Shown one piece after another: positions 1 to 64,000 of a DNA stretch of 64,000 nt. Where the stretch lies: NCBI RefSeq assembly GCF_004959935.1, contig NZ_SMYN01000014.1, positions 1-64,000 of the forward strand, written 5' to 3'. The notes under the pieces are model-generated. The model was not told the origin of the DNA. It saw only the letters and a list, made by a program, of their open reading frames with translations, and ran no database searches. The translations under genes and the position numbers were made by a program. Position 1 is the stretch's first letter; each line of letters begins with the position of its first letter. Origin of the DNA: Falsirhodobacter xinxiangensis (GTDB lineage Bacteria; Pseudomonadota; Alphaproteobacteria; Rhodobacterales; Rhodobacteraceae).

Positions 1-52
1 CGCCGTGGCCGACTTTCGCGCCGCCGTTGACAGCGAAAGCTGCTTTTCGCCT

Positions 53-721
53 CTAGGACATTTCGATCACGTATCCGAAGCCTCGGACATTGCGGATCAG
101 ACGTATCTTGGAGTGGCCATCCACTTTCTTTCGCAAATAGGCGATATAGACCTCTACCAGATTGGTGTTGGGATCGAAGCTTTTTCCCCACACGCCAGAC
201 AGGATCTCCATCCGGTTGACGATGGTCCCCGGCCGCTCGGCCAGAAACCGGAGCAACGCGAATTCGGTGGGGGTCAGCCCGAGGTCGCGGCCTGCGCGAC
301 GGGCGCTCTTGTGCGACAGATCAAGTGTCAGATCGCCGATCGTGATCTCTTCCTGACGGGCGCCGGTGCGACGCAGCAGCGTCTCGATGCGGGCCAACAG
401 CTCCTCGAAGGCAAAGGGTTTCGTGATGTAGTCATCGGCACCCGCGCGCAGCCCTTCCAGCTTCTCCTCCAGCGTGTCACGCGCGGTAAGCATGAGGATC
501 AGGACGCCCGCATCCTTGCTGCGCAGGTCGGCGCAAATCTCGGCTCCTTCGCCGTCGGGCAACATGCGGTCGAGGATGACCAGCGGCCAGGCGCGATCCG
601 CCATGGCGGCCCGCATCTCGACGAAGCTTGACACGCGGTGGGGGGTATACCCTTCGACCTCCAGCCCTTTCTTCAGAAACTCGGCGATGCCGGCGTCATC
701 CTCGACGATCAGGATATCCAA
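53..721 (-). CDS. OmpR-family response regulator
   Basis: DNA-binding response regulator, about 222 aa. The receiver domain has the acidic pocket ED at residues 7-9, phospho-acceptor Asp51 (ILDRMLPDG), Thr79 (LTA) and Lys101 (ITKPF). The C-terminal winged helix (about 125-222) ends with the usual R-x-V-R-G-x-G-Y motif. I chose a TTG start at 721 because the receiver fold begins immediately there; an upstream in-frame start would lie deep inside the kinase gene. It overlaps the 3' end of the histidine kinase gene by 13 bp, so the two are translationally coupled partners. Targets are unknown; the divergent glycosyltransferase operon is the obvious candidate by position only. Confidence 0.9.
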   Translation of the reverse strand: MDILIVEDDAGIAEFLKKGLEVEGYTPHRVSSFVEMRAAMADRAWPLVILDRMLPDGEGAEICADLRSKDAGVLILMLTARDTLEEKLEGLRAGADDYITKPFAFEELLARIETLLRRTGARQEEITIGDLTLDLSHKSARRAGRDLGLTPTEFALLRFLAERPGTIVNRMEILSGVWGKSFDPNTNLVEVYIAYLRKKVDGHSKIRLIRNVRGFGYVIEMS

Positions 722-2322
722 GTTGCGGCTCCTTTGACGACAGGCAGTGTGATCTCGACCCGGGCACCAGCCGGCGCCTTGCCAATCGCGATCTGCCCGC
801 CATGCTGTTCCACGATCCACCTTGCGATGGGCAGGCCCAGACCTGCGCCGCGGCGCGCTGCGCTGGTCTTGCCGCGATAGAACCGCTCGAACACCCGGTC
901 GCCGTCCTCGGGGGAAAAACCTTCGCCCTGATCGCTGACGGTCAGGACGGCATTCCCGTCCACCTCGCGCAGGTCGAGCGTTACGGCACTGGCTTCGGGC
1001 GCGTGGCTCAGCGCATTGTCCAGAACGATGACGACAGTCTGGCGGATGCGGTCGGGATCGGCGTGAAGCATCACCGGCTCCGATGGTTGGTGCAGGCTGA
1101 TCGTCACGTCCCGCTCGCGCGTGAGGGGGCCGCCATCCAGGATGACCTCGGCCAGCACTTCCTGCATCATCGTCTCGCGGAAGGAAAAGTCGATGACCCC
1201 AGCCTCGGACCGCGCGAGGAAAAGAAGATCGTCGACCAGCCGCGACATCTGTCCGACGCGCCGCACGATCTGATCCATGGTCCCGCGGAAATCGGCCACG
1301 CTTGCCTGCGGCTGGCGCAGTGCCACCTCGGCCTGACCACGGATCACGGTCAGCGGCGTGCGCAATTCATGGCTGACATCGGCAAAGAACTGGGTGCGCG
1401 TTTCGTTGATCCGGGTCAGGCGCGCGTTCGCGGCCTCCAGTTCCGCGGTGCGGCGGCTGAGGCTGGCGGTGCGCTCGGCCACCTCCAGCGCAAGCAGATC
1501 GCGATTGGCGCGCAGTTCGGTCTGCTGCTTGCCGATCTGTTCTGCCATTTCGTCGAACCGCTCGGCCAGATGGCCCAGCTCGTCGCCCCCGCGGCTGCGC
1601 TTGGCCCGCCCCACGCGCCCGCTTGCAAGATCGTCCACCGCGTCCGCCAGCGACGCGATGGGCCGCGAGACGACCCTGTCCATCACCAACGCATTTCCCA
1701 CCGCCAGTGCGGTGCCGACCACGACCGCGCTGATCGCCAGAAAGCGCAGCAGTTCGGTCTGGCGGTCCCAGCGATCGATGGCGTCCAGAACCCGACGTTC
1801 GTCCGCCGCGGTCGCCGCACGCATCATTCCCGAAATCTCGTCGTCCAGCCCATCTTCGACACGTTCGGCATAGAGGGTGCGCGCCTCGTCGATCTCGCCG
1901 CTCGCAAGAAGGACGGCCACCCGGTTCGCGACCCCTCCCAGTTCCGCACTCCGGATCTTTATATCGCCGATCCAGCGCAGCATCTCCTCCTCGCGCCGCC
2001 TTTGGGATTCACTGCGAGCGTTGGCGATCTCATCGCGCAGGCTATCCTCCAGATCGCTCAGCCGTGCCAGCAGTCCCGAGGATACCTCGCCCACTTCCTG
2101 CTGCCCCGAGAGCCCGACGCTGAACAGTTCCGCGATCTGTTCCGACATGCGGTTGGTATCCGAGTTCAGTTCGTTCAGCTGACGCAGATGTTCGTAGCTT
2201 TCCTCCAGCAGACGTCGGTTCCGGTCGGTCGTCTCCAGCGCGACGAGGATGAAGCTGCAGATCACCGTCACGCAAAGCGCAAGGATGCCATGGCTGGCCA
2301 GAAGCTTGCTGCGGATTTTCAT
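709..2322 (-). CDS. Membrane sensor histidine kinase
   Basis: Two-component sensor kinase, 537 aa. An N-terminal membrane segment (about 10-29) is followed by a helical periplasmic region, a second membrane segment (about 193-216), HAMP linker and coiled coil, then the dimerisation domain with H-box FFADVSHELRTPL (phospho-acceptor about His318). The ATPase domain shows the N-box (DNALSHA), DQGEGF and GAGLGLPIA. The periplasmic sensor looks like a four-helix-bundle type by its charged helical pattern, which is an inference. The gene precedes and overlaps the response regulator. It is divergent from the glycosyltransferase operon, with a 237 bp shared upstream region. The signal sensed cannot be read from the sequence. 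Confidence 0.92.
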   Translation of the reverse strand: MKIRSKLLASHGILALCVTVICSFILVALETTDRNRRLLEESYEHLRQLNELNSDTNRMSEQIAELFSVGLSGQQEVGEVSSGLLARLSDLEDSLRDEIANARSESQRRREEEMLRWIGDIKIRSAELGGVANRVAVLLASGEIDEARTLYAERVEDGLDDEISGMMRAATAADERRVLDAIDRWDRQTELLRFLAISAVVVGTALAVGNALVMDRVVSRPIASLADAVDDLASGRVGRAKRSRGGDELGHLAERFDEMAEQIGKQQTELRANRDLLALEVAERTASLSRRTAELEAANARLTRINETRTQFFADVSHELRTPLTVIRGQAEVALRQPQASVADFRGTMDQIVRRVGQMSRLVDDLLFLARSEAGVIDFSFRETMMQEVLAEVILDGGPLTRERDVTISLHQPSEPVMLHADPDRIRQTVVIVLDNALSHAPEASAVTLDLREVDGNAVLTVSDQGEGFSPEDGDRVFERFYRGKTSAARRGAGLGLPIARWIVEQHGGQIAIGKAPAGARVEITLPVVKGAATWIS

Positions 2323-2392
2323 GATCGCCCCCGTTTTGTGCAGGATAGGCGGATTGTCGGCGGCCTCCAGCCCGGATGTGACAGTCTCGTAA

Positions 2393-2432
2393 ACTTCTAA
2401 TTTGAAGCCTTGCGCATTCGACTTCATTTGAA
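2393..2432. promoter_or_regulatory. Repeated TTTGAA elements in a divergent promoter region
   Basis: The gap between the sensor kinase and the first glycosyltransferase holds two similar elements, each an ACTTC half followed by TTTGAA: one at 2393-2407 and one at 2421-2432. The TTTGAA units are 26 bp apart. They could be sites for the neighbouring response regulator. This rests only on repetition and position. Confidence 0.25.
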
Positions 2433-2559
2433 AGGCAGGCCGATGCCGCACCTGCATCCGGCCCGTTCGCAAAAATGTCACATTGCGGCAAGGTCCGATG
2501 GAATAACCCCTCCGCTGGGCCGTTAGCTTCGAAATCAACAAGCTTCGGGGAGCGAAAAG

Positions 2560-3765
2560 ATGAGGCATCAGGCCTTCGACACCGCAGGTTCCACCCGCCA
2601 GAAACGGGTCGTATTGTATTCGCACGACACGTTGGGGTTCGGGCATTTGCGCCGCAACATGCTGCTGGCCGGCGCGCTCAAACGGATGGACCCGGCGCCG
2701 GACGTTCTGATGATCGCGGGCATGCAGGAGGCGGGCGCCTTCAACCTGCCCGAAGGCGTCGATGTGCTGACCCTGCCTGCCTATGGCAAGCGCAGCGACG
2801 GCAGCTATCACGCCCGCAGCCTCGGGCTGGACCTGCGCGATCTGGCGCGGCTGCGGTCCGATACGATCAAGGGCGCGCTTCTGGCCTATGACCCCGATCT
2901 TGTGATCGTGGACAACGTGCCGAGGGGGGCGCAGTCGGAGCTTGACCGCCCACTGGCCGCCCTTCGCAAACGGGGCCGTGCCAAGATCGTGCTGGGCCTG
3001 CGCGACGTGATCGACACAGCTGAAACCGTCCGCGCTCAATGGCTGCTGCGCCGCAATTTCGCGGCGCTCCGCGATTGGTTCGACGAGGTCTGGATCTATG
3101 GCGATCCTGCATTCTTCGATCTGGTCAGCGAATATGCGTTCGGTGACGAATTCGCGGCCAAGGCACATTTCCTGGGATATCTGGACCAGCGCGCGCGGCT
3201 GTATGGCGCGGCCCCGGTCGATGCGCCAGCCGACCCCTATATCCTTTGCGCAGTGGGCGGGGGCCGCGACGGGGCCGCGCTGTGCCGCGCCTTTGCGGAT
3301 TCGACACTGCCCGCCGGCCATCGCGGCATCATCCTGACGGGCACGCAGATGCCCGCCGCCGCCCGCACCTATATCGAGGCCCGCGTTGCGGCGCGGCCGG
3401 ATATGGAACTGGTGGATTTCCTGCCCGAACCCCTGCCGCTGATGCAGGGGGCCGCGCGGATCATCGCGATGGGTGGCTACAACACCGTGACCGAGGCGCT
3501 GTCCCTGCGCCGCCCCACGCTGATCGTGCCGCGCACCAAACCGCGGCTGGAGCAGCTTTTGCGCGCCGAACGGCTGGCGGCCAAGGGGGCGATCGGGATG
3601 ATCCTGCCGGACCACCTGACCCCCGCCACGCTGTCGAAATGGATGGCCGGCCCGCCGCCAAGCGCGGGGCTTGGCCAGTCGATGCTGGACATGGGCGGCC
3701 TTGACCGGATGCAATCCCGCGCCGCGCTTCTGCTGAACCAATCGGTGCTGGAGGTCGTCGCATGA
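2560..3765 (+). CDS. GT28/MurG-like predicted glycosyltransferase (COG4671 type)
   Basis: Cytoplasmic glycosyltransferase of GT-B fold, 401 aa. The N-terminal motif LGFGHLRRN (about residues 25-33) is the acceptor-side signature of the MurG-like predicted glycosyltransferases. The C-terminal half carries MGGYNTVTEAL (about 303-313) followed by the basic segment typical of GT28 nucleotide-sugar binding. No signal peptide or membrane segment is evident. It is the first gene of a five-gene coupled operon; its stop overlaps the next start (ATGA at 3762). The donor sugar and acceptor are unknown. The neighbours (two GT4 enzymes and an exporter) point to glycan or glycolipid assembly. Confidence 0.82.
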   Translation: MRHQAFDTAGSTRQKRVVLYSHDTLGFGHLRRNMLLAGALKRMDPAPDVLMIAGMQEAGAFNLPEGVDVLTLPAYGKRSDGSYHARSLGLDLRDLARLRSDTIKGALLAYDPDLVIVDNVPRGAQSELDRPLAALRKRGRAKIVLGLRDVIDTAETVRAQWLLRRNFAALRDWFDEVWIYGDPAFFDLVSEYAFGDEFAAKAHFLGYLDQRARLYGAAPVDAPADPYILCAVGGGRDGAALCRAFADSTLPAGHRGIILTGTQMPAAARTYIEARVAARPDMELVDFLPEPLPLMQGAARIIAMGGYNTVTEALSLRRPTLIVPRTKPRLEQLLRAERLAAKGAIGMILPDHLTPATLSKWMAGPPPSAGLGQSMLDMGGLDRMQSRAALLLNQSVLEVVA

Positions 3766-4949
3766 CCATCGGTTACGTCGTCAAACGCTATCCCCGCTTT
3801 TCGGAAACCTTCGTGGTGAACGAAATCCTCGCCCACGAAGCGGCCGGGGCGAAACTGGAAATCTTCGCACTTCGCTCGGTCGAGGAGACGCATTTCCAGA
3901 ACATCATCTCTCGTGTGCGCGCCCCGGTGACCCGCATCCCCGACCGGATCAAGGGCATCGACGAAAGCTGGCCGCAGCTTGCCGCCGCGCAGACCTTGCC
4001 GAACGCCTGGCAACGGCTGACGGAATTTCCCGAAGCGTCGGGACGGGACGTCATTCAGGCTGTGCGTCTGGCAGTCGAATGCCGCGACCGGGGCGTGACG
4101 CATCTGCATGCGCATTTCGGCACCGTCGCTTCGACCGTGGCGCGGATCGCGGCCCGGCTGGCGGGGATCACATGGTCGATGACCCTGCATGCCAAGGACA
4201 TCTTCATGGACTATGCCGAGAACAGGAACCTTGCGCTGAAGATCGCGGATGCGGGCGCCGTCGTCACGGTGTCCGATTTCAACCGCAGCTATCTGGCGGA
4301 CCGTTTCGGGCGGGACGTGACGCGCATCTACAATGGCATGGACCTTGCGGGCTTCCAGTGGCAAGCGCCCCGCGAGGATGCGACCGAGATCGTCGCCGTG
4401 GGCCGGTTGGTCGAAAAAAAGGGCTTCCACATTCTGATCGAGGCGCTGCGCATCCTGCAGTCCGAAGGCTGCACTCCGCCCACCCGCATTATCGGTGGGG
4501 GCGAGATGCAGGCCGAACTTGCCGCGCAGATCGAGGCGTCGGGGCTGGATCACGTCACGTTGGCCGGACCCATGCCGCAATCCGACGTGATCGCGGCGAT
4601 GCGCGGCGCTGCGATGCTGGCGTGTCCCTGCATCGTCGGCGATGACGGCAACCGTGACGGCATGCCGACCGTGCTGCTGGAGGCGATGGCCCTCGGCTGC
4701 CCCGTCGTCGCCACCCCCGTGACCGGCATCCCGGAACTGGTCGACGGCACCACCGGCTTGCTGGCGGGTGAGGGCGACGCCGCATCGCTCGCCGAATCCA
4801 TCGCCCGGCTGCTGAAAGACCCCGCCCTGCGCGACCGCCAATCCCGCGCCGCCCGCGCGCGGATCGAGGCCGATTATGACGTCACCCACAGCGCCGCCGC
4901 GCTGCGCGACCTGTTCGACGGGTTGCGGGCCATGCGGGGGGCCGCGTGA
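3762..4949 (+). CDS. GT4-family glycosyltransferase
   Basis: GT-B glycosyltransferase, 395 aa. The N-terminal half begins YVVKRYPRFSETFVVNEI, a pattern common in colanic-acid/exopolysaccharide GT4 enzymes. The C-terminal half has VGRLVEKKGF and the donor-binding segment LLEAMALGCPVVAT followed by TGIPELV. Its start overlaps the upstream stop (ATGA), and its stop region overlaps the next start, so three glycosyltransferases are translationally coupled. Probably transfers a sugar from an NDP donor during assembly of a surface glycoconjugate. The product is not identifiable. Confidence 0.87.
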   Translation: MTIGYVVKRYPRFSETFVVNEILAHEAAGAKLEIFALRSVEETHFQNIISRVRAPVTRIPDRIKGIDESWPQLAAAQTLPNAWQRLTEFPEASGRDVIQAVRLAVECRDRGVTHLHAHFGTVASTVARIAARLAGITWSMTLHAKDIFMDYAENRNLALKIADAGAVVTVSDFNRSYLADRFGRDVTRIYNGMDLAGFQWQAPREDATEIVAVGRLVEKKGFHILIEALRILQSEGCTPPTRIIGGGEMQAELAAQIEASGLDHVTLAGPMPQSDVIAAMRGAAMLACPCIVGDDGNRDGMPTVLLEAMALGCPVVATPVTGIPELVDGTTGLLAGEGDAASLAESIARLLKDPALRDRQSRAARARIEADYDVTHSAAALRDLFDGLRAMRGAA

Positions 4950-6034
4950 TGCGTATCGCCTATGTCTCGATGGACCCCGGCATCCCGGTCTTCGGCACCA
5001 AGGGCGCATCCATCCACGTTCAATCCATGGTCCGGGCGTTTCTTGCCCTTGGCGCAGAGGTCACGCTGATCTCTCCGCGGACCGAAGGAACGCCGATGCC
5101 CGTCCGCGTGGTCTCCATTCCGGTCACTGGCAGCGGCGCCGAACGAACGGATGCACTTCTGGCCGCGAACCGAACATTGGCAGACGTGCTTGCCGATGAG
5201 GGGCCATTCGATCTGATCTATGAACGCCATGCGCTCTATGCCCATGCGGCAACCGAATTTGCTGCGGCGCATGCGATCCCCTCGGTGCTGGAGATCAACG
5301 CCCCGCTGATCGAGGAGCAGTCCCGCCACCGCACCTTGACCCATCCGGCACAGGCGAATGACACGGCACGGCGCAGCCTGTCCGCCGCCACCGCGGTGGT
5401 CGCGGTCAGCGCTGCCGTTGCCGAATATGCCCGTGGCCATGGCGCAAAACGCGTCGAGGTGATCCCCAACGCCATCGACCCCGCCCGACAGGCGCTGCCG
5501 CATGTGCCGGGGCCGTTCACCGTTGGCTTCCTTGGGTCCCTGCGCCCCTGGCATGACATCGGCGTGTTGCTGGATGCGGTGGCGATCCTGCAAACGCGGA
5601 TCCCTGCGCACCTGCTGATCATCGGCGACGGGCCGGACCGCGAACGTCTGGCCCCCCGGCTGACCGCCATCGGCGCCGAGGTGACGGGGATGGTTCCCCA
5701 TTCGGATCTGGCGCAGCATTTGGCGCGGCTGGATGTCGCTGTTGCGCCCTATTCGGCGTCCCAGCCGTTCTATTTCTCGCCCTTGAAGCTGTTCGACTAC
5801 ATGGGCGCGGCGCTGCCCATCGTCGCCAGCCGGGTCGGCGATCTGGAAGATCTGCTGCAAGGCCACGGTGTGATGTGCGAGCCGGACGATCCGCAGGCAC
5901 TGGCCGATGTGCTGGAACGGCTGGCGGGGGATGCGGCGCTGCGGGCCGACCTTGGCCGGGCCGCGCGGGCGCATGTCATGGCGCATCACACCTGGGACCG
6001 CGTGGCGCAAAAGGTGCTGGAGCTGGCGGCATGA
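4946..6034 (+). CDS. GT4-family glycosyltransferase
   Basis: Second GT4-type enzyme, 362 aa. The N-terminus shows the KGASIHVQ motif (acceptor side). The C-terminal Rossmann half has FLGSLRPWHDI and FSPLKLFDYMGAALPIVAS, the donor-binding signature with Asp in the place often held by Glu. No membrane segments. Start ATG at 4946 overlaps the preceding stop; the exporter start at 6031 overlaps its own stop. Its role beside the other two transferases suggests at least a trisaccharide-like product, which is an inference from gene count. Confidence 0.87.
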   Translation: MMRIAYVSMDPGIPVFGTKGASIHVQSMVRAFLALGAEVTLISPRTEGTPMPVRVVSIPVTGSGAERTDALLAANRTLADVLADEGPFDLIYERHALYAHAATEFAAAHAIPSVLEINAPLIEEQSRHRTLTHPAQANDTARRSLSAATAVVAVSAAVAEYARGHGAKRVEVIPNAIDPARQALPHVPGPFTVGFLGSLRPWHDIGVLLDAVAILQTRIPAHLLIIGDGPDRERLAPRLTAIGAEVTGMVPHSDLAQHLARLDVAVAPYSASQPFYFSPLKLFDYMGAALPIVASRVGDLEDLLQGHGVMCEPDDPQALADVLERLAGDAALRADLGRAARAHVMAHHTWDRVAQKVLELAA

Positions 6035-7779
6035 CCCTCCTGCACCGTTTCCGCCCCTATATGCGGGGCGAGGGGTTGGTTTTGACCGGCGGCATGACCG
6101 CCCTGATCGCCGCCACCGCCATGAAACTGCTGGAGCCGTGGCCGCTGAAATTCGTGGTGGATTCCGTGCTGCGCGTCGGCACGCCGACCGACGCCACCAC
6201 CGTCATCGCCCTTTGCGCGGGGGCACTGGTTGCCATCACGGCCCTGCGGGCGGTCTTCCAGTTCATCGCGACGACGGTGTTTTCGCTGGTCGGCGGGCGG
6301 GTGCTGACGCGCGTGCGGTCCGACCTGTTCGCCCATGTGCAGCGCCTTTCGGCGGACTTCCACGAGAAATCGCGGGCAGGTGACATCACCCTGCGGCTGG
6401 TCGGCGATGTCGGGATGCTGAAGGACACGGCGGTCACGGCCACGCTGCCATTGCTGGGCAACGTGCTGGTGCTGGCGGGGATGATCGGCGTGATGCTGTG
6501 GCTGGACTGGCGGCTGGCGCTGGTGGCACTGGTACCGCTGCCGCTGTTGTGGCTGGCGACACGCCGCGTCAGCGCAAGGATCGGTCGGGCCAGCCGCGCC
6601 CAGCGCAAGCGCGAGGGCGCAATCGCCGCCACTGCGGGCGAGGCGCTGGCCGGTATGCGCGCCATTCAGGCGCTTGGGCTGGAGGGCGCGGTCAGCCGCA
6701 TGTTCTCGGGCGCGAACGAGCGCAGCCTGACGGACGGCGTGCGCTCGGGCAGGCTGTCCGCGGCGTTGGAGCGGATGGTGGATGCGATGGTCGGCCTCGC
6801 CACCGCCGCGATCCTGTGGTTCGGGGCACATGCGGTGATCTCGGGGCGTCTGACCCCCGGAGAGCTGCTGGTCTTTCTGACCTACCTCAAGAACACCTTC
6901 CGCCCGGTGCGCGAATACGCAAAATATTCGGGCCGCTTGGCCAAAGCGACGGCGGCGGGCGAACGTGTGTTCGATCTGCTGGATCAGGTGCCGACCGTCC
7001 GCAACCGCGAGGGTGCCGTGGCCGCGCCCGCCTTCAAGGGCGAGATCGCGTTTCACGACGTGCAGTTCGGATATGGCGAGGCGCGGGTGCTGTCGGGTCT
7101 GGACCTGACCATCCCCGCAGGCCAGCGCGTCGCGGTCACGGGGCCGTCGGGGATCGGCAAATCGACGCTGCTGACGCTGCTGCTTCGTCTGCGCGATCCG
7201 TCCTCGGGCGCGATCACCGTGGATGGCACCGACATCGGCGCTGTCACGCTGGCCTCGCTTCGCAGCCAGATCAGCTTCGTTGCGCAGGAGCCGCTGCTGT
7301 TTTCGACCACCATCGCAGAGAACATCGCCCTTGGCGCGGGCGAGGTCACGCGGGCCGAGATCGAAGCCGCCGCGCGCCTGGCGGACGCCCATGGCTTCAT
7401 CGCGTCATTGCCGGATGGGTATGACACGGTGGTTTCCGAACGGGGCGCGAACTTCTCGGCGGGTCAGCGGCAGCGGCTGGCGATCGCGCGGGCGGCGCTG
7501 CGGCAGTCCCCGATCCTGATGATGGACGAGCCGACCGCCGGATTGGACAGCGCCAGCGAGGATGCCGTGGCCGATGCCATAGACGCGCTGGCCGAAGGGC
7601 GCACGACACTGCTGGTCACGCATAACCTGTCGCTGGCGGCGCGGATGGACAGGATCATCCTGCTGCATGACGGCAAGCTGGCCGAGGACGGCACCCATGC
7701 CGACCTGCTGGCCAGGGGCGGGAAATATGCAGCACTTTGGCGGCTGCAACAGGGCGGAGGGCTGCGCGATGCAGGCTGA
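6031..7779 (+). CDS. ABC exporter, fused membrane and ATPase domains
   Basis: Half-transporter of the MsbA/lipid-exporter type, 582 aa. The N-terminal six-helix membrane domain (about 1-310) is followed by an ATPase domain with Walker A GPSGIGKST (about 371-379), signature FSAGQRQR (a variant of LSGGQ) and Walker B ILMMDEPTAGLD. Such proteins dimerise and flip lipid-linked or amphipathic substrates out of the cytoplasm. It is coupled by ATGA to the upstream glycosyltransferase, and its 3' end overlaps the next gene by 11 bp. Likely exports the glycolipid or glycan made by the operon. A drug-type substrate cannot be excluded. Confidence 0.9.
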   Translation: MTLLHRFRPYMRGEGLVLTGGMTALIAATAMKLLEPWPLKFVVDSVLRVGTPTDATTVIALCAGALVAITALRAVFQFIATTVFSLVGGRVLTRVRSDLFAHVQRLSADFHEKSRAGDITLRLVGDVGMLKDTAVTATLPLLGNVLVLAGMIGVMLWLDWRLALVALVPLPLLWLATRRVSARIGRASRAQRKREGAIAATAGEALAGMRAIQALGLEGAVSRMFSGANERSLTDGVRSGRLSAALERMVDAMVGLATAAILWFGAHAVISGRLTPGELLVFLTYLKNTFRPVREYAKYSGRLAKATAAGERVFDLLDQVPTVRNREGAVAAPAFKGEIAFHDVQFGYGEARVLSGLDLTIPAGQRVAVTGPSGIGKSTLLTLLLRLRDPSSGAITVDGTDIGAVTLASLRSQISFVAQEPLLFSTTIAENIALGAGEVTRAEIEAAARLADAHGFIASLPDGYDTVVSERGANFSAGQRQRLAIARAALRQSPILMMDEPTAGLDSASEDAVADAIDALAEGRTTLLVTHNLSLAARMDRIILLHDGKLAEDGTHADLLARGGKYAALWRLQQGGGLRDAG

Positions 7780-9679
7780 TGCAGAGATCGTGGCACGCGA
7801 TCCCGCGCTGCCCGCCCTTGCGCTGGTGCTGGATGCCGAAGCCGTGTCGGCCCTGTTGGGCAAGGCTGCGGCCCCCGTGCATCTGCGCTATAAGCCCGGT
7901 GTCAGCTGTATGGCGACCTTTCGCACCGACGAGGGTTTCGTCATCCTCCGCGCCCTGACCCGCGAAAGATTCGCCGAGGACGAAATGAGCCCGCGCCGCG
8001 CCGCCCTTTCGCAGTTCATTCCCGATCTTGCGCTGATCGTGATGCCTGTCGAGGCAGACCGCCGCATCACCGCATTGCGCAAACGGTTCGATCTTTCCGG
8101 TGCCACACCACTCCGGTTCAAACCCGAACGCCGGATCGTTCTGCGCCAGGGCGACACGATGATAAAGGCGATGTCCAAGGCGACGTGGGATCGCGCCCGT
8201 CTTGGAGCCGCATTCGGCGCATCCATGGGCGGCCCCGCCGTCCTGTCGGTGGACGAGCGGCACCATGTGATCCGCACCGAATGGCTGGCAGGCTCCAGCG
8301 CCGAACAGTCCCCCGAGGTCTTTCACCGGATCGGCGCAAAACTGGCCGCCCTTCATCGCAGCCATGCCGATCTTCCGATCCTGAAGCCGGTCCGTCCCCC
8401 TGCGGCTTTGAAGGATCTGGCGGTGCTTTTGCCCGATCTTGCGCCGCAGATCCGCCGCCTGTCGAAACTGCTGGACCAATCGTTGCGGGACGGGCCGTCC
8501 GTGCCGTGCCATGGCGATTTCAGTGCCGATCAGGTGATGGTCGCGGATGATATTGCTTTCGTCGATTGGGATGAGGCTGGCATGGGTGATCCTGCCCGGG
8601 ACTTGGGCAGTTTCCTCGCGCGGCTGGACCATGATGGAGCGCCCGGGCACCATGCCTTCCTGCAGGGCTACGGCCCCTTGCCCGCAGGCGTTGCGGCGCA
8701 TCATGCCGCCGCGCTTGCCGCCCTTGCGACCGAAGGGTTCCGCAATCGCAGGCCGGATTGGCCGGAGCTTGCCCGCCGTGTTCTGGACCGGGTCGAGCAG
8801 ATACTGACCGCGCCCGACATCGTGGAACAGGCAGCCGATCCCAAGATCGTCGCGCGGCTTTCCGGGCAGCCGATCAGAACGGCGGCGATGATCCGTTCGA
8901 AACCCGGCAAGCGCGCACTGTTCCGCTATGACACCGACACCGCGGCAATGGTGGGCAAGCTGCGGATCAAGGGCGCGGACCTGCGCACACCCGCCTTGCA
9001 CACCAGACTGCGACAGGCGGGGCTGGACGGCACCGGCGATACCGGAGTTCCGAGCCTGCTGGGCCGCGTGGATCCGCTGAACCTCTGGCTGCAGGATCTT
9101 GTCCCCGGTTCGCTCCTGACCGAGATGATCGGACCCAAAGGGCCTTGCGAGCCGTTTCATGCGACTGGCCGGTCGCTGGCCCGACTGCACCGCTCGGGTG
9201 TCCGGGCCGAGCGGGAATGGACCCCCGAGGACGAGGCGGAGGTGCTGCGCAAAGCCGTCGCCCGAATGCCCGAGGCGAGCGGTGTCGTCGAAGCGTTGAT
9301 CGCCCGGATGCTTGCGGCAGACAGAGAGGTAGCGACGATCCACCGCGATTTCTATCCCGACCAGGTGCTGATCGACGGCGCCCGTGTGTGGCTTCTGGAT
9401 CTGGACCTTTACGCGAATGGCGACCCGGCGGTGGATACCGGCAATTTCCTCGCCCATCTGGATGAACACGCAATCCGGCACGGGTGGAATCCCGCAAGCC
9501 TGTCGCATCAGGCGGCGGCGTTCGTTGCCGGATACGCCACGCTTCATGCCGTCCCCGCCAACACCGACTTGCTGCGCGCCATCTCGGTCGCCCGCCATAT
9601 CGGCATCGCGAGCACGTTTCCCGACAGGCGGCATACACCGCCGGCGATCCTCGCGCATTTGCAGGCCACGCTCTCTTAA
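7769..9679 (+). CDS. Tandem APH/choline-kinase-fold phosphotransferase-like protein
   Basis: 636 aa cytoplasmic protein that appears to hold two kinase-like domains in tandem. The first has HGDFSADQVMV (about residue 247) and VDWDEAGMGDPARDLG. The second has HRDFYPDQVLI (about 525) and LDLDLYANGDPAVDTG. These are the Brenner catalytic loop and metal-binding Asp of the aminoglycoside phosphotransferase (APH)/choline kinase superfamily. Both sets retain the catalytic Asp, so both copies may be active. Start ATG 7769 lies inside the exporter gene. The substrate is unknown; genomic context favours phosphorylation of a sugar, amino alcohol or lipid head group rather than antibiotic resistance. Confidence 0.82.
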   Translation: MQADAEIVARDPALPALALVLDAEAVSALLGKAAAPVHLRYKPGVSCMATFRTDEGFVILRALTRERFAEDEMSPRRAALSQFIPDLALIVMPVEADRRITALRKRFDLSGATPLRFKPERRIVLRQGDTMIKAMSKATWDRARLGAAFGASMGGPAVLSVDERHHVIRTEWLAGSSAEQSPEVFHRIGAKLAALHRSHADLPILKPVRPPAALKDLAVLLPDLAPQIRRLSKLLDQSLRDGPSVPCHGDFSADQVMVADDIAFVDWDEAGMGDPARDLGSFLARLDHDGAPGHHAFLQGYGPLPAGVAAHHAAALAALATEGFRNRRPDWPELARRVLDRVEQILTAPDIVEQAADPKIVARLSGQPIRTAAMIRSKPGKRALFRYDTDTAAMVGKLRIKGADLRTPALHTRLRQAGLDGTGDTGVPSLLGRVDPLNLWLQDLVPGSLLTEMIGPKGPCEPFHATGRSLARLHRSGVRAEREWTPEDEAEVLRKAVARMPEASGVVEALIARMLAADREVATIHRDFYPDQVLIDGARVWLLDLDLYANGDPAVDTGNFLAHLDEHAIRHGWNPASLSHQAAAFVAGYATLHAVPANTDLLRAISVARHIGIASTFPDRRHTPPAILAHLQATLS

Positions 9680-9694
9680 CCCCAAGGAAAAACG

Positions 9695-10681
9695 ATGAAG
9701 TATCTGCTGTCCGCCGCCGTGATCGGCGCAGCCATCCCAAGCCTCGCCTATGCCGAGGTGGAGCTGTCTGGGGATGCGCGCATGGGCGTCGTGTATGACG
9801 GCGCCGATATGCAATTCTCCCAGCGTCTGCGCCTGCGCTTCACCTTGTCGGGGGAAACAGATGACGGCCTTGAATTCGGCGCGACCTTTCGCGCGCATGA
9901 CGCCGAGGGGGCGGAACAAGGCGGAGCCTTCGGCGCCTCCGATGACGACAAGGCCGGGCATGTCTGGATTTCGGGCGCATTCGGCGAATTGAAGATGGGC
10001 GATGTGGATTCCGCCGCAGAAGAGGCGTTCGGCAACCTGTCCCGTATCGGGTTCACCGGCCTCGATGATCCGCATGACATCCCTTACATCAACGGTGACG
10101 GCGCGGATACGCTCGATCAGGGGCCGGGTGTGGTCTATGGTTATGCGACGGACCGTTTCGAAGTCCATTTTGGAGTAACCGATGGCAGCGGCCCCCGCGA
10201 CGAGACGGAGGAGGTCGATGGTGCAGAGCGGGCCTTCAGGCGAGATGTGACGTATTCCGTCGCAACGGCCGTGTCGGGCGACGACTATAAGGTTGGTCTT
10301 GCCTATCTCGACAACGGCGATGCCGAGGGGAACAACGACGCCTATGGCGGCAGCCAATGGATCGCATATGCCGCCTTCGAGGTGGCGGGCTGGTCAGTCA
10401 AAGCGTTCCATTCCGACTTTCAGGACGGCGCCATGGGCTTGAACCGGTCGAGCGGGCTTTCAGCCGACTACTCTTTCGATGCGATCGAGCTGACCTTGTT
10501 TGCCCGCAGGGATGGGCTGCACGAGTCCGCCGGCAATGTGGGCGGTCATCACGAGTTTCTGGGCATCGGGGCCGGCTATGACCTTGGCGGCGATGCTGTG
10601 CTGCGAGGCGGGGTCATGCATTCCGACACAGGCGCTTACGAAGAAACGATCGCCGATCTTGGACTAGAGCTGGACTTTTGA
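9695..10681 (+). CDS. Outer-membrane porin, Rhodobacter type
   Basis: 328 aa. A signal peptide (about residues 1-20, ending LAYA) is followed by EVELSGDARMGVVYD, the typical first strand of Rhodobacter/Paracoccus general porins. Alternating hydrophobic strands continue to a C-terminal Phe (LELDF), the outer-membrane assembly signal. An acidic insertion resembles the constriction loop L3. Forms a trimeric diffusion pore. It starts 15 bp after the tandem-kinase gene, with an AAGGA ribosome site just before ATG, so it is probably co-transcribed with the glycan operon. Confidence 0.9.
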   Translation: MKYLLSAAVIGAAIPSLAYAEVELSGDARMGVVYDGADMQFSQRLRLRFTLSGETDDGLEFGATFRAHDAEGAEQGGAFGASDDDKAGHVWISGAFGELKMGDVDSAAEEAFGNLSRIGFTGLDDPHDIPYINGDGADTLDQGPGVVYGYATDRFEVHFGVTDGSGPRDETEEVDGAERAFRRDVTYSVATAVSGDDYKVGLAYLDNGDAEGNNDAYGGSQWIAYAAFEVAGWSVKAFHSDFQDGAMGLNRSSGLSADYSFDAIELTLFARRDGLHESAGNVGGHHEFLGIGAGYDLGGDAVLRGGVMHSDTGAYEETIADLGLELDF

Positions 10682-11384
10682 TCTTGGCGATCTGAGAGCC
10701 GCGCGTTTCGACATTGAATTCGCACGGTTCGGCGTCACCGTCACACCGATCAGCGAGGGTCTATATCCGAGACCTCAGCACCGAAAGCGTCGTTGCCGGA
10801 TGGGCCGCGGTACACGGCTGGTTTCCACCGGTCAGGCGAGGTAAAGGCGGTGATCGCTGGGCCATGAGCAACGATTGCTTTCCGGGGTGCGATGCCGCGT
10901 CCTGTCAACCAGCCCCCACCCTTAAACGGTTTAGCGCGCGGGGAATCCCCGTGATGCGCCCAACATCCGCTTTTCAAAACGAGCCGCAGCCGCCGTGCTG
11001 CGCCGCAATATAACGGCTTTCCGCCCGGTGCCTTGACACAGCCACGCTCGATGCTGCTTCGAAATCAAATTGCCTACATCGACCCGAGTGCTTCCAAGCG
11101 CCACCTTTCTGATGTTCTTAGCCGACAGAATAGGGTGCCGTGGGACAAGGTCCTTGGAAATCTACAACTTTTTCCCTCCCGTTGATCACCCTTCTTTCCC
11201 CGGCAACAGATGCGAATTGAGGGGTCGGTCTTCCGATTTCACATCGAACCTTCCCATCTTGCTGATGAAACCCTTCGAAGCGTCGGCTTTGTTCTGTCTT
11301 GACTCCTCGGGTCAATTCGGGGCCGATCTCGCGCACGATGTTTCCCGCGCCATCCGATCTACACGTGCCGAGGGACTCTCTTGG
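10682..11384. other. Gene-poor interval
   Basis: About 700 bp between the porin and the IclR gene. Short open frames on both strands show no recognisable domain or convincing ribosome site. A small GGGGA/TCCCC dyad lies near 10941 but has no T tract. Nothing here can be supported as a gene. Confidence 0.4.
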
Positions 11385-12200
11385 TTAGCGAGATGCCGAC
11401 AGAGTCTCTCCTGCCTGCTGCAACAACGATCCGAACTGCGCCGAGAATTGGTCCGCAGAGTGATCGTCCATCGAACCTGCGAGGTGGATTGCGCCGATGG
11501 GACGCCCCGCCGCGTCAAGCACGGGCACGCCCATGGCGATCTCATGCCGAAGCAACTGCGCAACGGCGATGGCGTGGCCGCGCCGCCGCGCTTCGTTCAC
11601 GGCGGTCATCACCTGATCAAGTGTCGTCATCGTCTCGGTCGTGAATGGCCTTGTGTCCGACCGCTCGAAAATGGAGCGGACCTCGTCATCCGGCAGTCGT
11701 GATAACACAGCGAGTCCGCCCGCCGTGCAATACAAAGGCACGGTGTTCCCAGTCAGCGTCGCGGTGAAGATTTCGTGCTTGGAGGGCATGCGCAGGGCAT
11801 AGATCAGCCGCGTGTCGTCCCAAAGCGACATGTCCACACGTTCGCGCGTGCGGCGGCGGAGTTCCAAAAGAATCGGCGCGGCCTTCTGAAGGTCGGGATT
11901 CAGACGCAGGTAAGAGTGTGCCATCGTCAGGATGCGCATGCCCGGCAGATAGCCTCGTCCCTGCGTATCGCGGACGATCATCCCGAGCGCCTGCAGGGTA
12001 TGAACCATCCGTTGCGCCGCGCTTTTGTCCACGCCTGACAGATCGGAGATTTCTTTTAAGGAAAGCGGCTTGGTCGCCATTTCAAAGGCGGAAAGAATCG
12101 CCACAGCGCGTGCCGCCGCCCGCACGAAAAGAGCATCGTCGCGGAATTTTTCAGCTTCATCGGTGTCGAATGTCGAAACGCCGATCAATTCGCGAAACAC
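11385..12200 (-). CDS. IclR-family transcriptional regulator
   Basis: 271 aa. The winged helix-turn-helix (about 28-90) has LSLKEISDLSGVDKSAAQRMVHTL and is followed by an IclR effector domain with the usual closing segment GVPVLDAAGRPIGAIHLAG. IclR proteins bind small catabolic substrates and repress or activate a divergent operon. Here the 138 bp gap to the MlrC gene contains a dyad cluster. Probably controls the peptide/amide utilisation operon to its right. Repression is the more common mode but cannot be decided here. Confidence 0.92.
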   Translation of the reverse strand: MFRELIGVSTFDTDEAEKFRDDALFVRAAARAVAILSAFEMATKPLSLKEISDLSGVDKSAAQRMVHTLQALGMIVRDTQGRGYLPGMRILTMAHSYLRLNPDLQKAAPILLELRRRTRERVDMSLWDDTRLIYALRMPSKHEIFTATLTGNTVPLYCTAGGLAVLSRLPDDEVRSIFERSDTRPFTTETMTTLDQVMTAVNEARRRGHAIAVAQLLRHEIAMGVPVLDAAGRPIGAIHLAGSMDDHSADQFSAQFGSLLQQAGETLSASR

Positions 12201-12263
12201 GGCGACAACCTCTTTTCAAGCTACGAAATTCATTGACAGCGCCAAACGGCTCGTCTTTCATTT

Positions 12264-12290
12264 CGATATACAAGTATCGCTCAACGATAC
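12264..12290. promoter_or_regulatory. Candidate IclR operator
   Basis: Alternating half-sites CGATA (12264), GTATCG (12274) and CGATAC (12285) form two overlapping inverted repeats in the divergent IclR/MlrC gap. A TTGACA-like -35 at 12233-12238 with a weak -10 near 12256 would place the operon's transcription start at about the operator, consistent with repression. Inferred from symmetry and position only. Confidence 0.45.
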
Positions 12291-12338
12291 GCAAGATCAT
12301 TATAGATCGCCATGGCAACAACAGGGACGGGATGATAC

Positions 12339-13841
12339 TTGCGCGTCGCATTCGCCGGATTTCTTCACGAAAGTAACAGCTTCGCCTCTGCACCCGCAGA
12401 CATTCGCGCCTTCGAACAGGGAGGCGGTTATATCCCCATGACCCGGGGGGCCGCGCTGAGAGAGGCGATCCGCGGCGTAAATCTCGGGATGGCAGGTGCC
12501 TTCGATTTTGCGGAACGCGCAGGTTGGGACGCGGTGCCGATCCTGTGGGCGGGGGCAATTCCATCGGCTCCTGTGACCGCAACTGCCTATGAGGCGATCG
12601 CGTCCGAAATCCTGCAGGGGCTGGCGGACGCAGGGCCGTTCGACGCCATCTATCTGGATCTTCACGGCGCAATGATCGCGGAACATGTCGACGACGGCGA
12701 GGGCGAGTTGTTGGAACGCATCCGCCGCCTTTATCCAGATGTGCCGCTGGCCTGTTCGCTCGACCTGCACGGCAACATCACCCCGCGCATGTTCGAACTC
12801 AGTGACATCATGGTCGGGTTCCGAACCTATCCGCATGTGGACATGGCCGAAACCGGCAGCCGCGCGGCGGAGGCGCTGGACGGGATGGTGCGCTCTGGGC
12901 GGCGCTGGGCAAAGGCGATGCGTCGGATCGATTACCTGATCCCGATCAGCTGGCAGTATACCGGCATGGAGCCTGCAAAAGAGCTTTATGCGGCCACGCA
13001 TGTCTTGCCCGAGGGCGTGGCCACCGCTTCCATCTTCATGGGGTTTCCGGCAGCAGATTTCGATGGCTGCGGACCCGCCGTATTTGCCTATGGCCCGGAT
13101 GCGGACTCGGTCGAGGCCCATGCCGACGCGATGGAGGCTGCGCTGCTGGGTTGCGAGCGCGACTTCAACGGAGAGGCGCATGCGCCGGAGGATGCCGTGC
13201 GGCTTGCGATGCGGCTGGCGCAGGATGCAGGCCGCCCCGTGATCATCGCCGACACGCAGGACAATCCCGGCGCGGGCGGCTCCTCCGACACGACAGGTAT
13301 GCTTCGGGCGCTTGTGGCCTGCGGGGCGCAAGGCGCGGCGCTGGGCAATTTCCACGACCCCGAAGCTGCGCGCGCTGCTCATGCGGCTGGGATCGGCGCC
13401 CAGATCCGGATCGCGCTGGGCGGGCGTTCGGGAGTTGCGGGGGACGAAGCGTACGAGGTGGACGCGGTCGTCGCGGCACTGTCGGACGGAAAGGTTCATG
13501 CAACCGGTCCCTATTACGGCGGCACGCATATCGACATGGGGCCATCTGCGGCCCTATCGATCGGCGGCACGAGTGTCGTCGTCACCAGCCACGTCGCGCA
13601 GATGGCGGACCGGAACTTCTACCGCATGGTCGGCATCGACCCGGAGGATCAGGCGATCCTCGTGAACAAGAGCTCGGTGCATTTCCGCGCCGATTTCGAG
13701 CCGATTGCGGAAACCATCCTCGTGGCGACCGCTCCCGGCGCCATGCCGCTCTGCCCCTCGTCGCTGCCCTGGACGAAGCTGCGGCGGGAAATGCGTGTCC
13801 GGCCTATGGGCCCGGCCTTCGGACATGCCGACAACCAATGA
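12339..13841 (+). CDS. M81 metallopeptidase, MlrC-like
   Basis: 500 aa, the full length of the MlrC family. The N-terminus FLHESNSFASAPADIRAF, the LDLHGAMIAE and SLDLHGNIT segments and ADTQDNPGAGGSSDT in the second half are hallmark MlrC motifs, with His and Asp residues likely to bind zinc. MlrC of sphingomonads cleaves the linear microcystin tetrapeptide; most homologues have unknown amide or peptide substrates. Start is TTG at 12339, preceded by GGACGGG and giving the canonical MRVAFAGFLHE-type N-terminus. First gene of an eight-gene operon. Confidence 0.88.
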   Translation: MRVAFAGFLHESNSFASAPADIRAFEQGGGYIPMTRGAALREAIRGVNLGMAGAFDFAERAGWDAVPILWAGAIPSAPVTATAYEAIASEILQGLADAGPFDAIYLDLHGAMIAEHVDDGEGELLERIRRLYPDVPLACSLDLHGNITPRMFELSDIMVGFRTYPHVDMAETGSRAAEALDGMVRSGRRWAKAMRRIDYLIPISWQYTGMEPAKELYAATHVLPEGVATASIFMGFPAADFDGCGPAVFAYGPDADSVEAHADAMEAALLGCERDFNGEAHAPEDAVRLAMRLAQDAGRPVIIADTQDNPGAGGSSDTTGMLRALVACGAQGAALGNFHDPEAARAAHAAGIGAQIRIALGGRSGVAGDEAYEVDAVVAALSDGKVHATGPYYGGTHIDMGPSAALSIGGTSVVVTSHVAQMADRNFYRMVGIDPEDQAILVNKSSVHFRADFEPIAETILVATAPGAMPLCPSSLPWTKLRREMRVRPMGPAFGHADNQ

Positions 13842-13870
13842 GCCCAACCCACAGAGAGAGAAGACATCAG

Positions 13871-15457
13871 ATGAATAATTCCGTGATGCTTTCGTTCAAG
13901 CGCGGACTCGTCGCCTCGGTGCTGGCGCTGACCGCGGGCGGGGCGCTGGCAGAAACCACCGTGACTGCGGTCATGCATTCGGATCTGCGCGTGCTCGATC
14001 CGGTGATCACCACCGCCCACATCACCCGCGATCATGCCTATATGATCTATGACGTGCTGGTGGCCGAGGATGCGAATGGCGAGATCAAGCCGCAGATGGC
14101 CGATTTCACCGTTTCGGACGATCTGCTGACCTATACGTTCACCTTGCGCGACGGGCTTGCCTTTCATGACGGCGCACCGGTCACAGCGGAGGATGTAGTC
14201 GCCTCGCTGACGCGCTGGGGCAAGCGCGACACGGGTGGTCAGCTTTTGATGGATGTGACCGAATCCGTCACGGCAAGCGATGAGAAGACCGTCGTCTGGA
14301 CCCTGCGCGAGCCTTTCGGCGCCTTCCTCGCGACCATCGGCAAACCGTCGGCCGTTCCGCCCTTCATCATGCCGAAGCGCATTGCAGAGACGCCGGTGGA
14401 GCAGTCGATCGCCGAGCATATCGGCTCCGGCCCGTTCCGGTTCGTCCCCGAGGAGTTCCAGCCCGGCGTCGGCGTGACCTATGCCAAGAACGAGGATTAC
14501 GTTCCGCGGGACGAGCCGGCTTCGGGCTATGCGGGCGGCAAGGTCGTGAACGTGGACAAGGTGCGTTGGGTCACCATGTCCGACAGCATGACGGCGGTGA
14601 ACGCGCTCCAATCTGGTGACATCGACCTGATCGAGTCCATGCCGGTCGATCTGATCCCGCTGCTGGAAGGCGACGATACTGTCACGGTCGAACAGCGGTC
14701 CCCGTTCGGGTTTCAGACGATGGGCCGGATGAACTTCAAGTATCCGCCTTTCGACAACCCGCAGATTCGCAAGGCGGCACTTATGGCGATGTCGCAGGAG
14801 CCTGTTCTGGCCGCGCTGATGGGCGATCCGGCCTATTACAAGGTCTGCGGTGCGATCTTTGGCTGCGGCACGCGGTTCGAGACCACGACTGGAACCGACA
14901 CCCTGACCGCCGCGGGCGATCCCGAGGGGGCGAAGGCTCTGCTGGCCGAGGCTGGGTATGACGGCACCCCGGTCGTGCTCATGCAGCCGACGGACGGGCC
15001 GACCCTGCGCGCACAGCCCGTCGTCGCAGCGCAGCAGCTTCGTGCGGCAGGCTTCAACGTCGACATGCAGCCGATGGACTGGCAGACGCTGGTCACGCGG
15101 CGCGCCTCGCAGGCTGCTCCGGCCGAAGGTGGCTGGAACATGTTCTTCACCAACTGGGAAATCTCGGAAATCTCCAACCCTGTGATCAGCGTCATGCTGA
15201 ACGGTCGTGGGGATCAGGCGTGGTTCGGCTGGCCGGACGATCCCGAAGTCGAGGCGCTGAAGAAGGAATTCATCGCCGCCAGCACGCCCGAGGATCAGAA
15301 GGCAGTGACCGACAAGATTCAGGCCCATGCGATGGAAACCGTCAGCTATGTGCCGCTTGGCGAATACAACTTTCCGCAGGCGCGCCGCACGGTGCTGACC
15401 GACATGCAGCCGACCTCTGTGCCGGTGTTCTGGGGTATGTCGAAAACCGAGGAGTGA
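13871..15457 (+). CDS. Peptide-type ABC transporter substrate-binding protein
   Basis: 528 aa SBP_bac_5 family protein. A Sec signal peptide (cleavage after GGALA, about residue 27) precedes a mature region with DLRVLDP, the FHDGAPVTAEDVVASLTRW segment and the usual two-lobed layout. Delivers its ligand to the DppBC-like permeases encoded next. Starts 29 bp after the MlrC gene, with an AGAGAGAGA purine stretch upstream. Family members bind dipeptides, oligopeptides, glutathione or other amides; the ligand is probably an acylated or modified peptide, given the downstream hydrolases. Confidence 0.92.
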   Translation: MNNSVMLSFKRGLVASVLALTAGGALAETTVTAVMHSDLRVLDPVITTAHITRDHAYMIYDVLVAEDANGEIKPQMADFTVSDDLLTYTFTLRDGLAFHDGAPVTAEDVVASLTRWGKRDTGGQLLMDVTESVTASDEKTVVWTLREPFGAFLATIGKPSAVPPFIMPKRIAETPVEQSIAEHIGSGPFRFVPEEFQPGVGVTYAKNEDYVPRDEPASGYAGGKVVNVDKVRWVTMSDSMTAVNALQSGDIDLIESMPVDLIPLLEGDDTVTVEQRSPFGFQTMGRMNFKYPPFDNPQIRKAALMAMSQEPVLAALMGDPAYYKVCGAIFGCGTRFETTTGTDTLTAAGDPEGAKALLAEAGYDGTPVVLMQPTDGPTLRAQPVVAAQQLRAAGFNVDMQPMDWQTLVTRRASQAAPAEGGWNMFFTNWEISEISNPVISVMLNGRGDQAWFGWPDDPEVEALKKEFIAASTPEDQKAVTDKIQAHAMETVSYVPLGEYNFPQARRTVLTDMQPTSVPVFWGMSKTEE

Positions 15458-15521
15458 TCTTCGCCTCATGCGCCCTTCGGGGCGCATGGCCGCCTGAAAT
15501 ACGGTCCTGCGGAGCCATGCC

Positions 15522-16463
15522 ATGTTCATCTATCTTCTGAAACGGGTCCTGTCGGTGCTGCCGGTCCTGTTTCTTGTGTCCGTCTTCGTCTTCCTGATGC
15601 TGCGCCTCACGCCCGGCGATCCGGCGGCGATCATCGCGGGCGACAACGCGACCCCCGAAACCCTTGCCGCCATCCGCGACGCGATGGGACTGAACGAGCC
15701 GCTGCTCACGCAATACGCATCGTGGATCACCGGTATTCTGGGCGGGGATTTCGGCAATTCGCTCATCTCGGGGGTGCCGGTGCTGGATCTGGTCGCACAG
15801 CGCGTGGGGCCGTCCATCTCGCTCGCGCTCATGACGATCATCATCGCCATTTTCGTCGCGATCCCGATGGGCGTGATCGCGGCGTGGCGGCATCGCAGCT
15901 GGATCGACTACCTCGTGATGTCCTTTTCTGTCCTTGGCTTCTCGGTGCCGGTGTTTCTGGTTGGCTATGTGCTGCTGCTGATCTTTTCGGTCCAGCTGGG
16001 CTGGCTGCCGCCGCAGGGGTTCAAGCCGATCGCGGACGGGCTGGGACCATTCCTCGAACGGGCGATCCTGCCCGCGTTGACGCTGGCCTCGATCTATATC
16101 GCGCTGATCGCACGGATGACGCGGGCCGCGATGCTGGACGTGCTGAACGAGGATTACATCCGGACCGCCCGTGCCAAAGGTGTGGGAGAGCAGCGTCTGC
16201 TGTTCGTCCATGCCCTGAAGAATGCCGCGGTGCCCATCGTCACAATCGTCGGCGCGGGTTTCGCGCTGCTGATCTCGGGCGTGGTGGTGACCGAGACGAT
16301 CTTCAACATCCCCGGCATCGGCCGCTTGACCGTGGATGCAGTGCTGGCCCGCGACTATCCGGTGATCCAGGCGCTGATCCTGCTGACCGCGACACTTTAC
16401 GTGCTGATCAACCTAGCGATCGACATGTCCTATTCCCTGTTCGATCCGAGGATCCGCTACTGA
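15522..16463 (+). CDS. ABC transporter permease, DppB type
   Basis: 313 aa inner-membrane permease with about six transmembrane helices. The N-terminus MFIYLLKRVLSVLPVL and LTPGDPA are typical of DppB/GsiC. The cytoplasmic EAA loop DYIRTARAKGVGEQ contacts the ATPase. It follows the binding-protein gene by 64 bp and shares a TGATG junction with the next permease, so the stop and start overlap by one base. Confidence 0.93.
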   Translation: MFIYLLKRVLSVLPVLFLVSVFVFLMLRLTPGDPAAIIAGDNATPETLAAIRDAMGLNEPLLTQYASWITGILGGDFGNSLISGVPVLDLVAQRVGPSISLALMTIIIAIFVAIPMGVIAAWRHRSWIDYLVMSFSVLGFSVPVFLVGYVLLLIFSVQLGWLPPQGFKPIADGLGPFLERAILPALTLASIYIALIARMTRAAMLDVLNEDYIRTARAKGVGEQRLLFVHALKNAAVPIVTIVGAGFALLISGVVVTETIFNIPGIGRLTVDAVLARDYPVIQALILLTATLYVLINLAIDMSYSLFDPRIRY

Positions 16464-17344
16464 TGGCCATTGATCGTTCCGCGGCGGACAAGCCGTTCCT
16501 GTTGCGCCTTCTGTCCGGCATCTCGCCCAGATCCACGGGGCTCGGGCCGTTCATTGCCGCATTCATGCTGTTGGCCGTGATCGGGCTGACCGTGTTCTCG
16601 CCGTGGATCGCCACGCATGATCCGTTGGCGATGGACCCGCTGATGCGGCTGAAGCCTCCGTCCGAGGCGCATCTTCTGGGGACCGACGGCTATGGGCGCG
16701 ACCTGTTCTCGCGCATGATCCTCGGGGGGCGCATCTCGCTGATGATCGGGGTTTGCGCAGCGGTTGTCGCGCTGGGCCTCGGCATTCTGATCGGATTGCT
16801 GGCGGGGTATTTCCGCGCCGCCGATGCGGTGATCATGCGGGCGATGGATGCGCTGATGGCGATGCCGTCGATCCTGATCGCCATCGCGCTGGTGGCGCTG
16901 AACGGGCCGTCCATCGGCTCGGTCGTCATGGCGATCACCATCCCCGAAATCCCGCGCGTCGTCCGTCTGGTCCGGTCGGTCGTTCTGACCGTGCGAGAGG
17001 AGCCCTATGTGGAGGCGGCGACCGCGCTCGGGTCGTCCACCGCCAAGATCCTGTTCCGGCATCTGCTGCCCAACACCATGGCACCGATGATCGTTCAGGG
17101 CACCTACATCATCGCATCCGCAATCCTTACCGAGGCGCTGCTGTCCTTCCTTGGTGCGGGCATCAGCACCGAAATCCCGACCTGGGGCAACATCATGGCC
17201 GAGGGGCGGCAGTTCTTCCGCATCACACCCGGGATCATCCTCTGGCCCGGCCTTCTGCTGACGATCTGCGTGCTGTCCATCAACTTGATCGGCGACGCCG
17301 CCCGCGACGGGCTGGACCCGCGCATGAAGAAACGCGAGGCATGA
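16463..17344 (+). CDS. ABC transporter permease, DppC type
   Basis: 293 aa inner-membrane permease, partner of the preceding DppB-type subunit. It has an N-terminal helix, the LGTDGYGRDLFSRM segment characteristic of DppC/OppC, and the EAA loop YVEAATALGSSTAKI. ATG at 16463 overlaps the upstream stop. The ATPase gene starts two bases after its own stop codon. Confidence 0.93.
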   Translation: MAIDRSAADKPFLLRLLSGISPRSTGLGPFIAAFMLLAVIGLTVFSPWIATHDPLAMDPLMRLKPPSEAHLLGTDGYGRDLFSRMILGGRISLMIGVCAAVVALGLGILIGLLAGYFRAADAVIMRAMDALMAMPSILIAIALVALNGPSIGSVVMAITIPEIPRVVRLVRSVVLTVREEPYVEAATALGSSTAKILFRHLLPNTMAPMIVQGTYIIASAILTEALLSFLGAGISTEIPTWGNIMAEGRQFFRITPGIILWPGLLLTICVLSINLIGDAARDGLDPRMKKREA

Positions 17345-17345
17345 C

Positions 17346-19004
17346 ATGAAACTCCGCGACAACGATTTTTCCGCCGCGCCCACCGTGCTGGAAATCCGCG
17401 ATCTGGTGGTCGGCATCGCCGGACGCGCGGGCCTGCCGCCGGTTCTGAAGGGCGTCAGCTTCGACATCCGGCGGGGCGAGACGGTATGCCTCGTGGGCGA
17501 ATCCGGCTCGGGCAAGTCCGTTACTTCGCTGTCGACGATGGGGTTGCTGCCCAAGGATGCGCTGGCGGTGATCTCGGGGCAGATCCGGCTGAACGGGCAG
17601 GATCTTCTGGCGCTTTCGCCGGGGCAGATGAAGCAGCGGCGGGCGAAGGATCTCGCCATGATCTTTCAGGAGCCGATGACGGCGCTGAACCCGGTGATGA
17701 AGGTCGGCGCACAGATCACCGAGGTGCTCGATCTGCACACGAGCCTTGGCGCCGCCGAGAAGCGCGCCCGCGTGATCGACATCATGAAGCAGGTGCATCT
17801 GCCCGACGTGGAGCGGATATTCGAAAGCTATCCGCACCAGCTTTCAGGCGGGCAGCGCCAGCGCATCATGATCGCGATGGCGCTGATCCTCGAGCCGTCG
17901 CTGCTGATCGCCGACGAGCCGACGACCGCGCTGGACGTGACGACGCAAAAGCAGATCCTGTCGCTGATCGCCGAACTTCAGGCGCGGCACGGCACGGCGG
18001 TCCTGTTCATCACGCATGACATGGGCGTCGTGGCGGAAATCGCCGACCGTGTCTGCGTCATGCGGCATGGCGAAATCCTTGAGACCGGAACGATACGGCA
18101 GGTGCTGGAACAGCCCCGGCACGACTATGCGCAGGCCCTGCTGTCCGCTGTTCCCAGCCTTGTCCCGCGTGTGTCCCGCCCTGACGCCGTGGCGGCGCCG
18201 GTGCTGGTCGCCAAGGGTTTGGGCAAGACGTATCGCAGCGGCTCGCTGTTAGGACGCAAATCCGAGGTGCGGGCCTCCTACGATGTCGGCTTCGATCTGA
18301 AACCCGGACGGACGCTCGGCATCGTCGGCGAAAGCGGGTCCGGAAAAACCACCGTCGCCCGGTCCATCATGCGCCTGATCGAGCCGACCGAGGGGCAGAT
18401 CCTGCTGGACGGCGACGACATCGCACACCTGTCGTCTTCGCAGATGAAACCCCGCCGCCGCAAGCTGCAGGTGGTGTTTCAGGACCCCTACCGCTCGCTC
18501 AATCCGCGCTGGACCATTGCGCAATCGCTGACCGAGGGCCCGCTGAACTACGGCGTGCCGTATGCCGAGGCGATTGCAGAGGCGAAGCGGCTTCTGGGGG
18601 TTATCTCCTTGCCCGAGGATGCGCTGCGCCGCTATCCGCATCAATTCTCGGGCGGGCAGCGCCAACGCATCGCCATCGCCCGCGCCGTGATGCTGCGCCC
18701 CGACGTGCTGGTCGCGGACGAAGCGGTGTCCGCGCTCGACGTCTCGGTGCAGGCGCAGGTGCTGGACCTGCTGGACGAATTGCAGCGTCAGACCGGCATC
18801 GCCATCGTCTTCATCACCCACGATCTGCGCGTCGCGGCGCAGATTTGCGACGATGTGCTGGTGATGCAGCGCGGCGCGGTGGTGGAGCAGGGTCCGGCGG
18901 GGCGAGTCCTGCACGATCCGCAGCACGAATACACGCGCGCGCTGATCGCCGCCGCACCGGGACGTTTCTGGGATTTCGCAGCGCGCAAGCCGCTGGTCGC
19001 CTGA
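17346..19004 (+). CDS. Fused double ATPase of peptide ABC transporter (DppD-DppF type)
   Basis: 552 aa with two complete ABC ATPase domains. The first Walker A is GESGSGKS (51-58) with signature LSGGQRQRI. The second Walker A is GESGSGKTT (about 328-336) with signature [11 protein letters not shown]. Both have Walker B plus D-loop ([16 protein letters not shown]). Other bacteria often encode these as separate DppD and DppF. Energises import through the two permeases upstream. The Asp-to-Ala change after Walker B in the second domain (DEAVSALD) is common in the DppF half. Confidence 0.94.
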
Positions 19005-19014
19005 GGAGGGTGGA

Positions 19015-20193
19015 ATGGGACTGATTGACTTCATCGCGGAAAAGGCGCCGCAGATGCGCGCCGTGTTCGAGGATCTGCACGCCAACCCCGAGATCGGCTT
19101 CGAGGAAACGCGCACCTCCGCCATCGTCGAAGGGCATCTGCGCGACTGGGGCTTCGACGAGGTTCATGCCGGGATCGGCGGAACCGGCGTGGTTGGCATC
19201 CTGCGGGGCAAGGGGCAGGGGAACCGCCGCATCGGGTTACGCGCCGACATGGATGCGCTGCCGATCCAGGAGGTGACGGGCCTCGGCTATGCCTCGCGGA
19301 CGGCGAACACGATGCATGCCTGCGGGCATGACGGGCATACCACGATGCTGCTGTCCGCCGCGCAATACCTTGCGGCGACGCGGGACTTCGACGGCACCGC
19401 GGTCTTCATCTTCCAGCCCGCCGAGGAGGGTCTGGGCGGCGCGCGCCGCATGATCGCCGAGGGGCTGTTCGAGCGGTTTCCCGTCGACGAGGTTTACGGC
19501 ATGCACAATCAGCCCCTGTCGCAGATCGGGCAGGCCCGCATCCGCAAGGGGCCGATGATGGCCGGTGCGTCCTTTTTCGACATCACCATCAATGGCAAAG
19601 GCAGCCATGCGGCGCAGCCGGACCGGTCCAAGGACGCGCTGGTGATCGGGGCGGACCTGGTGGGCCAGCTTCAGACGATCGTGTCGCGCAACGTCGATCC
19701 CGTCAAAGCCTGCGTTCTGTCCTGTACCCAGTTCCACACGGGGTCGGCCTACAACATCATTCCCGAAACTGCCGTGATCACCGGCACGGTGCGCTATTTC
19801 GATCAGGCGGTCATGGATCTGGTGGCAGAGCGGATGCGTGCGCTTTGCGCGGGGCTTGCCGCCGGACACGGCATCGCCATCGACGTGGACATTCGCAACG
19901 TCTTCGACGTGCTGGTCAACGATGCCGACCTGTCGGACGCCTATATCGCCGCCGCCGCCGACGTTCTGGGCGCAGAGAACGTGGATGGCGAAGGCCCGCA
20001 GTTCATGGGGTCCGAGGATTTCGCCGACATGGCCGCCGCGATTCCCGGCGCCTACATCAACGTCATGCATGGCGGGCAAGCCGCGCTGCACAACCCCGCC
20101 TTCACGCTCGACCCCGAGGTGCTGCCCATCGGCGCCTCCATCTATGCACGGCTGGTCGAGCGCCGCATGCCGCTTGAAAGGACTGCCGCCTGA
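19015..20193 (+). CDS. M20 amidohydrolase (hippurate hydrolase/aminoacylase type)
   Basis: 392 aa M20D-family metallohydrolase. Metal-site motifs are ADMDALPI, MHACGHDGHTTML and QPAEEGLGGARRM (catalytic Glu), followed by the dimerisation insert and a closing MGSEDFADM segment. Enzymes of this family remove N-acyl groups from amino acids or hydrolyse indole-acetyl and hippuryl amides. GAGGAGGG precedes the ATG. The context suggests it deacylates an imported N-acyl amino acid or peptide in the cytoplasm. Confidence 0.92.
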   Translation: MGLIDFIAEKAPQMRAVFEDLHANPEIGFEETRTSAIVEGHLRDWGFDEVHAGIGGTGVVGILRGKGQGNRRIGLRADMDALPIQEVTGLGYASRTANTMHACGHDGHTTMLLSAAQYLAATRDFDGTAVFIFQPAEEGLGGARRMIAEGLFERFPVDEVYGMHNQPLSQIGQARIRKGPMMAGASFFDITINGKGSHAAQPDRSKDALVIGADLVGQLQTIVSRNVDPVKACVLSCTQFHTGSAYNIIPETAVITGTVRYFDQAVMDLVAERMRALCAGLAAGHGIAIDVDIRNVFDVLVNDADLSDAYIAAAADVLGAENVDGEGPQFMGSEDFADMAAAIPGAYINVMHGGQAALHNPAFTLDPEVLPIGASIYARLVERRMPLERTAA

Positions 20194-21326
20194 TGACCTT
20201 CGCCGATATCCCCTTCGATACCGAGGACATGATCCGCCGTCTGCGCCCGTGGATCGAAACCGAAAGCCCAACCTTCGATGCTGCCGCCGTGGCGCGGATG
20301 GTGGACGTCGTCGCCTATGACGCAGCGGCGGCAGGCGCGACGGTGGAGGTGATACCGGGGCGGATGGGGTGCGGGCCGTCCCTGCGCGCGCGCTTTCCTC
20401 ATCCCGATCAGGGCAAGCCGGGCATCCTCGTCTCGGGGCATCTGGACACGGTGCACCCGGTCGGCACGCTGAATGCGAACCCGTGGCGGCGCGAGGACGG
20501 CAAGATCTACGGCCCCGGCATCCAGGACATGAAGGGCGGCAACTTCGCCGCGCTGGAGGCCATGCGCCAGATCATGCGGGCGGGCGGGCGCACCAACTTG
20601 CCGGTGACCTTCCTTCTGACGCCGGACGAGGAGATCGGCACCCCTGCCACCCGCGATCTGATCGAGCAGGAGGCGCTTCTGAACCGCTACGTCATCGTGC
20701 CGGAACCCGCGCTGGAGGACGAGGCCTGCGTCATCGGTCGCTATGCCATTGCGCGGTTCAACCTCGAGACGCGCGGCGTGCCGTCCCATGCCGGTTGGGC
20801 GTTGAAGGAGGGCCGGTCGGCCATCGCGAGGATGGCCCGCGCCATCCCGAAGATCGAGGCGATGACGACCGAGGATTGCACCTTTTCCGTCGGCGTCATC
20901 CATGCGGGCCAGTGGGTGAACTGCGTGTCCTCCTCCTGCCTTGCGGAGGTGCTGTCGATGGCGAAGACCGATGCCGATCTGGAAGGTGGCATCGCGGCGA
21001 TGCTGGAGCTTTCGGGCAGCGACGGCGGCGTCGAGCTGATCGTGACGCGGGGCGTGACCCGCCCGGTCTGGAGCCCCGGTCAACCGCAGGATCTGGCTCT
21101 GTTCGACCGGGCGGCGGACATCGCGCAGCGCTGCGGATTTGCCCTGTCGCATCACCCGTCGGGCGGCGGGTCGGACGGTAACTTCACCGGCGCGCTTGGT
21201 ATCCCCACGCTCGATTCCACCGGGGTGCGCGGTGCGGGGCTGCATACATTGGGCGAGCACATCTTCGAGGAAAGCCTGCCTCAGCGGGCGCGTTTCCACG
21301 CCGGCCTGTTTCTTGAGCTGACCTGA
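20193..21326 (+). CDS. M20 peptidase (carboxypeptidase G2-like)
   Basis: 377 aa, M20A/CPG2 subgroup. Visible zinc-site elements are SGHLDTVHPVG, GPGIQDMKGG, TPDEEIGTP with the catalytic Glu pair, and the late SHHPSGGGSDGNF region. CPG2-like enzymes release C-terminal glutamate or cleave similar dipeptides. The start overlaps the stop of the other M20 gene by one base (TGATG) and its own stop overlaps the next start. Two M20 enzymes of different subgroups side by side imply sequential cleavage of one compound. Confidence 0.9.
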   Translation: MTFADIPFDTEDMIRRLRPWIETESPTFDAAAVARMVDVVAYDAAAAGATVEVIPGRMGCGPSLRARFPHPDQGKPGILVSGHLDTVHPVGTLNANPWRREDGKIYGPGIQDMKGGNFAALEAMRQIMRAGGRTNLPVTFLLTPDEEIGTPATRDLIEQEALLNRYVIVPEPALEDEACVIGRYAIARFNLETRGVPSHAGWALKEGRSAIARMARAIPKIEAMTTEDCTFSVGVIHAGQWVNCVSSSCLAEVLSMAKTDADLEGGIAAMLELSGSDGGVELIVTRGVTRPVWSPGQPQDLALFDRAADIAQRCGFALSHHPSGGGSDGNFTGALGIPTLDSTGVRGAGLHTLGEHIFEESLPQRARFHAGLFLELT

Positions 21327-23614
21327 TGACAGCCGAGGCGACGCACCGCCTGGAGGGGCTGCACGCACCGGTTCAGATTCGCATCGATCCGTGGGGCATC
21401 GCCCATATACGCGCGGAGAACAGAGACGATCTGTTCTTTGCCCAAGGATGGAATGCGGCGCGCGACCGGCTTTGGCAGATCGATGTCGCCCGCAAGCGCG
21501 GCCTTGGGTTGTTGGCGGGGGATTTCGGGCCGGGCTATCTGGAGCAGGACCGGGCCTCGCGCTTGCTGCTCTATCGCGGTGATATGGAGGCCGAGTGGGC
21601 CGCGTATGCTCCCGACGCGCGGGAGATATGCGCCGCATTCGTGGCAGGGATCAACGCATATGTGGGCGAGGTGCTGGCCGGACGAGCGGAGATGCCGCCG
21701 GAATTCGCCCTTTTGGGCTGCTCCCCCTCGCCATGGCAGGCAGAGGATGTAGTGCGCATCCGCAGCCACTCCCTGACACGAAATGTCACGTCGGAAGTGC
21801 TGCGCGCCCGCGTCATGGCGCTGGCCGGAGCGGAGAAAGGCGCCGCGTTGGACATTCTGCGCAAGCAGCTGTCGCCGGTGGTCGTCCCGGACATCCCCGA
21901 AGGACTGGATCTGTCGATCTTCTCCGACCGGGTGCTGCGGGACTTCCTGCTGGGCGTCAGCCCGGTCAGCTTCACGCCCGAACGGCTGGCCGCTCCCCTG
22001 AAGGACGCAAGCCTGTGGACCGAGCCGACCCCATTTGGCGAGATCGACCGCGTCGCATCGGGCGAGGGGTCCAACAACTGGGCGATCTCCGGATCGCGCA
22101 CGCAATCGGGGCGTCCGATCCTCTGCCTCGATCCGCATCGGACCCATACGCTGCCCTCGGTGCGCTATATCGTGCATCTGACCATGCCGGGTCTTGACGT
22201 GATCGGCGCGGGAGAGCCGATGGTGCCCGGCATCTCCATGGGCCATAACGGCACGGCCGCTTTCGGCCTGACGATCTTCGGACACGATCAGGAGGATCTG
22301 TGCTGCTATCGCACCGATCCGACCGACCCCGACCTTTATTTCCACAAGGATGCGTGGCATCGCATGGAGGTGCTGCAAGAATCCGTGCCCGTCAGGGGTC
22401 ATCCGGATCAGCAGATCACGCTGCGATTTACCTGCCATGGCCCATTGGTTCACCAACAGGATGGCTTCGCCTTTGCCTTGCGCACGGTCTGGACTGGGCC
22501 GGGCACCGCACCCTACATGGCCAGCCTGTCCGTGATGCGCGCGACGACGAAGGATGCCTATATCGAGGCGTTGAGAGGGTGGGGGTGCCCTTCGGTCAAT
22601 CATATCTACGCCGATGCAGGCGGGACGATCGTGTGGAAGCCCTCTGGCGCATGGCCGCAGCGCGTAGAAGGGGACGGGCTGCTTCCGGTGCCAGGGGATG
22701 GATCGCACGAATGGCTTGGCCTGCATGACCCGACCCACGGCCCATTGGAGATTGATCCCCCGCGCGGCTTCATCGCGACTGCGAATGCCATGAACCTGCC
22801 CAGCGAGTGGACCGGACCGATCCCCGGATACGAGTGGCTCGACCGTAGCCGTCACGATTTCCTGAATGACGCATTGGCTGCAAATGCCTCTGTCACTTTG
22901 GACGATTGTGCGGCCCTGCAACTGAGCTGCCACTCTGATGTGGCGCGTCGGCTTGCCGCGTGGATTGGCGCGCAGCCAGCGCCCGCGCGCGTCGCTGCGT
23001 TGGTGTCCGACTTCGACGGCGTGCTTGCCGTTGAAAGTGCCGCTGCCGCCTATCTGGAAGTCCTGCTTTCGCGTCATCTGGGGCAGGCGATCGCCACCGC
23101 GGCGGGGGCCAGCGGCGATGCGATCGCCCTGCTCGGGCCTTTCGATCCGGCGTCGTTGATGGACTGGCTCGACGGGCATTCCCTTCCCTCGCTGGCGGCA
23201 ACGCTCGATGCGGCATGGACCGATTGCGTTGCCCTTATGGGTGGTGATCCGGCGAAATGGTTCTGGGGGGAAATCCACCGCCTGACCTTGCGCCATCCGC
23301 TGCACAGAATCGCCCCAAAGGAATGGTCCTGCGCACCAATCATGCGCGGTGGTTCCTCCTCCAGCCTGAATTACGCGGGATATCGGGCGGACGATTTCAG
23401 CGTCCTGATGGGACCGTCGGTGCGGATGCTGATCGATGTGGGCGATTGGGATGCCAGCCGTTTCGTCAACACGCCGGGACAGTCGGGCGATCCCGAGAGT
23501 GGGCATTACAGCGATCTTCAGGACGACTGGACTTATGGGCGGTATCATCCCCTTCTTTACACGGAGGCGGCGGTGGAGGCGGCCGCCAGTGCGCGCCTAC
23601 ACCTCGTTCCCTAA
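21326..23614 (+). CDS. Penicillin acylase family (Ntn) hydrolase
   Basis: 762 aa. The precursor layout is alpha chain, spacer and beta chain. The self-cleavage site is Gly-Ser at 248-249 in GEGSNNWAI, Ser249 being the N-terminal nucleophile of the beta chain. Family members hydrolyse penicillins, acyl-homoserine lactones or other N-acyl amides and normally carry a signal peptide. Here the N-terminus (MTAEATHRLEGLHAP) shows none, so the enzyme seems cytoplasmic and would act after uptake by the upstream ABC importer. Last gene of the operon. Confidence 0.9.
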   Translation: MTAEATHRLEGLHAPVQIRIDPWGIAHIRAENRDDLFFAQGWNAARDRLWQIDVARKRGLGLLAGDFGPGYLEQDRASRLLLYRGDMEAEWAAYAPDAREICAAFVAGINAYVGEVLAGRAEMPPEFALLGCSPSPWQAEDVVRIRSHSLTRNVTSEVLRARVMALAGAEKGAALDILRKQLSPVVVPDIPEGLDLSIFSDRVLRDFLLGVSPVSFTPERLAAPLKDASLWTEPTPFGEIDRVASGEGSNNWAISGSRTQSGRPILCLDPHRTHTLPSVRYIVHLTMPGLDVIGAGEPMVPGISMGHNGTAAFGLTIFGHDQEDLCCYRTDPTDPDLYFHKDAWHRMEVLQESVPVRGHPDQQITLRFTCHGPLVHQQDGFAFALRTVWTGPGTAPYMASLSVMRATTKDAYIEALRGWGCPSVNHIYADAGGTIVWKPSGAWPQRVEGDGLLPVPGDGSHEWLGLHDPTHGPLEIDPPRGFIATANAMNLPSEWTGPIPGYEWLDRSRHDFLNDALAANASVTLDDCAALQLSCHSDVARRLAAWIGAQPAPARVAALVSDFDGVLAVESAAAAYLEVLLSRHLGQAIATAAGASGDAIALLGPFDPASLMDWLDGHSLPSLAATLDAAWTDCVALMGGDPAKWFWGEIHRLTLRHPLHRIAPKEWSCAPIMRGGSSSSLNYAGYRADDFSVLMGPSVRMLIDVGDWDASRFVNTPGQSGDPESGHYSDLQDDWTYGRYHPLLYTEAAVEAAASARLHLVP

Positions 23615-23741
23615 GGCGGTCATGGAAGACATGCACAATATTTCAACCATCCGCTTAGTCCCGCCATTAGTAGCATGACTGACCTCTGCCCGGTTTAGGG
23701 CGGCATCGTCGCTCGGAGTTCGTTGCGGACGGGCACGAAAA

Positions 23742-24345
23742 TCACACGTGATTGCTGTCGGGAGCGTTGTATCTCTTCATACTGACGATGCGGATCTGGA
23801 TTTCTGCGATCTGTCGATCCGTTGAGGCAGTTCATCCGCGCCTCGACGCGGCTTCGGACATGGTGGCCGACCGAATGCTTCCAGTCGGCGCGCGCCAAGG
23901 CGTCGCGTCTCGTGCAATATGGCTTTGCAGACGCGGGCGGCCGGGCCGTCCTCTTTCCAGGCGCCGTTCCGACGGATGGGTTTGCGTGCTTCGGCTCCCT
24001 GATCGATGAATGGGTTATGACAGTGCATCGTGTCGTAGGCACAGTCAGCCGTAATCGAACCGATCTTTCCATCCTCAGGGATTTGCGCCAGGAGTTCCGC
24101 TTGCGACGGGCTGTCGCCCTGTCGGCTGGGATAGTCCGGAACCGGCCAGTCCAACCCTGCCATCTCGATCAGGCAGGCGACCAATCCAACCGTTTGTCGC
24201 ATCCGTAGCCGAACCGTCCCGGAGCTTCGCCCGTTCAGGGGTGAAAACAGTCCACCGAGCGCCCCTCATCGTTCCAACGTCAAGACAGGTCTGGATCGGG
24301 CGCTCCGAGAACGTCTCCGGATGACCACGCTTTCCGGCCTTCACA
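23742..24345 (-). pseudogene. IS5-family transposase remnant
   Basis: Pieces of an IS5-type transposase lie in all three minus-strand frames: GKRGHPETFSERPIQTCL at the 24345 end, MAGLDWPVPDY and ITADCAYD in the middle, HHVRSRVEARMNCLN, and a terminal AEIQIRIVSMKRYN piece ending at 23742. The segment between VPDY and the DCAYD block is missing compared with intact members. The gene is frameshifted and internally deleted, so it cannot be active. Confidence 0.75.
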
Positions 24346-24394
24346 GCGTTCGAAACCAGCGCCGGGGCAAATCGAGAGCGGGCCGCGGTGGCGC

Positions 24395-24595
24395 AGGCCG
24401 GCACCCGGCGCAGTTCAGGCTTCAGCCGCCGGATTTCGGCATCCTTCTCCCTGTCGCCCGCCACCGCCTTCGCGAACTTGAGCTTCCAATCAAGGAGGGA
24501 GTGCGTGCCCGCACCGAGCCTCCTTCGCTGCGGAGCCCCGTTCCGTCATCTGCGCCATTGCGTCACGCTTGAAGTCGTCAGTGAAAGTGCCGGTG
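24395..24595 (-). pseudogene. IS3-family OrfA remnant
   Basis: Minus-strand reading shows FTDDFKRDAMAQMTERG and, in another frame, AVAGDREKDAEIRRLKPELRRV. These are the N-terminal and leucine-zipper parts of an IS3-type OrfA. The middle is disrupted by a stop and a shift. It directly abuts the IS5 remnant and ends about 25 bp from the amino acid permease stop codon. Confidence 0.65.
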
Positions 24596-24618
24596 ACAGG
24601 CCTCAAAGTTGGCGAAAC

Positions 24619-25281
24619 TTATGCCACCGGCCTCGCCAACCTGCCGGAAAGACGAACAGCCGGAAGCAGGATCACCAAGTAAAGCAGCGCGGCCAGCGTG
24701 ATCGGCGATGTGTTGAACGTTACGGAACGTGCAACGCCTGCCATGTAAAGCAATTCCGCAACGGCGATGATCGAGGCAAGTGACGTGCCCTTTACCACCT
24801 CGATCATGTTGGAAGCTCGGTCGGGCAGCACGATCCGGAAAGCTTGCGGCAGGACCACATGACGCAAGGCACCAGCTTCCGTCAGGCCCATGGACCGCGC
24901 CGCTTCCATCTGCCCTTTCGGCACCGCGCCAATCTCCGCCCGCAGGATTTCACAGTAGTAGGCCGAATTGTTTAGCGCCAAGGCCACGATCACGCATGGA
25001 AATGCAGGCAACCGGATGCCAAGAAATGGCAGCGCCGAATAGATCACGATGATCAGAACCAAGGGCGGCAGAGCGCGGATTGTGTGGACCCATGTCCGCA
25101 CCGCAGCGCGGACGAACCCGTTCCGAGCGCCCGGCGCAAGCGCGAGGCCCAACCCCGTCGCGATCCCCAAAGGATTAAGCACGGACGTCGGCAGGACCGT
25201 AATCAGGAAGCCTTTCAGCAGGAACGGCAAGGCCTCCATCATGATGTCGATGCTGAAGACCTGATCGATAAGCGTGCTCAT
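24619..25281 (-). CDS. Polar amino acid ABC transporter permease (orphan)
   Basis: 220 aa HisM/GltJ-like inner-membrane permease. It has the PxLLxGxxxT-type start (ALPFLLKGFLITV) and the EAA-like loop AARSMGLTEAGALRHVVLPQAFRIVLP. Start is ATG 25281; the frame stays open upstream only because the preceding permease has shifted into it. The cognate ATPase is reduced to a fragment, the partner permease is broken and no binding protein is present. It is probably non-functional alone despite an intact frame. Confidence 0.7.
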   Translation of the reverse strand: MSTLIDQVFSIDIMMEALPFLLKGFLITVLPTSVLNPLGIATGLGLALAPGARNGFVRAAVRTWVHTIRALPPLVLIIVIYSALPFLGIRLPAFPCVIVALALNNSAYYCEILRAEIGAVPKGQMEAARSMGLTEAGALRHVVLPQAFRIVLPDRASNMIEVVKGTSLASIIAVAELLYMAGVARSVTFNTSPITLAALLYLVILLPAVRLSGRLARPVA

Positions 25282-25943
25282 GCCTTGCGCCCCCAAGGCC
25301 ATGCGGCGTTCGATGCGGCTCGCCAGCGTCGTCAGCGGAATGAAGATGATCATGTATCCGATCGCCGCGATGATCAGCGGCGTTGCGTTGCCGGAAAATG
25401 CTTGTGCGGTCTGCGCCTCGTTCAGCAGTTCGGGCATGCCGATGGCGGTCCCCGAGAGCGGTGTTTCTGGTGATCCCTATCGCGCGGTTGGTCAATCGCT
25501 TGAGGCAGGATGACGTAATGCAGGGTCTGGGCTTGGGTCATGCCGGTGGAACGCGACGCTTCTGCCGGGCCCTTGGGGATCGCGGTGATGCCCGCTCCAA
25601 AAATATCTTCAGCAAAAGCGGCGAGGATCGCAGTCGGTACCAACCCCAGCACCCATGTTGCAGAAAGGTTCGCGCCAAGGCTGGGTAGTCCGAAATACCT
25701 CAGCAACAGCAGGGCCAACGGCGGCAGCGCCCGTATGCAGCCTACCCAAAGGCGCAGTATCTCCACGATCCAGCGCGGCGAGGCCAGCCGGATCAATGCC
25801 CGCGCGAGGCCTGCCGCCAGCCCGGAGACGACCACGACGAAAGCCAGTAAGACAGTGATCCACGCGCCCCTCAGCAACGTGGGAAAGTAATCCACTGCGA
25901 CCGAAAGGTTGAAGAAGACATCGAGAAGACGCGAGATGTCCAT
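25278..25943 (-). pseudogene. Amino acid ABC transporter permease, frameshifted
   Basis: Begins as a good permease (about 150 residues to YVILPQAI), then loses frame near 25490. NRAIGITRNTALG continues in a second frame, and an extra base in the run at about 25449-25452 moves it into a third (TAIGMPELLNEAQTAQ through ASRIERR). A further extra base near 25296 prevents what would read MAWGRKA and stop at the ATGA overlap with the next permease. At least two shifts plus a small deletion indicate decay. Confidence 0.72.
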
Positions 25944-26112
25944 TCAATGCCCCTGCGTCAGGAATTGCTTGGCGCAGCTTTCCGGTCCCTTGGCCATGAT
26001 TGCAGCGGGAATGTCGTATTCGATGAACCTCGCCCGCCTCCATGAAAGCGATGCGGTCGGCGGCGTCGCGGGCAAAGCGCATCTCATGGCTGACGACGCG
26101 CATGGACATGCC
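25944..26112 (-). pseudogene. C-terminal fragment of amino acid ABC ATPase
   Basis: Reads SMRVVSHEMRFARDAADRIAFMEAGEV, the H-loop and C-terminal region of a polar amino acid transporter ATPase. After a one-base shift it continues as IEYDIPAAIMAKGPES and CAKQFLTQGH to a stop that touches the permease ATG. Walker motifs are absent. It is fused upstream to an unrelated MFS fragment. Confidence 0.65.
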
Positions 26113-26380
26113 CGCCCCGACCGAGTTCAGAAGGATTTCGACGATCGCCCAGAGGAACAAGCGCGTGGCGCCGAAATGGTCGGCCAGCCAACTGCTGGCG
26201 GGGATCGTCGCGCCCAGCGTCACCAGATAGAGAGAGACGGCAAGGTTGACCCGCGGCGGCTCCACCCCGAAATCGGCGGCGATGGCCGGAATGGCCGCGA
26301 CAAGGATCGTTGCGTCCAGCTGCTCCATCAGGACACCGTCAGGGCAAGCAGCACGATGCCGCCGCTGGTCGTGTCATCTG
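26113..26380 (-). pseudogene. N-terminal fragment of MFS (EmrB/DHA2-like) transporter
   Basis: MEQLDATILVAAIPAIAADF and the following LYLVTLGATIPASSWLADHF are the first two transmembrane segments of a 14-helix MFS exporter. The upstream residues (GGIVLLALTV) are in another frame, so the start is damaged too. The frame runs without a stop into the ABC ATPase fragment, which gives a meaningless chimera. Confidence 0.6.
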
Positions 26381-26387
26381 CGGCCCT

Positions 26388-26735
26388 TCACAGCTCCCGA
26401 GTCGCCGCGACGATCTGCGGGATGGTGGCGAAGCCCTCGCTCAGCCCGTCCAAACCCGTCCGAACAGCGCCATGCGGAAGGGTGGTCCCATGATCCAAGG
26501 GGATACTTTCAGCACCGATAGGCGGCCCGTTCCGGTCTCCGCAGCTTCGCGCCGAAGGCGCTTCCGTATTCCTCCTGCCGGTTCTAACGCAGATGGATGA
26601 TCTCGCGGTCAGAAAGCTCGGCATTGCCTGGAAGCGAGACGATGCTGCCCGCGCCGGTGTCGAAAGGGTAGGGCACCTCGTCGTTGCACCAATCGGCCAT
26701 CGCGGTGATTGCAGCCGAGGCAGAGGCGAACTTCT
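26388..26735 (-). pseudogene. Probable polysaccharide deacetylase remnant
   Basis: Minus-strand pieces in different frames: MADWCNDEVPYPFDTGAGS and ELSDREIIHLR, then REAAETGTGRLSVLKVSPWI with MGPPFRMALFGRV, then SEGFATIPQIVAATREL ending at 26388. This order resembles the C-terminal part of allantoinase/PuuE-like polysaccharide deacetylases. Stops and shifts interrupt it. The family assignment is from memory of the pattern and is moderate. Confidence 0.4.
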
Positions 26736-26862
26736 ATGCAACTCTGGAAACTGACGCCGTGGCCGCGTAACTGACCCTAATCGGCCTTCGGCAAACCCGG
26801 AGCGGTTTACTGGCCCTGCGCTCAGACACAAAGCCTGTCCGATCTACGGAGCATCCTGTTTG

Positions 26863-26876
26863 CGCACCTTTGTGCG
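26863..26876 (-). terminator. Small hairpin after the nitrate reductase gene
   Basis: CGCAC/GTGCG stem with a four-base loop begins just past the nasA stop codon. No T tract follows, so it may only protect the 3' end of the transcript. Confidence 0.25.
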
Positions 26877-26881
26877 ATAAC

Positions 26882-29464
26882 TCATTGGGCGGCGACATCA
26901 CTGCTGTCCAACATCATCAGCAGCGCGGAAATCTCTGGCCGACAGGCACCGCAGTTCGTGCCCGCGCCCGTCGCCCTGCCGATCTGTGCGACATCGCAGG
27001 CGCCCGCGCTGATCGCTCGACAAATCGTATCCCGACCGACTCCCGTGCACGCGCAGACCACCGGTCCGTTGGCCAATTGATCCGCACCTGCTTTCGGGGC
27101 GAGCGACGTTGCTTGGGCCGGCGTTCCAATACGCGCCGCGATCGCATCGCGGTTCAGGGAAATCGGCGTGTTCCCCGAGAACAGGAGCGCCGCAACCCTG
27201 CCCGACTGGACGAAGCACAAGGACACAAGATTGCGGGCGGCGTCCTCGACGCGGACGATGTCGGCCTGCGGCAGGCCGAACAGGTCCCGAGCAAAACCAT
27301 CGATGTCCTCGGGAGCCTTCAATGCGGCCAATTCGGCGACATGGCCGGTTTCGGTGGTGCGGCTTGCCCAATAGGCGCAGTCGGGTTTGAGAGGTTCGGC
27401 CGAGGCCGCAAAGGCGAACCAGCGCGCAGGCCAGTGGGCCAGCGAAACGGCCGCGGACTTCGATTCTGGCTGACCGGACAGCGGATCGGTGTTGGCTGCG
27501 ATGACGGCGTCGATCTGGCCCGAGGGGGCGGTTTCGCCCGTCCAGTGCATCGGGGCGAAGATCTGGCCGGGCCTGGAGCGGTCGGTGACGATCACGCGCA
27601 GGATCGCGCTTCCGCACCGCGATGCGACCCTTGCCAAAGAGAATGCCGGCAGGCCAAGGCGGAGTGCATCCGCAGGATGGACCTCGACGAAAGGTTCCCC
27701 CAGATGGCGGTTCAGACGCGGCGCGCGGCTTGTGCGGGTCATGGTGTGCCATTGGTCGCGTATGCGGCCGGTGTTCAGGCGGAACGGACGTTCGGGCGTC
27801 AGGGCCGCGGCAGGGACGCGGCTGGTGACGGGGACCATCCGCGCCCTGCCGTCAGGGGTGAAATAGCGCCCATCGGCAAAGAAACGACCCCCTTGGCGGG
27901 TGGCGGTGAACGGCCACCGAAAGGGCGGCATCGCGTCGTATTCTGCGTCTGTGACTTCGGCCTTGCCCGAGATGTCGAAGTCCCGCGCCGCAATGCCCGA
28001 CAACGCGGCGTGTTCGCGAAAGATCGCGGCGGGGCCTGTCCAGTCGAAGCCCTGGAAGCCCATGCGTTTTGCGACCTCGGCCAGCATCCACCAATCGGGG
28101 CGCGACTGGCCGTAGGCAGAAAGAACCGCGCGCTGGCGGCTGATGGTGCGGTCGGAATTGGTGACGGTTCCGGATTTCTCGGCCCAAGCGGCGGCGGGCA
28201 GCAGGACATGGGCCAGCCGCGCGGTGTCGGTGGCGCCGGTGATGTCGCTGACGGCGACGAAATCGCATCCGGCGATGGCGGCGCGGACGGCGTCGGCCTC
28301 GGGCAGGGTAACGGCGGGGTTGGTGTGGATGATCCACAGCGCCTTGACGCGCCCGTCGCCCACGGCGCGGAACAGATCGACGGCCTTCAGCCCGGCCTTT
28401 TCGGCCATGCGCGGGGCGTTCCAGAAGCCCGCGACCGCAGCGCGGTGATCGGGGTTTTCCAGCGCCAGATGGCAGGCAAGCTGGTTGGCAAGACCGCCGA
28501 CCTCGCGCCCGCCCATGGCGTTGGGCTGGCCGGTCACGCTGAACGGGCCCATCCCGATCCGCCCGATGCGGTTCGTGGCGATGTGGCAGTTCAGGATCGC
28601 GTTCACCTTGTCGGTGCCCGAGGTGGATTGGTTCACCCCTTGCGAGAACACGGTGACGACGCGCTCGGTCCCGCACCACAGATCGAGGAACCGCGCCAGA
28701 TCGGCGGGCGCGATGCAGGTGTCGCCCGTATCGGCGCGGGCGGCGGCGATGGCATCCTCCATGCCATTCGCATTGCCCGTGACCAGCCCGCGATCCGCGA
28801 TTTCGACCAGCAGGCGATTGAACAACGCCACATCCGCGCCGAGGGCGATGGGCAGGTGCAGATCGGCAGCATCGGCGGTGACGGATCGGCGGGGGTCGAT
28901 CACGACGACCTTGGTGCCACGGGCCGCGCGGGCGGCCTCGATCCGCTGCCACAGGATCGGGTGGCACCATGCAAGGTTCGAGCCGACAAGCACCACCAGA
29001 TCGGCGCTGTCCAGATCCTCGTAAGTGCCGGGGACGGTGTCGGTGCCGAAGGCGCGCACATGCCCCGCCACGGTCGAGGCCATGCACAGCCGCGAATTCG
29101 TATCCACGTTCGCACTGCCGATGAACCCTTTCATCAGCTTGTTGGCGACATAGTAATCCTCGGTCAGCATCTGGCCCGACAGATACAGCGCGACGGAATC
29201 CGGCCCGTGCTTGGCGATGGTGTTACGGAAGCGCGTGGCGATCAGGTCCAGCGCCGTTTCCCAGTCCGAGGGCGCGCCGTGGATCATCGGTTGCGTCAGA
29301 CGCCCCGCGCGGCCCACCGTCTCGCCCAATGCCGTGCCTTTGGAACACAGCCGCCCATGGTTTGCCGGATGGTCGGGATCGCCGCGCACGACAAGACCGT
29401 CGCCCGCGGGCGACAGCAGCACCCCGCAGCCGACCCCGCAATAGGGGCATGTGGACCGGATCAT
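26882..29464 (-). CDS. nasA: Assimilatory nitrate reductase catalytic subunit
   Basis: 860 aa cytoplasmic molybdoenzyme reducing nitrate to nitrite. The N-terminal [4Fe-4S] site is CPYCGVGC followed by GRLCSKG. The Mo-bis-MGD domains follow, with a typical MNVDTNSRLCM-like region (NVDTNSRLCMAS). The C-terminus carries a BFD-like [2Fe-2S] domain (CACTGVGR, then GTNCGACRPE), as in NasA proteins that take electrons from a partner flavoprotein. ATG 29464 overlaps the nirD stop. Last gene of the nitrate operon; no dedicated NasB-type electron donor gene is visible nearby. Confidence 0.93.
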   Translation of the reverse strand: MIRSTCPYCGVGCGVLLSPAGDGLVVRGDPDHPANHGRLCSKGTALGETVGRAGRLTQPMIHGAPSDWETALDLIATRFRNTIAKHGPDSVALYLSGQMLTEDYYVANKLMKGFIGSANVDTNSRLCMASTVAGHVRAFGTDTVPGTYEDLDSADLVVLVGSNLAWCHPILWQRIEAARAARGTKVVVIDPRRSVTADAADLHLPIALGADVALFNRLLVEIADRGLVTGNANGMEDAIAAARADTGDTCIAPADLARFLDLWCGTERVVTVFSQGVNQSTSGTDKVNAILNCHIATNRIGRIGMGPFSVTGQPNAMGGREVGGLANQLACHLALENPDHRAAVAGFWNAPRMAEKAGLKAVDLFRAVGDGRVKALWIIHTNPAVTLPEADAVRAAIAGCDFVAVSDITGATDTARLAHVLLPAAAWAEKSGTVTNSDRTISRQRAVLSAYGQSRPDWWMLAEVAKRMGFQGFDWTGPAAIFREHAALSGIAARDFDISGKAEVTDAEYDAMPPFRWPFTATRQGGRFFADGRYFTPDGRARMVPVTSRVPAAALTPERPFRLNTGRIRDQWHTMTRTSRAPRLNRHLGEPFVEVHPADALRLGLPAFSLARVASRCGSAILRVIVTDRSRPGQIFAPMHWTGETAPSGQIDAVIAANTDPLSGQPESKSAAVSLAHWPARWFAFAASAEPLKPDCAYWASRTTETGHVAELAALKAPEDIDGFARDLFGLPQADIVRVEDAARNLVSLCFVQSGRVAALLFSGNTPISLNRDAIAARIGTPAQATSLAPKAGADQLANGPVVCACTGVGRDTICRAISAGACDVAQIGRATGAGTNCGACRPEISALLMMLDSSDVAAQ

Positions 29465-29796
29465 GCCACGCGCCGCCGGGTCAGCCGTTCCGCGTCGATC
29501 AGCACCCGGCCCCCGTCCACCCGCGCAGGGTATGTGGCGACCGAGCCTTCGTCCGCACCTTGGGCCAATCCGGTTTCCAGATCGAACACCCATGCGTGCA
29601 AGGGGCAGGTCACGGCGTGGCCATGCACGATCCCGTCCGACAGCGGCCCGCCCTTGTGCGGACAGCGGTCATCCAGCGCAAAGACGCGATCGTCGAAGGT
29701 GCGGAACACGGCGACGCAGCCTTCGGGCGTGCGGATGGTGCGGGCGCCGCGCGGGGGGATGTCGTCCAGCGCGGCAATGTCGATCCAGAGCGTCAT
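29461..29796 (-). CDS. nirD: Nitrite reductase small subunit, Rieske type
   Basis: 111 aa Rieske [2Fe-2S] protein. Cluster ligands are in RCPHKGGPL and TCPLHAWVF. Partners NirB in NADH-dependent reduction of nitrite to ammonium. Start ATG 29796 lies in the ATGA overlap with the nirB stop; its stop overlaps the nasA start, so the three are coupled. Confidence 0.92.
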   Translation of the reverse strand: MTLWIDIAALDDIPPRGARTIRTPEGCVAVFRTFDDRVFALDDRCPHKGGPLSDGIVHGHAVTCPLHAWVFDLETGLAQGADEGSVATYPARVDGGRVLIDAERLTRRRVA

Positions 29797-32228
29797 TCTG
29801 CGGCCTCTTGCGAAAGGGTGGCGACGGGGTGGAAACGGCGGGCCTCCTCGGGGGCGGCGCGTTCGGCCCAGGGGTCTTTTTGATAGACCCGTTGCGACAG
29901 ATCGAACCGCTCGATCAGCGCCGCGCGGATTTCGGGGTCCGTCACCTGATCGCGCACCCAGTCGAGGCCGACCTTCTTCAGCCATTTATAGGGGCGGTCC
30001 AGATACTTGCCGTTCTCGCGGTAAAGCTGGACGAAGGCGACGGTGATCTCGATGGCCTCGGCCTCGGTTTCCACGGCGACAAGGCGTTCGGTTTCCTTCA
30101 GGTCCATCCCAGCGGCGCCGCCGACGCCGATCTGATAGCCCGAGTCCACGCAGACGATGCCGACGTCCTTGCAGGTCGCCTCGGCGCAGTTGCGTGGACA
30201 GCCGGAAACGCCCAGCTTGACCTTGTGCGGTGTCCACGAACCCCAAAGGCGTTTTTCCAGCTTGATCCCCAGCCCCGTCGAATCCTGCGTGCCGAAGCGG
30301 CAGAATTCGGAGCCGACGCAGGTCTTCACCGTCCGCAGACCTTTGGAATAGGCGTGGCCCGACACCAGCCCCGCCGCGTTCAGATCGGCCCACATGGACG
30401 GCAAGTCTTCCTTCTTTACGCCCAGAAGGTCGATGCGCTGCCCGCCTGTGACCTTGACCATCGGCACGTCGTATTTGTCGGCGGCATCGGCAATCGCGCG
30501 CAACTCGGCGGCGTTGGTCACGCCGCCCCACATGCGGGGAACCACGCTGAACGTGCCGTCTTTCTGGATATTGGCGTGCAGGCGTTCGTTCACGAAGCGG
30601 CTTTGGCGGTCGTCCTGATAATCCAGCGGCCAGTCGGCCAGCAGATAGAAGTTCAGCGCGGGACGGCAGGTGGGGCAGCCACAGGACGTCTTCCAGCCCA
30701 GCTCCTGCATGACGGCGGGCATGGATTTCAGTTCCTGCCCTTTGATCAGACGGCGGACCTCCTCATGTGTCAGGTCGGTGCAGGCGCAGATGGATTGCGC
30801 TGCGGGCTTGGCGAAGGCATCGCCCAGCGTCAGCGCCAGAACCTGTTCGACCAGCCCCGTGCAGGTGCCGCAGGAGGCGCTGGCCTTGGTGCAGGCGCGC
30901 ACCTTGCCCAGATCGGTGGCACCGCCGTTGATCGCCTCGACGATCTGCCCTTTGCATATGCCGTTGCAGCCGCAAATCTCCGCCTCAGGCGGCAATGCTG
31001 CAACGGCTGCAAGAGGGTCCGATTGGACACCCCCCTGGAATGCAGGGCCGAAGATCAACGTCTCGCGGTTTTCCGAGATGTCGGTGCCGTCCTTGATCTG
31101 CTGGAAGAACCAGTTGCCGTCGGCAGTGTCGCCATACATCACCGCGCCGATCAGACGGTCATCCTCGATCACCAGCCGCTTGTAGATCCCGCGCGAGGGG
31201 TCGCGGAACACGATCTCCTCGCGATCGGGACCATCAGCGAAGTCGCCGGCGCTGAACAGATCGCAGCCGGTGACCTTCAGCTTGGTCGCCGTCTGGACGG
31301 GGCAGAAGGCCGCGACGCCGTCATTCAGCACCGCCGCCAGAACCTTGGCTTGATCATACAGCGGCGCGACGAGGCCGAAAAGCTGGCGGTCGAATTCCAC
31401 GCATTCGCCAAGGGCAAAGATCGACGGGTCGGATGTCGTCATCTGCGCGTCCACCACGACGCCGCGGTTCACCTCCAGATGCGCGTCGGTGGCAAGACGC
31501 GTCTCGGGGCGGATGCCGACGGCCATGCAGACAAGGTCGGCACCATAGACGGTGCCGTCCTCCAGCAGCACGGCCTCGACCTTGTCCGTGCCAAGGATCG
31601 CCTTGGTCGCGCCCTTGCAATGGACGCGGATGCCGCGCCGTTCCAGATCCTTCTGCAGAAGGTATCCGGCGGCGGGGTCTAGCTGGCGCTCCATCAGGTG
31701 GCCCATCAGGTGGATCACCGTCACATCCGCGCCGCGCGCGGCCATGCCTGCCGCCGCCTCCAGCCCCAGAAGGCCGCCGCCGATGACGACCGCCTTTGCA
31801 CCGGGGCGCGATGCCGCGATCATCGCGTTCGTATCCTCCAGATCGCGATAGCTGACGACGCCCGCCAGATCCTTGCCGGCCACCGGGATGATGAACGGGG
31901 CCGAGCCGGTGGCGATCACCAGCTTGTCGTAAGGGGTCGCGCCGTTCGCCGAATGGACCAGCTTCGCCTCGCGGTCGATGCGGGTGACGGATTCGCCGAA
32001 GCGGCAGTCGATCCGGCGGTCGGCATAGAAAGCGTCGTCATGGGTGACGATCTCCTCATACGTCTTTTCGCCCGAGAGGACGGGAGACAGCATCAGGCGG
32101 TTGTAGTTGCCGCGCGGCTCCGCGTTGAACAGGGTGATGTGCCAGGCGTCGGGTGCGTAATCGAGCAGGTGTTCGATCATGCGGCCCGAGGCCATTCCGG
32201 CTCCGATGATGACAAGTCGCTGGGTCAT
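29793..32228 (-). CDS. nirB: NADH-dependent nitrite reductase large subunit
   Basis: 811 aa. N-terminal FAD/NADH domains (VIIGAGMASG, later VVIGGGLLGLEAA) are followed by two BFD-like [2Fe-2S] modules (CGCNGICKG and CACTDLTHEE, the latter ending CGCPTC). The C-terminal sirohaem/[4Fe-4S] domain has CVGSEFCRFG and GCPRNCAEA. Catalyses six-electron reduction of nitrite to ammonium in the cytoplasm. I chose ATG 32228, preceded by AAGGAAA; an in-frame ATG seven codons upstream lacks this spacing. Sirohaem would come via cobA, the first gene of the operon. Confidence 0.94.
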   Translation of the reverse strand: MTQRLVIIGAGMASGRMIEHLLDYAPDAWHITLFNAEPRGNYNRLMLSPVLSGEKTYEEIVTHDDAFYADRRIDCRFGESVTRIDREAKLVHSANGATPYDKLVIATGSAPFIIPVAGKDLAGVVSYRDLEDTNAMIAASRPGAKAVVIGGGLLGLEAAAGMAARGADVTVIHLMGHLMERQLDPAAGYLLQKDLERRGIRVHCKGATKAILGTDKVEAVLLEDGTVYGADLVCMAVGIRPETRLATDAHLEVNRGVVVDAQMTTSDPSIFALGECVEFDRQLFGLVAPLYDQAKVLAAVLNDGVAAFCPVQTATKLKVTGCDLFSAGDFADGPDREEIVFRDPSRGIYKRLVIEDDRLIGAVMYGDTADGNWFFQQIKDGTDISENRETLIFGPAFQGGVQSDPLAAVAALPPEAEICGCNGICKGQIVEAINGGATDLGKVRACTKASASCGTCTGLVEQVLALTLGDAFAKPAAQSICACTDLTHEEVRRLIKGQELKSMPAVMQELGWKTSCGCPTCRPALNFYLLADWPLDYQDDRQSRFVNERLHANIQKDGTFSVVPRMWGGVTNAAELRAIADAADKYDVPMVKVTGGQRIDLLGVKKEDLPSMWADLNAAGLVSGHAYSKGLRTVKTCVGSEFCRFGTQDSTGLGIKLEKRLWGSWTPHKVKLGVSGCPRNCAEATCKDVGIVCVDSGYQIGVGGAAGMDLKETERLVAVETEAEAIEITVAFVQLYRENGKYLDRPYKWLKKVGLDWVRDQVTDPEIRAALIERFDLSQRVYQKDPWAERAAPEEARRFHPVATLSQEAAE

Positions 32229-32245
32229 GGGGTTTCCTTGCGGGG

Positions 32246-33427
32246 TCATGCGGGTTGGGCGTCGGGAAGACGGCGGATGGCGGATTGCATCCAGAACAGG
32301 CTGACGATCACGATGGCGAACAGCGCGGCGAAGCAGCTGGACCAGTCGCCCGTCACGTCGCGCAGCCAGCCGAACAGCAGCGGCAGGAAGAAGCCGCCAA
32401 GCCCGCCGACCATGCCGACCATCCCGCCGACAGCGCCGACATTCTGCGGGTAATAGACGGGGATGTGCTTGTAGACGGCGGCCTTGCCCAAGGCCATGAA
32501 CAGGCCCAGCACGAAGACGATGGCGATGAATGCCTCGGGGCCGAAGCCGAAGGGCAGGGCCAGCAGAAGCGTGGCGACGGCCGACACGCCGAAGGTCCAG
32601 TAAAGCACCGCCCGCGCCCCGTATTTGTCGGAAAGCGAGCCGCCCCAAGCGCGGAACACCGATCCGGGCAGCGAATAGGCGGCGCCGATCATCCCCGCCG
32701 TCGCCACATCGAACTGGTAGACGCCGATCAGGTAACGCGGCAGCCACAGCGCCAGCGCGACGAAGCCGCCGAACACGAAGAAGTAGTAAAGGGCGAAGCG
32801 AAGCACGCGGATGTCGGCCATGACGGCGAATTCGGCCTTTAGGCTGCGCGGGGCGGCGGCGCGAACCGGGTCATCCTCGGACAGCAGCCAGAACAGGATC
32901 GCCGTAATGGCCAGAACAGCGGCATAGATCTGCGCCGCGCCCTGCCAGCCGAAGGCGATCATCAGGAACGGCGCGCCGAATTTCGTGATCGCTGCGCCGA
33001 CGTTGCCGACGCCGAAGATGCCCAAAGCCGTGCCCTGCCGTTCCGCCGGGAAAAAGCGCGAGACATAGGCGACGCCGACCGCAAAGGTGCCGCCAGCAAG
33101 ACCGACGCCAAGCGCCGCCACCAGAAATTGCGTGTAGGTCGTGGCGTAGGTCAGCAGGAACGTCGCCACTGCCGCCGCCAGCATGGTCAACGTGAACACG
33201 GTGCGCCCGCCCAGACGGTCGGTCCAGATGCCTAAGACGACGCGGATAAGCGATCCGGTCAGCACGGGCATACCGACGAGCAGTCCGAACTGGGTGTCCG
33301 AAAGCTGTAGAAGCTCGCGTATTTGCAGGCCGATGATGGCGAAGATCGTCCAGACGGCAAAGCAGATGGTGAAGGCGAACGTCGACAGGGCCAGCGCACG
33401 GCTGGACGGGGACACGGCTAGGGCCAT
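32246..33427 (-). CDS. Nitrate/nitrite MFS transporter (NarK/NasA type)
   Basis: 393 aa, twelve predicted membrane helices. Visible are the nitrate-porter signature region (GLLVGMPVLTGSLIRVVLG) and the second glycine-rich block GNVGAAITKFGAP. The ATG start at 33427 gives the normal N-terminus (MALAVSPSSRALALSTFAF). Imports nitrate, possibly in exchange for nitrite. It lies between cobA and nirB with short gaps, so it belongs to the assimilatory operon. Confidence 0.9.
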   Translation of the reverse strand: MALAVSPSSRALALSTFAFTICFAVWTIFAIIGLQIRELLQLSDTQFGLLVGMPVLTGSLIRVVLGIWTDRLGGRTVFTLTMLAAAVATFLLTYATTYTQFLVAALGVGLAGGTFAVGVAYVSRFFPAERQGTALGIFGVGNVGAAITKFGAPFLMIAFGWQGAAQIYAAVLAITAILFWLLSEDDPVRAAAPRSLKAEFAVMADIRVLRFALYYFFVFGGFVALALWLPRYLIGVYQFDVATAGMIGAAYSLPGSVFRAWGGSLSDKYGARAVLYWTFGVSAVATLLLALPFGFGPEAFIAIVFVLGLFMALGKAAVYKHIPVYYPQNVGAVGGMVGMVGGLGGFFLPLLFGWLRDVTGDWSSCFAALFAIVIVSLFWMQSAIRRLPDAQPA

Positions 33428-33450
33428 TGGTGGGGCTCCGTTTCTGGGGG

Positions 33451-34224
33451 TCAGGCCAATGCGGCCAATGCAGGGGCGCGTGTTGGGGTGCAGGCGGTCT
33501 TTGGCCAGCGGACGAGTATGACGGCGGGGTTCGACAGGCCGGTGGCGGCCGCTGCCATGCCGCGCAGTGTGGTCGTCACGAAGCGCTCCGCATAGGTCCC
33601 GGCCTGCTGCACGAACTCGACCACGCAATCCTCGGGGGCGCCGGTCGCCAGCAGATCCGCCTCGACCGAGGACAGCCTGTGCATCGCCATATACAGCGCC
33701 AAGGTCGTGCCGGGGACGAACCCCGCGCCCACACAGGCGGTGTCACCCGGTTTGCAGGTGGCGGTGGCAAGGATCAGGCGTTCCGTTTGGCCACGTTCGG
33801 TCAACGCGCGGCCAAGGCTTGCCGCGGCGGCGCTGGCGGCGGTGATGCCGGGGATGATCTCGACGGGAATGCCGGCGCGACGGGCGGCCTCAAGTTCCTC
33901 GCAGGCGCGCCCGAACACGGATGGATCGCCCGACTTCAGCCGCACGACGCGCAGACCTTCCAGCGCTGCGGCGACGATCACGCGATCGATGCGGTGCTGC
34001 GGCCATTCGTTCGCGCCGACCGTCTTGCCGACGAACATCTTGCGCGCTCCGGTCAGTGCCAAGACCTCCGGATCGACAAGCCGATCGTAGAACACCACAT
34101 CGGCATTTTTCAAACGGTCCACCGCGCGCAGGGTCAAAAGATCTGCCGCGCCTGGTCCGGCCCCGACCAATGCGATCGCACCGATCCGGAAGCCGTCCGG
34201 CGGTGTGGGGGGAAGAAAGCTCAT
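33451..34224 (-). CDS. cobA: Uroporphyrinogen-III C-methyltransferase
   Basis: 257 aa SUMT. Methyltransferase motifs: LVGAGPGAADLLTL at the N-terminus, VVFYDRLVDPEVL, the LKSGDPSVFGR loop and GIPVEIIPGITAASAA. Makes precorrin-2, the precursor of sirohaem needed by NirB. No CysG-type dehydrogenase/ferrochelatase domain is fused. As first gene of the nitrate operon it sits 47 bp after a leader terminator. Could also serve cobalamin synthesis. Confidence 0.93.
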   Translation of the reverse strand: MSFLPPTPPDGFRIGAIALVGAGPGAADLLTLRAVDRLKNADVVFYDRLVDPEVLALTGARKMFVGKTVGANEWPQHRIDRVIVAAALEGLRVVRLKSGDPSVFGRACEELEAARRAGIPVEIIPGITAASAAAASLGRALTERGQTERLILATATCKPGDTACVGAGFVPGTTLALYMAMHRLSSVEADLLATGAPEDCVVEFVQQAGTYAERFVTTTLRGMAAAATGLSNPAVILVRWPKTACTPTRAPALAALA

Positions 34225-34271
34225 GTCGCCACCAAAGTCTGGGTCATTATGCCTGTCCTTGATCGGGAACG

Positions 34272-34317
34272 AAAAAAAGGCGCTGCGACAGCAGGGTTGA
34301 CCATGCTATCGAGCGCC
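34272..34317 (-). terminator. Leader intrinsic terminator before the nitrate operon
   Basis: On the minus strand, GGCGCT pairs with AGCGCC and the stem continues inward: GATAGCA pairs with TGCTGTC (one G-T) and GG with CC around a TCAA loop. Seven T residues follow at once (34278-34272). The structure ends 47 bases before the cobA ATG. A terminator in this place suggests attenuation relieved by an antiterminator such as a NasT/NasR ANTAR protein, not seen in this window. Confidence 0.72.
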
Positions 34318-34949
34318 GTTGCTCGGATGTCGGGGGGGGGAAGGTGCAAGGAACGCCGTTGTCGCCTGCTTGTCCTTCGATGTTGGGCGTCGGTTCCCGC
34401 GACGTCAACCAGAACGGGCCTGGATTGCCGCCCGTGCATCGAATGCTTAATTTTTGGTGGATCACGACAGGTCCGGGTCAAAAACTGACCCGTCGAAGAA
34501 CGTGTGAGGCGAAAGAATCACCCGTCCGGCGGACGCAGGATGCAGTCCGAGTTCGGACACCGCCCCTTCGATCCGCGACGAGGCGGCGGGAAGATCGGTC
34601 CCGAAGAAGGCCCTGCGTCGTCGCGCGCCGATCCGTTCGGTCTGACTGCGCCACGCAGAAGGCTATTCCCCGCCTTGAAAACTTGTTTCACAGCTCTGCG
34701 ATCGGGGAATGATCACGATAAGCATTGCACTTCCCGAGCTTACGCACGTTAGGACGGATTTTTGTCTCCCGCATCAACTTCACGCGAGTGGAAACTCGGA
34801 GCTGTTCTCAAAGCTTCAACACAGCCTGGCTCGCAGCCGCAACTGCGCAGACTTTTTAGACTGAAGTTTGGAGCTAGGCGTTCTGGGTGCCACAAAGGAA
34901 GAAATGTGGCCAGAAAGGAAGATTACCGTGGCAATCCACAATTTCTATT
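34318..34949. promoter_or_regulatory. Upstream and leader region of the nitrate operon
   Basis: About 630 bp without a credible gene between the leader terminator and tRNA-Pro. Minus-strand hairpins include CGGGTCA/TGACCCG (near 34474-34493) and ACGGGC/GCCCGT (near 34420-34441). They could be part of a structured leader. No convincing sigma-54 -24/-12 element was found. Confidence 0.35.
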
Positions 34950-35026
34950 TGGTCGGAGCGAGAGGATTCGAACCTCCGACCCCCTGCTCCCGAAGCAGGT
35001 GCGCTACCAGGCTGCGCTACGCTCCG
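34950..35026 (-). tRNA. tRNA-Pro (CGG)
   Basis: 77 nt including an encoded CCA. The acceptor stem CGGAGCG/CGCTCCG, D arm, anticodon stem CCTGC/GCAGG with loop TTCGGGA (anticodon CGG, codon CCG), and T arm with GGTTCGAATCC are all present. The 5' end is at 35026 on the minus strand. Confidence 0.97.
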
Positions 35027-35134
35027 ACCGTGTGCGGGGGGTTAAACCGAAGCTTGGCGGTTGGCAAGGGGCATTTTGAGGATTGCGAGGCTCCGGCTGC
35101 TTTTAGGGTCCCAAGGCGCTCGTCGGGAGGGGAA

Positions 35135-35160
35135 CCGATGTCGGTGATCGGCATTTTTTT
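35135..35160 (+). terminator. Plus-strand terminator-like hairpin
   Basis: CCGAT/ATCGG stem with a seven-base loop, then CA and seven T residues. It lies between leuB and tRNA-Pro, which are both on the minus strand. No plus-strand gene precedes it; it may stop antisense transcription or be incidental. Confidence 0.3.
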
Positions 35161-35194
35161 GTGATGAAATACGCCGATAGCGATGCGGTTCTGG

Positions 35195-35223
35195 CTGCGG
35201 GTCTGCGCTAGGCGGACCCGCAG
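35195..35223 (-). terminator. Hairpin after leuB
   Basis: A nine-base GC-rich inverted repeat (CTGCGGGTC/GACCCGCAG) with an 11-base loop starts seven bases after the leuB stop codon. There is no T tract, so it may be a Rho-assisted or 3'-protecting structure. Confidence 0.4.
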
Positions 35224-35229
35224 GACCAA

Positions 35230-36336
35230 TCAGAGGGATGCGTCCAATGCGGCGATGATCGCATCACCCATTTCGGCGGTCGAGATGGGGCTGCCGCCTT
35301 CGGGGCCCATGAGGTCGGCGGTGCGCAGGCCGTCAGCCAGAACCCGCTCGACGGCGCGCTCCAGGCGGTCCGCCTCGCCTCCGAGGTCGAAGGAGTAGCG
35401 CAGCGCCATGGCAAAGCTGAGGATCGTCGCGATCGGGTTCGCCTTGCCTTGCCCCGCAATGTCGGGGGCGGAGCCGTGGACCGGCTCATACAACGCTTTG
35501 GGTCGGCCATTGGCCATCGGGGCGCCCAAGGACGCCGAAGGCAGCATCCCAAGCGAGCCGGTCAGCATCGCCGCCGCGTCGGACAGGAGGTCGCCGAACA
35601 GGTTGTCGGTCACGATCACGTCGAACTGTTTCGGATTGCGGACGAGCTGCATCAGCCCGTTATCGGCATACATGTGCGACAGGGCGACGTCCGGGTATTC
35701 CTCGGCGCCGATCTTGGTCACTTCCTCGCGCCACAGCACGCCCGATTCCATGACGTTGGCCTTTTCCATCGAACAGACGCGGCCATTCCGGCGGCGGGCC
35801 ATCTCGAAGGCGGAACGGGCGATACGGCGGATCTCGTTGGTGGTGTAACGTTGGGTGTTGATGCCGATGCGGCCGCCCTCGTTGTCGTCGATGATCCCAC
35901 GCGGCTCTCCGAAATAGACACCCGAAGTCAGCTCGCGCACGATGACGATGTCGAGGCCCGACACCACATCGCGCTTCAGCGACGAGAAGTCGGCAAGCGC
36001 CTCGAAGCACTGCGCGGGGCGAAGGTTGGCGTAAAGGTCCATCTCCTTGCGGATGCGCAGCAGGCCCGCCTCGGGGCGTTTGGAATATTCCACGCCGTCG
36101 TATTTCGGGCTGCCCACCGCGCCCAGCAGCACCGCGTCCACCGCCTGTGCACGCGTCAACGTCTCGTCCGACAGGGGCACGCCGAATGCGTCATAGGATG
36201 CGCCGCCGATCAGCCCCTCCTGCACGTCGAAGGCGATGCCGCGCGTGCCCAGCCAGTCGATGATCTTGCGGACCTCGGCCATGACTTCGGGACCGATGCC
36301 GTCGCCCGGCAGGATAAGGATGGACGGGTTGGCCAA
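35230..36336 (-). CDS. leuB: 3-isopropylmalate dehydrogenase
   Basis: 368 aa. Oxidatively decarboxylates 3-isopropylmalate in leucine synthesis (NAD, Mg). The N-terminal [10 protein letters not shown], the catalytic Lys region ([11 protein letters not shown]) and [16 protein letters not shown] with GMLPSASLG are diagnostic. I chose the TTG at 36336 because AAGGAG lies seven bases upstream and the protein then starts [13 protein letters not shown] as in related species. A TTG six codons further upstream would overlap that ribosome site. Monocistronic here. Confidence 0.94.
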
Positions 36337-36391
36337 GGGGACGCTCCTTTTCAAAAGATTGCGTCTGGCCTAGCTTTTCGGCAACGAACGG

Positions 36392-36607
36392 TCAAGGAGC
36401 GGGGCGAACCTGCGGGGCCGCCTCGATCACCAGCGGGCGGAAACCCTCGCCCCCGGCCGCGATCATGGCAAAGAACTGGCGGCGCATCCGCGGCTCCCAA
36501 TAGTCGTTGATATGGCCTGCCACACCGGCGACGCCCTCGTCATGCGGCTTGGACTCCATGAACAACGCGATCTGGTTGGCCATGTGGATCAACTTGTCAG
36601 GCGACAT
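36392..36607 (-). CDS. fdsD: Formate dehydrogenase delta subunit
   Basis: 71 aa. Small subunit of the soluble NAD-dependent molybdenum formate dehydrogenase, recognised by MSPDKLIHMANQIALFM and the HINDYWEPRMRRQF segment. Overlaps the fdhD stop by 11 bp and is the last gene of the fds operon. Its exact function is unclear, but it is needed for activity or assembly in studied systems. Confidence 0.9.
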   Translation of the reverse strand: MSPDKLIHMANQIALFMESKPHDEGVAGVAGHINDYWEPRMRRQFFAMIAAGGEGFRPLVIEAAPQVRPAP

Positions 36608-37379
36608 CGCGGGCCTTCTCGATACGGTGGGGGTGGGTGAAAATCTCGAAACGGTCGGGGCGGGCGAGGGCGATGAGGGTGATGCCCGCATCCTGGGCCA
36701 TCTGCACGGCGTGGGCGGTCGGGGCGGACACGGCGATCAGCACCGGCGCGCCGATGCGGGCGGCTTTCTGCACAAGGTCGATCGACACGCGGCTGGTCAT
36801 CACCAGCGCGCCGGTCGGATCGCGGCCCCGCATCGCGCCCGCCAGCTTGTCCAGCGCGTTGTGGCGGCCCACATCCTCGCGCACCGTAATGCCGTCCGGC
36901 GTCCAGAACCCGGCGGCATGAACCGCGCGGGTGGCGTCATGGAACGGCTGATGCGCGGGCAGGGCGGCAATGGCCTCCATCACCTGCGACGGCGTCAGCC
37001 GCAGGTCGGCCCTGACCGCAGGCGCATCGCGCAGGGCTTCCTCCAGCGAGTCGATGCCGCACAACCCGCAGCCCACCGGACCCATCATCGAACGGCGCCG
37101 CGAGGTCTGTCGCGCCGCCGCCTCCGGCACCAGCCAAATTTGCAGATCGATCCCGCGCGGGGTCTCCACCGGCGTCACGCTTTCGATCTCGGCCACCGAG
37201 GCGATCCCTTCGGTCAAGGAAAACCCATAGGCGAAATCCACCAGATCGGCGGGCGAGGCCATCATCACCGCCTGCGTGGACCCGTTGTAGCTGATCGCGA
37301 CGGCCACCTCCTCGGCCAGCTGACGCGCGCCCGGACCGCCGGGATGGGCGGTGCGGGGCAGGGGGCGGTAGGGCTTCAT
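36597..37379 (-). CDS. fdhD: Formate dehydrogenase accessory sulfurtransferase
   Basis: 260 aa FdhD. Transfers sulfur to the bis-MGD cofactor of formate dehydrogenase. The reactive Cys pair is in GCGLCGIDSL; also visible are VREDVGRHNALDKL and LVMTSRVSIDLVQKAA. Start overlaps the fdsA stop (ATGA), so the maturation factor is coupled to its target. Confidence 0.94.
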   Translation of the reverse strand: MKPYRPLPRTAHPGGPGARQLAEEVAVAISYNGSTQAVMMASPADLVDFAYGFSLTEGIASVAEIESVTPVETPRGIDLQIWLVPEAAARQTSRRRSMMGPVGCGLCGIDSLEEALRDAPAVRADLRLTPSQVMEAIAALPAHQPFHDATRAVHAAGFWTPDGITVREDVGRHNALDKLAGAMRGRDPTGALVMTSRVSIDLVQKAARIGAPVLIAVSAPTAHAVQMAQDAGITLIALARPDRFEIFTHPHRIEKARDVA

Positions 37380-40252
37380 TCGGCTGCGGGCAGGATGCGG
37401 CGGGACATGACGCTCTGCGCCTCATATCCCTCCTGCCAGTCGGTCGGGCCGTTGGACGGGGTGATCTGCACCGCCGTCACCTTGTATTCGGGGCAGTTCG
37501 TCGCCCAGTCGGAGAAGTCCGTCGTGATCACGTTCGCCTGCGTCGTCGGGTGGTGGAAGGTGGTGTAGACCACACCCGGCGAGACGCGATCCGTCAAGAG
37601 CGCCCGCAGCGTGGTGTCGCCCGAGCGCGAGGCGAGCCGCACCCAGTCGCCATCCTTGATGCCGCGAACCTCGGCGTCGTGGGGATGGACCTCCAGCCGG
37701 TCCTCGGGATGCCATGCGGTGTTCGCCGTCCGCCGCGTCTGCGCGCCGACGTTGTAATGCGACAGGATGCGCCCCGTGGTCAGCAGCAGCGGGAAGCGCG
37801 GGCCGGTCTTTTCGTCCGTCGCCACGTATTCGGTGTTGATGAACTTGCCCTTGCCGCGCACGAAGCTGTCGATATGCATCATCGGCGTGCCCTCCGGCGC
37901 AGCGTCGTTGCACGGCCACTGGACCGAGCCCAACTCCTCCAGCCGTTCATAGGTGACGCCTGCGAAACTGGGCGTGGTCAGCGCGATCTCGTCCATGATC
38001 TGCGACGGATGGGTGTAGTGCCATTCCGCACCCATCGCCTGCGCGAACAGCTGCGTCACCTCCCAATCGGCATAGCCATTCTTCGGCGCCATGACCTTGC
38101 GCACGCGGTTGATCCGGCGTTCGGCATTGGTGAAGGTGCCGTCCTTTTCCAGGAATGACGATCCGGGGAAGAACACATGCGCATAATTCGCCGTCTCGTT
38201 CAGGAACAGGTCATGGACGATCACGCAATCCATCGCCGCGAGCCCCGCCGCGACGTGTTTGGTGTCGGGATCGGATTGCAGGATGTCCTCGCCTTGGCAA
38301 TAAAGGCCACGGAACGTGCCCTCCACCGCCGCGTCCAGCATGTTGGGGATGCGCAGGCCCGGCTCGTCGTCGATCTGCACGCCCCAGACATGCTCATAGA
38401 TCGCACGTGCCTCGGCGTTCTTGACGTGCCGATAGCCCGGCAGTTCGTGCGGGAACGATCCCATATCGCAGGACCCCTGCACGTTGTTCTGCCCGCGCAG
38501 GGGGTTCACCCCCACGCCCGGGCGACCGATGTTGCCGGTCAGCATGGCAAGGTTGGCAATGCCGATGACGGTCGTGGACCCTTGGCTGTGTTCCGTCACC
38601 CCCAGCCCGTAATAGATCGCGCCATTGCCGCCCTTGGCGAACAGCCGCGCCGCCGCGCGAACATCCGCCGCCGGAACGCCGGTCAGCAGCTCCACCGCCT
38701 CGGGCGAATGGTTCGGGCGGGCGATGAACTCGGCATAGTCCTGGAACTCGTCCCAGTCGCAGCGGGTGCGGATGAACTCCTCGTCCATCAGCCCCTCGGT
38801 CACGATCACATGCGCGATGGCGGACACCATCGCGACGTTGGTGCCGGGCTTCAGCGGCAGGTGGTGCTGCGCCTTGACGTGGGGGCTTTCGACGATGTCC
38901 GTGCGGCGCGGGTCGATGACGATCAGCTTCGCCCCCTGGCGCAGGCGTTTCTTCAGACGGCTGGCAAAGACGGGATGCCCGTCGGTCGGGTTCGCGCCGA
39001 TGATCATCACGACATCGGTTTCCTCGACGCTGTCGAAATCCTGCGTCCCCGCGCTGGTGCCAAAGGTCTGCCCCAGCCCGTATCCGGTGGGCGAATGACA
39101 CACCCGCGCGCAGGTGTCGGTGTTGTTGTTGCGGAAGACCTGACGGGTCAGCTTCTGGACCAGATAGGTTTCCTCGTTCGTGCAGCGCGACGAGGTGATC
39201 ACCCCGATCGAATGCCGCCCGTGTTCGGCCTGAATGGCCTTCATCCGGTTCGCGGCGAAGCTCATCGCCTCCTCCCACGACACTTCCTTCCACGGATCGT
39301 TGATGGAATCGCGGATCATCGGGTTCAGGATGCGGTCCTTGTGCGAGGCATAGCCATAGGCGAACCGCCCCTTGACGCAGCTATGCCCCCGGTTCGCCTT
39401 GCCGTGTTTGTAGGGGACCATGCGGACCAACTCGTCGCCGCGCATCTCGGCCTTGAACGAACAGCCGACGCCGCAATAGGCGCAGGTGGTTATGACCGAG
39501 CGTTCGGGCGTGCCGATCTCTATGATCGACTTTTCCTGCAGAGTCGCGGTGGGGCAGGCCTGCACGCAAGCGCCGCAGGACACGCAGTCCGAGGACAGGA
39601 AGTCATCCCCCGCCATCCCCGCCGAGACGCGGCTGTCGAAGCCGCGCCCCTCGATGGTCAGGGCGAAGGTGCCCTGCACCTCCTCGCACGCGCGGACGCA
39701 GCGGTTGCAGACGATGCATTTCGCGGGGTCATAGGTGAAATAGGGGTTGCTGTCGTCTTTCGGGATATAGGCGGGGTCTGCCTCGCCATTCTCGCGCGGG
39801 CGGAAATGCGTCTCGACCGCCTCGTACCGCACGTCGCGCAGGCCGACGGCACCGGCCATGTCCTGCAACTCGCAATCGCCATTGGCCGAGCAGGTCAGGC
39901 AATCGAGCGGGTGGTCCGAGATGTAAAGCTCCATCACCCCGCGCCGCAGTTGCTTCAGCTTGGCGTTCTGGGTGGTGACGTTGATGCCTGCCGCGACTGG
40001 GGTGGTGCAGGAGGCCGGGGTGCCGTTCCGCCCCTCGATCTCCACCAGACACAAGCGGCAGGAGCCCCAGGCGTCCATGTTGTCCGAGGCGCACAGCTTC
40101 GGCACCGTGATCCCGATTTCCGCGGCGGCGCGCATGATGCTGGTGCCTTCCGGCACCGTGACCTCGAACCCGTCGATGGTCAGCGTGACCATGTTCTTCG
40201 ATTTCGACGCAGGGGTGCCGAAGTCGCGGTCGGGGATGATGAAGTCCTTCAT
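37376..40252 (-). CDS. fdsA: NAD-dependent formate dehydrogenase alpha subunit
   Basis: 958 aa molybdoenzyme oxidising formate to CO2. From the N-terminus: [2Fe-2S] domain (CASDNMDAWGSCRLC region), a His-Cys3 cluster (HPLDCLTCSANGDC), a two-cluster ferredoxin-like part (CIVCNRCVRAC and CVSCGACVQAC), then CAYCGVGC. The Mo-bis-MGD domain has the active-site Cys in RVCHSPTGYGLGQ. Starts ATG 40252 in an ATGA overlap with fdsB. A soluble cytoplasmic enzyme with no Tat signal. Confidence 0.95.
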   Translation of the reverse strand: MKDFIIPDRDFGTPASKSKNMVTLTIDGFEVTVPEGTSIMRAAAEIGITVPKLCASDNMDAWGSCRLCLVEIEGRNGTPASCTTPVAAGINVTTQNAKLKQLRRGVMELYISDHPLDCLTCSANGDCELQDMAGAVGLRDVRYEAVETHFRPRENGEADPAYIPKDDSNPYFTYDPAKCIVCNRCVRACEEVQGTFALTIEGRGFDSRVSAGMAGDDFLSSDCVSCGACVQACPTATLQEKSIIEIGTPERSVITTCAYCGVGCSFKAEMRGDELVRMVPYKHGKANRGHSCVKGRFAYGYASHKDRILNPMIRDSINDPWKEVSWEEAMSFAANRMKAIQAEHGRHSIGVITSSRCTNEETYLVQKLTRQVFRNNNTDTCARVCHSPTGYGLGQTFGTSAGTQDFDSVEETDVVMIIGANPTDGHPVFASRLKKRLRQGAKLIVIDPRRTDIVESPHVKAQHHLPLKPGTNVAMVSAIAHVIVTEGLMDEEFIRTRCDWDEFQDYAEFIARPNHSPEAVELLTGVPAADVRAAARLFAKGGNGAIYYGLGVTEHSQGSTTVIGIANLAMLTGNIGRPGVGVNPLRGQNNVQGSCDMGSFPHELPGYRHVKNAEARAIYEHVWGVQIDDEPGLRIPNMLDAAVEGTFRGLYCQGEDILQSDPDTKHVAAGLAAMDCVIVHDLFLNETANYAHVFFPGSSFLEKDGTFTNAERRINRVRKVMAPKNGYADWEVTQLFAQAMGAEWHYTHPSQIMDEIALTTPSFAGVTYERLEELGSVQWPCNDAAPEGTPMMHIDSFVRGKGKFINTEYVATDEKTGPRFPLLLTTGRILSHYNVGAQTRRTANTAWHPEDRLEVHPHDAEVRGIKDGDWVRLASRSGDTTLRALLTDRVSPGVVYTTFHHPTTQANVITTDFSDWATNCPEYKVTAVQITPSNGPTDWQEGYEAQSVMSRRILPAAE

Positions 40253-41766
40253 TCCGCTGCCTCCTTGTGGGTGGCGGTAAAGTCGTCGGGGAAATGGTGC
40301 AGGGCCGACATCACCGGATAGGGGGTGAAGCCGCCCAGCGCGCAAAGCGATCCGGCCTTCATGGTGTTGCACAGGTCTTCCAGCAGCGGGATCGCCGAGG
40401 CATCGCCGCGTCCGATCCGGTCGATGGTCTCTGCACCGCGCACCGCACCGATCCGGCAGGGGGTGCATTTGCCGCAGGATTCGATGGCGCAGAACTCCAT
40501 CGCGAAACGGGCCATCTTGAGCATGTCGGCGGCATCGTCGAACACCACGATCCCCGCATGGCCGATCAGCCCGTCCTTGCCCGCGAAATCCTCGTATCCG
40601 AAGGGGGTGTCGAACAACGCACGGGGGAAGTAGGCCCCCAAGGGGCCGCCGACCTGCACTGCCTTCACCGGACGGCCGGAGGCGGTGCCTCCCGCCAGAT
40701 CGTCGATGATGGTCCCGAGGGTCATGCCGAACGCCGTCTCGAACAGGCCGCCACGTGCGACATTCCCCGCGATCTGCAGCGGGATCGTCCCGCGCGACCG
40801 GCCAAGCCCGAACTCCTTGTAGAACGCCGCGCCCTTTTCCATGACGACCGGGATCGTCGCGAGCGAGATCACGTTGTTCACGACCGTCGGCCGCCCCATG
40901 AACCCCTGCAATGCGGGCAGCGGCGGCTTCGCCCGCACCACGCCGCGCTTGCCCTCCAGCGAGTTCAGCAGCGCCGTTTCTTCGCCGCAGACATAGGCCC
41001 CGGCGCCGATGCGCAGCTCAAGATCGAAACGGTGGCCACTGCCCAGAACGTCGCCCAGCAGCCCTTCGGTCTTGGCGATGCGGATCGCCTTGCCCATCAC
41101 CTCGTTCGCATCGGGATATTCCGACCGCGAATAGATATAGCCCTTCGTCGCCCCCACCGCGATGCCGGCGATCACCATGCCCTCGATCACCGTGAAGGGG
41201 TCGCCCTCGAAGATCATGCGGTCCGCGAAGGTGCCGCTGTCGCCTTCGTCCGCATTGCAGACGATGTATTTCTGCGGGCCGGGGGCGTCATGGACGGTCT
41301 TCCATTTGATGCCGGTGGGAAAGCCCGCGCCGCCCCGCCCGCGCAGGCCGGATTCCGTGACCTCGGCCACGATCTCGGCCCCGGTCATCCCAAGCGCGCG
41401 GCGCAAACCGGCCAGCCCGCCATGCGCCTCGTATTCCGCCATCGACAACGGATCGATCACGCCGCAGCGGGCAAAGGTCAGGCGCGTCTGGCGGCGCATC
41501 CAGTCCAGATCGTCGGTCCGGCCCAGCGATGGCAGCGTGCCGTCCAGAAGCGCGCCCGCATCCGATGCGTCAAAGGGGCCATAGGCGACGCGGCCCTCGG
41601 GCGTTTCCACCTCGACCAGCGGTTCCAGCCAGACCATGCCGCGGCTGCCGTTGCGGGTGATCTGCACGTCGATGCCACGGCGCGTCGCCTCGTAGGCGAT
41701 GGTGCGGGCGACCTCGTCGGCGCCAAGCGCCTTGGCAGCGGCGTCGAGGGGGACGAAGATCCTCAT
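40249..41766 (-). CDS. fdsB: Formate dehydrogenase beta subunit (NuoF-like)
   Basis: 505 aa diaphorase subunit. A short N-terminal thioredoxin-like part is followed by FMN/NADH-binding GRGGAGFPTGIKW and the [4Fe-4S] ligands in SCGKCTPCRIG plus a later Cys (LCNTM region). Passes electrons from FdsA to NAD. Starts in an ATGA overlap with fdsG. I did not see a full set of N-terminal [2Fe-2S] cysteines, which FdsB proteins also lack. Confidence 0.94.
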   Translation of the reverse strand: MRIFVPLDAAAKALGADEVARTIAYEATRRGIDVQITRNGSRGMVWLEPLVEVETPEGRVAYGPFDASDAGALLDGTLPSLGRTDDLDWMRRQTRLTFARCGVIDPLSMAEYEAHGGLAGLRRALGMTGAEIVAEVTESGLRGRGGAGFPTGIKWKTVHDAPGPQKYIVCNADEGDSGTFADRMIFEGDPFTVIEGMVIAGIAVGATKGYIYSRSEYPDANEVMGKAIRIAKTEGLLGDVLGSGHRFDLELRIGAGAYVCGEETALLNSLEGKRGVVRAKPPLPALQGFMGRPTVVNNVISLATIPVVMEKGAAFYKEFGLGRSRGTIPLQIAGNVARGGLFETAFGMTLGTIIDDLAGGTASGRPVKAVQVGGPLGAYFPRALFDTPFGYEDFAGKDGLIGHAGIVVFDDAADMLKMARFAMEFCAIESCGKCTPCRIGAVRGAETIDRIGRGDASAIPLLEDLCNTMKAGSLCALGGFTPYPVMSALHHFPDDFTATHKEAAE

Positions 41767-42224
41767 GCCCGCATCTCCTCGACCAGCGCATCGAAACGCG
41801 CTTCGTCCAGCCGCCCGACCACGCGCCCGTCCACCAGCGCGGCAGGGCCGCAGGCGCAAAGGCCAAGGCAGAAGACAGGCTCCAGCGTCACGTTGCCATC
41901 GACGGTCGTGGCGTTCCAGTCGCAGCCGAGCCGTTCGCGTGCGTGATCGGCCAGCGCATCCGCGCCGCGCGCCTGGCACGCCTCGGCCCGGCACAGCTTG
42001 ACCACATGGCGGCCCGCGCGTTCGGTTCGGAAATCGTGATAGAAGCTCATGACGCCATGCACCTCGGCACGGGACAGGTTCAGCCCCTTGGCGATGATCG
42101 GCAGCGCCTCTTGCGGGACATGGCCGAACGCCTCCTGCACGGCATGGAAGATCGGCAGCAGCGGCCCTTCCATGCCGTCATGTTCGGCAAGAATCTCTCC
42201 GACCCGCACGGCAACGTCTTGCAT
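41763..42224 (-). CDS. fdsG: Formate dehydrogenase gamma subunit (NuoE-like)
   Basis: 153 aa, NuoE-like [2Fe-2S] protein. Four ligands: CRAEAC and CLGLCAC. First gene of the formate dehydrogenase operon fdsG-fdsB-fdsA-fdhD-fdsD, each coupled to the next. The 93 bp upstream gap to the LysR gene holds a LysR-type dyad. Confidence 0.94.
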   Translation of the reverse strand: MQDVAVRVGEILAEHDGMEGPLLPIFHAVQEAFGHVPQEALPIIAKGLNLSRAEVHGVMSFYHDFRTERAGRHVVKLCRAEACQARGADALADHARERLGCDWNATTVDGNVTLEPVFCLGLCACGPAALVDGRVVGRLDEARFDALVEEMRA

Positions 42225-42305
42225 CTGGCTAACCCCTCCCCGGCCTCGCTGGGGCAGAGTTTGCGCTGGAACAATAGGGAAATCAATGTGGATGACCCGT
42301 CAGGT

Positions 42306-42322
42306 GATAGGCAGCGCCTATC
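42306..42322. promoter_or_regulatory. LysR-type operator dyad
   Basis: GATAGGC-AGC-GCCTATC is a perfect 17 bp palindrome containing ATAG-N7-CTAT, i.e. the T-N11-A core of LysR-type binding sites. It overlaps the LysR stop codon and lies about 82 bp upstream of the fdsG start, a normal distance for activation. Confidence 0.55.
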
Positions 42323-43184
42323 GACCAGCCACGTCCAGCAGGGCCGACAATATGGGTGTGTGCGGTTCGCGGTGCAGGGCGATCAGCCCGACAGGATGGC
42401 CGACTTCGGGCAGGATGGGGATGGAGACGAGGTCGGCATCGGGCAGGAAGAAATCGGCCAGCCGCGCCGGGACGATGCTGACCCAGCGGCCCGTCTTCAC
42501 ATGGCTGGTCAGCACGATGGTCGAATTCGCCTCCACCGCCGGAAGGGGGGCGCCACCGGCCTCGGCCAGATGGCGGTCCACGATGCGGCGGTTCTGCATG
42601 TCGCCGGTCAGAAGGCACAGCGGCTGGTCGCGCAGGTCGGACCAACGGATCGCCGCGCGCCCCGCCAGCGGCGCATCGGCGCGGCACAGCATGCGATAGG
42701 TTTCGACATATAAAGGCAGCCGCGTCAGCCGCCCTGCCGCCTCGTCCAGATAGGTGATCCCGGCATCCAGTTCGAGCGATTCAACCCCGGAAAGGATGTC
42801 GGTCGCCGTCCGCGACAGGACCGAGATCCGCACGTTGGGATGCCGCGCGGTGAAGGGCACGGTCAGGTCGGCCACCATCGGCAGGGCGGTGGGGATGACG
42901 CCGATCCGCAGCGTGCCCGACAGGCCCGATTTCGCCGCCCGCATCTCCTCGCGCATCGCGCGGGCGTCGCCGACGATGCGGCGGGCCCAGTCCAGCACCC
43001 GCTCGCCTTCCGGGGTCAGGCCCTGGAACCGCGATCCGCGGAACACCAGCTGCACGCCAAGCTGATCCTCCAGCTGGCGGATGGCCGAGGACAGGCTGGG
43101 CTGCGTCACGCCGATGGCTTCGGCGGCGCGGCCGAAGTGACGCTCGCGCGCAAGGGCGATGAACATTTCCAGCCGATCTATCAT
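42318..43184 (-). CDS. LysR-family regulator, probable fds operon regulator
   Basis: 288 aa. The N-terminal winged HTH (MFIALARERHFGRAAEAI, then VTQPSLSSAIRQLE) precedes an effector domain starting near LRIGVIPTALP. Encoded upstream of and co-directional with the formate dehydrogenase operon, unlike the common divergent arrangement. FdsR-type regulators respond to formate; that role is inferred from position and the dyad. The S49 peptidase gene is divergent, 76 bp away. Confidence 0.88.
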   Translation of the reverse strand: MIDRLEMFIALARERHFGRAAEAIGVTQPSLSSAIRQLEDQLGVQLVFRGSRFQGLTPEGERVLDWARRIVGDARAMREEMRAAKSGLSGTLRIGVIPTALPMVADLTVPFTARHPNVRISVLSRTATDILSGVESLELDAGITYLDEAAGRLTRLPLYVETYRMLCRADAPLAGRAAIRWSDLRDQPLCLLTGDMQNRRIVDRHLAEAGGAPLPAVEANSTIVLTSHVKTGRWVSIVPARLADFFLPDADLVSIPILPEVGHPVGLIALHREPHTPILSALLDVAGR

Positions 43185-43260
43185 GCCACTTCGTCGCAGA
43201 GCCGTGATCGCGGGGCAATGCTTCTTGTGGGGGATGGGGCGGCATTCTACATTCGTTCCC

Positions 43261-44037
43261 ATGATGAAAATTCCGTTCACGAAGAAGAAACCGCTGGTGC
43301 CGGTGATCCGGCTGCAAGGCGCCATCGGCAGCGGCCGGCGCGGCCTGTCCGATGCCGGCATGGCCCCGGTGATCGAAAAGGCCTTCGGGCGCGGCAAGCC
43401 CGCCGCAGTGGCCGTGGTGGTGAATTCGCCCGGCGGATCGCCGGTGCAGTCCAGCCTGATCGCCGCCCGCATCCGGCGGCTGGCGGACGAGAAGAACCTG
43501 CGCGTCCATGTCTTCGTCGAAGACGCGGCGGCCTCGGGCGGCTATTGGCTCGCCTGCGCGGGGGACGATATCTATGTGGACGAAAGCTCCATCGTCGGGT
43601 CCATCGGGGTGATCTTCGCCAGCTTCGGCTTTCCCGGTTTCATGGAGAAGCTGGGGATCGAACGGCGGGTGCATACGGCGGGTCGTTCTAAAAGCCTCGC
43701 CGATCCGTTCCTGCCGGAAAAGGACGAGGATGTGGAACGGCTGAAGGCGATTCAGGCCCCGATCCACCGCGCCTTCATCGACCATGTGAAGGCCCGGCGC
43801 GGGGCGAAGCTGGCGGATGCCGACCTGTTCAACGCCGACATCTGGGTCGGGCGTCAGGCGGTGGATGTCGGGCTGGCGGATGGGGTCGGCCATCTGGTCC
43901 CCCGCATGAAGGAGCTTTACGGCAAGGATGTGCGTCTGGTCCCCTATGGCCAGAAGCGCGGTCTTCTGTCCCGTTTCGGGATGGAGGCGCTGGCGCAGGT
44001 CGAGGAACGGGCGCTGTGGTCGAGGCTGGGGCTGTAG
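43261..44037 (+). CDS. S49 family peptidase (SppA/SohB-like)
   Basis: 258 aa. Core of signal-peptide-peptidase A: VNSPGGSPVQSSLI, nucleophile Ser in EDAAASGGYWLACA, and DESSIVGSIGVI. It is a short form with no clear N-terminal membrane helix, unlike E. coli SppA/SohB, although the KKKPLVPVIRL start could be membrane-peripheral. Possibly degrades membrane or signal peptides. Its stop is one base before the next small gene. Confidence 0.88.
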   Translation: MMKIPFTKKKPLVPVIRLQGAIGSGRRGLSDAGMAPVIEKAFGRGKPAAVAVVVNSPGGSPVQSSLIAARIRRLADEKNLRVHVFVEDAAASGGYWLACAGDDIYVDESSIVGSIGVIFASFGFPGFMEKLGIERRVHTAGRSKSLADPFLPEKDEDVERLKAIQAPIHRAFIDHVKARRGAKLADADLFNADIWVGRQAVDVGLADGVGHLVPRMKELYGKDVRLVPYGQKRGLLSRFGMEALAQVEERALWSRLGL

Positions 44038-44038
44038 G

Positions 44039-44182
44039 ATGCTGGTGAAGATCGCAATCATCTTCCTTGCCGTCATGGTGGCGCTGGCGATGTTCGGCGT
44101 GCTGCGCAAACGTCCCAAGCAAGGGGTGTGCCGCAAATGCGGGCGGCACATCATCGGCGGCACCTGCGGATGCCGGAGGTAG
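44039..44182 (+). CDS. Small membrane protein with Cys motif
   Basis: 47 aa. A single hydrophobic helix (MLVKIAIIFLAVMVALAMFG) is followed by a basic stretch and VCRKCGRHIIGGTCGCRR, a four-Cys cluster (CxxC and CxC) suited to bind zinc. It lies one base after the S49 peptidase stop and three bases before the SDR start. Function unknown; the tight spacing on both sides supports a real gene. Confidence 0.7.
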   Translation: MLVKIAIIFLAVMVALAMFGVLRKRPKQGVCRKCGRHIIGGTCGCRR

Positions 44183-44184
44183 CG

Positions 44185-44952
44185 ATGGCGGCGCTTGTCA
44201 CCGGGGCGGGAAAGCGGCTGGGCCGTGCGATGGCGCTGCATCTGGCGGCGCGCGGGCATGATGTGGCGGTGCATTACGCGGGATCAGCCGACGCCGCCGC
44301 CGAGGTCGCGGCCGAGATCCGCGCGATGGGGCGGCGGGCCGAGGCAATTCAGGCCGATCTGCTGGACGAGGATCAGGCGCAGTCCTTGGTTCCGCGCGCC
44401 GTGGCGGTGGTCGGGCAGCTTTCGGTGCTGGTCAACAACGCGTCGATCTTCGACTACGACAACCTGACCACCGCCACGCGCGCCGGGTGGGACAGGCACA
44501 TGGCCGCCAACCTGCGCGCGCCCTTCGTGCTGACCCAGGCCTTCGCCGCGCAAGCCCCCGGGACAAGCAGCGACGGCGAGCCGCTGGCGACCGGGCTGAT
44601 CGTCAACATGATCGACCAGCGGGTGCGGAAGCTGACGCCGGAGTTCATGACCTATACCATCTCCAAGCTGGGGCTGTGGACACTGACGCAGACCTCGGCG
44701 CAGGCGCTGGCGCCGCGCATCCGGGTGAATGCCATCGGACCCGGCCCGACGCTGATCGGCGCGCGGCAGTCCGAGGATCATTTCGCCCGCCAACGCGCCG
44801 GAACCGTTCTGGGCCGCGGCGCGGACGAGGGCGACATCGTGGCGGCGCTGGATTATTTCCTGAATGCGCCCGCCGTGACGGGGCAGCTTCTTTGCGTCGA
44901 TGGCGGGCAGCATCTGGGGTGGAAAACCCCCGACGTGATCGGCCGGGGCTGA
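44185..44952 (+). CDS. SDR oxidoreductase, pteridine-reductase-like
   Basis: 255 aa short-chain dehydrogenase. The N-terminal [10 protein letters not shown] matches the TGxxxRxG variant typical of pteridine reductases and FolM, rather than TGxxxGxG. Also present are NNASIF, a YTISK catalytic pair and a closing VDGGQHLGW. Likely NADPH-dependent reduction of dihydropterins. Start chosen at 44185, with GGAGGT five bases upstream. Confidence 0.78.
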
Positions 44953-45062
44953 GGTTGTCCCCTTTGTCGCATACCCGTCATCATTTCATCCGAAACCCCT
45001 GCAAAACAAGGGTATTTCGCGGTGTCGAAGAAAAATCTGCCCCGTTAACAAATGTTTATGGT

Positions 45063-45083
45063 TCTGCCCAAAAAACGGGCAGA
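45063..45083. repeat. Inverted repeat upstream of uvrC
   Basis: TCTGCCC/GGGCAGA with a seven-base A-rich centre. A related CCCGG-T6 segment lies about 35 bp later (45115-45134) and could weakly terminate the SDR transcript. No LexA-type GTTC-N7-GTTC box was found. Confidence 0.3.
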
Positions 45084-45202
45084 TCGACGAACCAAGCCGA
45101 AAACAAAGAGGAATCCCGGTTCGCCCGGTTTTTTGCCCAGAGTTATCCCCAGAAACGGTGGATGCCTTTCCTCTTGCCCCCCTTGGCTTATCATTGCAGC
45201 GC

Positions 45203-47071
45203 ATGCCGGGAATCGACGACGTGACCGAAACCGCCACCGGACATCAGGTGATCCAGCAATACCTGCGGACGCTGGACGGCTCGCCCGGCGTCTATCGGAT
45301 GCTGGATGCGCAATCGCAGGTTTTGTATGTCGGCAAGGCCCGCAACCTGAAGATGCGGGTCTCGAACTATGCGCGCCCCTCGGGGCATTCCGGGCGCATC
45401 GCGCGGATGATCCGCGAAACCGCCAGCATGATGTTCCTGACCACGCGCACGGAAACCGAGGCGTTGCTGCTGGAGCAGAACCTCATCAAGCAGCTGAAGC
45501 CGCGCTACAACGTGCTGCTGCGCGACGACAAGTCCTTTCCGAACATCCTGATCGCGGGGGGGCATCCCTTCCCGATGATCCGCAAGCATCGCGGCAAGCG
45601 GTCGGACCCCGGCAGTTATTTCGGCCCCTTCGCCAGTGCGGGGGCGGTGAACCGCACGCTGAACCAGTTGCAGCGCGTGTTCCTGCTGCGCACCTGTTCC
45701 GATCCGATGTTCGAAAGCCGGACGCGCCCTTGCCTGCTGTATCAGATCAAACGCTGCGCCGCCCCCTGCGTCGGCAAGGTGTCCGAAGCGGAATATGCCG
45801 GGCTGGTCGATGACGCGGTGCAGTTCCTGAAAGGCCGCACCACCCGCGTGCAGGCCGATCTGGCGCGCGAAATGGCGGCGGCGTCCGAGGAGATGGAGTT
45901 CGAACGCGCCGCCGCCCTGCGTGACCGGATCAAGGCGCTGACGCAGGTGCAGTCGGGCCAGTCGATCAACCCCAAGGGCGTGGCCGAGGCGGATGTGATC
46001 GCGCTGCATATGGAAGGGGGGCAAGCCTGCGTACAGGTCTTCTTCATCCGCGCGAACCAGAGTTGGGGGAACCGCGACTTCTATCCCAAGATCGCCGGGG
46101 CCGACGCGCCCGAGGTGATGGAGGCGTTCCTTACCCAGTTCTACGACGACAAGGAACCGCCGCGCATGGTCCTGCTGAACACGCCGGTGGACAACCCGGA
46201 CCTCGTGCAGCAGGCGCTGTCGCAGCGGGCGGGGCGCAAGGTGGTCGTCGGCATCCCGCAGCGTGGGGAAAAGGCAGGGCTGGTCGAAAACGCCGCCCGC
46301 AACGCCCGCGAAAGCCTTGCCCGCCGCATGTCCGAAAGCGCGACCCAGACCAAGCTGCTGGAAGGTCTGGCCGAGGCGTTCGATCTGGACGCCCCCCCGC
46401 GCCGGATCGAGGTCTATGACAACTCGCACATCCAGGGCACCAATGCGGTGGGCGGAATGATCGTGGCCGGGGCCGAGGGGTTTTTGAAAAGCCAGTATCG
46501 CAAGTTCAACATCCGCAGCGATGCGGGCGCGAACAGCGACGACTTCGGCATGATGAAAGAGGTGCTGACCCGCCGCTTCGAACGGCTGCTGAAGGAAGAC
46601 CCGAACCGCGAATCCGAAGCGTGGCCGGATCTTCTGCTGATCGACGGTGGCGCGGGGCAGGTCAGTGCGGTGCATCAGATCATGACCGAGATGGGCGTTG
46701 ACGACATCGCCATGATCGGCGTCGCCAAAGGCATCGACCGCGATGCGGGCAAGGAGGAATTCCACCGCCCCGGCAGCCGCCCCTTCGCGCTGCGCCACAA
46801 CGACCCGGTGCTCTATTTCGTCCAGCGCCTACGGGACGAGGCGCACCGCTGGGCCATCGGCGCGCATCGCGCGAAACGGGCCAAGGCGGTGTCGGCCACG
46901 CCGCTGGACGACATTCCCGGCGTCGGCGCCACGCGCAAACGCGCGCTGCTGGCGCATTTCGGATCGGCCAAGGCGGTCGCGCGGGCGGGGCTTTCGGACC
47001 TGTCGGCGGTGGACGGGATTTCCGCTGCGATGGCGCAGAACATCCACGATTTCTTCCATGACAAGCGCTGA
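45203..47071 (+). CDS. uvrC: Excinuclease ABC subunit C
   Basis: 622 aa from ATG 45203 (MPGIDD); an ATG at 45158 would add 15 residues and neither has a strong ribosome site. Nucleotide excision repair nuclease. The N-terminal GIY-YIG domain ([20 protein letters not shown]) makes the 3' cut. A UVR motif ([12 protein letters not shown]) contacts UvrB. The RNase H-like domain ([23 protein letters not shown]) makes the 5' cut. A helix-hairpin-helix ends the protein ([13 protein letters not shown]). First gene of a uvrC-pgsA-moaD-moaE run. Confidence 0.95.
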
Positions 47072-47110
47072 GCCCTTCCCACTCGCAAACGCAGGGAGTA
47101 TGCCTTCCCC

Positions 47111-47776
47111 ATGACATGGAACCTGCCCAACGTCCTGACCGTCCTTCGCTTGCTGGCCGCGCCGGGCGTTGCGCTGATGTTCCTGTATTTCCATCGCCCC
47201 TGGGCGGACTGGGCGGCGCTGGCGCTGTTCGTCAGTGCGGCGATCACCGATTGGTTCGACGGCTATCTTGCCCGGGCGTGGAAGCAGGAATCGAACTTCG
47301 GCCGCATGATGGACCCGATTGCCGACAAGGCGATGGTCATCATCGCGCTGGTCATCATCACCGGATATTCCGGGATGAACCCTTGGCTGATCCTGCCCGT
47401 CACCGTGATCCTGTTCCGCGAGGTGTTCGTGTCGGGCCTGCGCGAATTCCTTGGGGCGCGGGCCGGGCTTTTGCATGTGACGAAGCTGGCGAAATACAAG
47501 ACGACGATGCAGATGGTCGCCATTGCGGTCCTGTTCCTTGGCACCGGGCTGGAGCATCTGGAAGGCATCGCCCGCAGCGGCATGACGACCGAGCAATACG
47601 CCGCGCTGGTCGCGGTGGGCGAGGCTGACCCGATTCGAAGCTGCGGCACGCGCGGCTGCGCCACCACCGCCACGCATATCGGGCTGGTGCTGATCTGGAT
47701 CGCGGCGGTGCTGACGGCGATCACCGGCTTCGATTATTTCCGCAAGTCGATGCCCTTCCTGCGGGACGACAAATGA
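47111..47776 (+). CDS. pgsA: CDP-diacylglycerol-glycerol-3-phosphate phosphatidyltransferase
   Basis: 221 aa integral membrane enzyme making phosphatidylglycerol-phosphate. The CDP-alcohol phosphatidyltransferase signature D-G-x2-A-R-x8-G-x3-D-x3-D is complete in DGYLARAW through GRMMDPIADK. Several hydrophobic helices follow. A loop around residues 170-190 (GEADPIRSCGTRGCATT) is longer than I expect from E. coli. Its stop overlaps the moaD start (ATGA). Confidence 0.94.
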   Translation: MTWNLPNVLTVLRLLAAPGVALMFLYFHRPWADWAALALFVSAAITDWFDGYLARAWKQESNFGRMMDPIADKAMVIIALVIITGYSGMNPWLILPVTVILFREVFVSGLREFLGARAGLLHVTKLAKYKTTMQMVAIAVLFLGTGLEHLEGIARSGMTTEQYAALVAVGEADPIRSCGTRGCATTATHIGLVLIWIAAVLTAITGFDYFRKSMPFLRDDK

Positions 47777-48021
47777 TCGACGTGCTGTATTTCGCATGGG
47801 TCCGTGAACGCATCGGCCTCCCACGCGAGAGGGTCGAGACGAGCGCCGCCACACCGCGCGATCTGGTGGCCGAACTCGTCGCGCGCGAAGATCGCTATGC
47901 GCTGGCCTTTGCCGACCTTTCCGCGCTGCGCGTGGCGCTGGATCAGGATCTGGCCGATTTCGACGCGCCGCTGGCCGGGGTGCGCGAGGTTGCGTTCTTT
48001 CCCCCCATGACCGGCGGATGA
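47773..48021 (+). CDS. moaD: Molybdopterin synthase sulfur carrier subunit
   Basis: 82 aa ubiquitin-fold protein ending in Gly-Gly (FFPPMTGG), the residue pair thiocarboxylated for dithiolene formation. Coupled by ATGA to both pgsA and moaE. Provides cofactor precursor for the nitrate reductase and formate dehydrogenase encoded nearby. Confidence 0.94.
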   Translation: MIDVLYFAWVRERIGLPRERVETSAATPRDLVAELVAREDRYALAFADLSALRVALDQDLADFDAPLAGVREVAFFPPMTGG

Positions 48022-48452
48022 CCGTCCGCGTCCAATCCGCGCCCTTCGACTTCGGGGCGGAGGGGGCGGCCTTCGCTGCGGGTCTGCCCTCGGGTGCGGT
48101 GGTCACCTTCACCGGGCTGGTGCGCGATCCGGGCGGGCTGGTCGCGATGGAGATCGAACATTACCCCGGCATGACCGAACGCGCGATCGGCGCCATTGTT
48201 GCCGAGGCGACGGCCCGTTGGTCGCTGGACGGCGCGCTGGTGATCCACCGCCATGGCCGCCTTCCCCCGGGCGAGCCGATCATGATGGTCGCGACAGCAG
48301 CCCGCCACCGGGCCGAGGCGTTTCAGGCGGCGGAATTTCTGATGGACTACCTCAAATCCCGCGCGCCCTTCTGGAAGAAGGAGATCGGCGCGGATGGCGA
48401 GGAATGGGTCGCCGCCCGCGATGCGGACGAAGACGCGCTCAGTCGCTGGTAG
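48018..48452 (+). CDS. moaE: Molybdopterin synthase catalytic subunit
   Basis: 144 aa. TFTGLVRD, LEHYPGM-like segment (IEHYPGM), IHRHGRLPPGEPIM and the late FWKKE catalytic Lys region mark MoaE. Converts cyclic pyranopterin monophosphate to molybdopterin with MoaD. Its 3' end overlaps the convergent P1 peptidase gene by 14 bp. Confidence 0.95.
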   Translation: MTVRVQSAPFDFGAEGAAFAAGLPSGAVVTFTGLVRDPGGLVAMEIEHYPGMTERAIGAIVAEATARWSLDGALVIHRHGRLPPGEPIMMVATAARHRAEAFQAAEFLMDYLKSRAPFWKKEIGADGEEWVAARDADEDALSRW

Positions 48453-49425
48453 CCAGCACGTCCCGCCACGAGGCTTGCAGATCGCCCGGCATGGGGCGCG
48501 CTTCATAGACCGCGCGGGCGATGGCGCGGGCAAGACAGCAGGCGGCGGCATGGCCCAGCAGGAACGTATCCTCGATCTGGTGCACGCCGGTGGAGGCGGC
48601 AAAGACCAGATCGCCGTCGAACTGGGTATGCGACGGCACGATGGCCCGTGCGATCCCGTCATGGGCCGCCACCGCCATGCGCTGCGCCTGCGCTTGTGAC
48701 AAGGCAGCGTCGGTCGCGACGATGGCGATGGTCGTCGCCTCGCCCAGACGTTTGGTGGGCGTGGGCTCATCCTCGGCCACCAGCACGCCGGGCAGGCCGA
48801 CCGAGCCGAATTCGGCGTCGATCTCCCATGGGGCGGCCCAGAACCGCCGCGATTCCCCCGCTGTGACCGAGCCAAGCGCGTTCACCGCCACCAGCGCACC
48901 CACCGTGACGCCGTTCTTCAGCACGACCGAAGCCGAGCCAAGCCCGCCCTTCCACGTGCCCGTCATCGCGCCGAACCCTGCGCCGGCAGTGCCCAGATCG
49001 AAATCTGCCGTCGCGGCTTTCAGTGCCTCGTTGCCCAGCGCGTGGTAGGGGTTCTTCGCCCATGCCTTGTCGCCACCGTTCAGCAGATCGAACAGGATTG
49101 CCCCCGGCACGATCGGCACCCGCGCATCGCCGACGGCAAAGCCGCGCCCCATCGCGCGCAGCCCGTCCGCCACGCCCGAACAGGCGTCCAGCCCGAAAGC
49201 CGACCCGCCCGACAGCACCAGCGCATCGACCTGCTGCACCAGCCGGTCCGGGGCCAGCAGATCCGTCTCGCGCGTGCCCGGCGCGCCGCCCATTACGCTG
49301 ACGGCGGCGGTGAAGGGACGTTCGCCCACAAGCACGGTGCTGCCCGATCGCAGCGCAGGGTCATGCGCATTGCCCACGCGCAGCCCGGCGACATCGGTGA
49401 TCAGGTTCAGCGGTCCTTGCTTCAT
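48439..49425 (-). CDS. P1 (S58, DmpA-like) family peptidase
   Basis: 328 aa. LITDVAGLRVGNA at the start, VLSGGSAFGLDACSGV, ALNALGS-like VAVNALGSV, and TIAIVATDAALSQAQAQRMA near the nucleophile region are typical of self-processing L-aminopeptidase/DmpA-like Ntn hydrolases. Start at 49425 overlaps the lrgB stop (ATGA), so it is co-translated with the LrgA/LrgB-type proteins. Substrate unknown; related enzymes remove N-terminal residues from small peptides or beta-peptides. Confidence 0.87.
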   Translation of the reverse strand: MKQGPLNLITDVAGLRVGNAHDPALRSGSTVLVGERPFTAAVSVMGGAPGTRETDLLAPDRLVQQVDALVLSGGSAFGLDACSGVADGLRAMGRGFAVGDARVPIVPGAILFDLLNGGDKAWAKNPYHALGNEALKAATADFDLGTAGAGFGAMTGTWKGGLGSASVVLKNGVTVGALVAVNALGSVTAGESRRFWAAPWEIDAEFGSVGLPGVLVAEDEPTPTKRLGEATTIAIVATDAALSQAQAQRMAVAAHDGIARAIVPSHTQFDGDLVFAASTGVHQIEDTFLLGHAAACCLARAIARAVYEARPMPGDLQASWRDVLATSD

Positions 49426-50129
49426 TCGAAAAGTCCCAATGCCCAAGGGGCGATAAAAGCGGTGGCGATGGCATTCAGCCCCATCCCGAGGCCCGCGAAG
49501 GCGCCTGCCACCGGATTGACCTGAAACGCCCGGGCGGTGCCGATGCCATGCGCGGCGACGCCCACGGCAAAGCCACGAGCGCGCCAGTCGGTAATGCCCA
49601 GCCCGTTCATCATGGGCGTGACCGTGATCGCTCCGATCATCCCCGTCAACAGCACAAGCACTGCGGTCAACGTCGGAAGGCCTCCGATTGTTTCGGAAAT
49701 CCCGATGGCGACCGGGGCCGTCGCCGATTTCGGTGCCAGCGAGGCGAGTATTTCCCCATCCAGCCCCATCGCCCAGCCGATGCCCACGGCAGTCACCGCC
49801 GCCGTGGCCGATCCCGCGATCAGCGCCGCAGCCAGCGGCAGTGCCGCGCGCCCCACATGGCGCAGGTTGTCCCGGATCGGCAGCGCCAGCGCGACCGTCG
49901 CCGGACCCAGCAGGAAATGCACGAACTGCGCACCCTCGAAATACACGGGATAGGGGGTGCTGCTGGCCCATAGAAGCGTGCCGAGGACCACCACCGACAG
50001 CATCACCGGGTTGGCCAGCGGACTGCGCCCCGCCGCGCGCGAGATCGCATCGGCTACCGCGAATGCCGCGAGCGTCAGTGTCAGCCACAGAAGCGGCCCT
50101 TGCGTCAGATAGCTCCAGATGTCGGTCAT
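49422..50129 (-). CDS. lrgB: LrgB family membrane protein
   Basis: 235 aa with about seven hydrophobic helices. The conserved LrgB segment LAPKSATAPVAIGISE and GVAAHGIGTARAF are present. LrgB/CidB proteins act with LrgA/CidA in control of murein hydrolase activity or in export of small organic acids. Overlaps the LrgA-type gene upstream and the P1 peptidase gene downstream by four bases each. Confidence 0.9.
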   Translation of the reverse strand: MTDIWSYLTQGPLLWLTLTLAAFAVADAISRAAGRSPLANPVMLSVVVLGTLLWASSTPYPVYFEGAQFVHFLLGPATVALALPIRDNLRHVGRAALPLAAALIAGSATAAVTAVGIGWAMGLDGEILASLAPKSATAPVAIGISETIGGLPTLTAVLVLLTGMIGAITVTPMMNGLGITDWRARGFAVGVAAHGIGTARAFQVNPVAGAFAGLGMGLNAIATAFIAPWALGLFE

Positions 50130-50476
50130 TCGCTGTTCCCGGTCATCCGCGCGACGGCGGTGAAGGCCAGCGCGCCGACGACGATGGCCGCGACTGTGGA
50201 CAGCGCGACCGCCAGCAGGATCGCCAGCCCGTCCTGGCGCAAGACGCCAAGATAGGCCACGACCCCCACGCCCGCAGGCACGAACAACAGCGAAAGATTA
50301 GCCAGGATGAACCCCGCAACGGGCCGCATCAGCGCCGACGCCTTCGGGACCGTGACCAGTATCCCCAGCATCAGCAGCATCCCCAGCACCGGTCCCGGCA
50401 GGGGCAGGCCCAGTGCGCGGGATGTCACCTCGCCGACAAGCTGGCAGGCGAGCAGCAGAAGAAGGGCGTGGATCAT
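50126..50476 (-). CDS. CidA/LrgA family protein
   Basis: 116 aa holin-like membrane protein with four hydrophobic helices. ACQLVGEVTSRALGLPLPGPVLGMLL is the CidA/LrgA hallmark, followed by FVPAGVGVV. Start at 50476. First gene of a three-gene operon, divergent from smc. Confidence 0.9.
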   Translation of the reverse strand: MIHALLLLLACQLVGEVTSRALGLPLPGPVLGMLLMLGILVTVPKASALMRPVAGFILANLSLLFVPAGVGVVAYLGVLRQDGLAILLAVALSTVAAIVVGALAFTAVARMTGNSE

Positions 50477-50637
50477 ACCTGGCTCCGTTTGTGGCACGGA
50501 TCGTATCGCCAACCGCTGCCCGGCGGAATTGGGCATATGTTGGGGGGCTTTCAGGCGGCTCCGCAACATGGTGGGGCGGCAGGTTGACGCGAGGTGCGCG
50601 GTGCCGGACAATGGCGCCAAAAAGCGGAATCATCCAT

Positions 50638-53600
50638 TTGCGTTTCAACCGTCTGCGCCTCAACGGCTTCAAAAGCTTCGTCGACCCCACGGATCTTGTC
50701 ATCCACGAGGGGTTGACGGGCGTGGTCGGCCCGAACGGCTGCGGCAAGTCGAACCTTCTGGAGGCGCTGCGTTGGGTCATGGGCGAGAACCGTCCGACCG
50801 CAATGCGCGGCGGCGGGATGGAGGATGTGATCTTTGCCGGCACCGCCACGCGCGGGGCAAGGAACTTCGCCGAGGTGGCGCTGATCATCGACAATGCCGA
50901 CCGCGTGGCCCCCGCCGGGTTCAACGATCAGGACCAGATCGAGATCGTCCGCCGCATCACCCGCGATGCCGGGTCCGCCTATAAGGCGAACACCAAAGAG
51001 GTGCGGGCGCGCGACGTGCAGATGCTGTTCGCCGATGCCTCGACCGGGGCACATTCCCCGGCGCTGGTGCGGCAGGGGCAGATATCGGAGCTGATCAACG
51101 CCAAGCCCAAGGCACGGCGGCGGATTCTGGAGGAGGCGGCGGGCATCTCCGGCCTCTATCAGCGGCGGCACGAGGCGGAACTGCGGCTGGCGGCGACCGA
51201 GACGAACCTTGCCCGCGTGGATGACGTGGTCGAGGCGCTGGCCGTGCAGCTTGCCACCCTGTCGCGGCAGGCGCGCCAAGCCGCCCGTTACCGCGAGATC
51301 GGCGAGGAGTTGCGCCGGGCCGAAGGATCGCTTTTGTGGCGGCGCTGGCGCGAGGCGGATCTGGCGCGCGATGCGGCAGACCGGACCCTGCGCGCTGCCG
51401 GAACCTCTGCCGGGCAGGCCGAAGCCGCCGCCCTTGCCGCAGCGGATGCACGGGCCGCCGCCGACGCCGCGCTGCCGCCACTGCGCGAGGAGGAGGCCAT
51501 TGCCGCCGCGATCCTGCAAAGGCTGATGGTGCAGCACGCAGCGCTGGCCGATCAGGAGGCGCGAGCGCTTGCCACGATCCAGACCCTGCGCCAGCGGATC
51601 GAACAGCTTTCGCGCGACATGGAACGCGAATCCGGCCTGAACCGCGACGCCGCCGACACCATCGCGCGGTTGCAGGACGAAACCGAAGACCTTGCCGCCG
51701 CCCATGACGGTCATGACGATGCGGTGGCCGAAGCCGCCGAGGCCGCGCGCGAGGCCGCCGCGATCCTGACCGAGCGGGAGCAAAGCCAAGCCGAACGGAC
51801 CGAGGACGTCGCCCGCCTTGCCGCCCGTCATCAATCGGCGCAACGACTTCTGTCGGACACCCGCGCCACCCTGACCCGTGCCGAGGGGGAGGCGATGCGC
51901 GCCGCCGACGCCGTCGAAGCCGCGACCGACGCGCAGGAAACAGCCGCCGCCGCCCACGAGGCCGCCGAGGAGGCGCTGATGGACGCGCGCGAGACGGCGG
52001 AGGCTGCCGAGGAAACGCTGGCCTTGGCAGAGGATGCCCGCGCCGCCGCACAGATCGCCGAAGCCGAGGCCCGCGCCGCCCGCGCCGCCGCCGATGGCGA
52101 GGCGAGTGCTCTGGGGGCCGAACTGGGTGCGCTTCAGCGGCTGGTGGACCGCGATGCTTCGGGCGGTGCGCAGTTGCTGGACCGGGTGCAGGTGCAGCCG
52201 GGATACGAGGCGGCACTGGGGGCGGCCTTGGCCGACGATCTGCGCGCCCCCGAAGTCGGCGACGAGCCTTCCGGTTGGGCGCTGCTGCCGGGGATGGCCG
52301 ATGACGTGCCGGATGGGGCCGAGCCTCTGGCAGACCGCGTGACGGTGCCCGAGGTTCTGGCGCGGCGCATCGGACGGATCGGGATCGTGGCGCGCGACCG
52401 TGGCGCGGCGCTGCAGCCCCGCTTGCGTCCCGGCCAGCGTCTGGTCAGTGTCGAGGGCGATCTTTGGCGGTGGGACGGGTTCCGCGCGGGGGCCGAGGAT
52501 GCGCCCTCGGCGGCGGCGCTGCGGCTGAAGCAGATGAACCGGCTGGCCCAGCTGCGCCGCGATCACGATCAGGCGGCGGAAAAGGCCGCTGCCGCCCGCA
52601 CCGCACATGAGGCGCTGCAATCGCAACTGGCGGGTCTTGCGCAGGCGGATCAGGCCGCACGCGAGGCCCGCCGCCATGCCGATGCTCGCGTCGCCGATGC
52701 CAGCCGCGCCGCGTCCCGCGCCGAAGCCGACCGTTCAATCGCCGCGGGCCGTCTGGAGACCGCGCGCCTTGCCACCCGCCGCCATGGCGACGAGGCGATG
52801 GAGGCCCGCGCGCGGCTGGCCGAGGCCGAACGCGCCGCCGCCGACCTGCCAGATCTGGACGAGGCGCGCGCCGGGATCGAAACGCTGCGCTTCGCCGTCG
52901 AAGCGGCGCGGATCACCATGATGTCCCGCCGATCCGCCCATGACGAGTTGCGCCGCGAGGGCGAGGCGCGGGCGCGCAGGCGGCAGGAGGTCGCGAAGGA
53001 TCTGGCCAACTGGCAAGGACGGCTCGACAATGCCGAACGTCGCAGCGCCGAGCTTGCCGAACGCCGCGCCGCCAGCGAGCAGGAGCTGGAGGACGCGCTG
53101 GCCCAGCCCGAGGAGATCGCCGCCAGCCGCGAGGACCTGACCGAAGCGATCGAAACCGCCGAGGCTCGTCGAGAGGCCGCCACCGCCGCCTTGTCCGCCG
53201 CCGAGACGGCCGCCCGCGAGGCGCAGATGGCCGAGCGTGACACCGAACGTCTGGCCGGTGAGGCGCGCGAATCCCGCGCCCGCGCCGAAACCCGGCTGGA
53301 AGCCACTCGCGAGGCCGCTGCGACCGCCGAGGCCCGCATCCGCGAGGAGATGGACCTTGCCCCCGATGCGCTGCTGAAATCCTTGGGCGGCGAGCCGACC
53401 CATGATGCCGAGGCGCTGGAGGCCGAGGTCCATCGCCTGCGCCGCTCCCGTGACCAGCTTGGTGCCGTCAACCTGCGCGCCGAAGAAGACGCCAAGGCGG
53501 TGGCAGAGGAGCACGGAACGCTCGCCGCCGAAAAAGCCGATCTGGAGGAGGCGGTGAAAAAGCTGCGCGCCGGCATCCAAGGGCTGAACCGCGAAGGCCG

Positions 53601-54078
53601 CGAACGGCTTCTGGCGGCGTTCGAGCAGGTGAATGCCAGCTTTGCCACCCTGTTCACCCATCTGTTCGGCGGCGGCGAGGCGCGGCTGACGCTGGTGGAA
53701 TCCGATGATCCGCTGGATGCCGGGCTGGAGATCCTTTGCCAGCCGCCGGGCAAGAAGCTGTCCACCCTGTCGCTGCTGTCGGGGGGCGAACAGACGCTGA
53801 CGGCGATGGCACTGATCTTTGCCGTATTCCTTGCCAACCCCGCGCCCATCTGCGTGCTGGACGAGGTGGACGCGCCCTTGGACGATGCCAACGTGACGCG
53901 GTTCTGCGACCTGCTGGACGAGATGACCCGGCGGACGGAAACCCGGTTCCTGATCATCACCCACCATGCGGTGACGATGGCGCGGATGGACCGGCTGTTC
54001 GGCGTCACCATGGTCGAACAGGGCGTCAGCCAGTTGGTCAGCGTGGACCTCAAGAAAGCCGAGGCGCTGGTCGCCTAG
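50638..54078 (+). CDS. smc: Chromosome segregation SMC protein
   Basis: About 1146 aa ATPase of the SMC condensin. Walker A GPNGCGKSN near the N-terminus, long Ala/Glu-rich coiled coils flanking a short hinge (about residues 500-620), and a C-terminal LSGGEQTLTAMAL signature with Walker B ICVLDEVDAPLDDAN. I prefer TTG 50638, which starts the protein at MRFNRLRLNGFKSF as in relatives; ATG 50611 would add nine residues. The stop codon overlaps the stop of the convergent MOSC gene. Confidence 0.95.
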   Translation: MRFNRLRLNGFKSFVDPTDLVIHEGLTGVVGPNGCGKSNLLEALRWVMGENRPTAMRGGGMEDVIFAGTATRGARNFAEVALIIDNADRVAPAGFNDQDQIEIVRRITRDAGSAYKANTKEVRARDVQMLFADASTGAHSPALVRQGQISELINAKPKARRRILEEAAGISGLYQRRHEAELRLAATETNLARVDDVVEALAVQLATLSRQARQAARYREIGEELRRAEGSLLWRRWREADLARDAADRTLRAAGTSAGQAEAAALAAADARAAADAALPPLREEEAIAAAILQRLMVQHAALADQEARALATIQTLRQRIEQLSRDMERESGLNRDAADTIARLQDETEDLAAAHDGHDDAVAEAAEAAREAAAILTEREQSQAERTEDVARLAARHQSAQRLLSDTRATLTRAEGEAMRAADAVEAATDAQETAAAAHEAAEEALMDARETAEAAEETLALAEDARAAAQIAEAEARAARAAADGEASALGAELGALQRLVDRDASGGAQLLDRVQVQPGYEAALGAALADDLRAPEVGDEPSGWALLPGMADDVPDGAEPLADRVTVPEVLARRIGRIGIVARDRGAALQPRLRPGQRLVSVEGDLWRWDGFRAGAEDAPSAAALRLKQMNRLAQLRRDHDQAAEKAAAARTAHEALQSQLAGLAQADQAAREARRHADARVADASRAASRAEADRSIAAGRLETARLATRRHGDEAMEARARLAEAERAAADLPDLDEARAGIETLRFAVEAARITMMSRRSAHDELRREGEARARRRQEVAKDLANWQGRLDNAERRSAELAERRAASEQELEDALAQPEEIAASREDLTEAIETAEARREAATAALSAAETAAREAQMAERDTERLAGEARESRARAETRLEATREAAATAEARIREEMDLAPDALLKSLGGEPTHDAEALEAEVHRLRRSRDQLGAVNLRAEEDAKAVAEEHGTLAAEKADLEEAVKKLRAGIQGLNREGRERLLAAFEQVNASFATLFTHLFGGGEARLTLVESDDPLDAGLEILCQPPGKKLSTLSLLSGGEQTLTAMALIFAVFLANPAPICVLDEVDAPLDDANVTRFCDLLDEMTRRTETRFLIITHHAVTMARMDRLFGVTMVEQGVSQLVSVDLKKAEALVA

Positions 54079-54602
54079 AGCTTGCGGATCGTATCGCCCA
54101 AGGCCACCTCGCCGTCCTGTTCGATGGAACACAGGATGCCGCGCAGCCGCAGGCTCGGGTCCTGCACGATCCAGTTCTTGGCATCCGCGCCATAGCGCAC
54201 CTTCCATTTGACGCAGCCGTCGTTGAAGGCGTCCGACACCCGCACCACCGCGCTGCCGAGTTGCAGCAGGGTTCCGACCGGCATGTTCGCCTCGGTCACA
54301 TCCAGATCTGCGATGACCGGATCGCCGGGGTGCAAGCCGCCCTCGCAGACCAGGTCCATCACCCGTTTCGGCAGGATCGACACCTGAATGCGCGGATCGG
54401 GCGATCCGTCCGCCAGCTTCAGCCATGGCGCCTTGGTCCAACGCTCGCCCGGTATGCCGCCATCCCTGGTCAGCGTCAGGCTGCCCGGAAACGTCCGCAG
54501 CCCATAGCCGGGGCGAAAGCACAGGCAGGTGACGGGGGCGGCATCCTTCGGCGCGGCAAGGATATGGGGCAGGGCGGCGTTCAGATCGTCTGTCGTTCGC
54601 AT
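54075..54602 (-). CDS. MOSC domain protein
   Basis: 175 aa. The MOSC fold shows GIPGERWTKAP and a Cys in FNDGCVKWKVRYG, the likely sulfur-carrying position, before DPSLRLRGI. MOSC proteins bind or transfer sulfur to molybdenum cofactor or to other metabolites. Starts inside the GT2-like gene's 3' end (22 bp overlap). Its stop overlaps that of smc on the other strand. Confidence 0.82.
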   Translation of the reverse strand: MRTTDDLNAALPHILAAPKDAAPVTCLCFRPGYGLRTFPGSLTLTRDGGIPGERWTKAPWLKLADGSPDPRIQVSILPKRVMDLVCEGGLHPGDPVIADLDVTEANMPVGTLLQLGSAVVRVSDAFNDGCVKWKVRYGADAKNWIVQDPSLRLRGILCSIEQDGEVALGDTIRKL

Positions 54603-55459
54603 AGCTCTTCAACTTTTCGGCGCAGGGTCAGGTCCGCCTCCTGCAGCAGCCCGAGGCGGAGGAGTTCGGCCATCCGCTCGGGGGGCGGCATATGGGTTTC
54701 GGCATGGAAGGCAAGGATGCCGCTTTCGTCCAGCGAAAGAAGGTGATCGCGCAGGGCGGCGTTTCCCGCATAAGCCCCCCGCGTCAGGCGGAAGTGAAGA
54801 CGGTCCGCCCAGCGGGCCGGGTCCTCGGCATGGAAGTGCAGCAGGGCGAGGCTTTCGCTGAAGTCGATGCCTTCGACCCGCTGGCCATCCCTGAACGCGC
54901 CGTGAATGCGCGGCTCCAGCCCCCGTCCGGTGCGGAAGATCGCCTTGCCGTGCTGATGGCTGACCATGCCCGAGGGGAACAGGTCTGCATGCTGCCCGAA
55001 GGCCAGACGGCGCGCCTTGACGGCGGCGGCGCGGAAATGGCGGGCGGTGAAGATGTCGTCCGGCAGGGCGGGGTCGTGCAGTGCTTCCCACGGGCGGATG
55101 CGGACCATGTCGGCATCGGTCGCAAGGGCACGTCCCACATTGCCGACGATGAATTCGTCCACGTCCAGATGTGCGATCCACGGCAGGGGCGCTTGCCGAT
55201 ACAGGCGCAGGATGTTGCGCGACTGGCGGTTCTGGTGCCGCTCGGGCCGGATGCGCCCCCACCAGCGCGCATCGCAGCGGATCGGAGTGACATCGGGGAT
55301 GCGCGCCAGACGCTCGAAGGCCGGATCTTCGGGATCGTCGAAATGCACCCAGACATGCGCCGCGCCGATGGAAAGGTGATGCGCGACGACGGCCAGCACC
55401 TGTTCGGCAGGGGCGCGGACGGTTGTGCAGACCCCCCAGCGGATTGCCGCATCAGCCAT
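54581..55459 (-). CDS. GT2-like glycosyltransferase
   Basis: 292 aa. N-terminal WGVCTTVRAPAEQVLAVVAHH, the metal-binding AHLDVDEFIV and the later FRTGRGLEPRIHG suggest the Glyco_tranf_2_4 / GT92-like family common in alphaproteobacterial surface glycan loci. No membrane helices. Stands alone with the MOSC gene, so the acceptor cannot be guessed. Confidence 0.75.
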   Translation of the reverse strand: MADAAIRWGVCTTVRAPAEQVLAVVAHHLSIGAAHVWVHFDDPEDPAFERLARIPDVTPIRCDARWWGRIRPERHQNRQSRNILRLYRQAPLPWIAHLDVDEFIVGNVGRALATDADMVRIRPWEALHDPALPDDIFTARHFRAAAVKARRLAFGQHADLFPSGMVSHQHGKAIFRTGRGLEPRIHGAFRDGQRVEGIDFSESLALLHFHAEDPARWADRLHFRLTRGAYAGNAALRDHLLSLDESGILAFHAETHMPPPERMAELLRLGLLQEADLTLRRKVEELCERQTI

Positions 55460-55556
55460 CGTGCAACCCTTGGCTGAAAATCACGGGTGCGGCATCGACT
55501 CGGCTTGATTTTTCCGTTTGACGGACGACAGTTGTAAGGATCGAGAGGAGGCTTCG

Positions 55557-55907
55557 ATGCTGGAATTCCTGCCCCGAGAGGTGCGCGACGGACTTCATGC
55601 GGCCATGGCGCGCGGGCGTCGGCGCAACTCGCGCCTGCATCTGCAACAGGGCGAAACGGTGCTTCCGGTCCTTCGGCTGTGGTCGGATGGCGTTGCGCTG
55701 GACGCCTCGCGCACGGCGCATATGCGCGGGCTGGTCGATCTGTATGACGGGGCGCGGCATCTGGGCCACTGCCTGATCGTCGCCTCGGTGATCGAGGGCG
55801 ACGAGCTGATCTGCGAATTCAAGACCTTTACCGTGGTTCTGGATCATGCGCCCGTCGATTTCGAAAGGGAGGGCGAGGCGCCCTCCATGCTGCTTCCGCG
55901 TTACTGA
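55557..55907 (+). CDS. Conserved hypothetical protein
   Basis: 116 aa, no recognised domain. Basic N-terminus (LPREVRDGLHAAMARGRRRNSR) followed by a beta-rich part. Start at 55557, with GAGAGGAGG just upstream. Its 3' end overlaps the convergent aminotransferase gene by seven bases. The codon usage and ribosome site support a real gene of unknown role. Confidence 0.7.
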   Translation: MLEFLPREVRDGLHAAMARGRRRNSRLHLQQGETVLPVLRLWSDGVALDASRTAHMRGLVDLYDGARHLGHCLIVASVIEGDELICEFKTFTVVLDHAPVDFEREGEAPSMLLPRY

Positions 55908-57073
55908 AGGTCGGAAAAGACATCGCGCAGCCGCGCGCAGGCATCCTCGATCTGCGCGCGGGGGGCGCCGATGTTGAACCGCAGATATGTCTCTCCGCCC
56001 TTGCCGAAGATGTTGCCATAGCTGGTGGCGATCCCCGCCTGCCGTTCGACCCGGTCCAGCATCTGTTGCAGCGTCAGACCCGTGCCCGAGAAATCCACCC
56101 AGGCCAGATAGGTCGCCTCCAGCGGCATCGACACGAGGCCCGGGATCGACGCGATGGTTTCGTCGAACAGGCGGCGGTTGCGATCCAGATAGGCCATCAG
56201 CGCATCCACCCATTCCGCCCCTTCGGGCGTATAGGCGGCGGTCGCCATCGCCACGGCAAAGCTGTTGGGCGAGATGCCCTGCGCCTGAATGCGCGCGCGG
56301 AACTTGCGGCGCAAGTCGGGGTCGGGAACGATGACGTTGCCGATATGGCCGCCCGCGAGGTTGAAGGTCTTGGTCGTGGCCGTCATCATCACCAGACGGT
56401 CCTCGATGTCGGGTGCGGCCAGCGGCATGGCGATATGCGTCGCGCCCGGCAAGACCAGATCGTGATGGATCTCGTCCGAGATCAGGATCAGGTCGTGCCG
56501 TTTGCAGAAATCGGCAACGCCGCGCAGCTCGCTTTGGGTCCAGACCCGCCCGCCCGGATTGTGGGGCGAGCAGAGGATGAAGATCGCCTCGCGCCCCGTC
56601 ATCTGTGCGTCCCAGGCGTCGAAGTCCATCTCGTATCGCCCGCCGTTCAGGGCAAGCTGGCATTCGACCACCTCGCGCCCCGCCGCCTTGGTGATGCGGG
56701 CAAAGGCGTGATAGACGGGCGTGGTCAGCACGACGCCGTCGCCCACTTCGCTGAACGCCTCGATCGCCAACGCGACGCCGTTGACGATGCCATGGGTGGT
56801 GAAGATCGCCTTCGGGTCCACCTCCCATCCGTGGCGGTTCTTCATCCACCAGCAGATCGCGGCCAGATAATCGGCATCGTCGCCGAAATAGCCATAGACG
56901 CCATGCGCGACCATCTCCTCCAGCGCGCGCTGTACGGAGGCCGGGGGCCGGAACTCCATATCGGCGACCCACATGGCAAGCCCTTTGCCCCTTGGCACGT
57001 CAAACAGGGTTTCCATCATGTCCCATTTGTCGCAATGGGTGCCGATGCGGTCGATCCGTTCGTCGAAATTCAT
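55901..57073 (-). CDS. patB: PatB/MalY-type PLP-dependent C-S lyase
   Basis: 390 aa class I/II aminotransferase-fold enzyme. WVADMEFRPP, GYFGDDADYL, the SDEIHHDLV Asp that holds the pyridine ring, and the Schiff-base Lys in TATTKTFNLAG match cystathionine beta-lyases of the PatB/MalY group. Cleaves C-S bonds of cystathionine or cysteine conjugates. Divergent from def, 93 bp apart. Confidence 0.9.
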   Translation of the reverse strand: MNFDERIDRIGTHCDKWDMMETLFDVPRGKGLAMWVADMEFRPPASVQRALEEMVAHGVYGYFGDDADYLAAICWWMKNRHGWEVDPKAIFTTHGIVNGVALAIEAFSEVGDGVVLTTPVYHAFARITKAAGREVVECQLALNGGRYEMDFDAWDAQMTGREAIFILCSPHNPGGRVWTQSELRGVADFCKRHDLILISDEIHHDLVLPGATHIAMPLAAPDIEDRLVMMTATTKTFNLAGGHIGNVIVPDPDLRRKFRARIQAQGISPNSFAVAMATAAYTPEGAEWVDALMAYLDRNRRLFDETIASIPGLVSMPLEATYLAWVDFSGTGLTLQQMLDRVERQAGIATSYGNIFGKGGETYLRFNIGAPRAQIEDACARLRDVFSDLQ

Positions 57074-57166
57074 GGCAGTCTCCGGTGTGTCGCCGGCAGC
57101 CTAGCCGCTTCGCGCAGGGACCGGAAGGCGATTGCGCGGCGCAAGGGCTTGGCTTAAATCGGTTGC

Positions 57167-57691
57167 ATGATACGCCCCATCCTGATCCATCCCGATCCGC
57201 GGCTGAAGAAGCCATGCGCCCCCGTCGATCAGATCACGGACGAGATACGCGAGCTTGGTCGCGACATGCTGGAGACGATGTATCACGCGCCCGGCGTCGG
57301 CCTTGCCGGCCCGCAGATCGGCGTCATGCTGCGGATCATCACCATGGATTGCACCAAGGACCCCGAGGCGGAGCCGCGCCCTATGGTGCTGGTGAACCCC
57401 GAGATCGTCTGGAAATCGGATGATCTGAGCACCTATGAAGAAGGCTGCCTGTCCATCCCCGACCAATATGCCGAGGTGCAGCGCCCCGCTGTCGTGCGCG
57501 TCCGCTGGACCGATCTGGACGGCGCGGTGCAGGAGGAGGAGATGACGGGCCTCTGGGCGACCTGCGTGCAGCACGAGATCGACCATCTGGATGGTAAGCT
57601 GTTCATCGACTATCTGGGCCCGCTGAAGCGGCAGATGATCACGCGCAAGATGGAAAAGCTGAAACGCGAAATCGCGCGCGAGAAGGCATGA
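57167..57691 (+). CDS. def: Peptide deformylase
   Basis: 174 aa. All three catalytic motifs are intact: [20 protein letters not shown] (metal-binding Cys) and QHEIDHLDG (HExxH). Removes the formyl group from nascent proteins. Followed by a degenerate paralogue and by fmt, the enzyme that adds the formyl group. Stop overlaps the next start (ATGA). Confidence 0.96.
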   Translation: MIRPILIHPDPRLKKPCAPVDQITDEIRELGRDMLETMYHAPGVGLAGPQIGVMLRIITMDCTKDPEAEPRPMVLVNPEIVWKSDDLSTYEEGCLSIPDQYAEVQRPAVVRVRWTDLDGAVQEEEMTGLWATCVQHEIDHLDGKLFIDYLGPLKRQMITRKMEKLKREIAREKA

Positions 57692-58179
57692 TCCGGCCTT
57701 TCGTTCCCTTTCCCGACCAGCGGTTGCGGTCCAAGGCCGCCGATGTGGCCGAGATTACCGATGCTGTCCGCGCCATCTGGGCCGACATGGTCGAGACGAT
57801 GGATGCGATGCCGGGATATGGTCTGGCCGGGCCGCAGATCGGCGTCATGCAGCGTCTGGCGGTGGTGGATTGTTCCACCGAACGCGGCAAGGCGATCCTG
57901 CTGGCGAACCCCGAGGTTCTTCACGCCTCGGGCCAGTTCCGCGAGCATGAGGAGGCGAGCCCGAACCTGCCCGGCGTGTCGGCCGTGATCTCGCGCCCGC
58001 GGGCGGTGACGGTCCGGTTCCTGAACGCGGATGGCGTGATGGAAGATCGCGATTTCGTCGGCCTGTGGGCGACCTCGGTTCAGCACCAGATCGACCATCT
58101 GGCGGGCAAGATGTATTTCGATCGCCTGTCGCCGCTGAAGCGCAAGATGCTGATCGCCAAGGCGGGGAAGCGGCGCTGA
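57688..58179 (+). CDS. Peptide deformylase-like protein with altered active site
   Basis: 163 aa paralogue of the preceding gene. Motif 1 is kept ([11 protein letters not shown]). In motif 2 the EGCLS segment is replaced by EEASPNLPG, so the metal-ligand Cys is gone. Motif 3 reads QHQIDHLAG, with Gln in place of the catalytic Glu. It is therefore unlikely to deformylate; it may bind nascent chains or ribosomes, or regulate the active copy. The ORF is otherwise well kept and translationally coupled on both sides. Confidence 0.85.
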
Positions 58180-59069
58180 TGCGGGTGGTGTTCATGGGCA
58201 CGCCCGACTTCTCGGTGCCGGTGTTGAATGCGCTGGCGGCAGAGCACGAGGTCGTCTGCGCCTATTCTCAGCCGCCACGTCCTGCGGGGCGGGGCAAGAA
58301 GGACCGCCCTTCGCCCGTGCAGGCGCGGGCCGAGGCCTTGGGCATTCCCGTGCGTCATCCGGTCAGCCTGAAGGGCGGCGAAGCGCAGGCGGAGTTCGCC
58401 GCCTTGGGCGCGGATGTGGCGGTGGTGGTGGCCTATGGCCTGATTCTGCCGCAGGCGGTGCTGGACGCGCCGCGTCTAGGCTGTCTGAACATCCATGCGT
58501 CCTTGCTGCCGCGCTGGCGCGGGGCTGCGCCGATTCACCGCGCGATCCTGTCGGGCGATGCGGACACCGGCATCTGCATTATGCAGATGGAGGCGGGGCT
58601 GGACACCGGACCCGTTCGTTTGGCGCGTGCGACGGCGATCGGGGCGGAGGAAACCACCGGCGAATTGCACGACCGTTTGTCCACGATGGGTGCCGCGATG
58701 ATCCTTGAGGCTCTGGCGACGATGCCGCCTCCGTTGACGCAGCCGGAAGATGGCGTGACCTATGCCGCCAAGATCGACAAGGCCGAGGCGCGGATCGACT
58801 GGACGCAGCCGGCCGAGGTGGTGGACCGCCAGATCCGCGGCCTGTCGCCCTTTCCCGGCGCGTGGTGCATGGCGGGAGGGGAGCGGTTGAAACTTCTGGG
58901 CAGCCGGGTCGTCTCGGGCCATGGCGCATCGGGACAGGTGCTGGACGGGTTGACCATCGCTTGTGGCACCGGCGCGGTCGAAGTCACGCTGGCTCAGCGC
59001 GAGGGCAAGCGCCCGATGCCGCCCGAGGAACTGCTGCGTGGCATCGTGCTGCCCGAACGGCTGGGCTGA
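58179..59069 (+). CDS. fmt: Methionyl-tRNA formyltransferase
   Basis: 296 aa. Formylates initiator Met-tRNA with 10-formyl-THF. The catalytic core N-I-H...D is in [22 protein letters not shown] and [11 protein letters not shown]-terminal OB-like domain binds the tRNA. ATG at 58179 overlaps the upstream stop by one base (TGATG). Stops three bases before the convergent hypothetical gene. Confidence 0.96.
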
Positions 59070-59071
59070 CC

Positions 59072-59344
59072 TCAGGCGTAATCGGCCAAGTCGATGTCAG
59101 GATAGGAACCATCCGCACAGAGGAAGGCGTGGACGGCACGAAGATAGCGGTAAAGCGCCTCGTCATCCTCCAGTTCGATAGCCGTATATTTATCGTAATC
59201 CTCTGCCGTCACGGTGCGGTTTTCGATCACATGGTCGAAGTTCCGACGGAATCGTTCGGACCACTCGCAGGGATGCGAGGCCAAGACCTTCAACTTCCTC
59301 GGATCGCTACAGTTCGCGTGATCGTAGGGGCTCATGACGTCCAT
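59072..59344 (-). CDS. Conserved hypothetical protein
   Basis: 90 aa, acidic, no recognised domain. Contains CEWSERFRRNFDHVIENRTV and an aromatic C-terminus (SYPDIDLADYA). I chose ATG 59344 (GAGG six bases upstream); a second ATG three codons later is possible. It follows rnhA on the same strand after 22 bp and may be co-transcribed. Confidence 0.6.
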   Translation of the reverse strand: MDVMSPYDHANCSDPRKLKVLASHPCEWSERFRRNFDHVIENRTVTAEDYDKYTAIELEDDEALYRYLRAVHAFLCADGSYPDIDLADYA

Positions 59345-59366
59345 GAACGCCTCGGTCGGCGAAAGC

Positions 59367-59828
59367 TCAGGCGCGGGCTTTCTTGAACGGGGCCATACCT
59401 TCGCGAGCCAGCTCGTCCGCACGTTCGTTCTCCGCATGTCCGGCATGGCCCTTGATCCAGCGCCATTCGACCTTGTGGCGCTGCTGCGCGGTGTCGAGGC
59501 GTTCCCACAGGTCGGCGTTCTTCACGGGCTTGCGGTCGGCGGTCTTCCAGCCGTTGCGTTTCCAGCCGTGAATCCAGCCAGTGACGCCGTTCTTCACATA
59601 GGCGCTGTCGGTGACAACGATGATGGTGCTTTCGCGCGTCAGCGCCTCAAGCGCGGAAATCGCGGCCATCAGCTCCATGCGGTTGTTGGTGGTCAGCGCC
59701 TCTCCGCCGTTCAGCGTGCGCTCCTTGAGGATGGCGTCACCCTCTTTCGCCAGCATCAGAACGCCCCAGCCACCCGGGCCGGGGTTTCCGCTGCAAGCAC
59801 CGTCGGTATAGGCGTAAAGCTCTGGCAT
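59367..59828 (-). CDS. rnhA: Ribonuclease HI
   Basis: 153 aa. Degrades RNA in RNA-DNA hybrids. The acidic catalytic residues are in [34 protein letters not shown] and ERADELARE (D-E-D-D). The basic [12 protein letters not shown] substrate-binding segment is present. Start ATG 59828. Confidence 0.96.
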
Positions 59829-59867
59829 GGCAGCGGGCTATCCCATGCGGGGCGCCCGCGCAAGCTG

Positions 59868-59966
59868 TCAGCGGCGGCGCGCGGCCACGCGGACCTTGGC
59901 CGGTTCGGGGCGGAAAGACAGCGCCAGAACGGCAAGAACGGTGATCGTGGCAGTCAGCAGCAGCAT
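59868..59966 (-). CDS. Small single-helix membrane protein
   Basis: 32 aa: a hydrophobic helix (MLLLTATITVLAVLALSF) followed by a basic tail (RPEPAKVRVAARRR). GGAGGT lies seven bases upstream of the ATG, one of the best ribosome sites in the window. Located between ispH and rnhA, same strand, with no other gene there. Function unknown. Confidence 0.5.
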   Translation of the reverse strand: MLLLTATITVLAVLALSFRPEPAKVRVAARRR

Positions 59967-60027
59967 GGTCGGCACCTCCGTAGAAAGCTCAGCGTTTCAC
60001 CGAGTCGCGAAGATGTCAAACCCTGTC

Positions 60028-60978
60028 TTACGGTGCCTCGCGCAGCACTCGCGGAACTTTGAACTCAACGCGCTCTTTCGCGGTTTCGACAAGCTCCACC
60101 GTGGTGTCCCAGCGGGCCCGGAAGGCGTCGATCACCTCGTTCACCAGCACTTCGGGGGCCGAGGCGCCAGCGGTGATGCCGACGCTGCGAATCCCCTCCA
60201 GCGCGCGCCAGTCGATGTCGGTGGCGCGCTGGACCAGCTGAGCATAGGCGCAACCGGCAGAGCGGCCAACCTCGACCAGCCGTTTGGAGTTCGACGAGTT
60301 GGGCGCGCCGATCACCAGAAGCGCGTCGATCTTGCCTGCGATGGCCTTGACCGACATCTGCCGGTTGGTGGTGGCATAGCAGATGTCTTCCTTGTGCGGC
60401 CCGACGATGGCCGGAAAACGGGCGCGCAGCGCCTCGACGATGCCGATGGTGTCATCGACCGACAGGGTGGTCTGGGTGATATAGGCCAGCCGTTCGGGGT
60501 CGCGCACGTCCAGCCCGGCCACATCATCGGCGGTTTCGACCAGCAGCACCTCGCCTTCGGGTAATTGTCCCATGGTGCCGATGGTTTCGGGATGGCCCGC
60601 ATGGCCGATCATCACCATCTGGAGGCCGTCTTCGTGATGGCGTTCCGCCTCGATATGGACCTTGGACACCAGCGGGCAGGTGGCATCGACGAAGACCATC
60701 TCGCGCCGCGCCGCCTCGGCCGGGACGGCTTTGGGCACTCCATGCGCGGAAAAGATCACCGGGCGGTCGCCTGGAACCTCGTCCAGTTCCTCGACGAAGA
60801 TCGCGCCCTGGTCACGCAGCCCGTCCACGACGTATTTGTTATGCACGATCTCGTGCCGGACATAGACCGGCGCGCCCCATTTGCGGATCGCCATTTCGAC
60901 GATCTTGATGGCCCGGTCCACGCCCGCGCAGAATCCGCGCGGGGCGGCAAGGTAAAGGGTCAGCGGGGGCAGGGACAT
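60028..60978 (-). CDS. ispH: 4-hydroxy-3-methylbut-2-enyl diphosphate reductase
   Basis: 316 aa iron-sulfur enzyme of the last step of the MEP isoprenoid pathway. The three cluster cysteines are in [24 protein letters not shown] and [11 protein letters not shown]. Also visible are HEIVHN and [12 protein letters not shown] 60978 is preferred over a TTG five codons upstream. Confidence 0.95.
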
Positions 60979-61030
60979 CGGTGCGGCCTTCAATGTTGCG
61001 CCCCAGAGGTAAGGTCTGCGCCCGCTCAGG

Positions 61031-61603
61031 TCAACGAACGTCCTCGACAGGTTCTTCGCGGTCCACTCTCGGCTCGCGCGGGGGGCGGCCGATCACGTCA
61101 CGAAGCTCGTCCAGTTCGATGAAGTTGTCGGCCTGACGGCGCAGCTCGTCCGCGATCATCGGCGGCTGGCTGCGGATGGTCGAGACGATGGACACGCGCA
61201 CGCCCTGACGCTGAAGGCTTTCGACCAGCGGCCGGAAATCCCCATCGCCCGAGAAGATGACGATGTGATCCACGCGCGGCGCAAGCTCCATCGCGTCCAC
61301 CGTCAATTCGATGTCCATGTTGCCCTTGACCTTACGGCGGCCCTGGCTGTCGGTGTATTCCTTGGCCGGTTTGGTGACCATGGTGAAGCCGTTGTAATGC
61401 AGCCAGTCCACCAGCGGGCGGATCGGGGAATATTCCTCGTTCTCCAGCAGGGCGGTGTAATAGAAGGCGCGGAGCAGTTTGCCCCGCCGCATGAATTCCT
61501 GCCGCAGCAGCTTGTAGTCGATGTCGAAGCCCAGCGCCTTCGCGGCGGCATAGAGGTTCGATCCATCTATGAACAGCGCAAGCCGTTCGTCCTTGTAGAA
61601 CAT
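61031..61603 (-). CDS. NYN/LabA-like domain protein
   Basis: 190 aa DUF88-type PIN-like nuclease fold. Acidic residues in [23 protein letters not shown] and [14 protein letters not shown] form the presumed metal site. The C-terminus is charged and disordered ([13 protein letters not shown]). Family members are thought to be RNases or tRNA/rRNA-processing enzymes; the substrate is unknown. Divergent from folK, with 130 bp between. Confidence 0.88.
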
Positions 61604-61733
61604 AGTTCGTGTCCCCTATGCACTGTTCCGAAAAAACCCGTCCACTCGTAATCCGTCTTGCGACAACAATGGGATGGGACCACGTCGCTAAATAACCGTA
61701 GCGCCCTGCTACACAACATGACGAGGGGTCGCC

Positions 61734-62306
61734 ATGGAAGAAAGAAACGAGGCATTGGTGGCCGTCGGCGGGAATCAGCCGTTCGGAGGGCTGGATCTTG
61801 CGGGGACGATCCGGGCCGCGATGGCGGCGGTCGCGCGTCCGGGTATCGGCATGGTTAACAAAAGCTCACTATATTCAACGCCTTGCTTCCCAGCCGGGGC
61901 GGGGCCGGACTATGTGAACGCGGCGTTTTCGCTGCAGTTGGACGGCGGTATCGGGCCTGCCGATCTTCTGGCGATCCTGCACAGGATTGAGGCAGATTTC
62001 GGCAGGGAGCGGCAGGCGCGATGGGGTGCAAGGTCCGTCGATCTCGATCTTCTCGCGTTCGGGGGTAGTGTGCTTCCGGACGTTGCAACCTGGGATCAAT
62101 GGCGCGGCCTTCCGCCGACCCGGCAAGCCGTCGAAGCGCCGAATCAGCTGATCCTGCCGCACCCGCGCCTTCAGGACCGTGCCTTCGTGCTGGTCCCGCT
62201 TGCCGAGGTCGCTCCGGATTGGGTGCATCCAGCTCTGAAGAAAAGCGTTTCCGCGATGCTGGCCGATCTGCCGCAGGCGGATCGCGACGCGGTGCGCCGG
62301 CTGTAG
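61734..62306 (+). CDS. folK: 6-hydroxymethyl-7,8-dihydropterin pyrophosphokinase
   Basis: 190 aa. HPPK of folate synthesis. VAVGGNQPFG replaces the usual LGSN start, but the catalytic GARSVDLDLLAFG (two Mg-binding Asp) and LPHPRLQDRAFVLVPLAEV are intact. It is longer than E. coli FolK because of an insert around residues 105-130. Located upstream of rpoZ. Confidence 0.92.
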   Translation: MEERNEALVAVGGNQPFGGLDLAGTIRAAMAAVARPGIGMVNKSSLYSTPCFPAGAGPDYVNAAFSLQLDGGIGPADLLAILHRIEADFGRERQARWGARSVDLDLLAFGGSVLPDVATWDQWRGLPPTRQAVEAPNQLILPHPRLQDRAFVLVPLAEVAPDWVHPALKKSVSAMLADLPQADRDAVRRL

Positions 62307-62392
62307 GGCCGGGGAATCCGCACTTGTCAACATCTACCGCAAGGCTTAAATAGGCAGTTCCACGCCCCCGCCCGACACAGATGGAGAGACCG

Positions 62393-62749
62393 ATGGCCCG
62401 CGTAACGGTCGAAGATTGCGTTGACAAGGTTCCGAACCGGTTCGAACTGGTGATGCTTGCCGCCCATCGTGCGCGCGAGATCCAGTCGGGTGCCGCACTG
62501 ACGATCGACCGCGACAACGACAAGAACCCCGTCGTGTCCCTGCGCGAAATCGCCGAGGAAACCCAAAGCGCCGATCACCTGCGCGAGCGGATGATCGAAA
62601 GCCACCAGACCCAGATCGAGGTGGACGAGCCGGAAGAAGACGAAATGGCGCTGCTGATGGGCAATGGCGAAGTCGATCGCCCGATGCAGGACGACATGTC
62701 GGAAGAAAAACTGCTGCGCGCCCTGATGGAAGCGCAAGGCCAGAACTGA
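62393..62749 (+). CDS. rpoZ: RNA polymerase omega subunit
   Basis: 118 aa. [20 protein letters not shown] and [11 protein letters not shown] are canonical omega motifs; the acidic tail ([10 protein letters not shown]) is typical of alphaproteobacteria. Start at 62393, with GGAGA a few bases upstream. The relA/spoT gene follows after 25 bp, as in many proteobacteria. Confidence 0.96.
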
Positions 62750-62774
62750 TCCTGTTCAGGAAAGCGGCGGGGGA

Positions 62775-64000
62775 ATGATCGATCTCGAAGACCTGATCGC
62801 CCTCGTCCGCAATTACAATCCCAAGACGAATGCCGATCTGATCCGCCGGGCCTATGCCTACGGCATGAAGATGCATGACGGGCAGTTCCGTCAGTCGGGC
62901 GAGCCGTATTTCACCCATCCCGTCGCCGTCGCCGCCATTCTGACCGAACAGCGGCTAGACGATGCGACCATCGTGACCGCGCTGCTGCACGACACGATCG
63001 AAGACACCAAATCCACCTATGCCGAGATCGAACGCCTGTTCGGCGTGAACATCGCCGAGCTGGTGGATGGCGTCACCAAGCTGACGAACCTCGAATTGTC
63101 GTCCGCCCAGTCCAAACAGGCCGACAACTTCCGCAAGCTGTTCATGGCGATGTCCAAGGACTTGCGGGTGATCCTGGTCAAGCTGGCCGACCGTCTGCAC
63201 AACATGCGCACGATCAAGTCGATGCGCCCGGAAAAGCAGGCGCAGAAGGCGCGCGAGACGATGGAGATTTTCGCGCCTCTGGCCGGGCGCATGGGTATGC
63301 AGTGGATGCGCGAGGAGCTGGAGGATCTGGCCTTCCGCGTCCTGAATCCCGAGGCGCGCAATTCCATCATCCGCCGTTTCATCACGCTTCAGCGCGAAAC
63401 CGGCGATGTGGTCCACCGCATCACCAACGACATCCGTTCGGAACTGGACAAGGCCGAGATCGACGCCGACGTCTATGGCCGCGCGAAGAAGCCCTACAGC
63501 ATCTGGCGCAAGATGCAGGAGAAGGATCTGGCCTTCTCGCGCCTGTCCGACATCTATGGCTTCCGCGTGATCTGCGAACACGAGGCGGATTGCTACCGCA
63601 TCCTTGGGGTGATCCATCACCGCTGGCGTGCCGTGCCGGGGCGGTTCAAGGACTACATCAGCCAACCGAAATCGAACGGCTATCGATCGATCCACACCAC
63701 GGTGTCGGGCCGCGACGGCAAACGGGTGGAGGTGCAGGTCCGCACGCGCCAGATGCACGAGGTGAACGAGGCCGGGGTTGCCGCCCATTGGGCATATCGT
63801 GAGGGTGTGCGCACCAAGAACCCCTTCGCCGTCGATCCGGCCAAATGGATCGCGTCCCTGACCGAACGGCTGGACGAGGACGACCACGACGCCTTCATGG
63901 AGAACGTGAAGCTGGAGATGTACACCGATCAGGTGTTCTGCTTCACCCCCAAGGGCGACGTGATCCAGTTGCCGAAAGGCGCAACGCCGCTTGATTTCGC
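62775..64000 (+). CDS. Bifunctional (p)ppGpp synthetase/hydrolase, 5' part
   Basis: RelA/SpoT homologue that begins MIDLEDLIALVRNYNP at ATG 62775 and is cut off by the window edge after about 408 residues. The HD hydrolase domain is intact (THPVAVAAIL, LLHDTIEDT, LVKLADRLHNMRT). The synthetase domain (YGRAKKPYSIWRKM, FRVICE, SNGYRSIHTTV) and the start of the TGS domain (VFCFTPKGDVIQLP) follow. Makes and degrades the alarmone in the cytoplasm. Confidence 0.95.
   Translation, partial: MIDLEDLIALVRNYNPKTNADLIRRAYAYGMKMHDGQFRQSGEPYFTHPVAVAAILTEQRLDDATIVTALLHDTIEDTKSTYAEIERLFGVNIAELVDGVTKLTNLELSSAQSKQADNFRKLFMAMSKDLRVILVKLADRLHNMRTIKSMRPEKQAQKARETMEIFAPLAGRMGMQWMREELEDLAFRVLNPEARNSIIRRFITLQRETGDVVHRITNDIRSELDKAEIDADVYGRAKKPYSIWRKMQEKDLAFSRLSDIYGFRVICEHEADCYRILGVIHHRWRAVPGRFKDYISQPKSNGYRSIHTTVSGRDGKRVEVQVRTRQMHEVNEAGVAAHWAYREGVRTKNPFAVDPAKWIASLTERLDEDDHDAFMENVKLEMYTDQVFCFTPKGDVIQLPKGATPLDF

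What the first reader, a model, noticed from the sequence alone, without database searches (positions are those of the whole stretch)
2560..10681. Coupled glycosyltransferase, exporter and tandem-kinase operon of unknown product
Five genes (MurG-like GT, two GT4, ABC exporter, double kinase-like protein) are joined by overlapping start/stop codons, followed at 15 bp by a porin and faced by a divergent sensor kinase/regulator pair. No polymerase, flippase or known capsule gene is present. The set looks self-contained for making, phosphorylating and exporting a short glycolipid or oligosaccharide. I do not recognise a described pathway with this exact composition.
Basis: partly seen in the sequence, partly recalled or inferred. 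Interest (0 to 1): 0.72.

Follow-up and report, generated by a model that had tools for sequence, protein, structure and literature searches.

The report
Widespread glycan-making, phosphorylating, exporting operon
This block of five tightly joined genes looks like a self-contained kit for building a short sugar chain, adding phosphate and pushing it out of the cell; the same kit, in the same gene order, turns up in very distant microbes, from cyanobacteria to plasmids of E. coli, yet I found no description of it.

Summary
In detail: GT28-like, GT4, GT4, ABC exporter and tandem APH-fold kinase genes overlap end to end (2560-9679); a porin follows at 15 bp and a sensor kinase/regulator pair lies divergently. 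It is not a strain peculiarity. A scan of 84,980 species genomes with the kinase alone gave 79 loci; 65 carry GT28-GT4a-GT4b-ABC-kinase in that order and strand, in Rhodobacterales, Enterobacter, Serratia, Planctomycetota, Nostocales, Gemmatimonadota, Actinobacteria and Ca. Methanoperedens. E. coli has it on plasmids (18 of 5,426 complete genomes). Distances on the five gene trees correlate. Kinase catalytic residues are kept in both copies. Elsewhere the next gene is often an outer-membrane barrel (OprB in 21, Alginate_exp in 7 of 62 scanned); some hosts add a nucleotide-sugar dehydrogenase, epimerase or sulfotransferase. Best reading: an unnamed type IV ABC-exporter pathway for a phosphorylated, acidic oligosaccharide or short polysaccharide. 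Product, kinase acceptor and the role of the window's own porin are unproven; that porin is not beside the operon in the nearest relative. Nine full-text searches and NCBIfam gave no described equivalent. New variant of a known kind.

The parts
53..712 (-). OmpR-family response regulator (Response_reg + Trans_reg_C); exact start uncertain
   Evidence: regulator and sensor kinase lie divergent from the operon in 12 of 79 loci and in P. aestuarii
709..2322 (-). sensor histidine kinase (HAMP, HisKA, HATPase_c), transcribed away from the operon
2323..2559 (.). divergent intergenic region, presumed to hold the promoters (inference)
   Evidence: coordinates
2560..3765 (+). GT28/MurG-like GT-B glycosyltransferase
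   Evidence: PF04101; nearest solved sequence by profile MurG 1f0k; model pLDDT 91.3, fold of UGT/GtfD type
3762..4949 (+). GT4 glycosyltransferase a (best NCBIfam match EpsE, then WcaL, both under cut-off)
4946..6034 (+). GT4 glycosyltransferase b
6031..7779 (+). type IV ABC exporter half-transporter (MsbA/ABCB-like; membrane and ATPase domains fused)
7769..9679 (+). tandem APH-fold kinase: orphan N-lobe (aa 1-110) + kinase 1 (aa 109-345) + kinase 2 (aa 362-636)
   Evidence: PF01636, two stretches; model pLDDT 94.4; K1-K2 and N0-N1 profile matches
8093..8803 (+). kinase domain 1 (HGDFSADQ ... DWD)
8852..9676 (+). kinase domain 2 (HRDFYPDQ ... DLD)
9695..10681 (+). Porin_4 outer-membrane porin, 15 bp downstream; optional, not part of the conserved core

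Best explanation
The five genes are a conserved glycan assembly-and-export module. The MurG-like GT and the two GT4 enzymes build a short oligo- or polysaccharide on the cytoplasmic face of the inner membrane (inferred from families). The APH-fold kinase(s) phosphorylate the growing or finished glycan, plausibly as an end cap that stops growth or licenses export, as the kinases of WbdD and of Klebsiella O7 do (inferred by analogy). The type IV ABC exporter moves the product across the inner membrane (inferred from family), and in many diderms a locally recruited outer-membrane barrel passes it outwards (inferred from position). The divergent two-component system probably controls expression in many Rhodobacterales (inferred from position). 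Shown here: gene order, co-inheritance, conserved catalytic residues, recurrent barrel or sugar-modifying neighbours. Not shown: product, acceptor, transport.
For: Same order and strand in 65 of 79 loci fetched with the kinase alone. Pairwise gene-tree distances over 67 loci correlate at r 0.71-0.90, 0 of 200 permutations as high for each of 10 pairs. 67 of 71 system GT28s form one clade (support 0.97) apart from those of another alphaproteobacterial cluster. H-x-D and D-x-D are invariant in both kinase domains of 29 aligned tandem proteins. Of 62 downstream ORFs, Pfam OprB matched 21, Alginate_exp 7 and Porin_4 one, the window's (the OprB and Alginate_exp groups are separate loci). Sugar-modifying genes are joined in places: nucleotide-sugar dehydrogenase (E. 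coli; L128), epimerase (L061), sulfotransferase between exporter and kinase in four planctomycete loci (one scanned; the others by clustering). Purifying selection. An AmiN-like kinase domain that phosphorylates a glycan is shown in Klebsiella O7 (PMC11231755, passages); WbdD phosphorylates the O9a chain end (PMC3482155, abstract).
Against: No product is known for any member. The APH fold does not give a substrate: the nearest folds include LxmK, homoserine, malto-, choline and antibiotic kinases. No priming enzyme or polymerase in the set. A methyltransferase partner as in WbdD/O7 is absent. Among the Rhodobacterales loci I identified a barrel right after the kinase only in the window and in L062, though the ORF picks there are unreliable and one search lists only 25 of 58 families. 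Nostocales loci have one kinase only, so the tandem is not essential. Tree correlation partly reflects relatedness of the hosts.
Confidence: 0.6

Rival explanations
1. A glycolipid pathway: the GTs decorate a membrane lipid (diacylglycerol, sterol-like or polyprenol), the kinase phosphorylates it, and the exporter flips it, as MsbA flips lipid A-core.
For: The GT28 profile matches MurG and its model matches, among many UGTs, a sterol glucosyltransferase; the exporter is ABCB/MsbA-like and its best PDB sequence match is the phosphatidylcholine translocator ABCB4.
Against: Recurrent outer-membrane barrels (Alginate_exp, OprB) after the kinase suit a soluble glycan more than a lipid; the score is far below the MsbA equivalog cut-off (415 against 602).
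Confidence: 0.22
2. The kinases supply a precursor (sugar-1-phosphate or another small-molecule phosphate) rather than modifying the glycan.
For: Maltokinase, N-acetylhexosamine 1-kinase and choline kinase LicA share the fold.
Against: No pyrophosphorylase or nucleotidyltransferase among the recurrent neighbour families: of 18 non-core families in at least four loci 15 were scanned and three (14, 19, 21) were not. The kinase follows the exporter in 65 of 79 loci.
Confidence: 0.2
3. Exporter plus GTs make an osmoregulated periplasmic glucan, as NdvA/ChvA systems do.
For: Same exporter class; the two glucan-exporter models match at 307 and 240 bits.
Against: Far below cut-offs (733 and 585.4); no cyclic glucan synthase in the set; outer-membrane barrels suggest secretion; found also in Actinobacteria and an archaeon.
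Confidence: 0.08
4. A natural-product (RiPP-like) pathway: LxmK-type kinase with glycosyltransferases and exporter.
For: Best NCBIfam hit of the kinase and best fold match are the lanthipeptide kinase LxmK.
Against: 68.2 bits against a cut-off of 315; no partner enzyme of that kind among the recurrent neighbours identified. ORFs under 80 residues were not examined, so a small precursor gene is not excluded.
Confidence: 0.05

Closest known systems
ABC-dependent O-antigen with chain-end kinase (WbdD of E. coli O9a; ORF6 of Klebsiella O7)
   Same: cytoplasmic assembly by GTs, a kinase that acts on the glycan, ABC export; the O7 kinase domain resembles AmiN, an APH-fold enzyme
   Different: classic systems export with a separate permease and ATPase, Wzm/Wzt (from memory); here one fused type IV half-transporter; no methyltransferase; the kinase is free-standing and often tandem
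Type IV ABC exporters of glycans and lipids (NdvA/ChvA, PglK, HepA, MsbA)
   Same: exporter architecture (PF00664+PF00005)
   Different: the NCBIfam cut-offs of these families are missed by a wide margin; partner genes differ
Alginate export barrel (AlgE, PF13372)
   Same: E. coli, Enterobacter, Serratia and Lampropedia members end with an Alginate_exp barrel
   Different: no alginate synthase in the set; the window has Porin_4 instead
Alphaproteobacterial cluster with GT28-GT4-GT4-His_Phos-GT28' (L040-L050)
   Same: first two GTs are homologous (about 32-39% and 31-36% identity); an ABC-exporter-like gene lies beside it in L048
   Different: no match to the kinase; its GT28s fall outside the main system clade

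Membership tests
APH phosphotransferase family (PF01636) | Pfam gathering score and catalytic HxD...DxD | tested here: met
   84 bits vs 23.2, two stretches; motifs invariant in 29
GT28 C-terminal (PF04101) | Pfam gathering score | tested here: met
   27.9 vs 22 bits
MsbA lipid A exporter (TIGR02203) | equivalog cut-off 602 bits | tested here: not met
   415.3 bits
Glucan exporter (NF010178) | equivalog cut-off 733 bits | tested here: not met
   307.3 bits
HepA heterocyst exporter (NF045513) | equivalog cut-off 725 bits | tested here: not met
   334.8 bits
PglK flippase (NF050066) | equivalog cut-off 1000 bits | tested here: not met
   150.4 bits
LxmK class V lanthionine synthetase kinase (NF038156) | equivalog cut-off 315 bits | tested here: not met
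   68.2 bits
Wzm/Wzt-type ABC-dependent glycan export | separate permease and ATPase proteins (definition from memory) | tested here: not met
   exporter is one PF00664+PF00005 protein; no other transporter among the five genes
WbdD/O7-type glycan chain-end terminator | phosphorylates the glycan end | not testable with these tools
   needs an enzyme assay
WbdD/O7-type glycan chain-end terminator | methyltransferase fused to or paired with the kinase | tested here: not met
   only APH found in 7667-9676 and no methyltransferase hit among the five genes
Alginate_exp outer-membrane exporter (PF13372) | Pfam gathering score, window porin | tested here: not met
   window protein matches only Porin_4; the E. 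coli counterpart meets it, 84.1 vs 25.2

The most novel reading that the evidence does not exclude
A so far unnamed, ancient and horizontally moving glycan-secretion pathway, beside the Wzx/Wzy, Wzm/Wzt and synthase routes: three GT-B enzymes assemble a short chain, an APH-fold kinase caps it and so gates a type IV ABC exporter, and different diderm lineages have recruited their own outer-membrane barrel to finish the route.
Probability: 0.33. Interest if true: 0.82.

Novelty: new variant of a known kind. Interest (0 to 1): 0.62.

Why it matters
If the reading is right, bacteria as far apart as Nostoc, marine Rhodobacterales, planctomycetes and E. coli with certain plasmids (isolates from cattle, food, a crow, a pig and people) share an unannotated route for a phosphorylated surface glycan. 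The genes are annotated only as glycosyltransferases, ABC transporter and 'aminoglycoside phosphotransferase', the last of which invites a false reading as drug resistance. The set is small enough to be moved to a laboratory host and tested, so product and mechanism are directly testable.

Tried and rejected
Rejected: a strain-specific oddity (conserved across phyla). Rejected: aminoglycoside resistance, because the kinase is embedded in a conserved glycan operon and matches resistance APH models only weakly and under their cut-offs. Rejected: anti-phage defence; PADLOC matched only the exporter, in its ATPase part. Rejected as a fixed member: the window's porin. Rejected: a sucrose link suggested by a sucrose-phosphate synthase/phosphatase fusion just after the operon in C. 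flavus; its phosphatase part matched no other locus held above 50 bits. Paper searches listed no paper that I recognised as describing the operon (47 sought plasmid and strain names; 74, the tenth, was for the WbdD analogy); I saw listings and starts of abstracts, and only open-licence PubMed Central is held, so absence in print is not shown. PMC10562709 (STEC strain RM9088) was searched for four terms and held none of them. PMC4594306 (cyanobacterial EPS export) was searched for six terms: no OprB, kinase, phosphotransferase or MsbA; it does leave room for 'additional transport mechanisms'. PMC12419801 passages and PMC6513891 passages and one section were not relevant. The first translation of the sensor kinase (used) was in a wrong frame and was corrected; no conclusion uses the wrong one. 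My simple gene caller missed some core genes; homology mapping replaced it. The choice of the first ORF after the kinase is mechanical and some high-GC picks are probably shadow frames.

Limits: the scan used two peptide patterns from four Rhodobacterales sequences and kept the best 80 of 100 confirmed, so divergent kinases are missed. Several loci are MAG contigs and contamination was not tested, also for the archaeon. Of 66 downstream ORFs, 62 were given to (L053, L081, L087 and L090 left out). VIA-align rows for the kinase span only the second domain. In one search four system GT28s (L084, L093, L101, L120) fall outside the clade.
Full report
What is there. Overlaps of 4, 4, 4 and 11 bases join GT28-like, GT4a, GT4b, ABC exporter and kinase; the porin follows after 15 bases. 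On the other strand lie a HAMP/HisKA sensor kinase (to 2322) and an OmpR-type regulator, leaving 237 bases between the divergent starts.

How local is it. In 385 genomes of the class only the own genome has it in full (3 of 385 with any match at 1e-8); in 394 of the family 12 match at 1e-20, 9 of them over the full length; in 398 of the phylum 3 match, only the own one in full. So it is patchy, about 2% of the family's genera in full. The GT28 alone has matches in 15 of 61, but apart from the own genus these are at most 40% identical, and nine that I mapped at their best locus belong to another cluster.

How wide is it. Plasmid records gave sets in Paracoccus aestuarii, with a sensor kinase and regulator likewise divergent, Pseudorhodobacter turbinis and ten Escherichia records with GT28 and both kinases, two of which I viewed. 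There the order is GT28, GT4, GT4, ABC, APH, second phosphotransferase, 'alginate export family protein', nucleotide-sugar dehydrogenase, next to insertion-sequence genes. By megablast 18 of 5,426 complete E. coli genomes hold it, all on plasmids. A scan of genome contigs with an alignment of four kinases returned 79 loci (100 confirmed, best 80 kept). Mapping the other genes onto them gave the exact order GT28+ GT4a+ GT4b+ ABC+ APHb+ in 65 of 79. Of the other 14, seven show only the kinase, or exporter and kinase, and lie at contig ends (L058, L081, L087, L090, L095, L119, L127); L091 and L118 lack a detected GT28 (L118 at a contig end); L101 has all five in another order; L121, L128 and L131 lack a detected GT28 and are rearranged; L132 has GT28 reversed and no GT4 detected. 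The neighbours were not used to fetch the loci, so this is a fair test of linkage. By record titles the hosts range over Alpha-, Beta- and Gammaproteobacteria, Planctomycetota, Cyanobacteria, Gemmatimonadota, Myxococcales, Actinobacteria and one archaeon, Ca. Methanoperedens nitroreducens (on a contig of 721,326 bases).

One unit. Among 67 loci with all five genes, distances on the five trees correlate at 0.71 to 0.90; in none of 200 permutations was the value reached, for each of ten pairs. Relatedness of hosts contributes to this, so it shows co-inheritance rather than a mechanism. 67 of 71 GT28s form one clade with support 0.97. Against C. flavus the five genes have dN 0.11-0.32 and dS 0.61-1.05; the kinase is the fastest (62% identity against 80-85%). 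The sensor kinase and regulator lie divergently upstream, with sensor-kinase scores of 284 bits or more, in 12 of 79 loci.

The kinase. The window protein is a tandem: profile comparison of the two kinase halves gives probability 99.9%, and a third, orphan N-lobe at residues 1-110 matches the first N-lobe (92%). AlphaFold gives mean pLDDT 94.4. Foldseek and VIA-align 2 return the small-molecule kinase fold: LxmK (Z 22.0, rmsd 3.2, 275 aligned), homoserine kinase, maltokinase, choline kinase, AmiN (Z 19.5). These are near ties, so no substrate can be read off, and the VIA-align rows cover only the second domain. H-x-D and D-x-D are invariant in both domains of 29 proteins. A regular-expression scan found the full motif in 73 of 80 second kinases and 38 of 45 first kinases; the exceptions keep H-x-D, except L130, where no H-x-D was found in the piece used. 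Of 83 loci examined (window, L053-L055, L057-L135), 80 gave a second kinase and 45 have both; Nostocales loci keep only the second.

The outward step. I took the first long + strand ORF after the kinase in 66 loci and scanned 62: OprB 21, Alginate_exp 7, Porin_4 1 (the window), and weaker barrel-like matches (OMP_b-brl 15 and Autotransporter 8, which may overlap OprB; SlipAM 2, under its cut-off in the two I looked at). OprB is the cyanobacterial family and Alginate_exp the E. coli, Enterobacter, Serratia, Lampropedia, Acidiferrobacterales, Competibacteraceae and one unclassified-MAG family. An OmpG-like porin follows in L062. So barrels of different Pfam families occupy the same place, in several loci overlapping the kinase stop by 4-8 bases (for example L077, L109, L110, L112, L130). 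In the window's own family I identified a barrel at that place only in the window and L062; C. flavus has a sucrose-phosphate synthase/phosphatase fusion there. I therefore treat the window's porin as an optional neighbour that may do the same job. Other additions also point to an acidic glycan: nucleotide-sugar dehydrogenase (E. coli, L128), epimerase (L061), sulfotransferase (planctomycetes). The own genome has a nucleotide-sugar dehydrogenase and three Bac_transf (PF02397) genes elsewhere, so primers and precursors could be supplied in trans. Other families found near four or more loci look unrelated or lineage-specific (TRAP transporter, DNA methylase, RecO, MFS, sigma factor; two further GT4 genes in five Nostoc-type loci).

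Mechanism. From families: GT28-like (nearest solved sequence MurG; fold UGT/GtfD-like, Z 28.7) and two GT4 enzymes assemble the chain; a type IV exporter translocates it. By analogy: a kinase that caps the glycan. The precedents are WbdD (PMC3482155, abstract) and Klebsiella O7, whose kinase domain was matched to AmiN and shown by mutation to be needed for phosphorylation of a repeat-unit mimic (PMC11231755, passages). The analogy is of working principle, not of membership: the exporter class differs and no methyltransferase is present.

Novelty. No listed NCBIfam model fits any of the genes at its cut-off, and nine paper searches listed no paper that I recognised as describing the set; subscription journals are not held. 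A cyanobacterial survey of EPS export, seen in passages, works with Kps/Wzm-Wzt and alginate/cellulose-type components and mentions neither OprB nor kinases in a term search (PMC4594306). I call it a new variant of ABC-exporter-dependent glycan secretion.

Noticed in passing
L040-L050 (unnamed alphaproteobacterial genomes): Another cluster (GT28, GT4, GT4, histidine phosphatase, GT28'; in L040 a nucleotide-sugar dehydrogenase and a methyltransferase; in L048 an ABC-like protein) shares the first two GTs but has no match to the kinase.
   Followed up: partly
window 7769-8098: An orphan kinase N-lobe precedes the two kinase domains of the tandem protein.
   Followed up: partly
L074, L076, L079, L080: Planctomycete versions carry a sulfotransferase-family gene between exporter and kinase, which hints at a sulfated product.
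   Followed up: partly
L055 and L056: In E. coli the set lies on plasmids (L055 typed IncFIA/IncFIB) next to insertion-sequence genes; one kinase gene is annotated as aminoglycoside phosphotransferase, which could be misread as drug resistance.
   Followed up: partly
window 12330-22849: A peptide-ABC/M81/M20 region is about 79.5% identical to a Paracoccus alcaliphilus plasmid stretch.
   Followed up: no
L057 11957-14020: Sucrose-phosphate synthase/phosphatase fusion directly after the operon in Cereibacter flavus; the phosphatase was not seen in the other loci held.
   Followed up: yes
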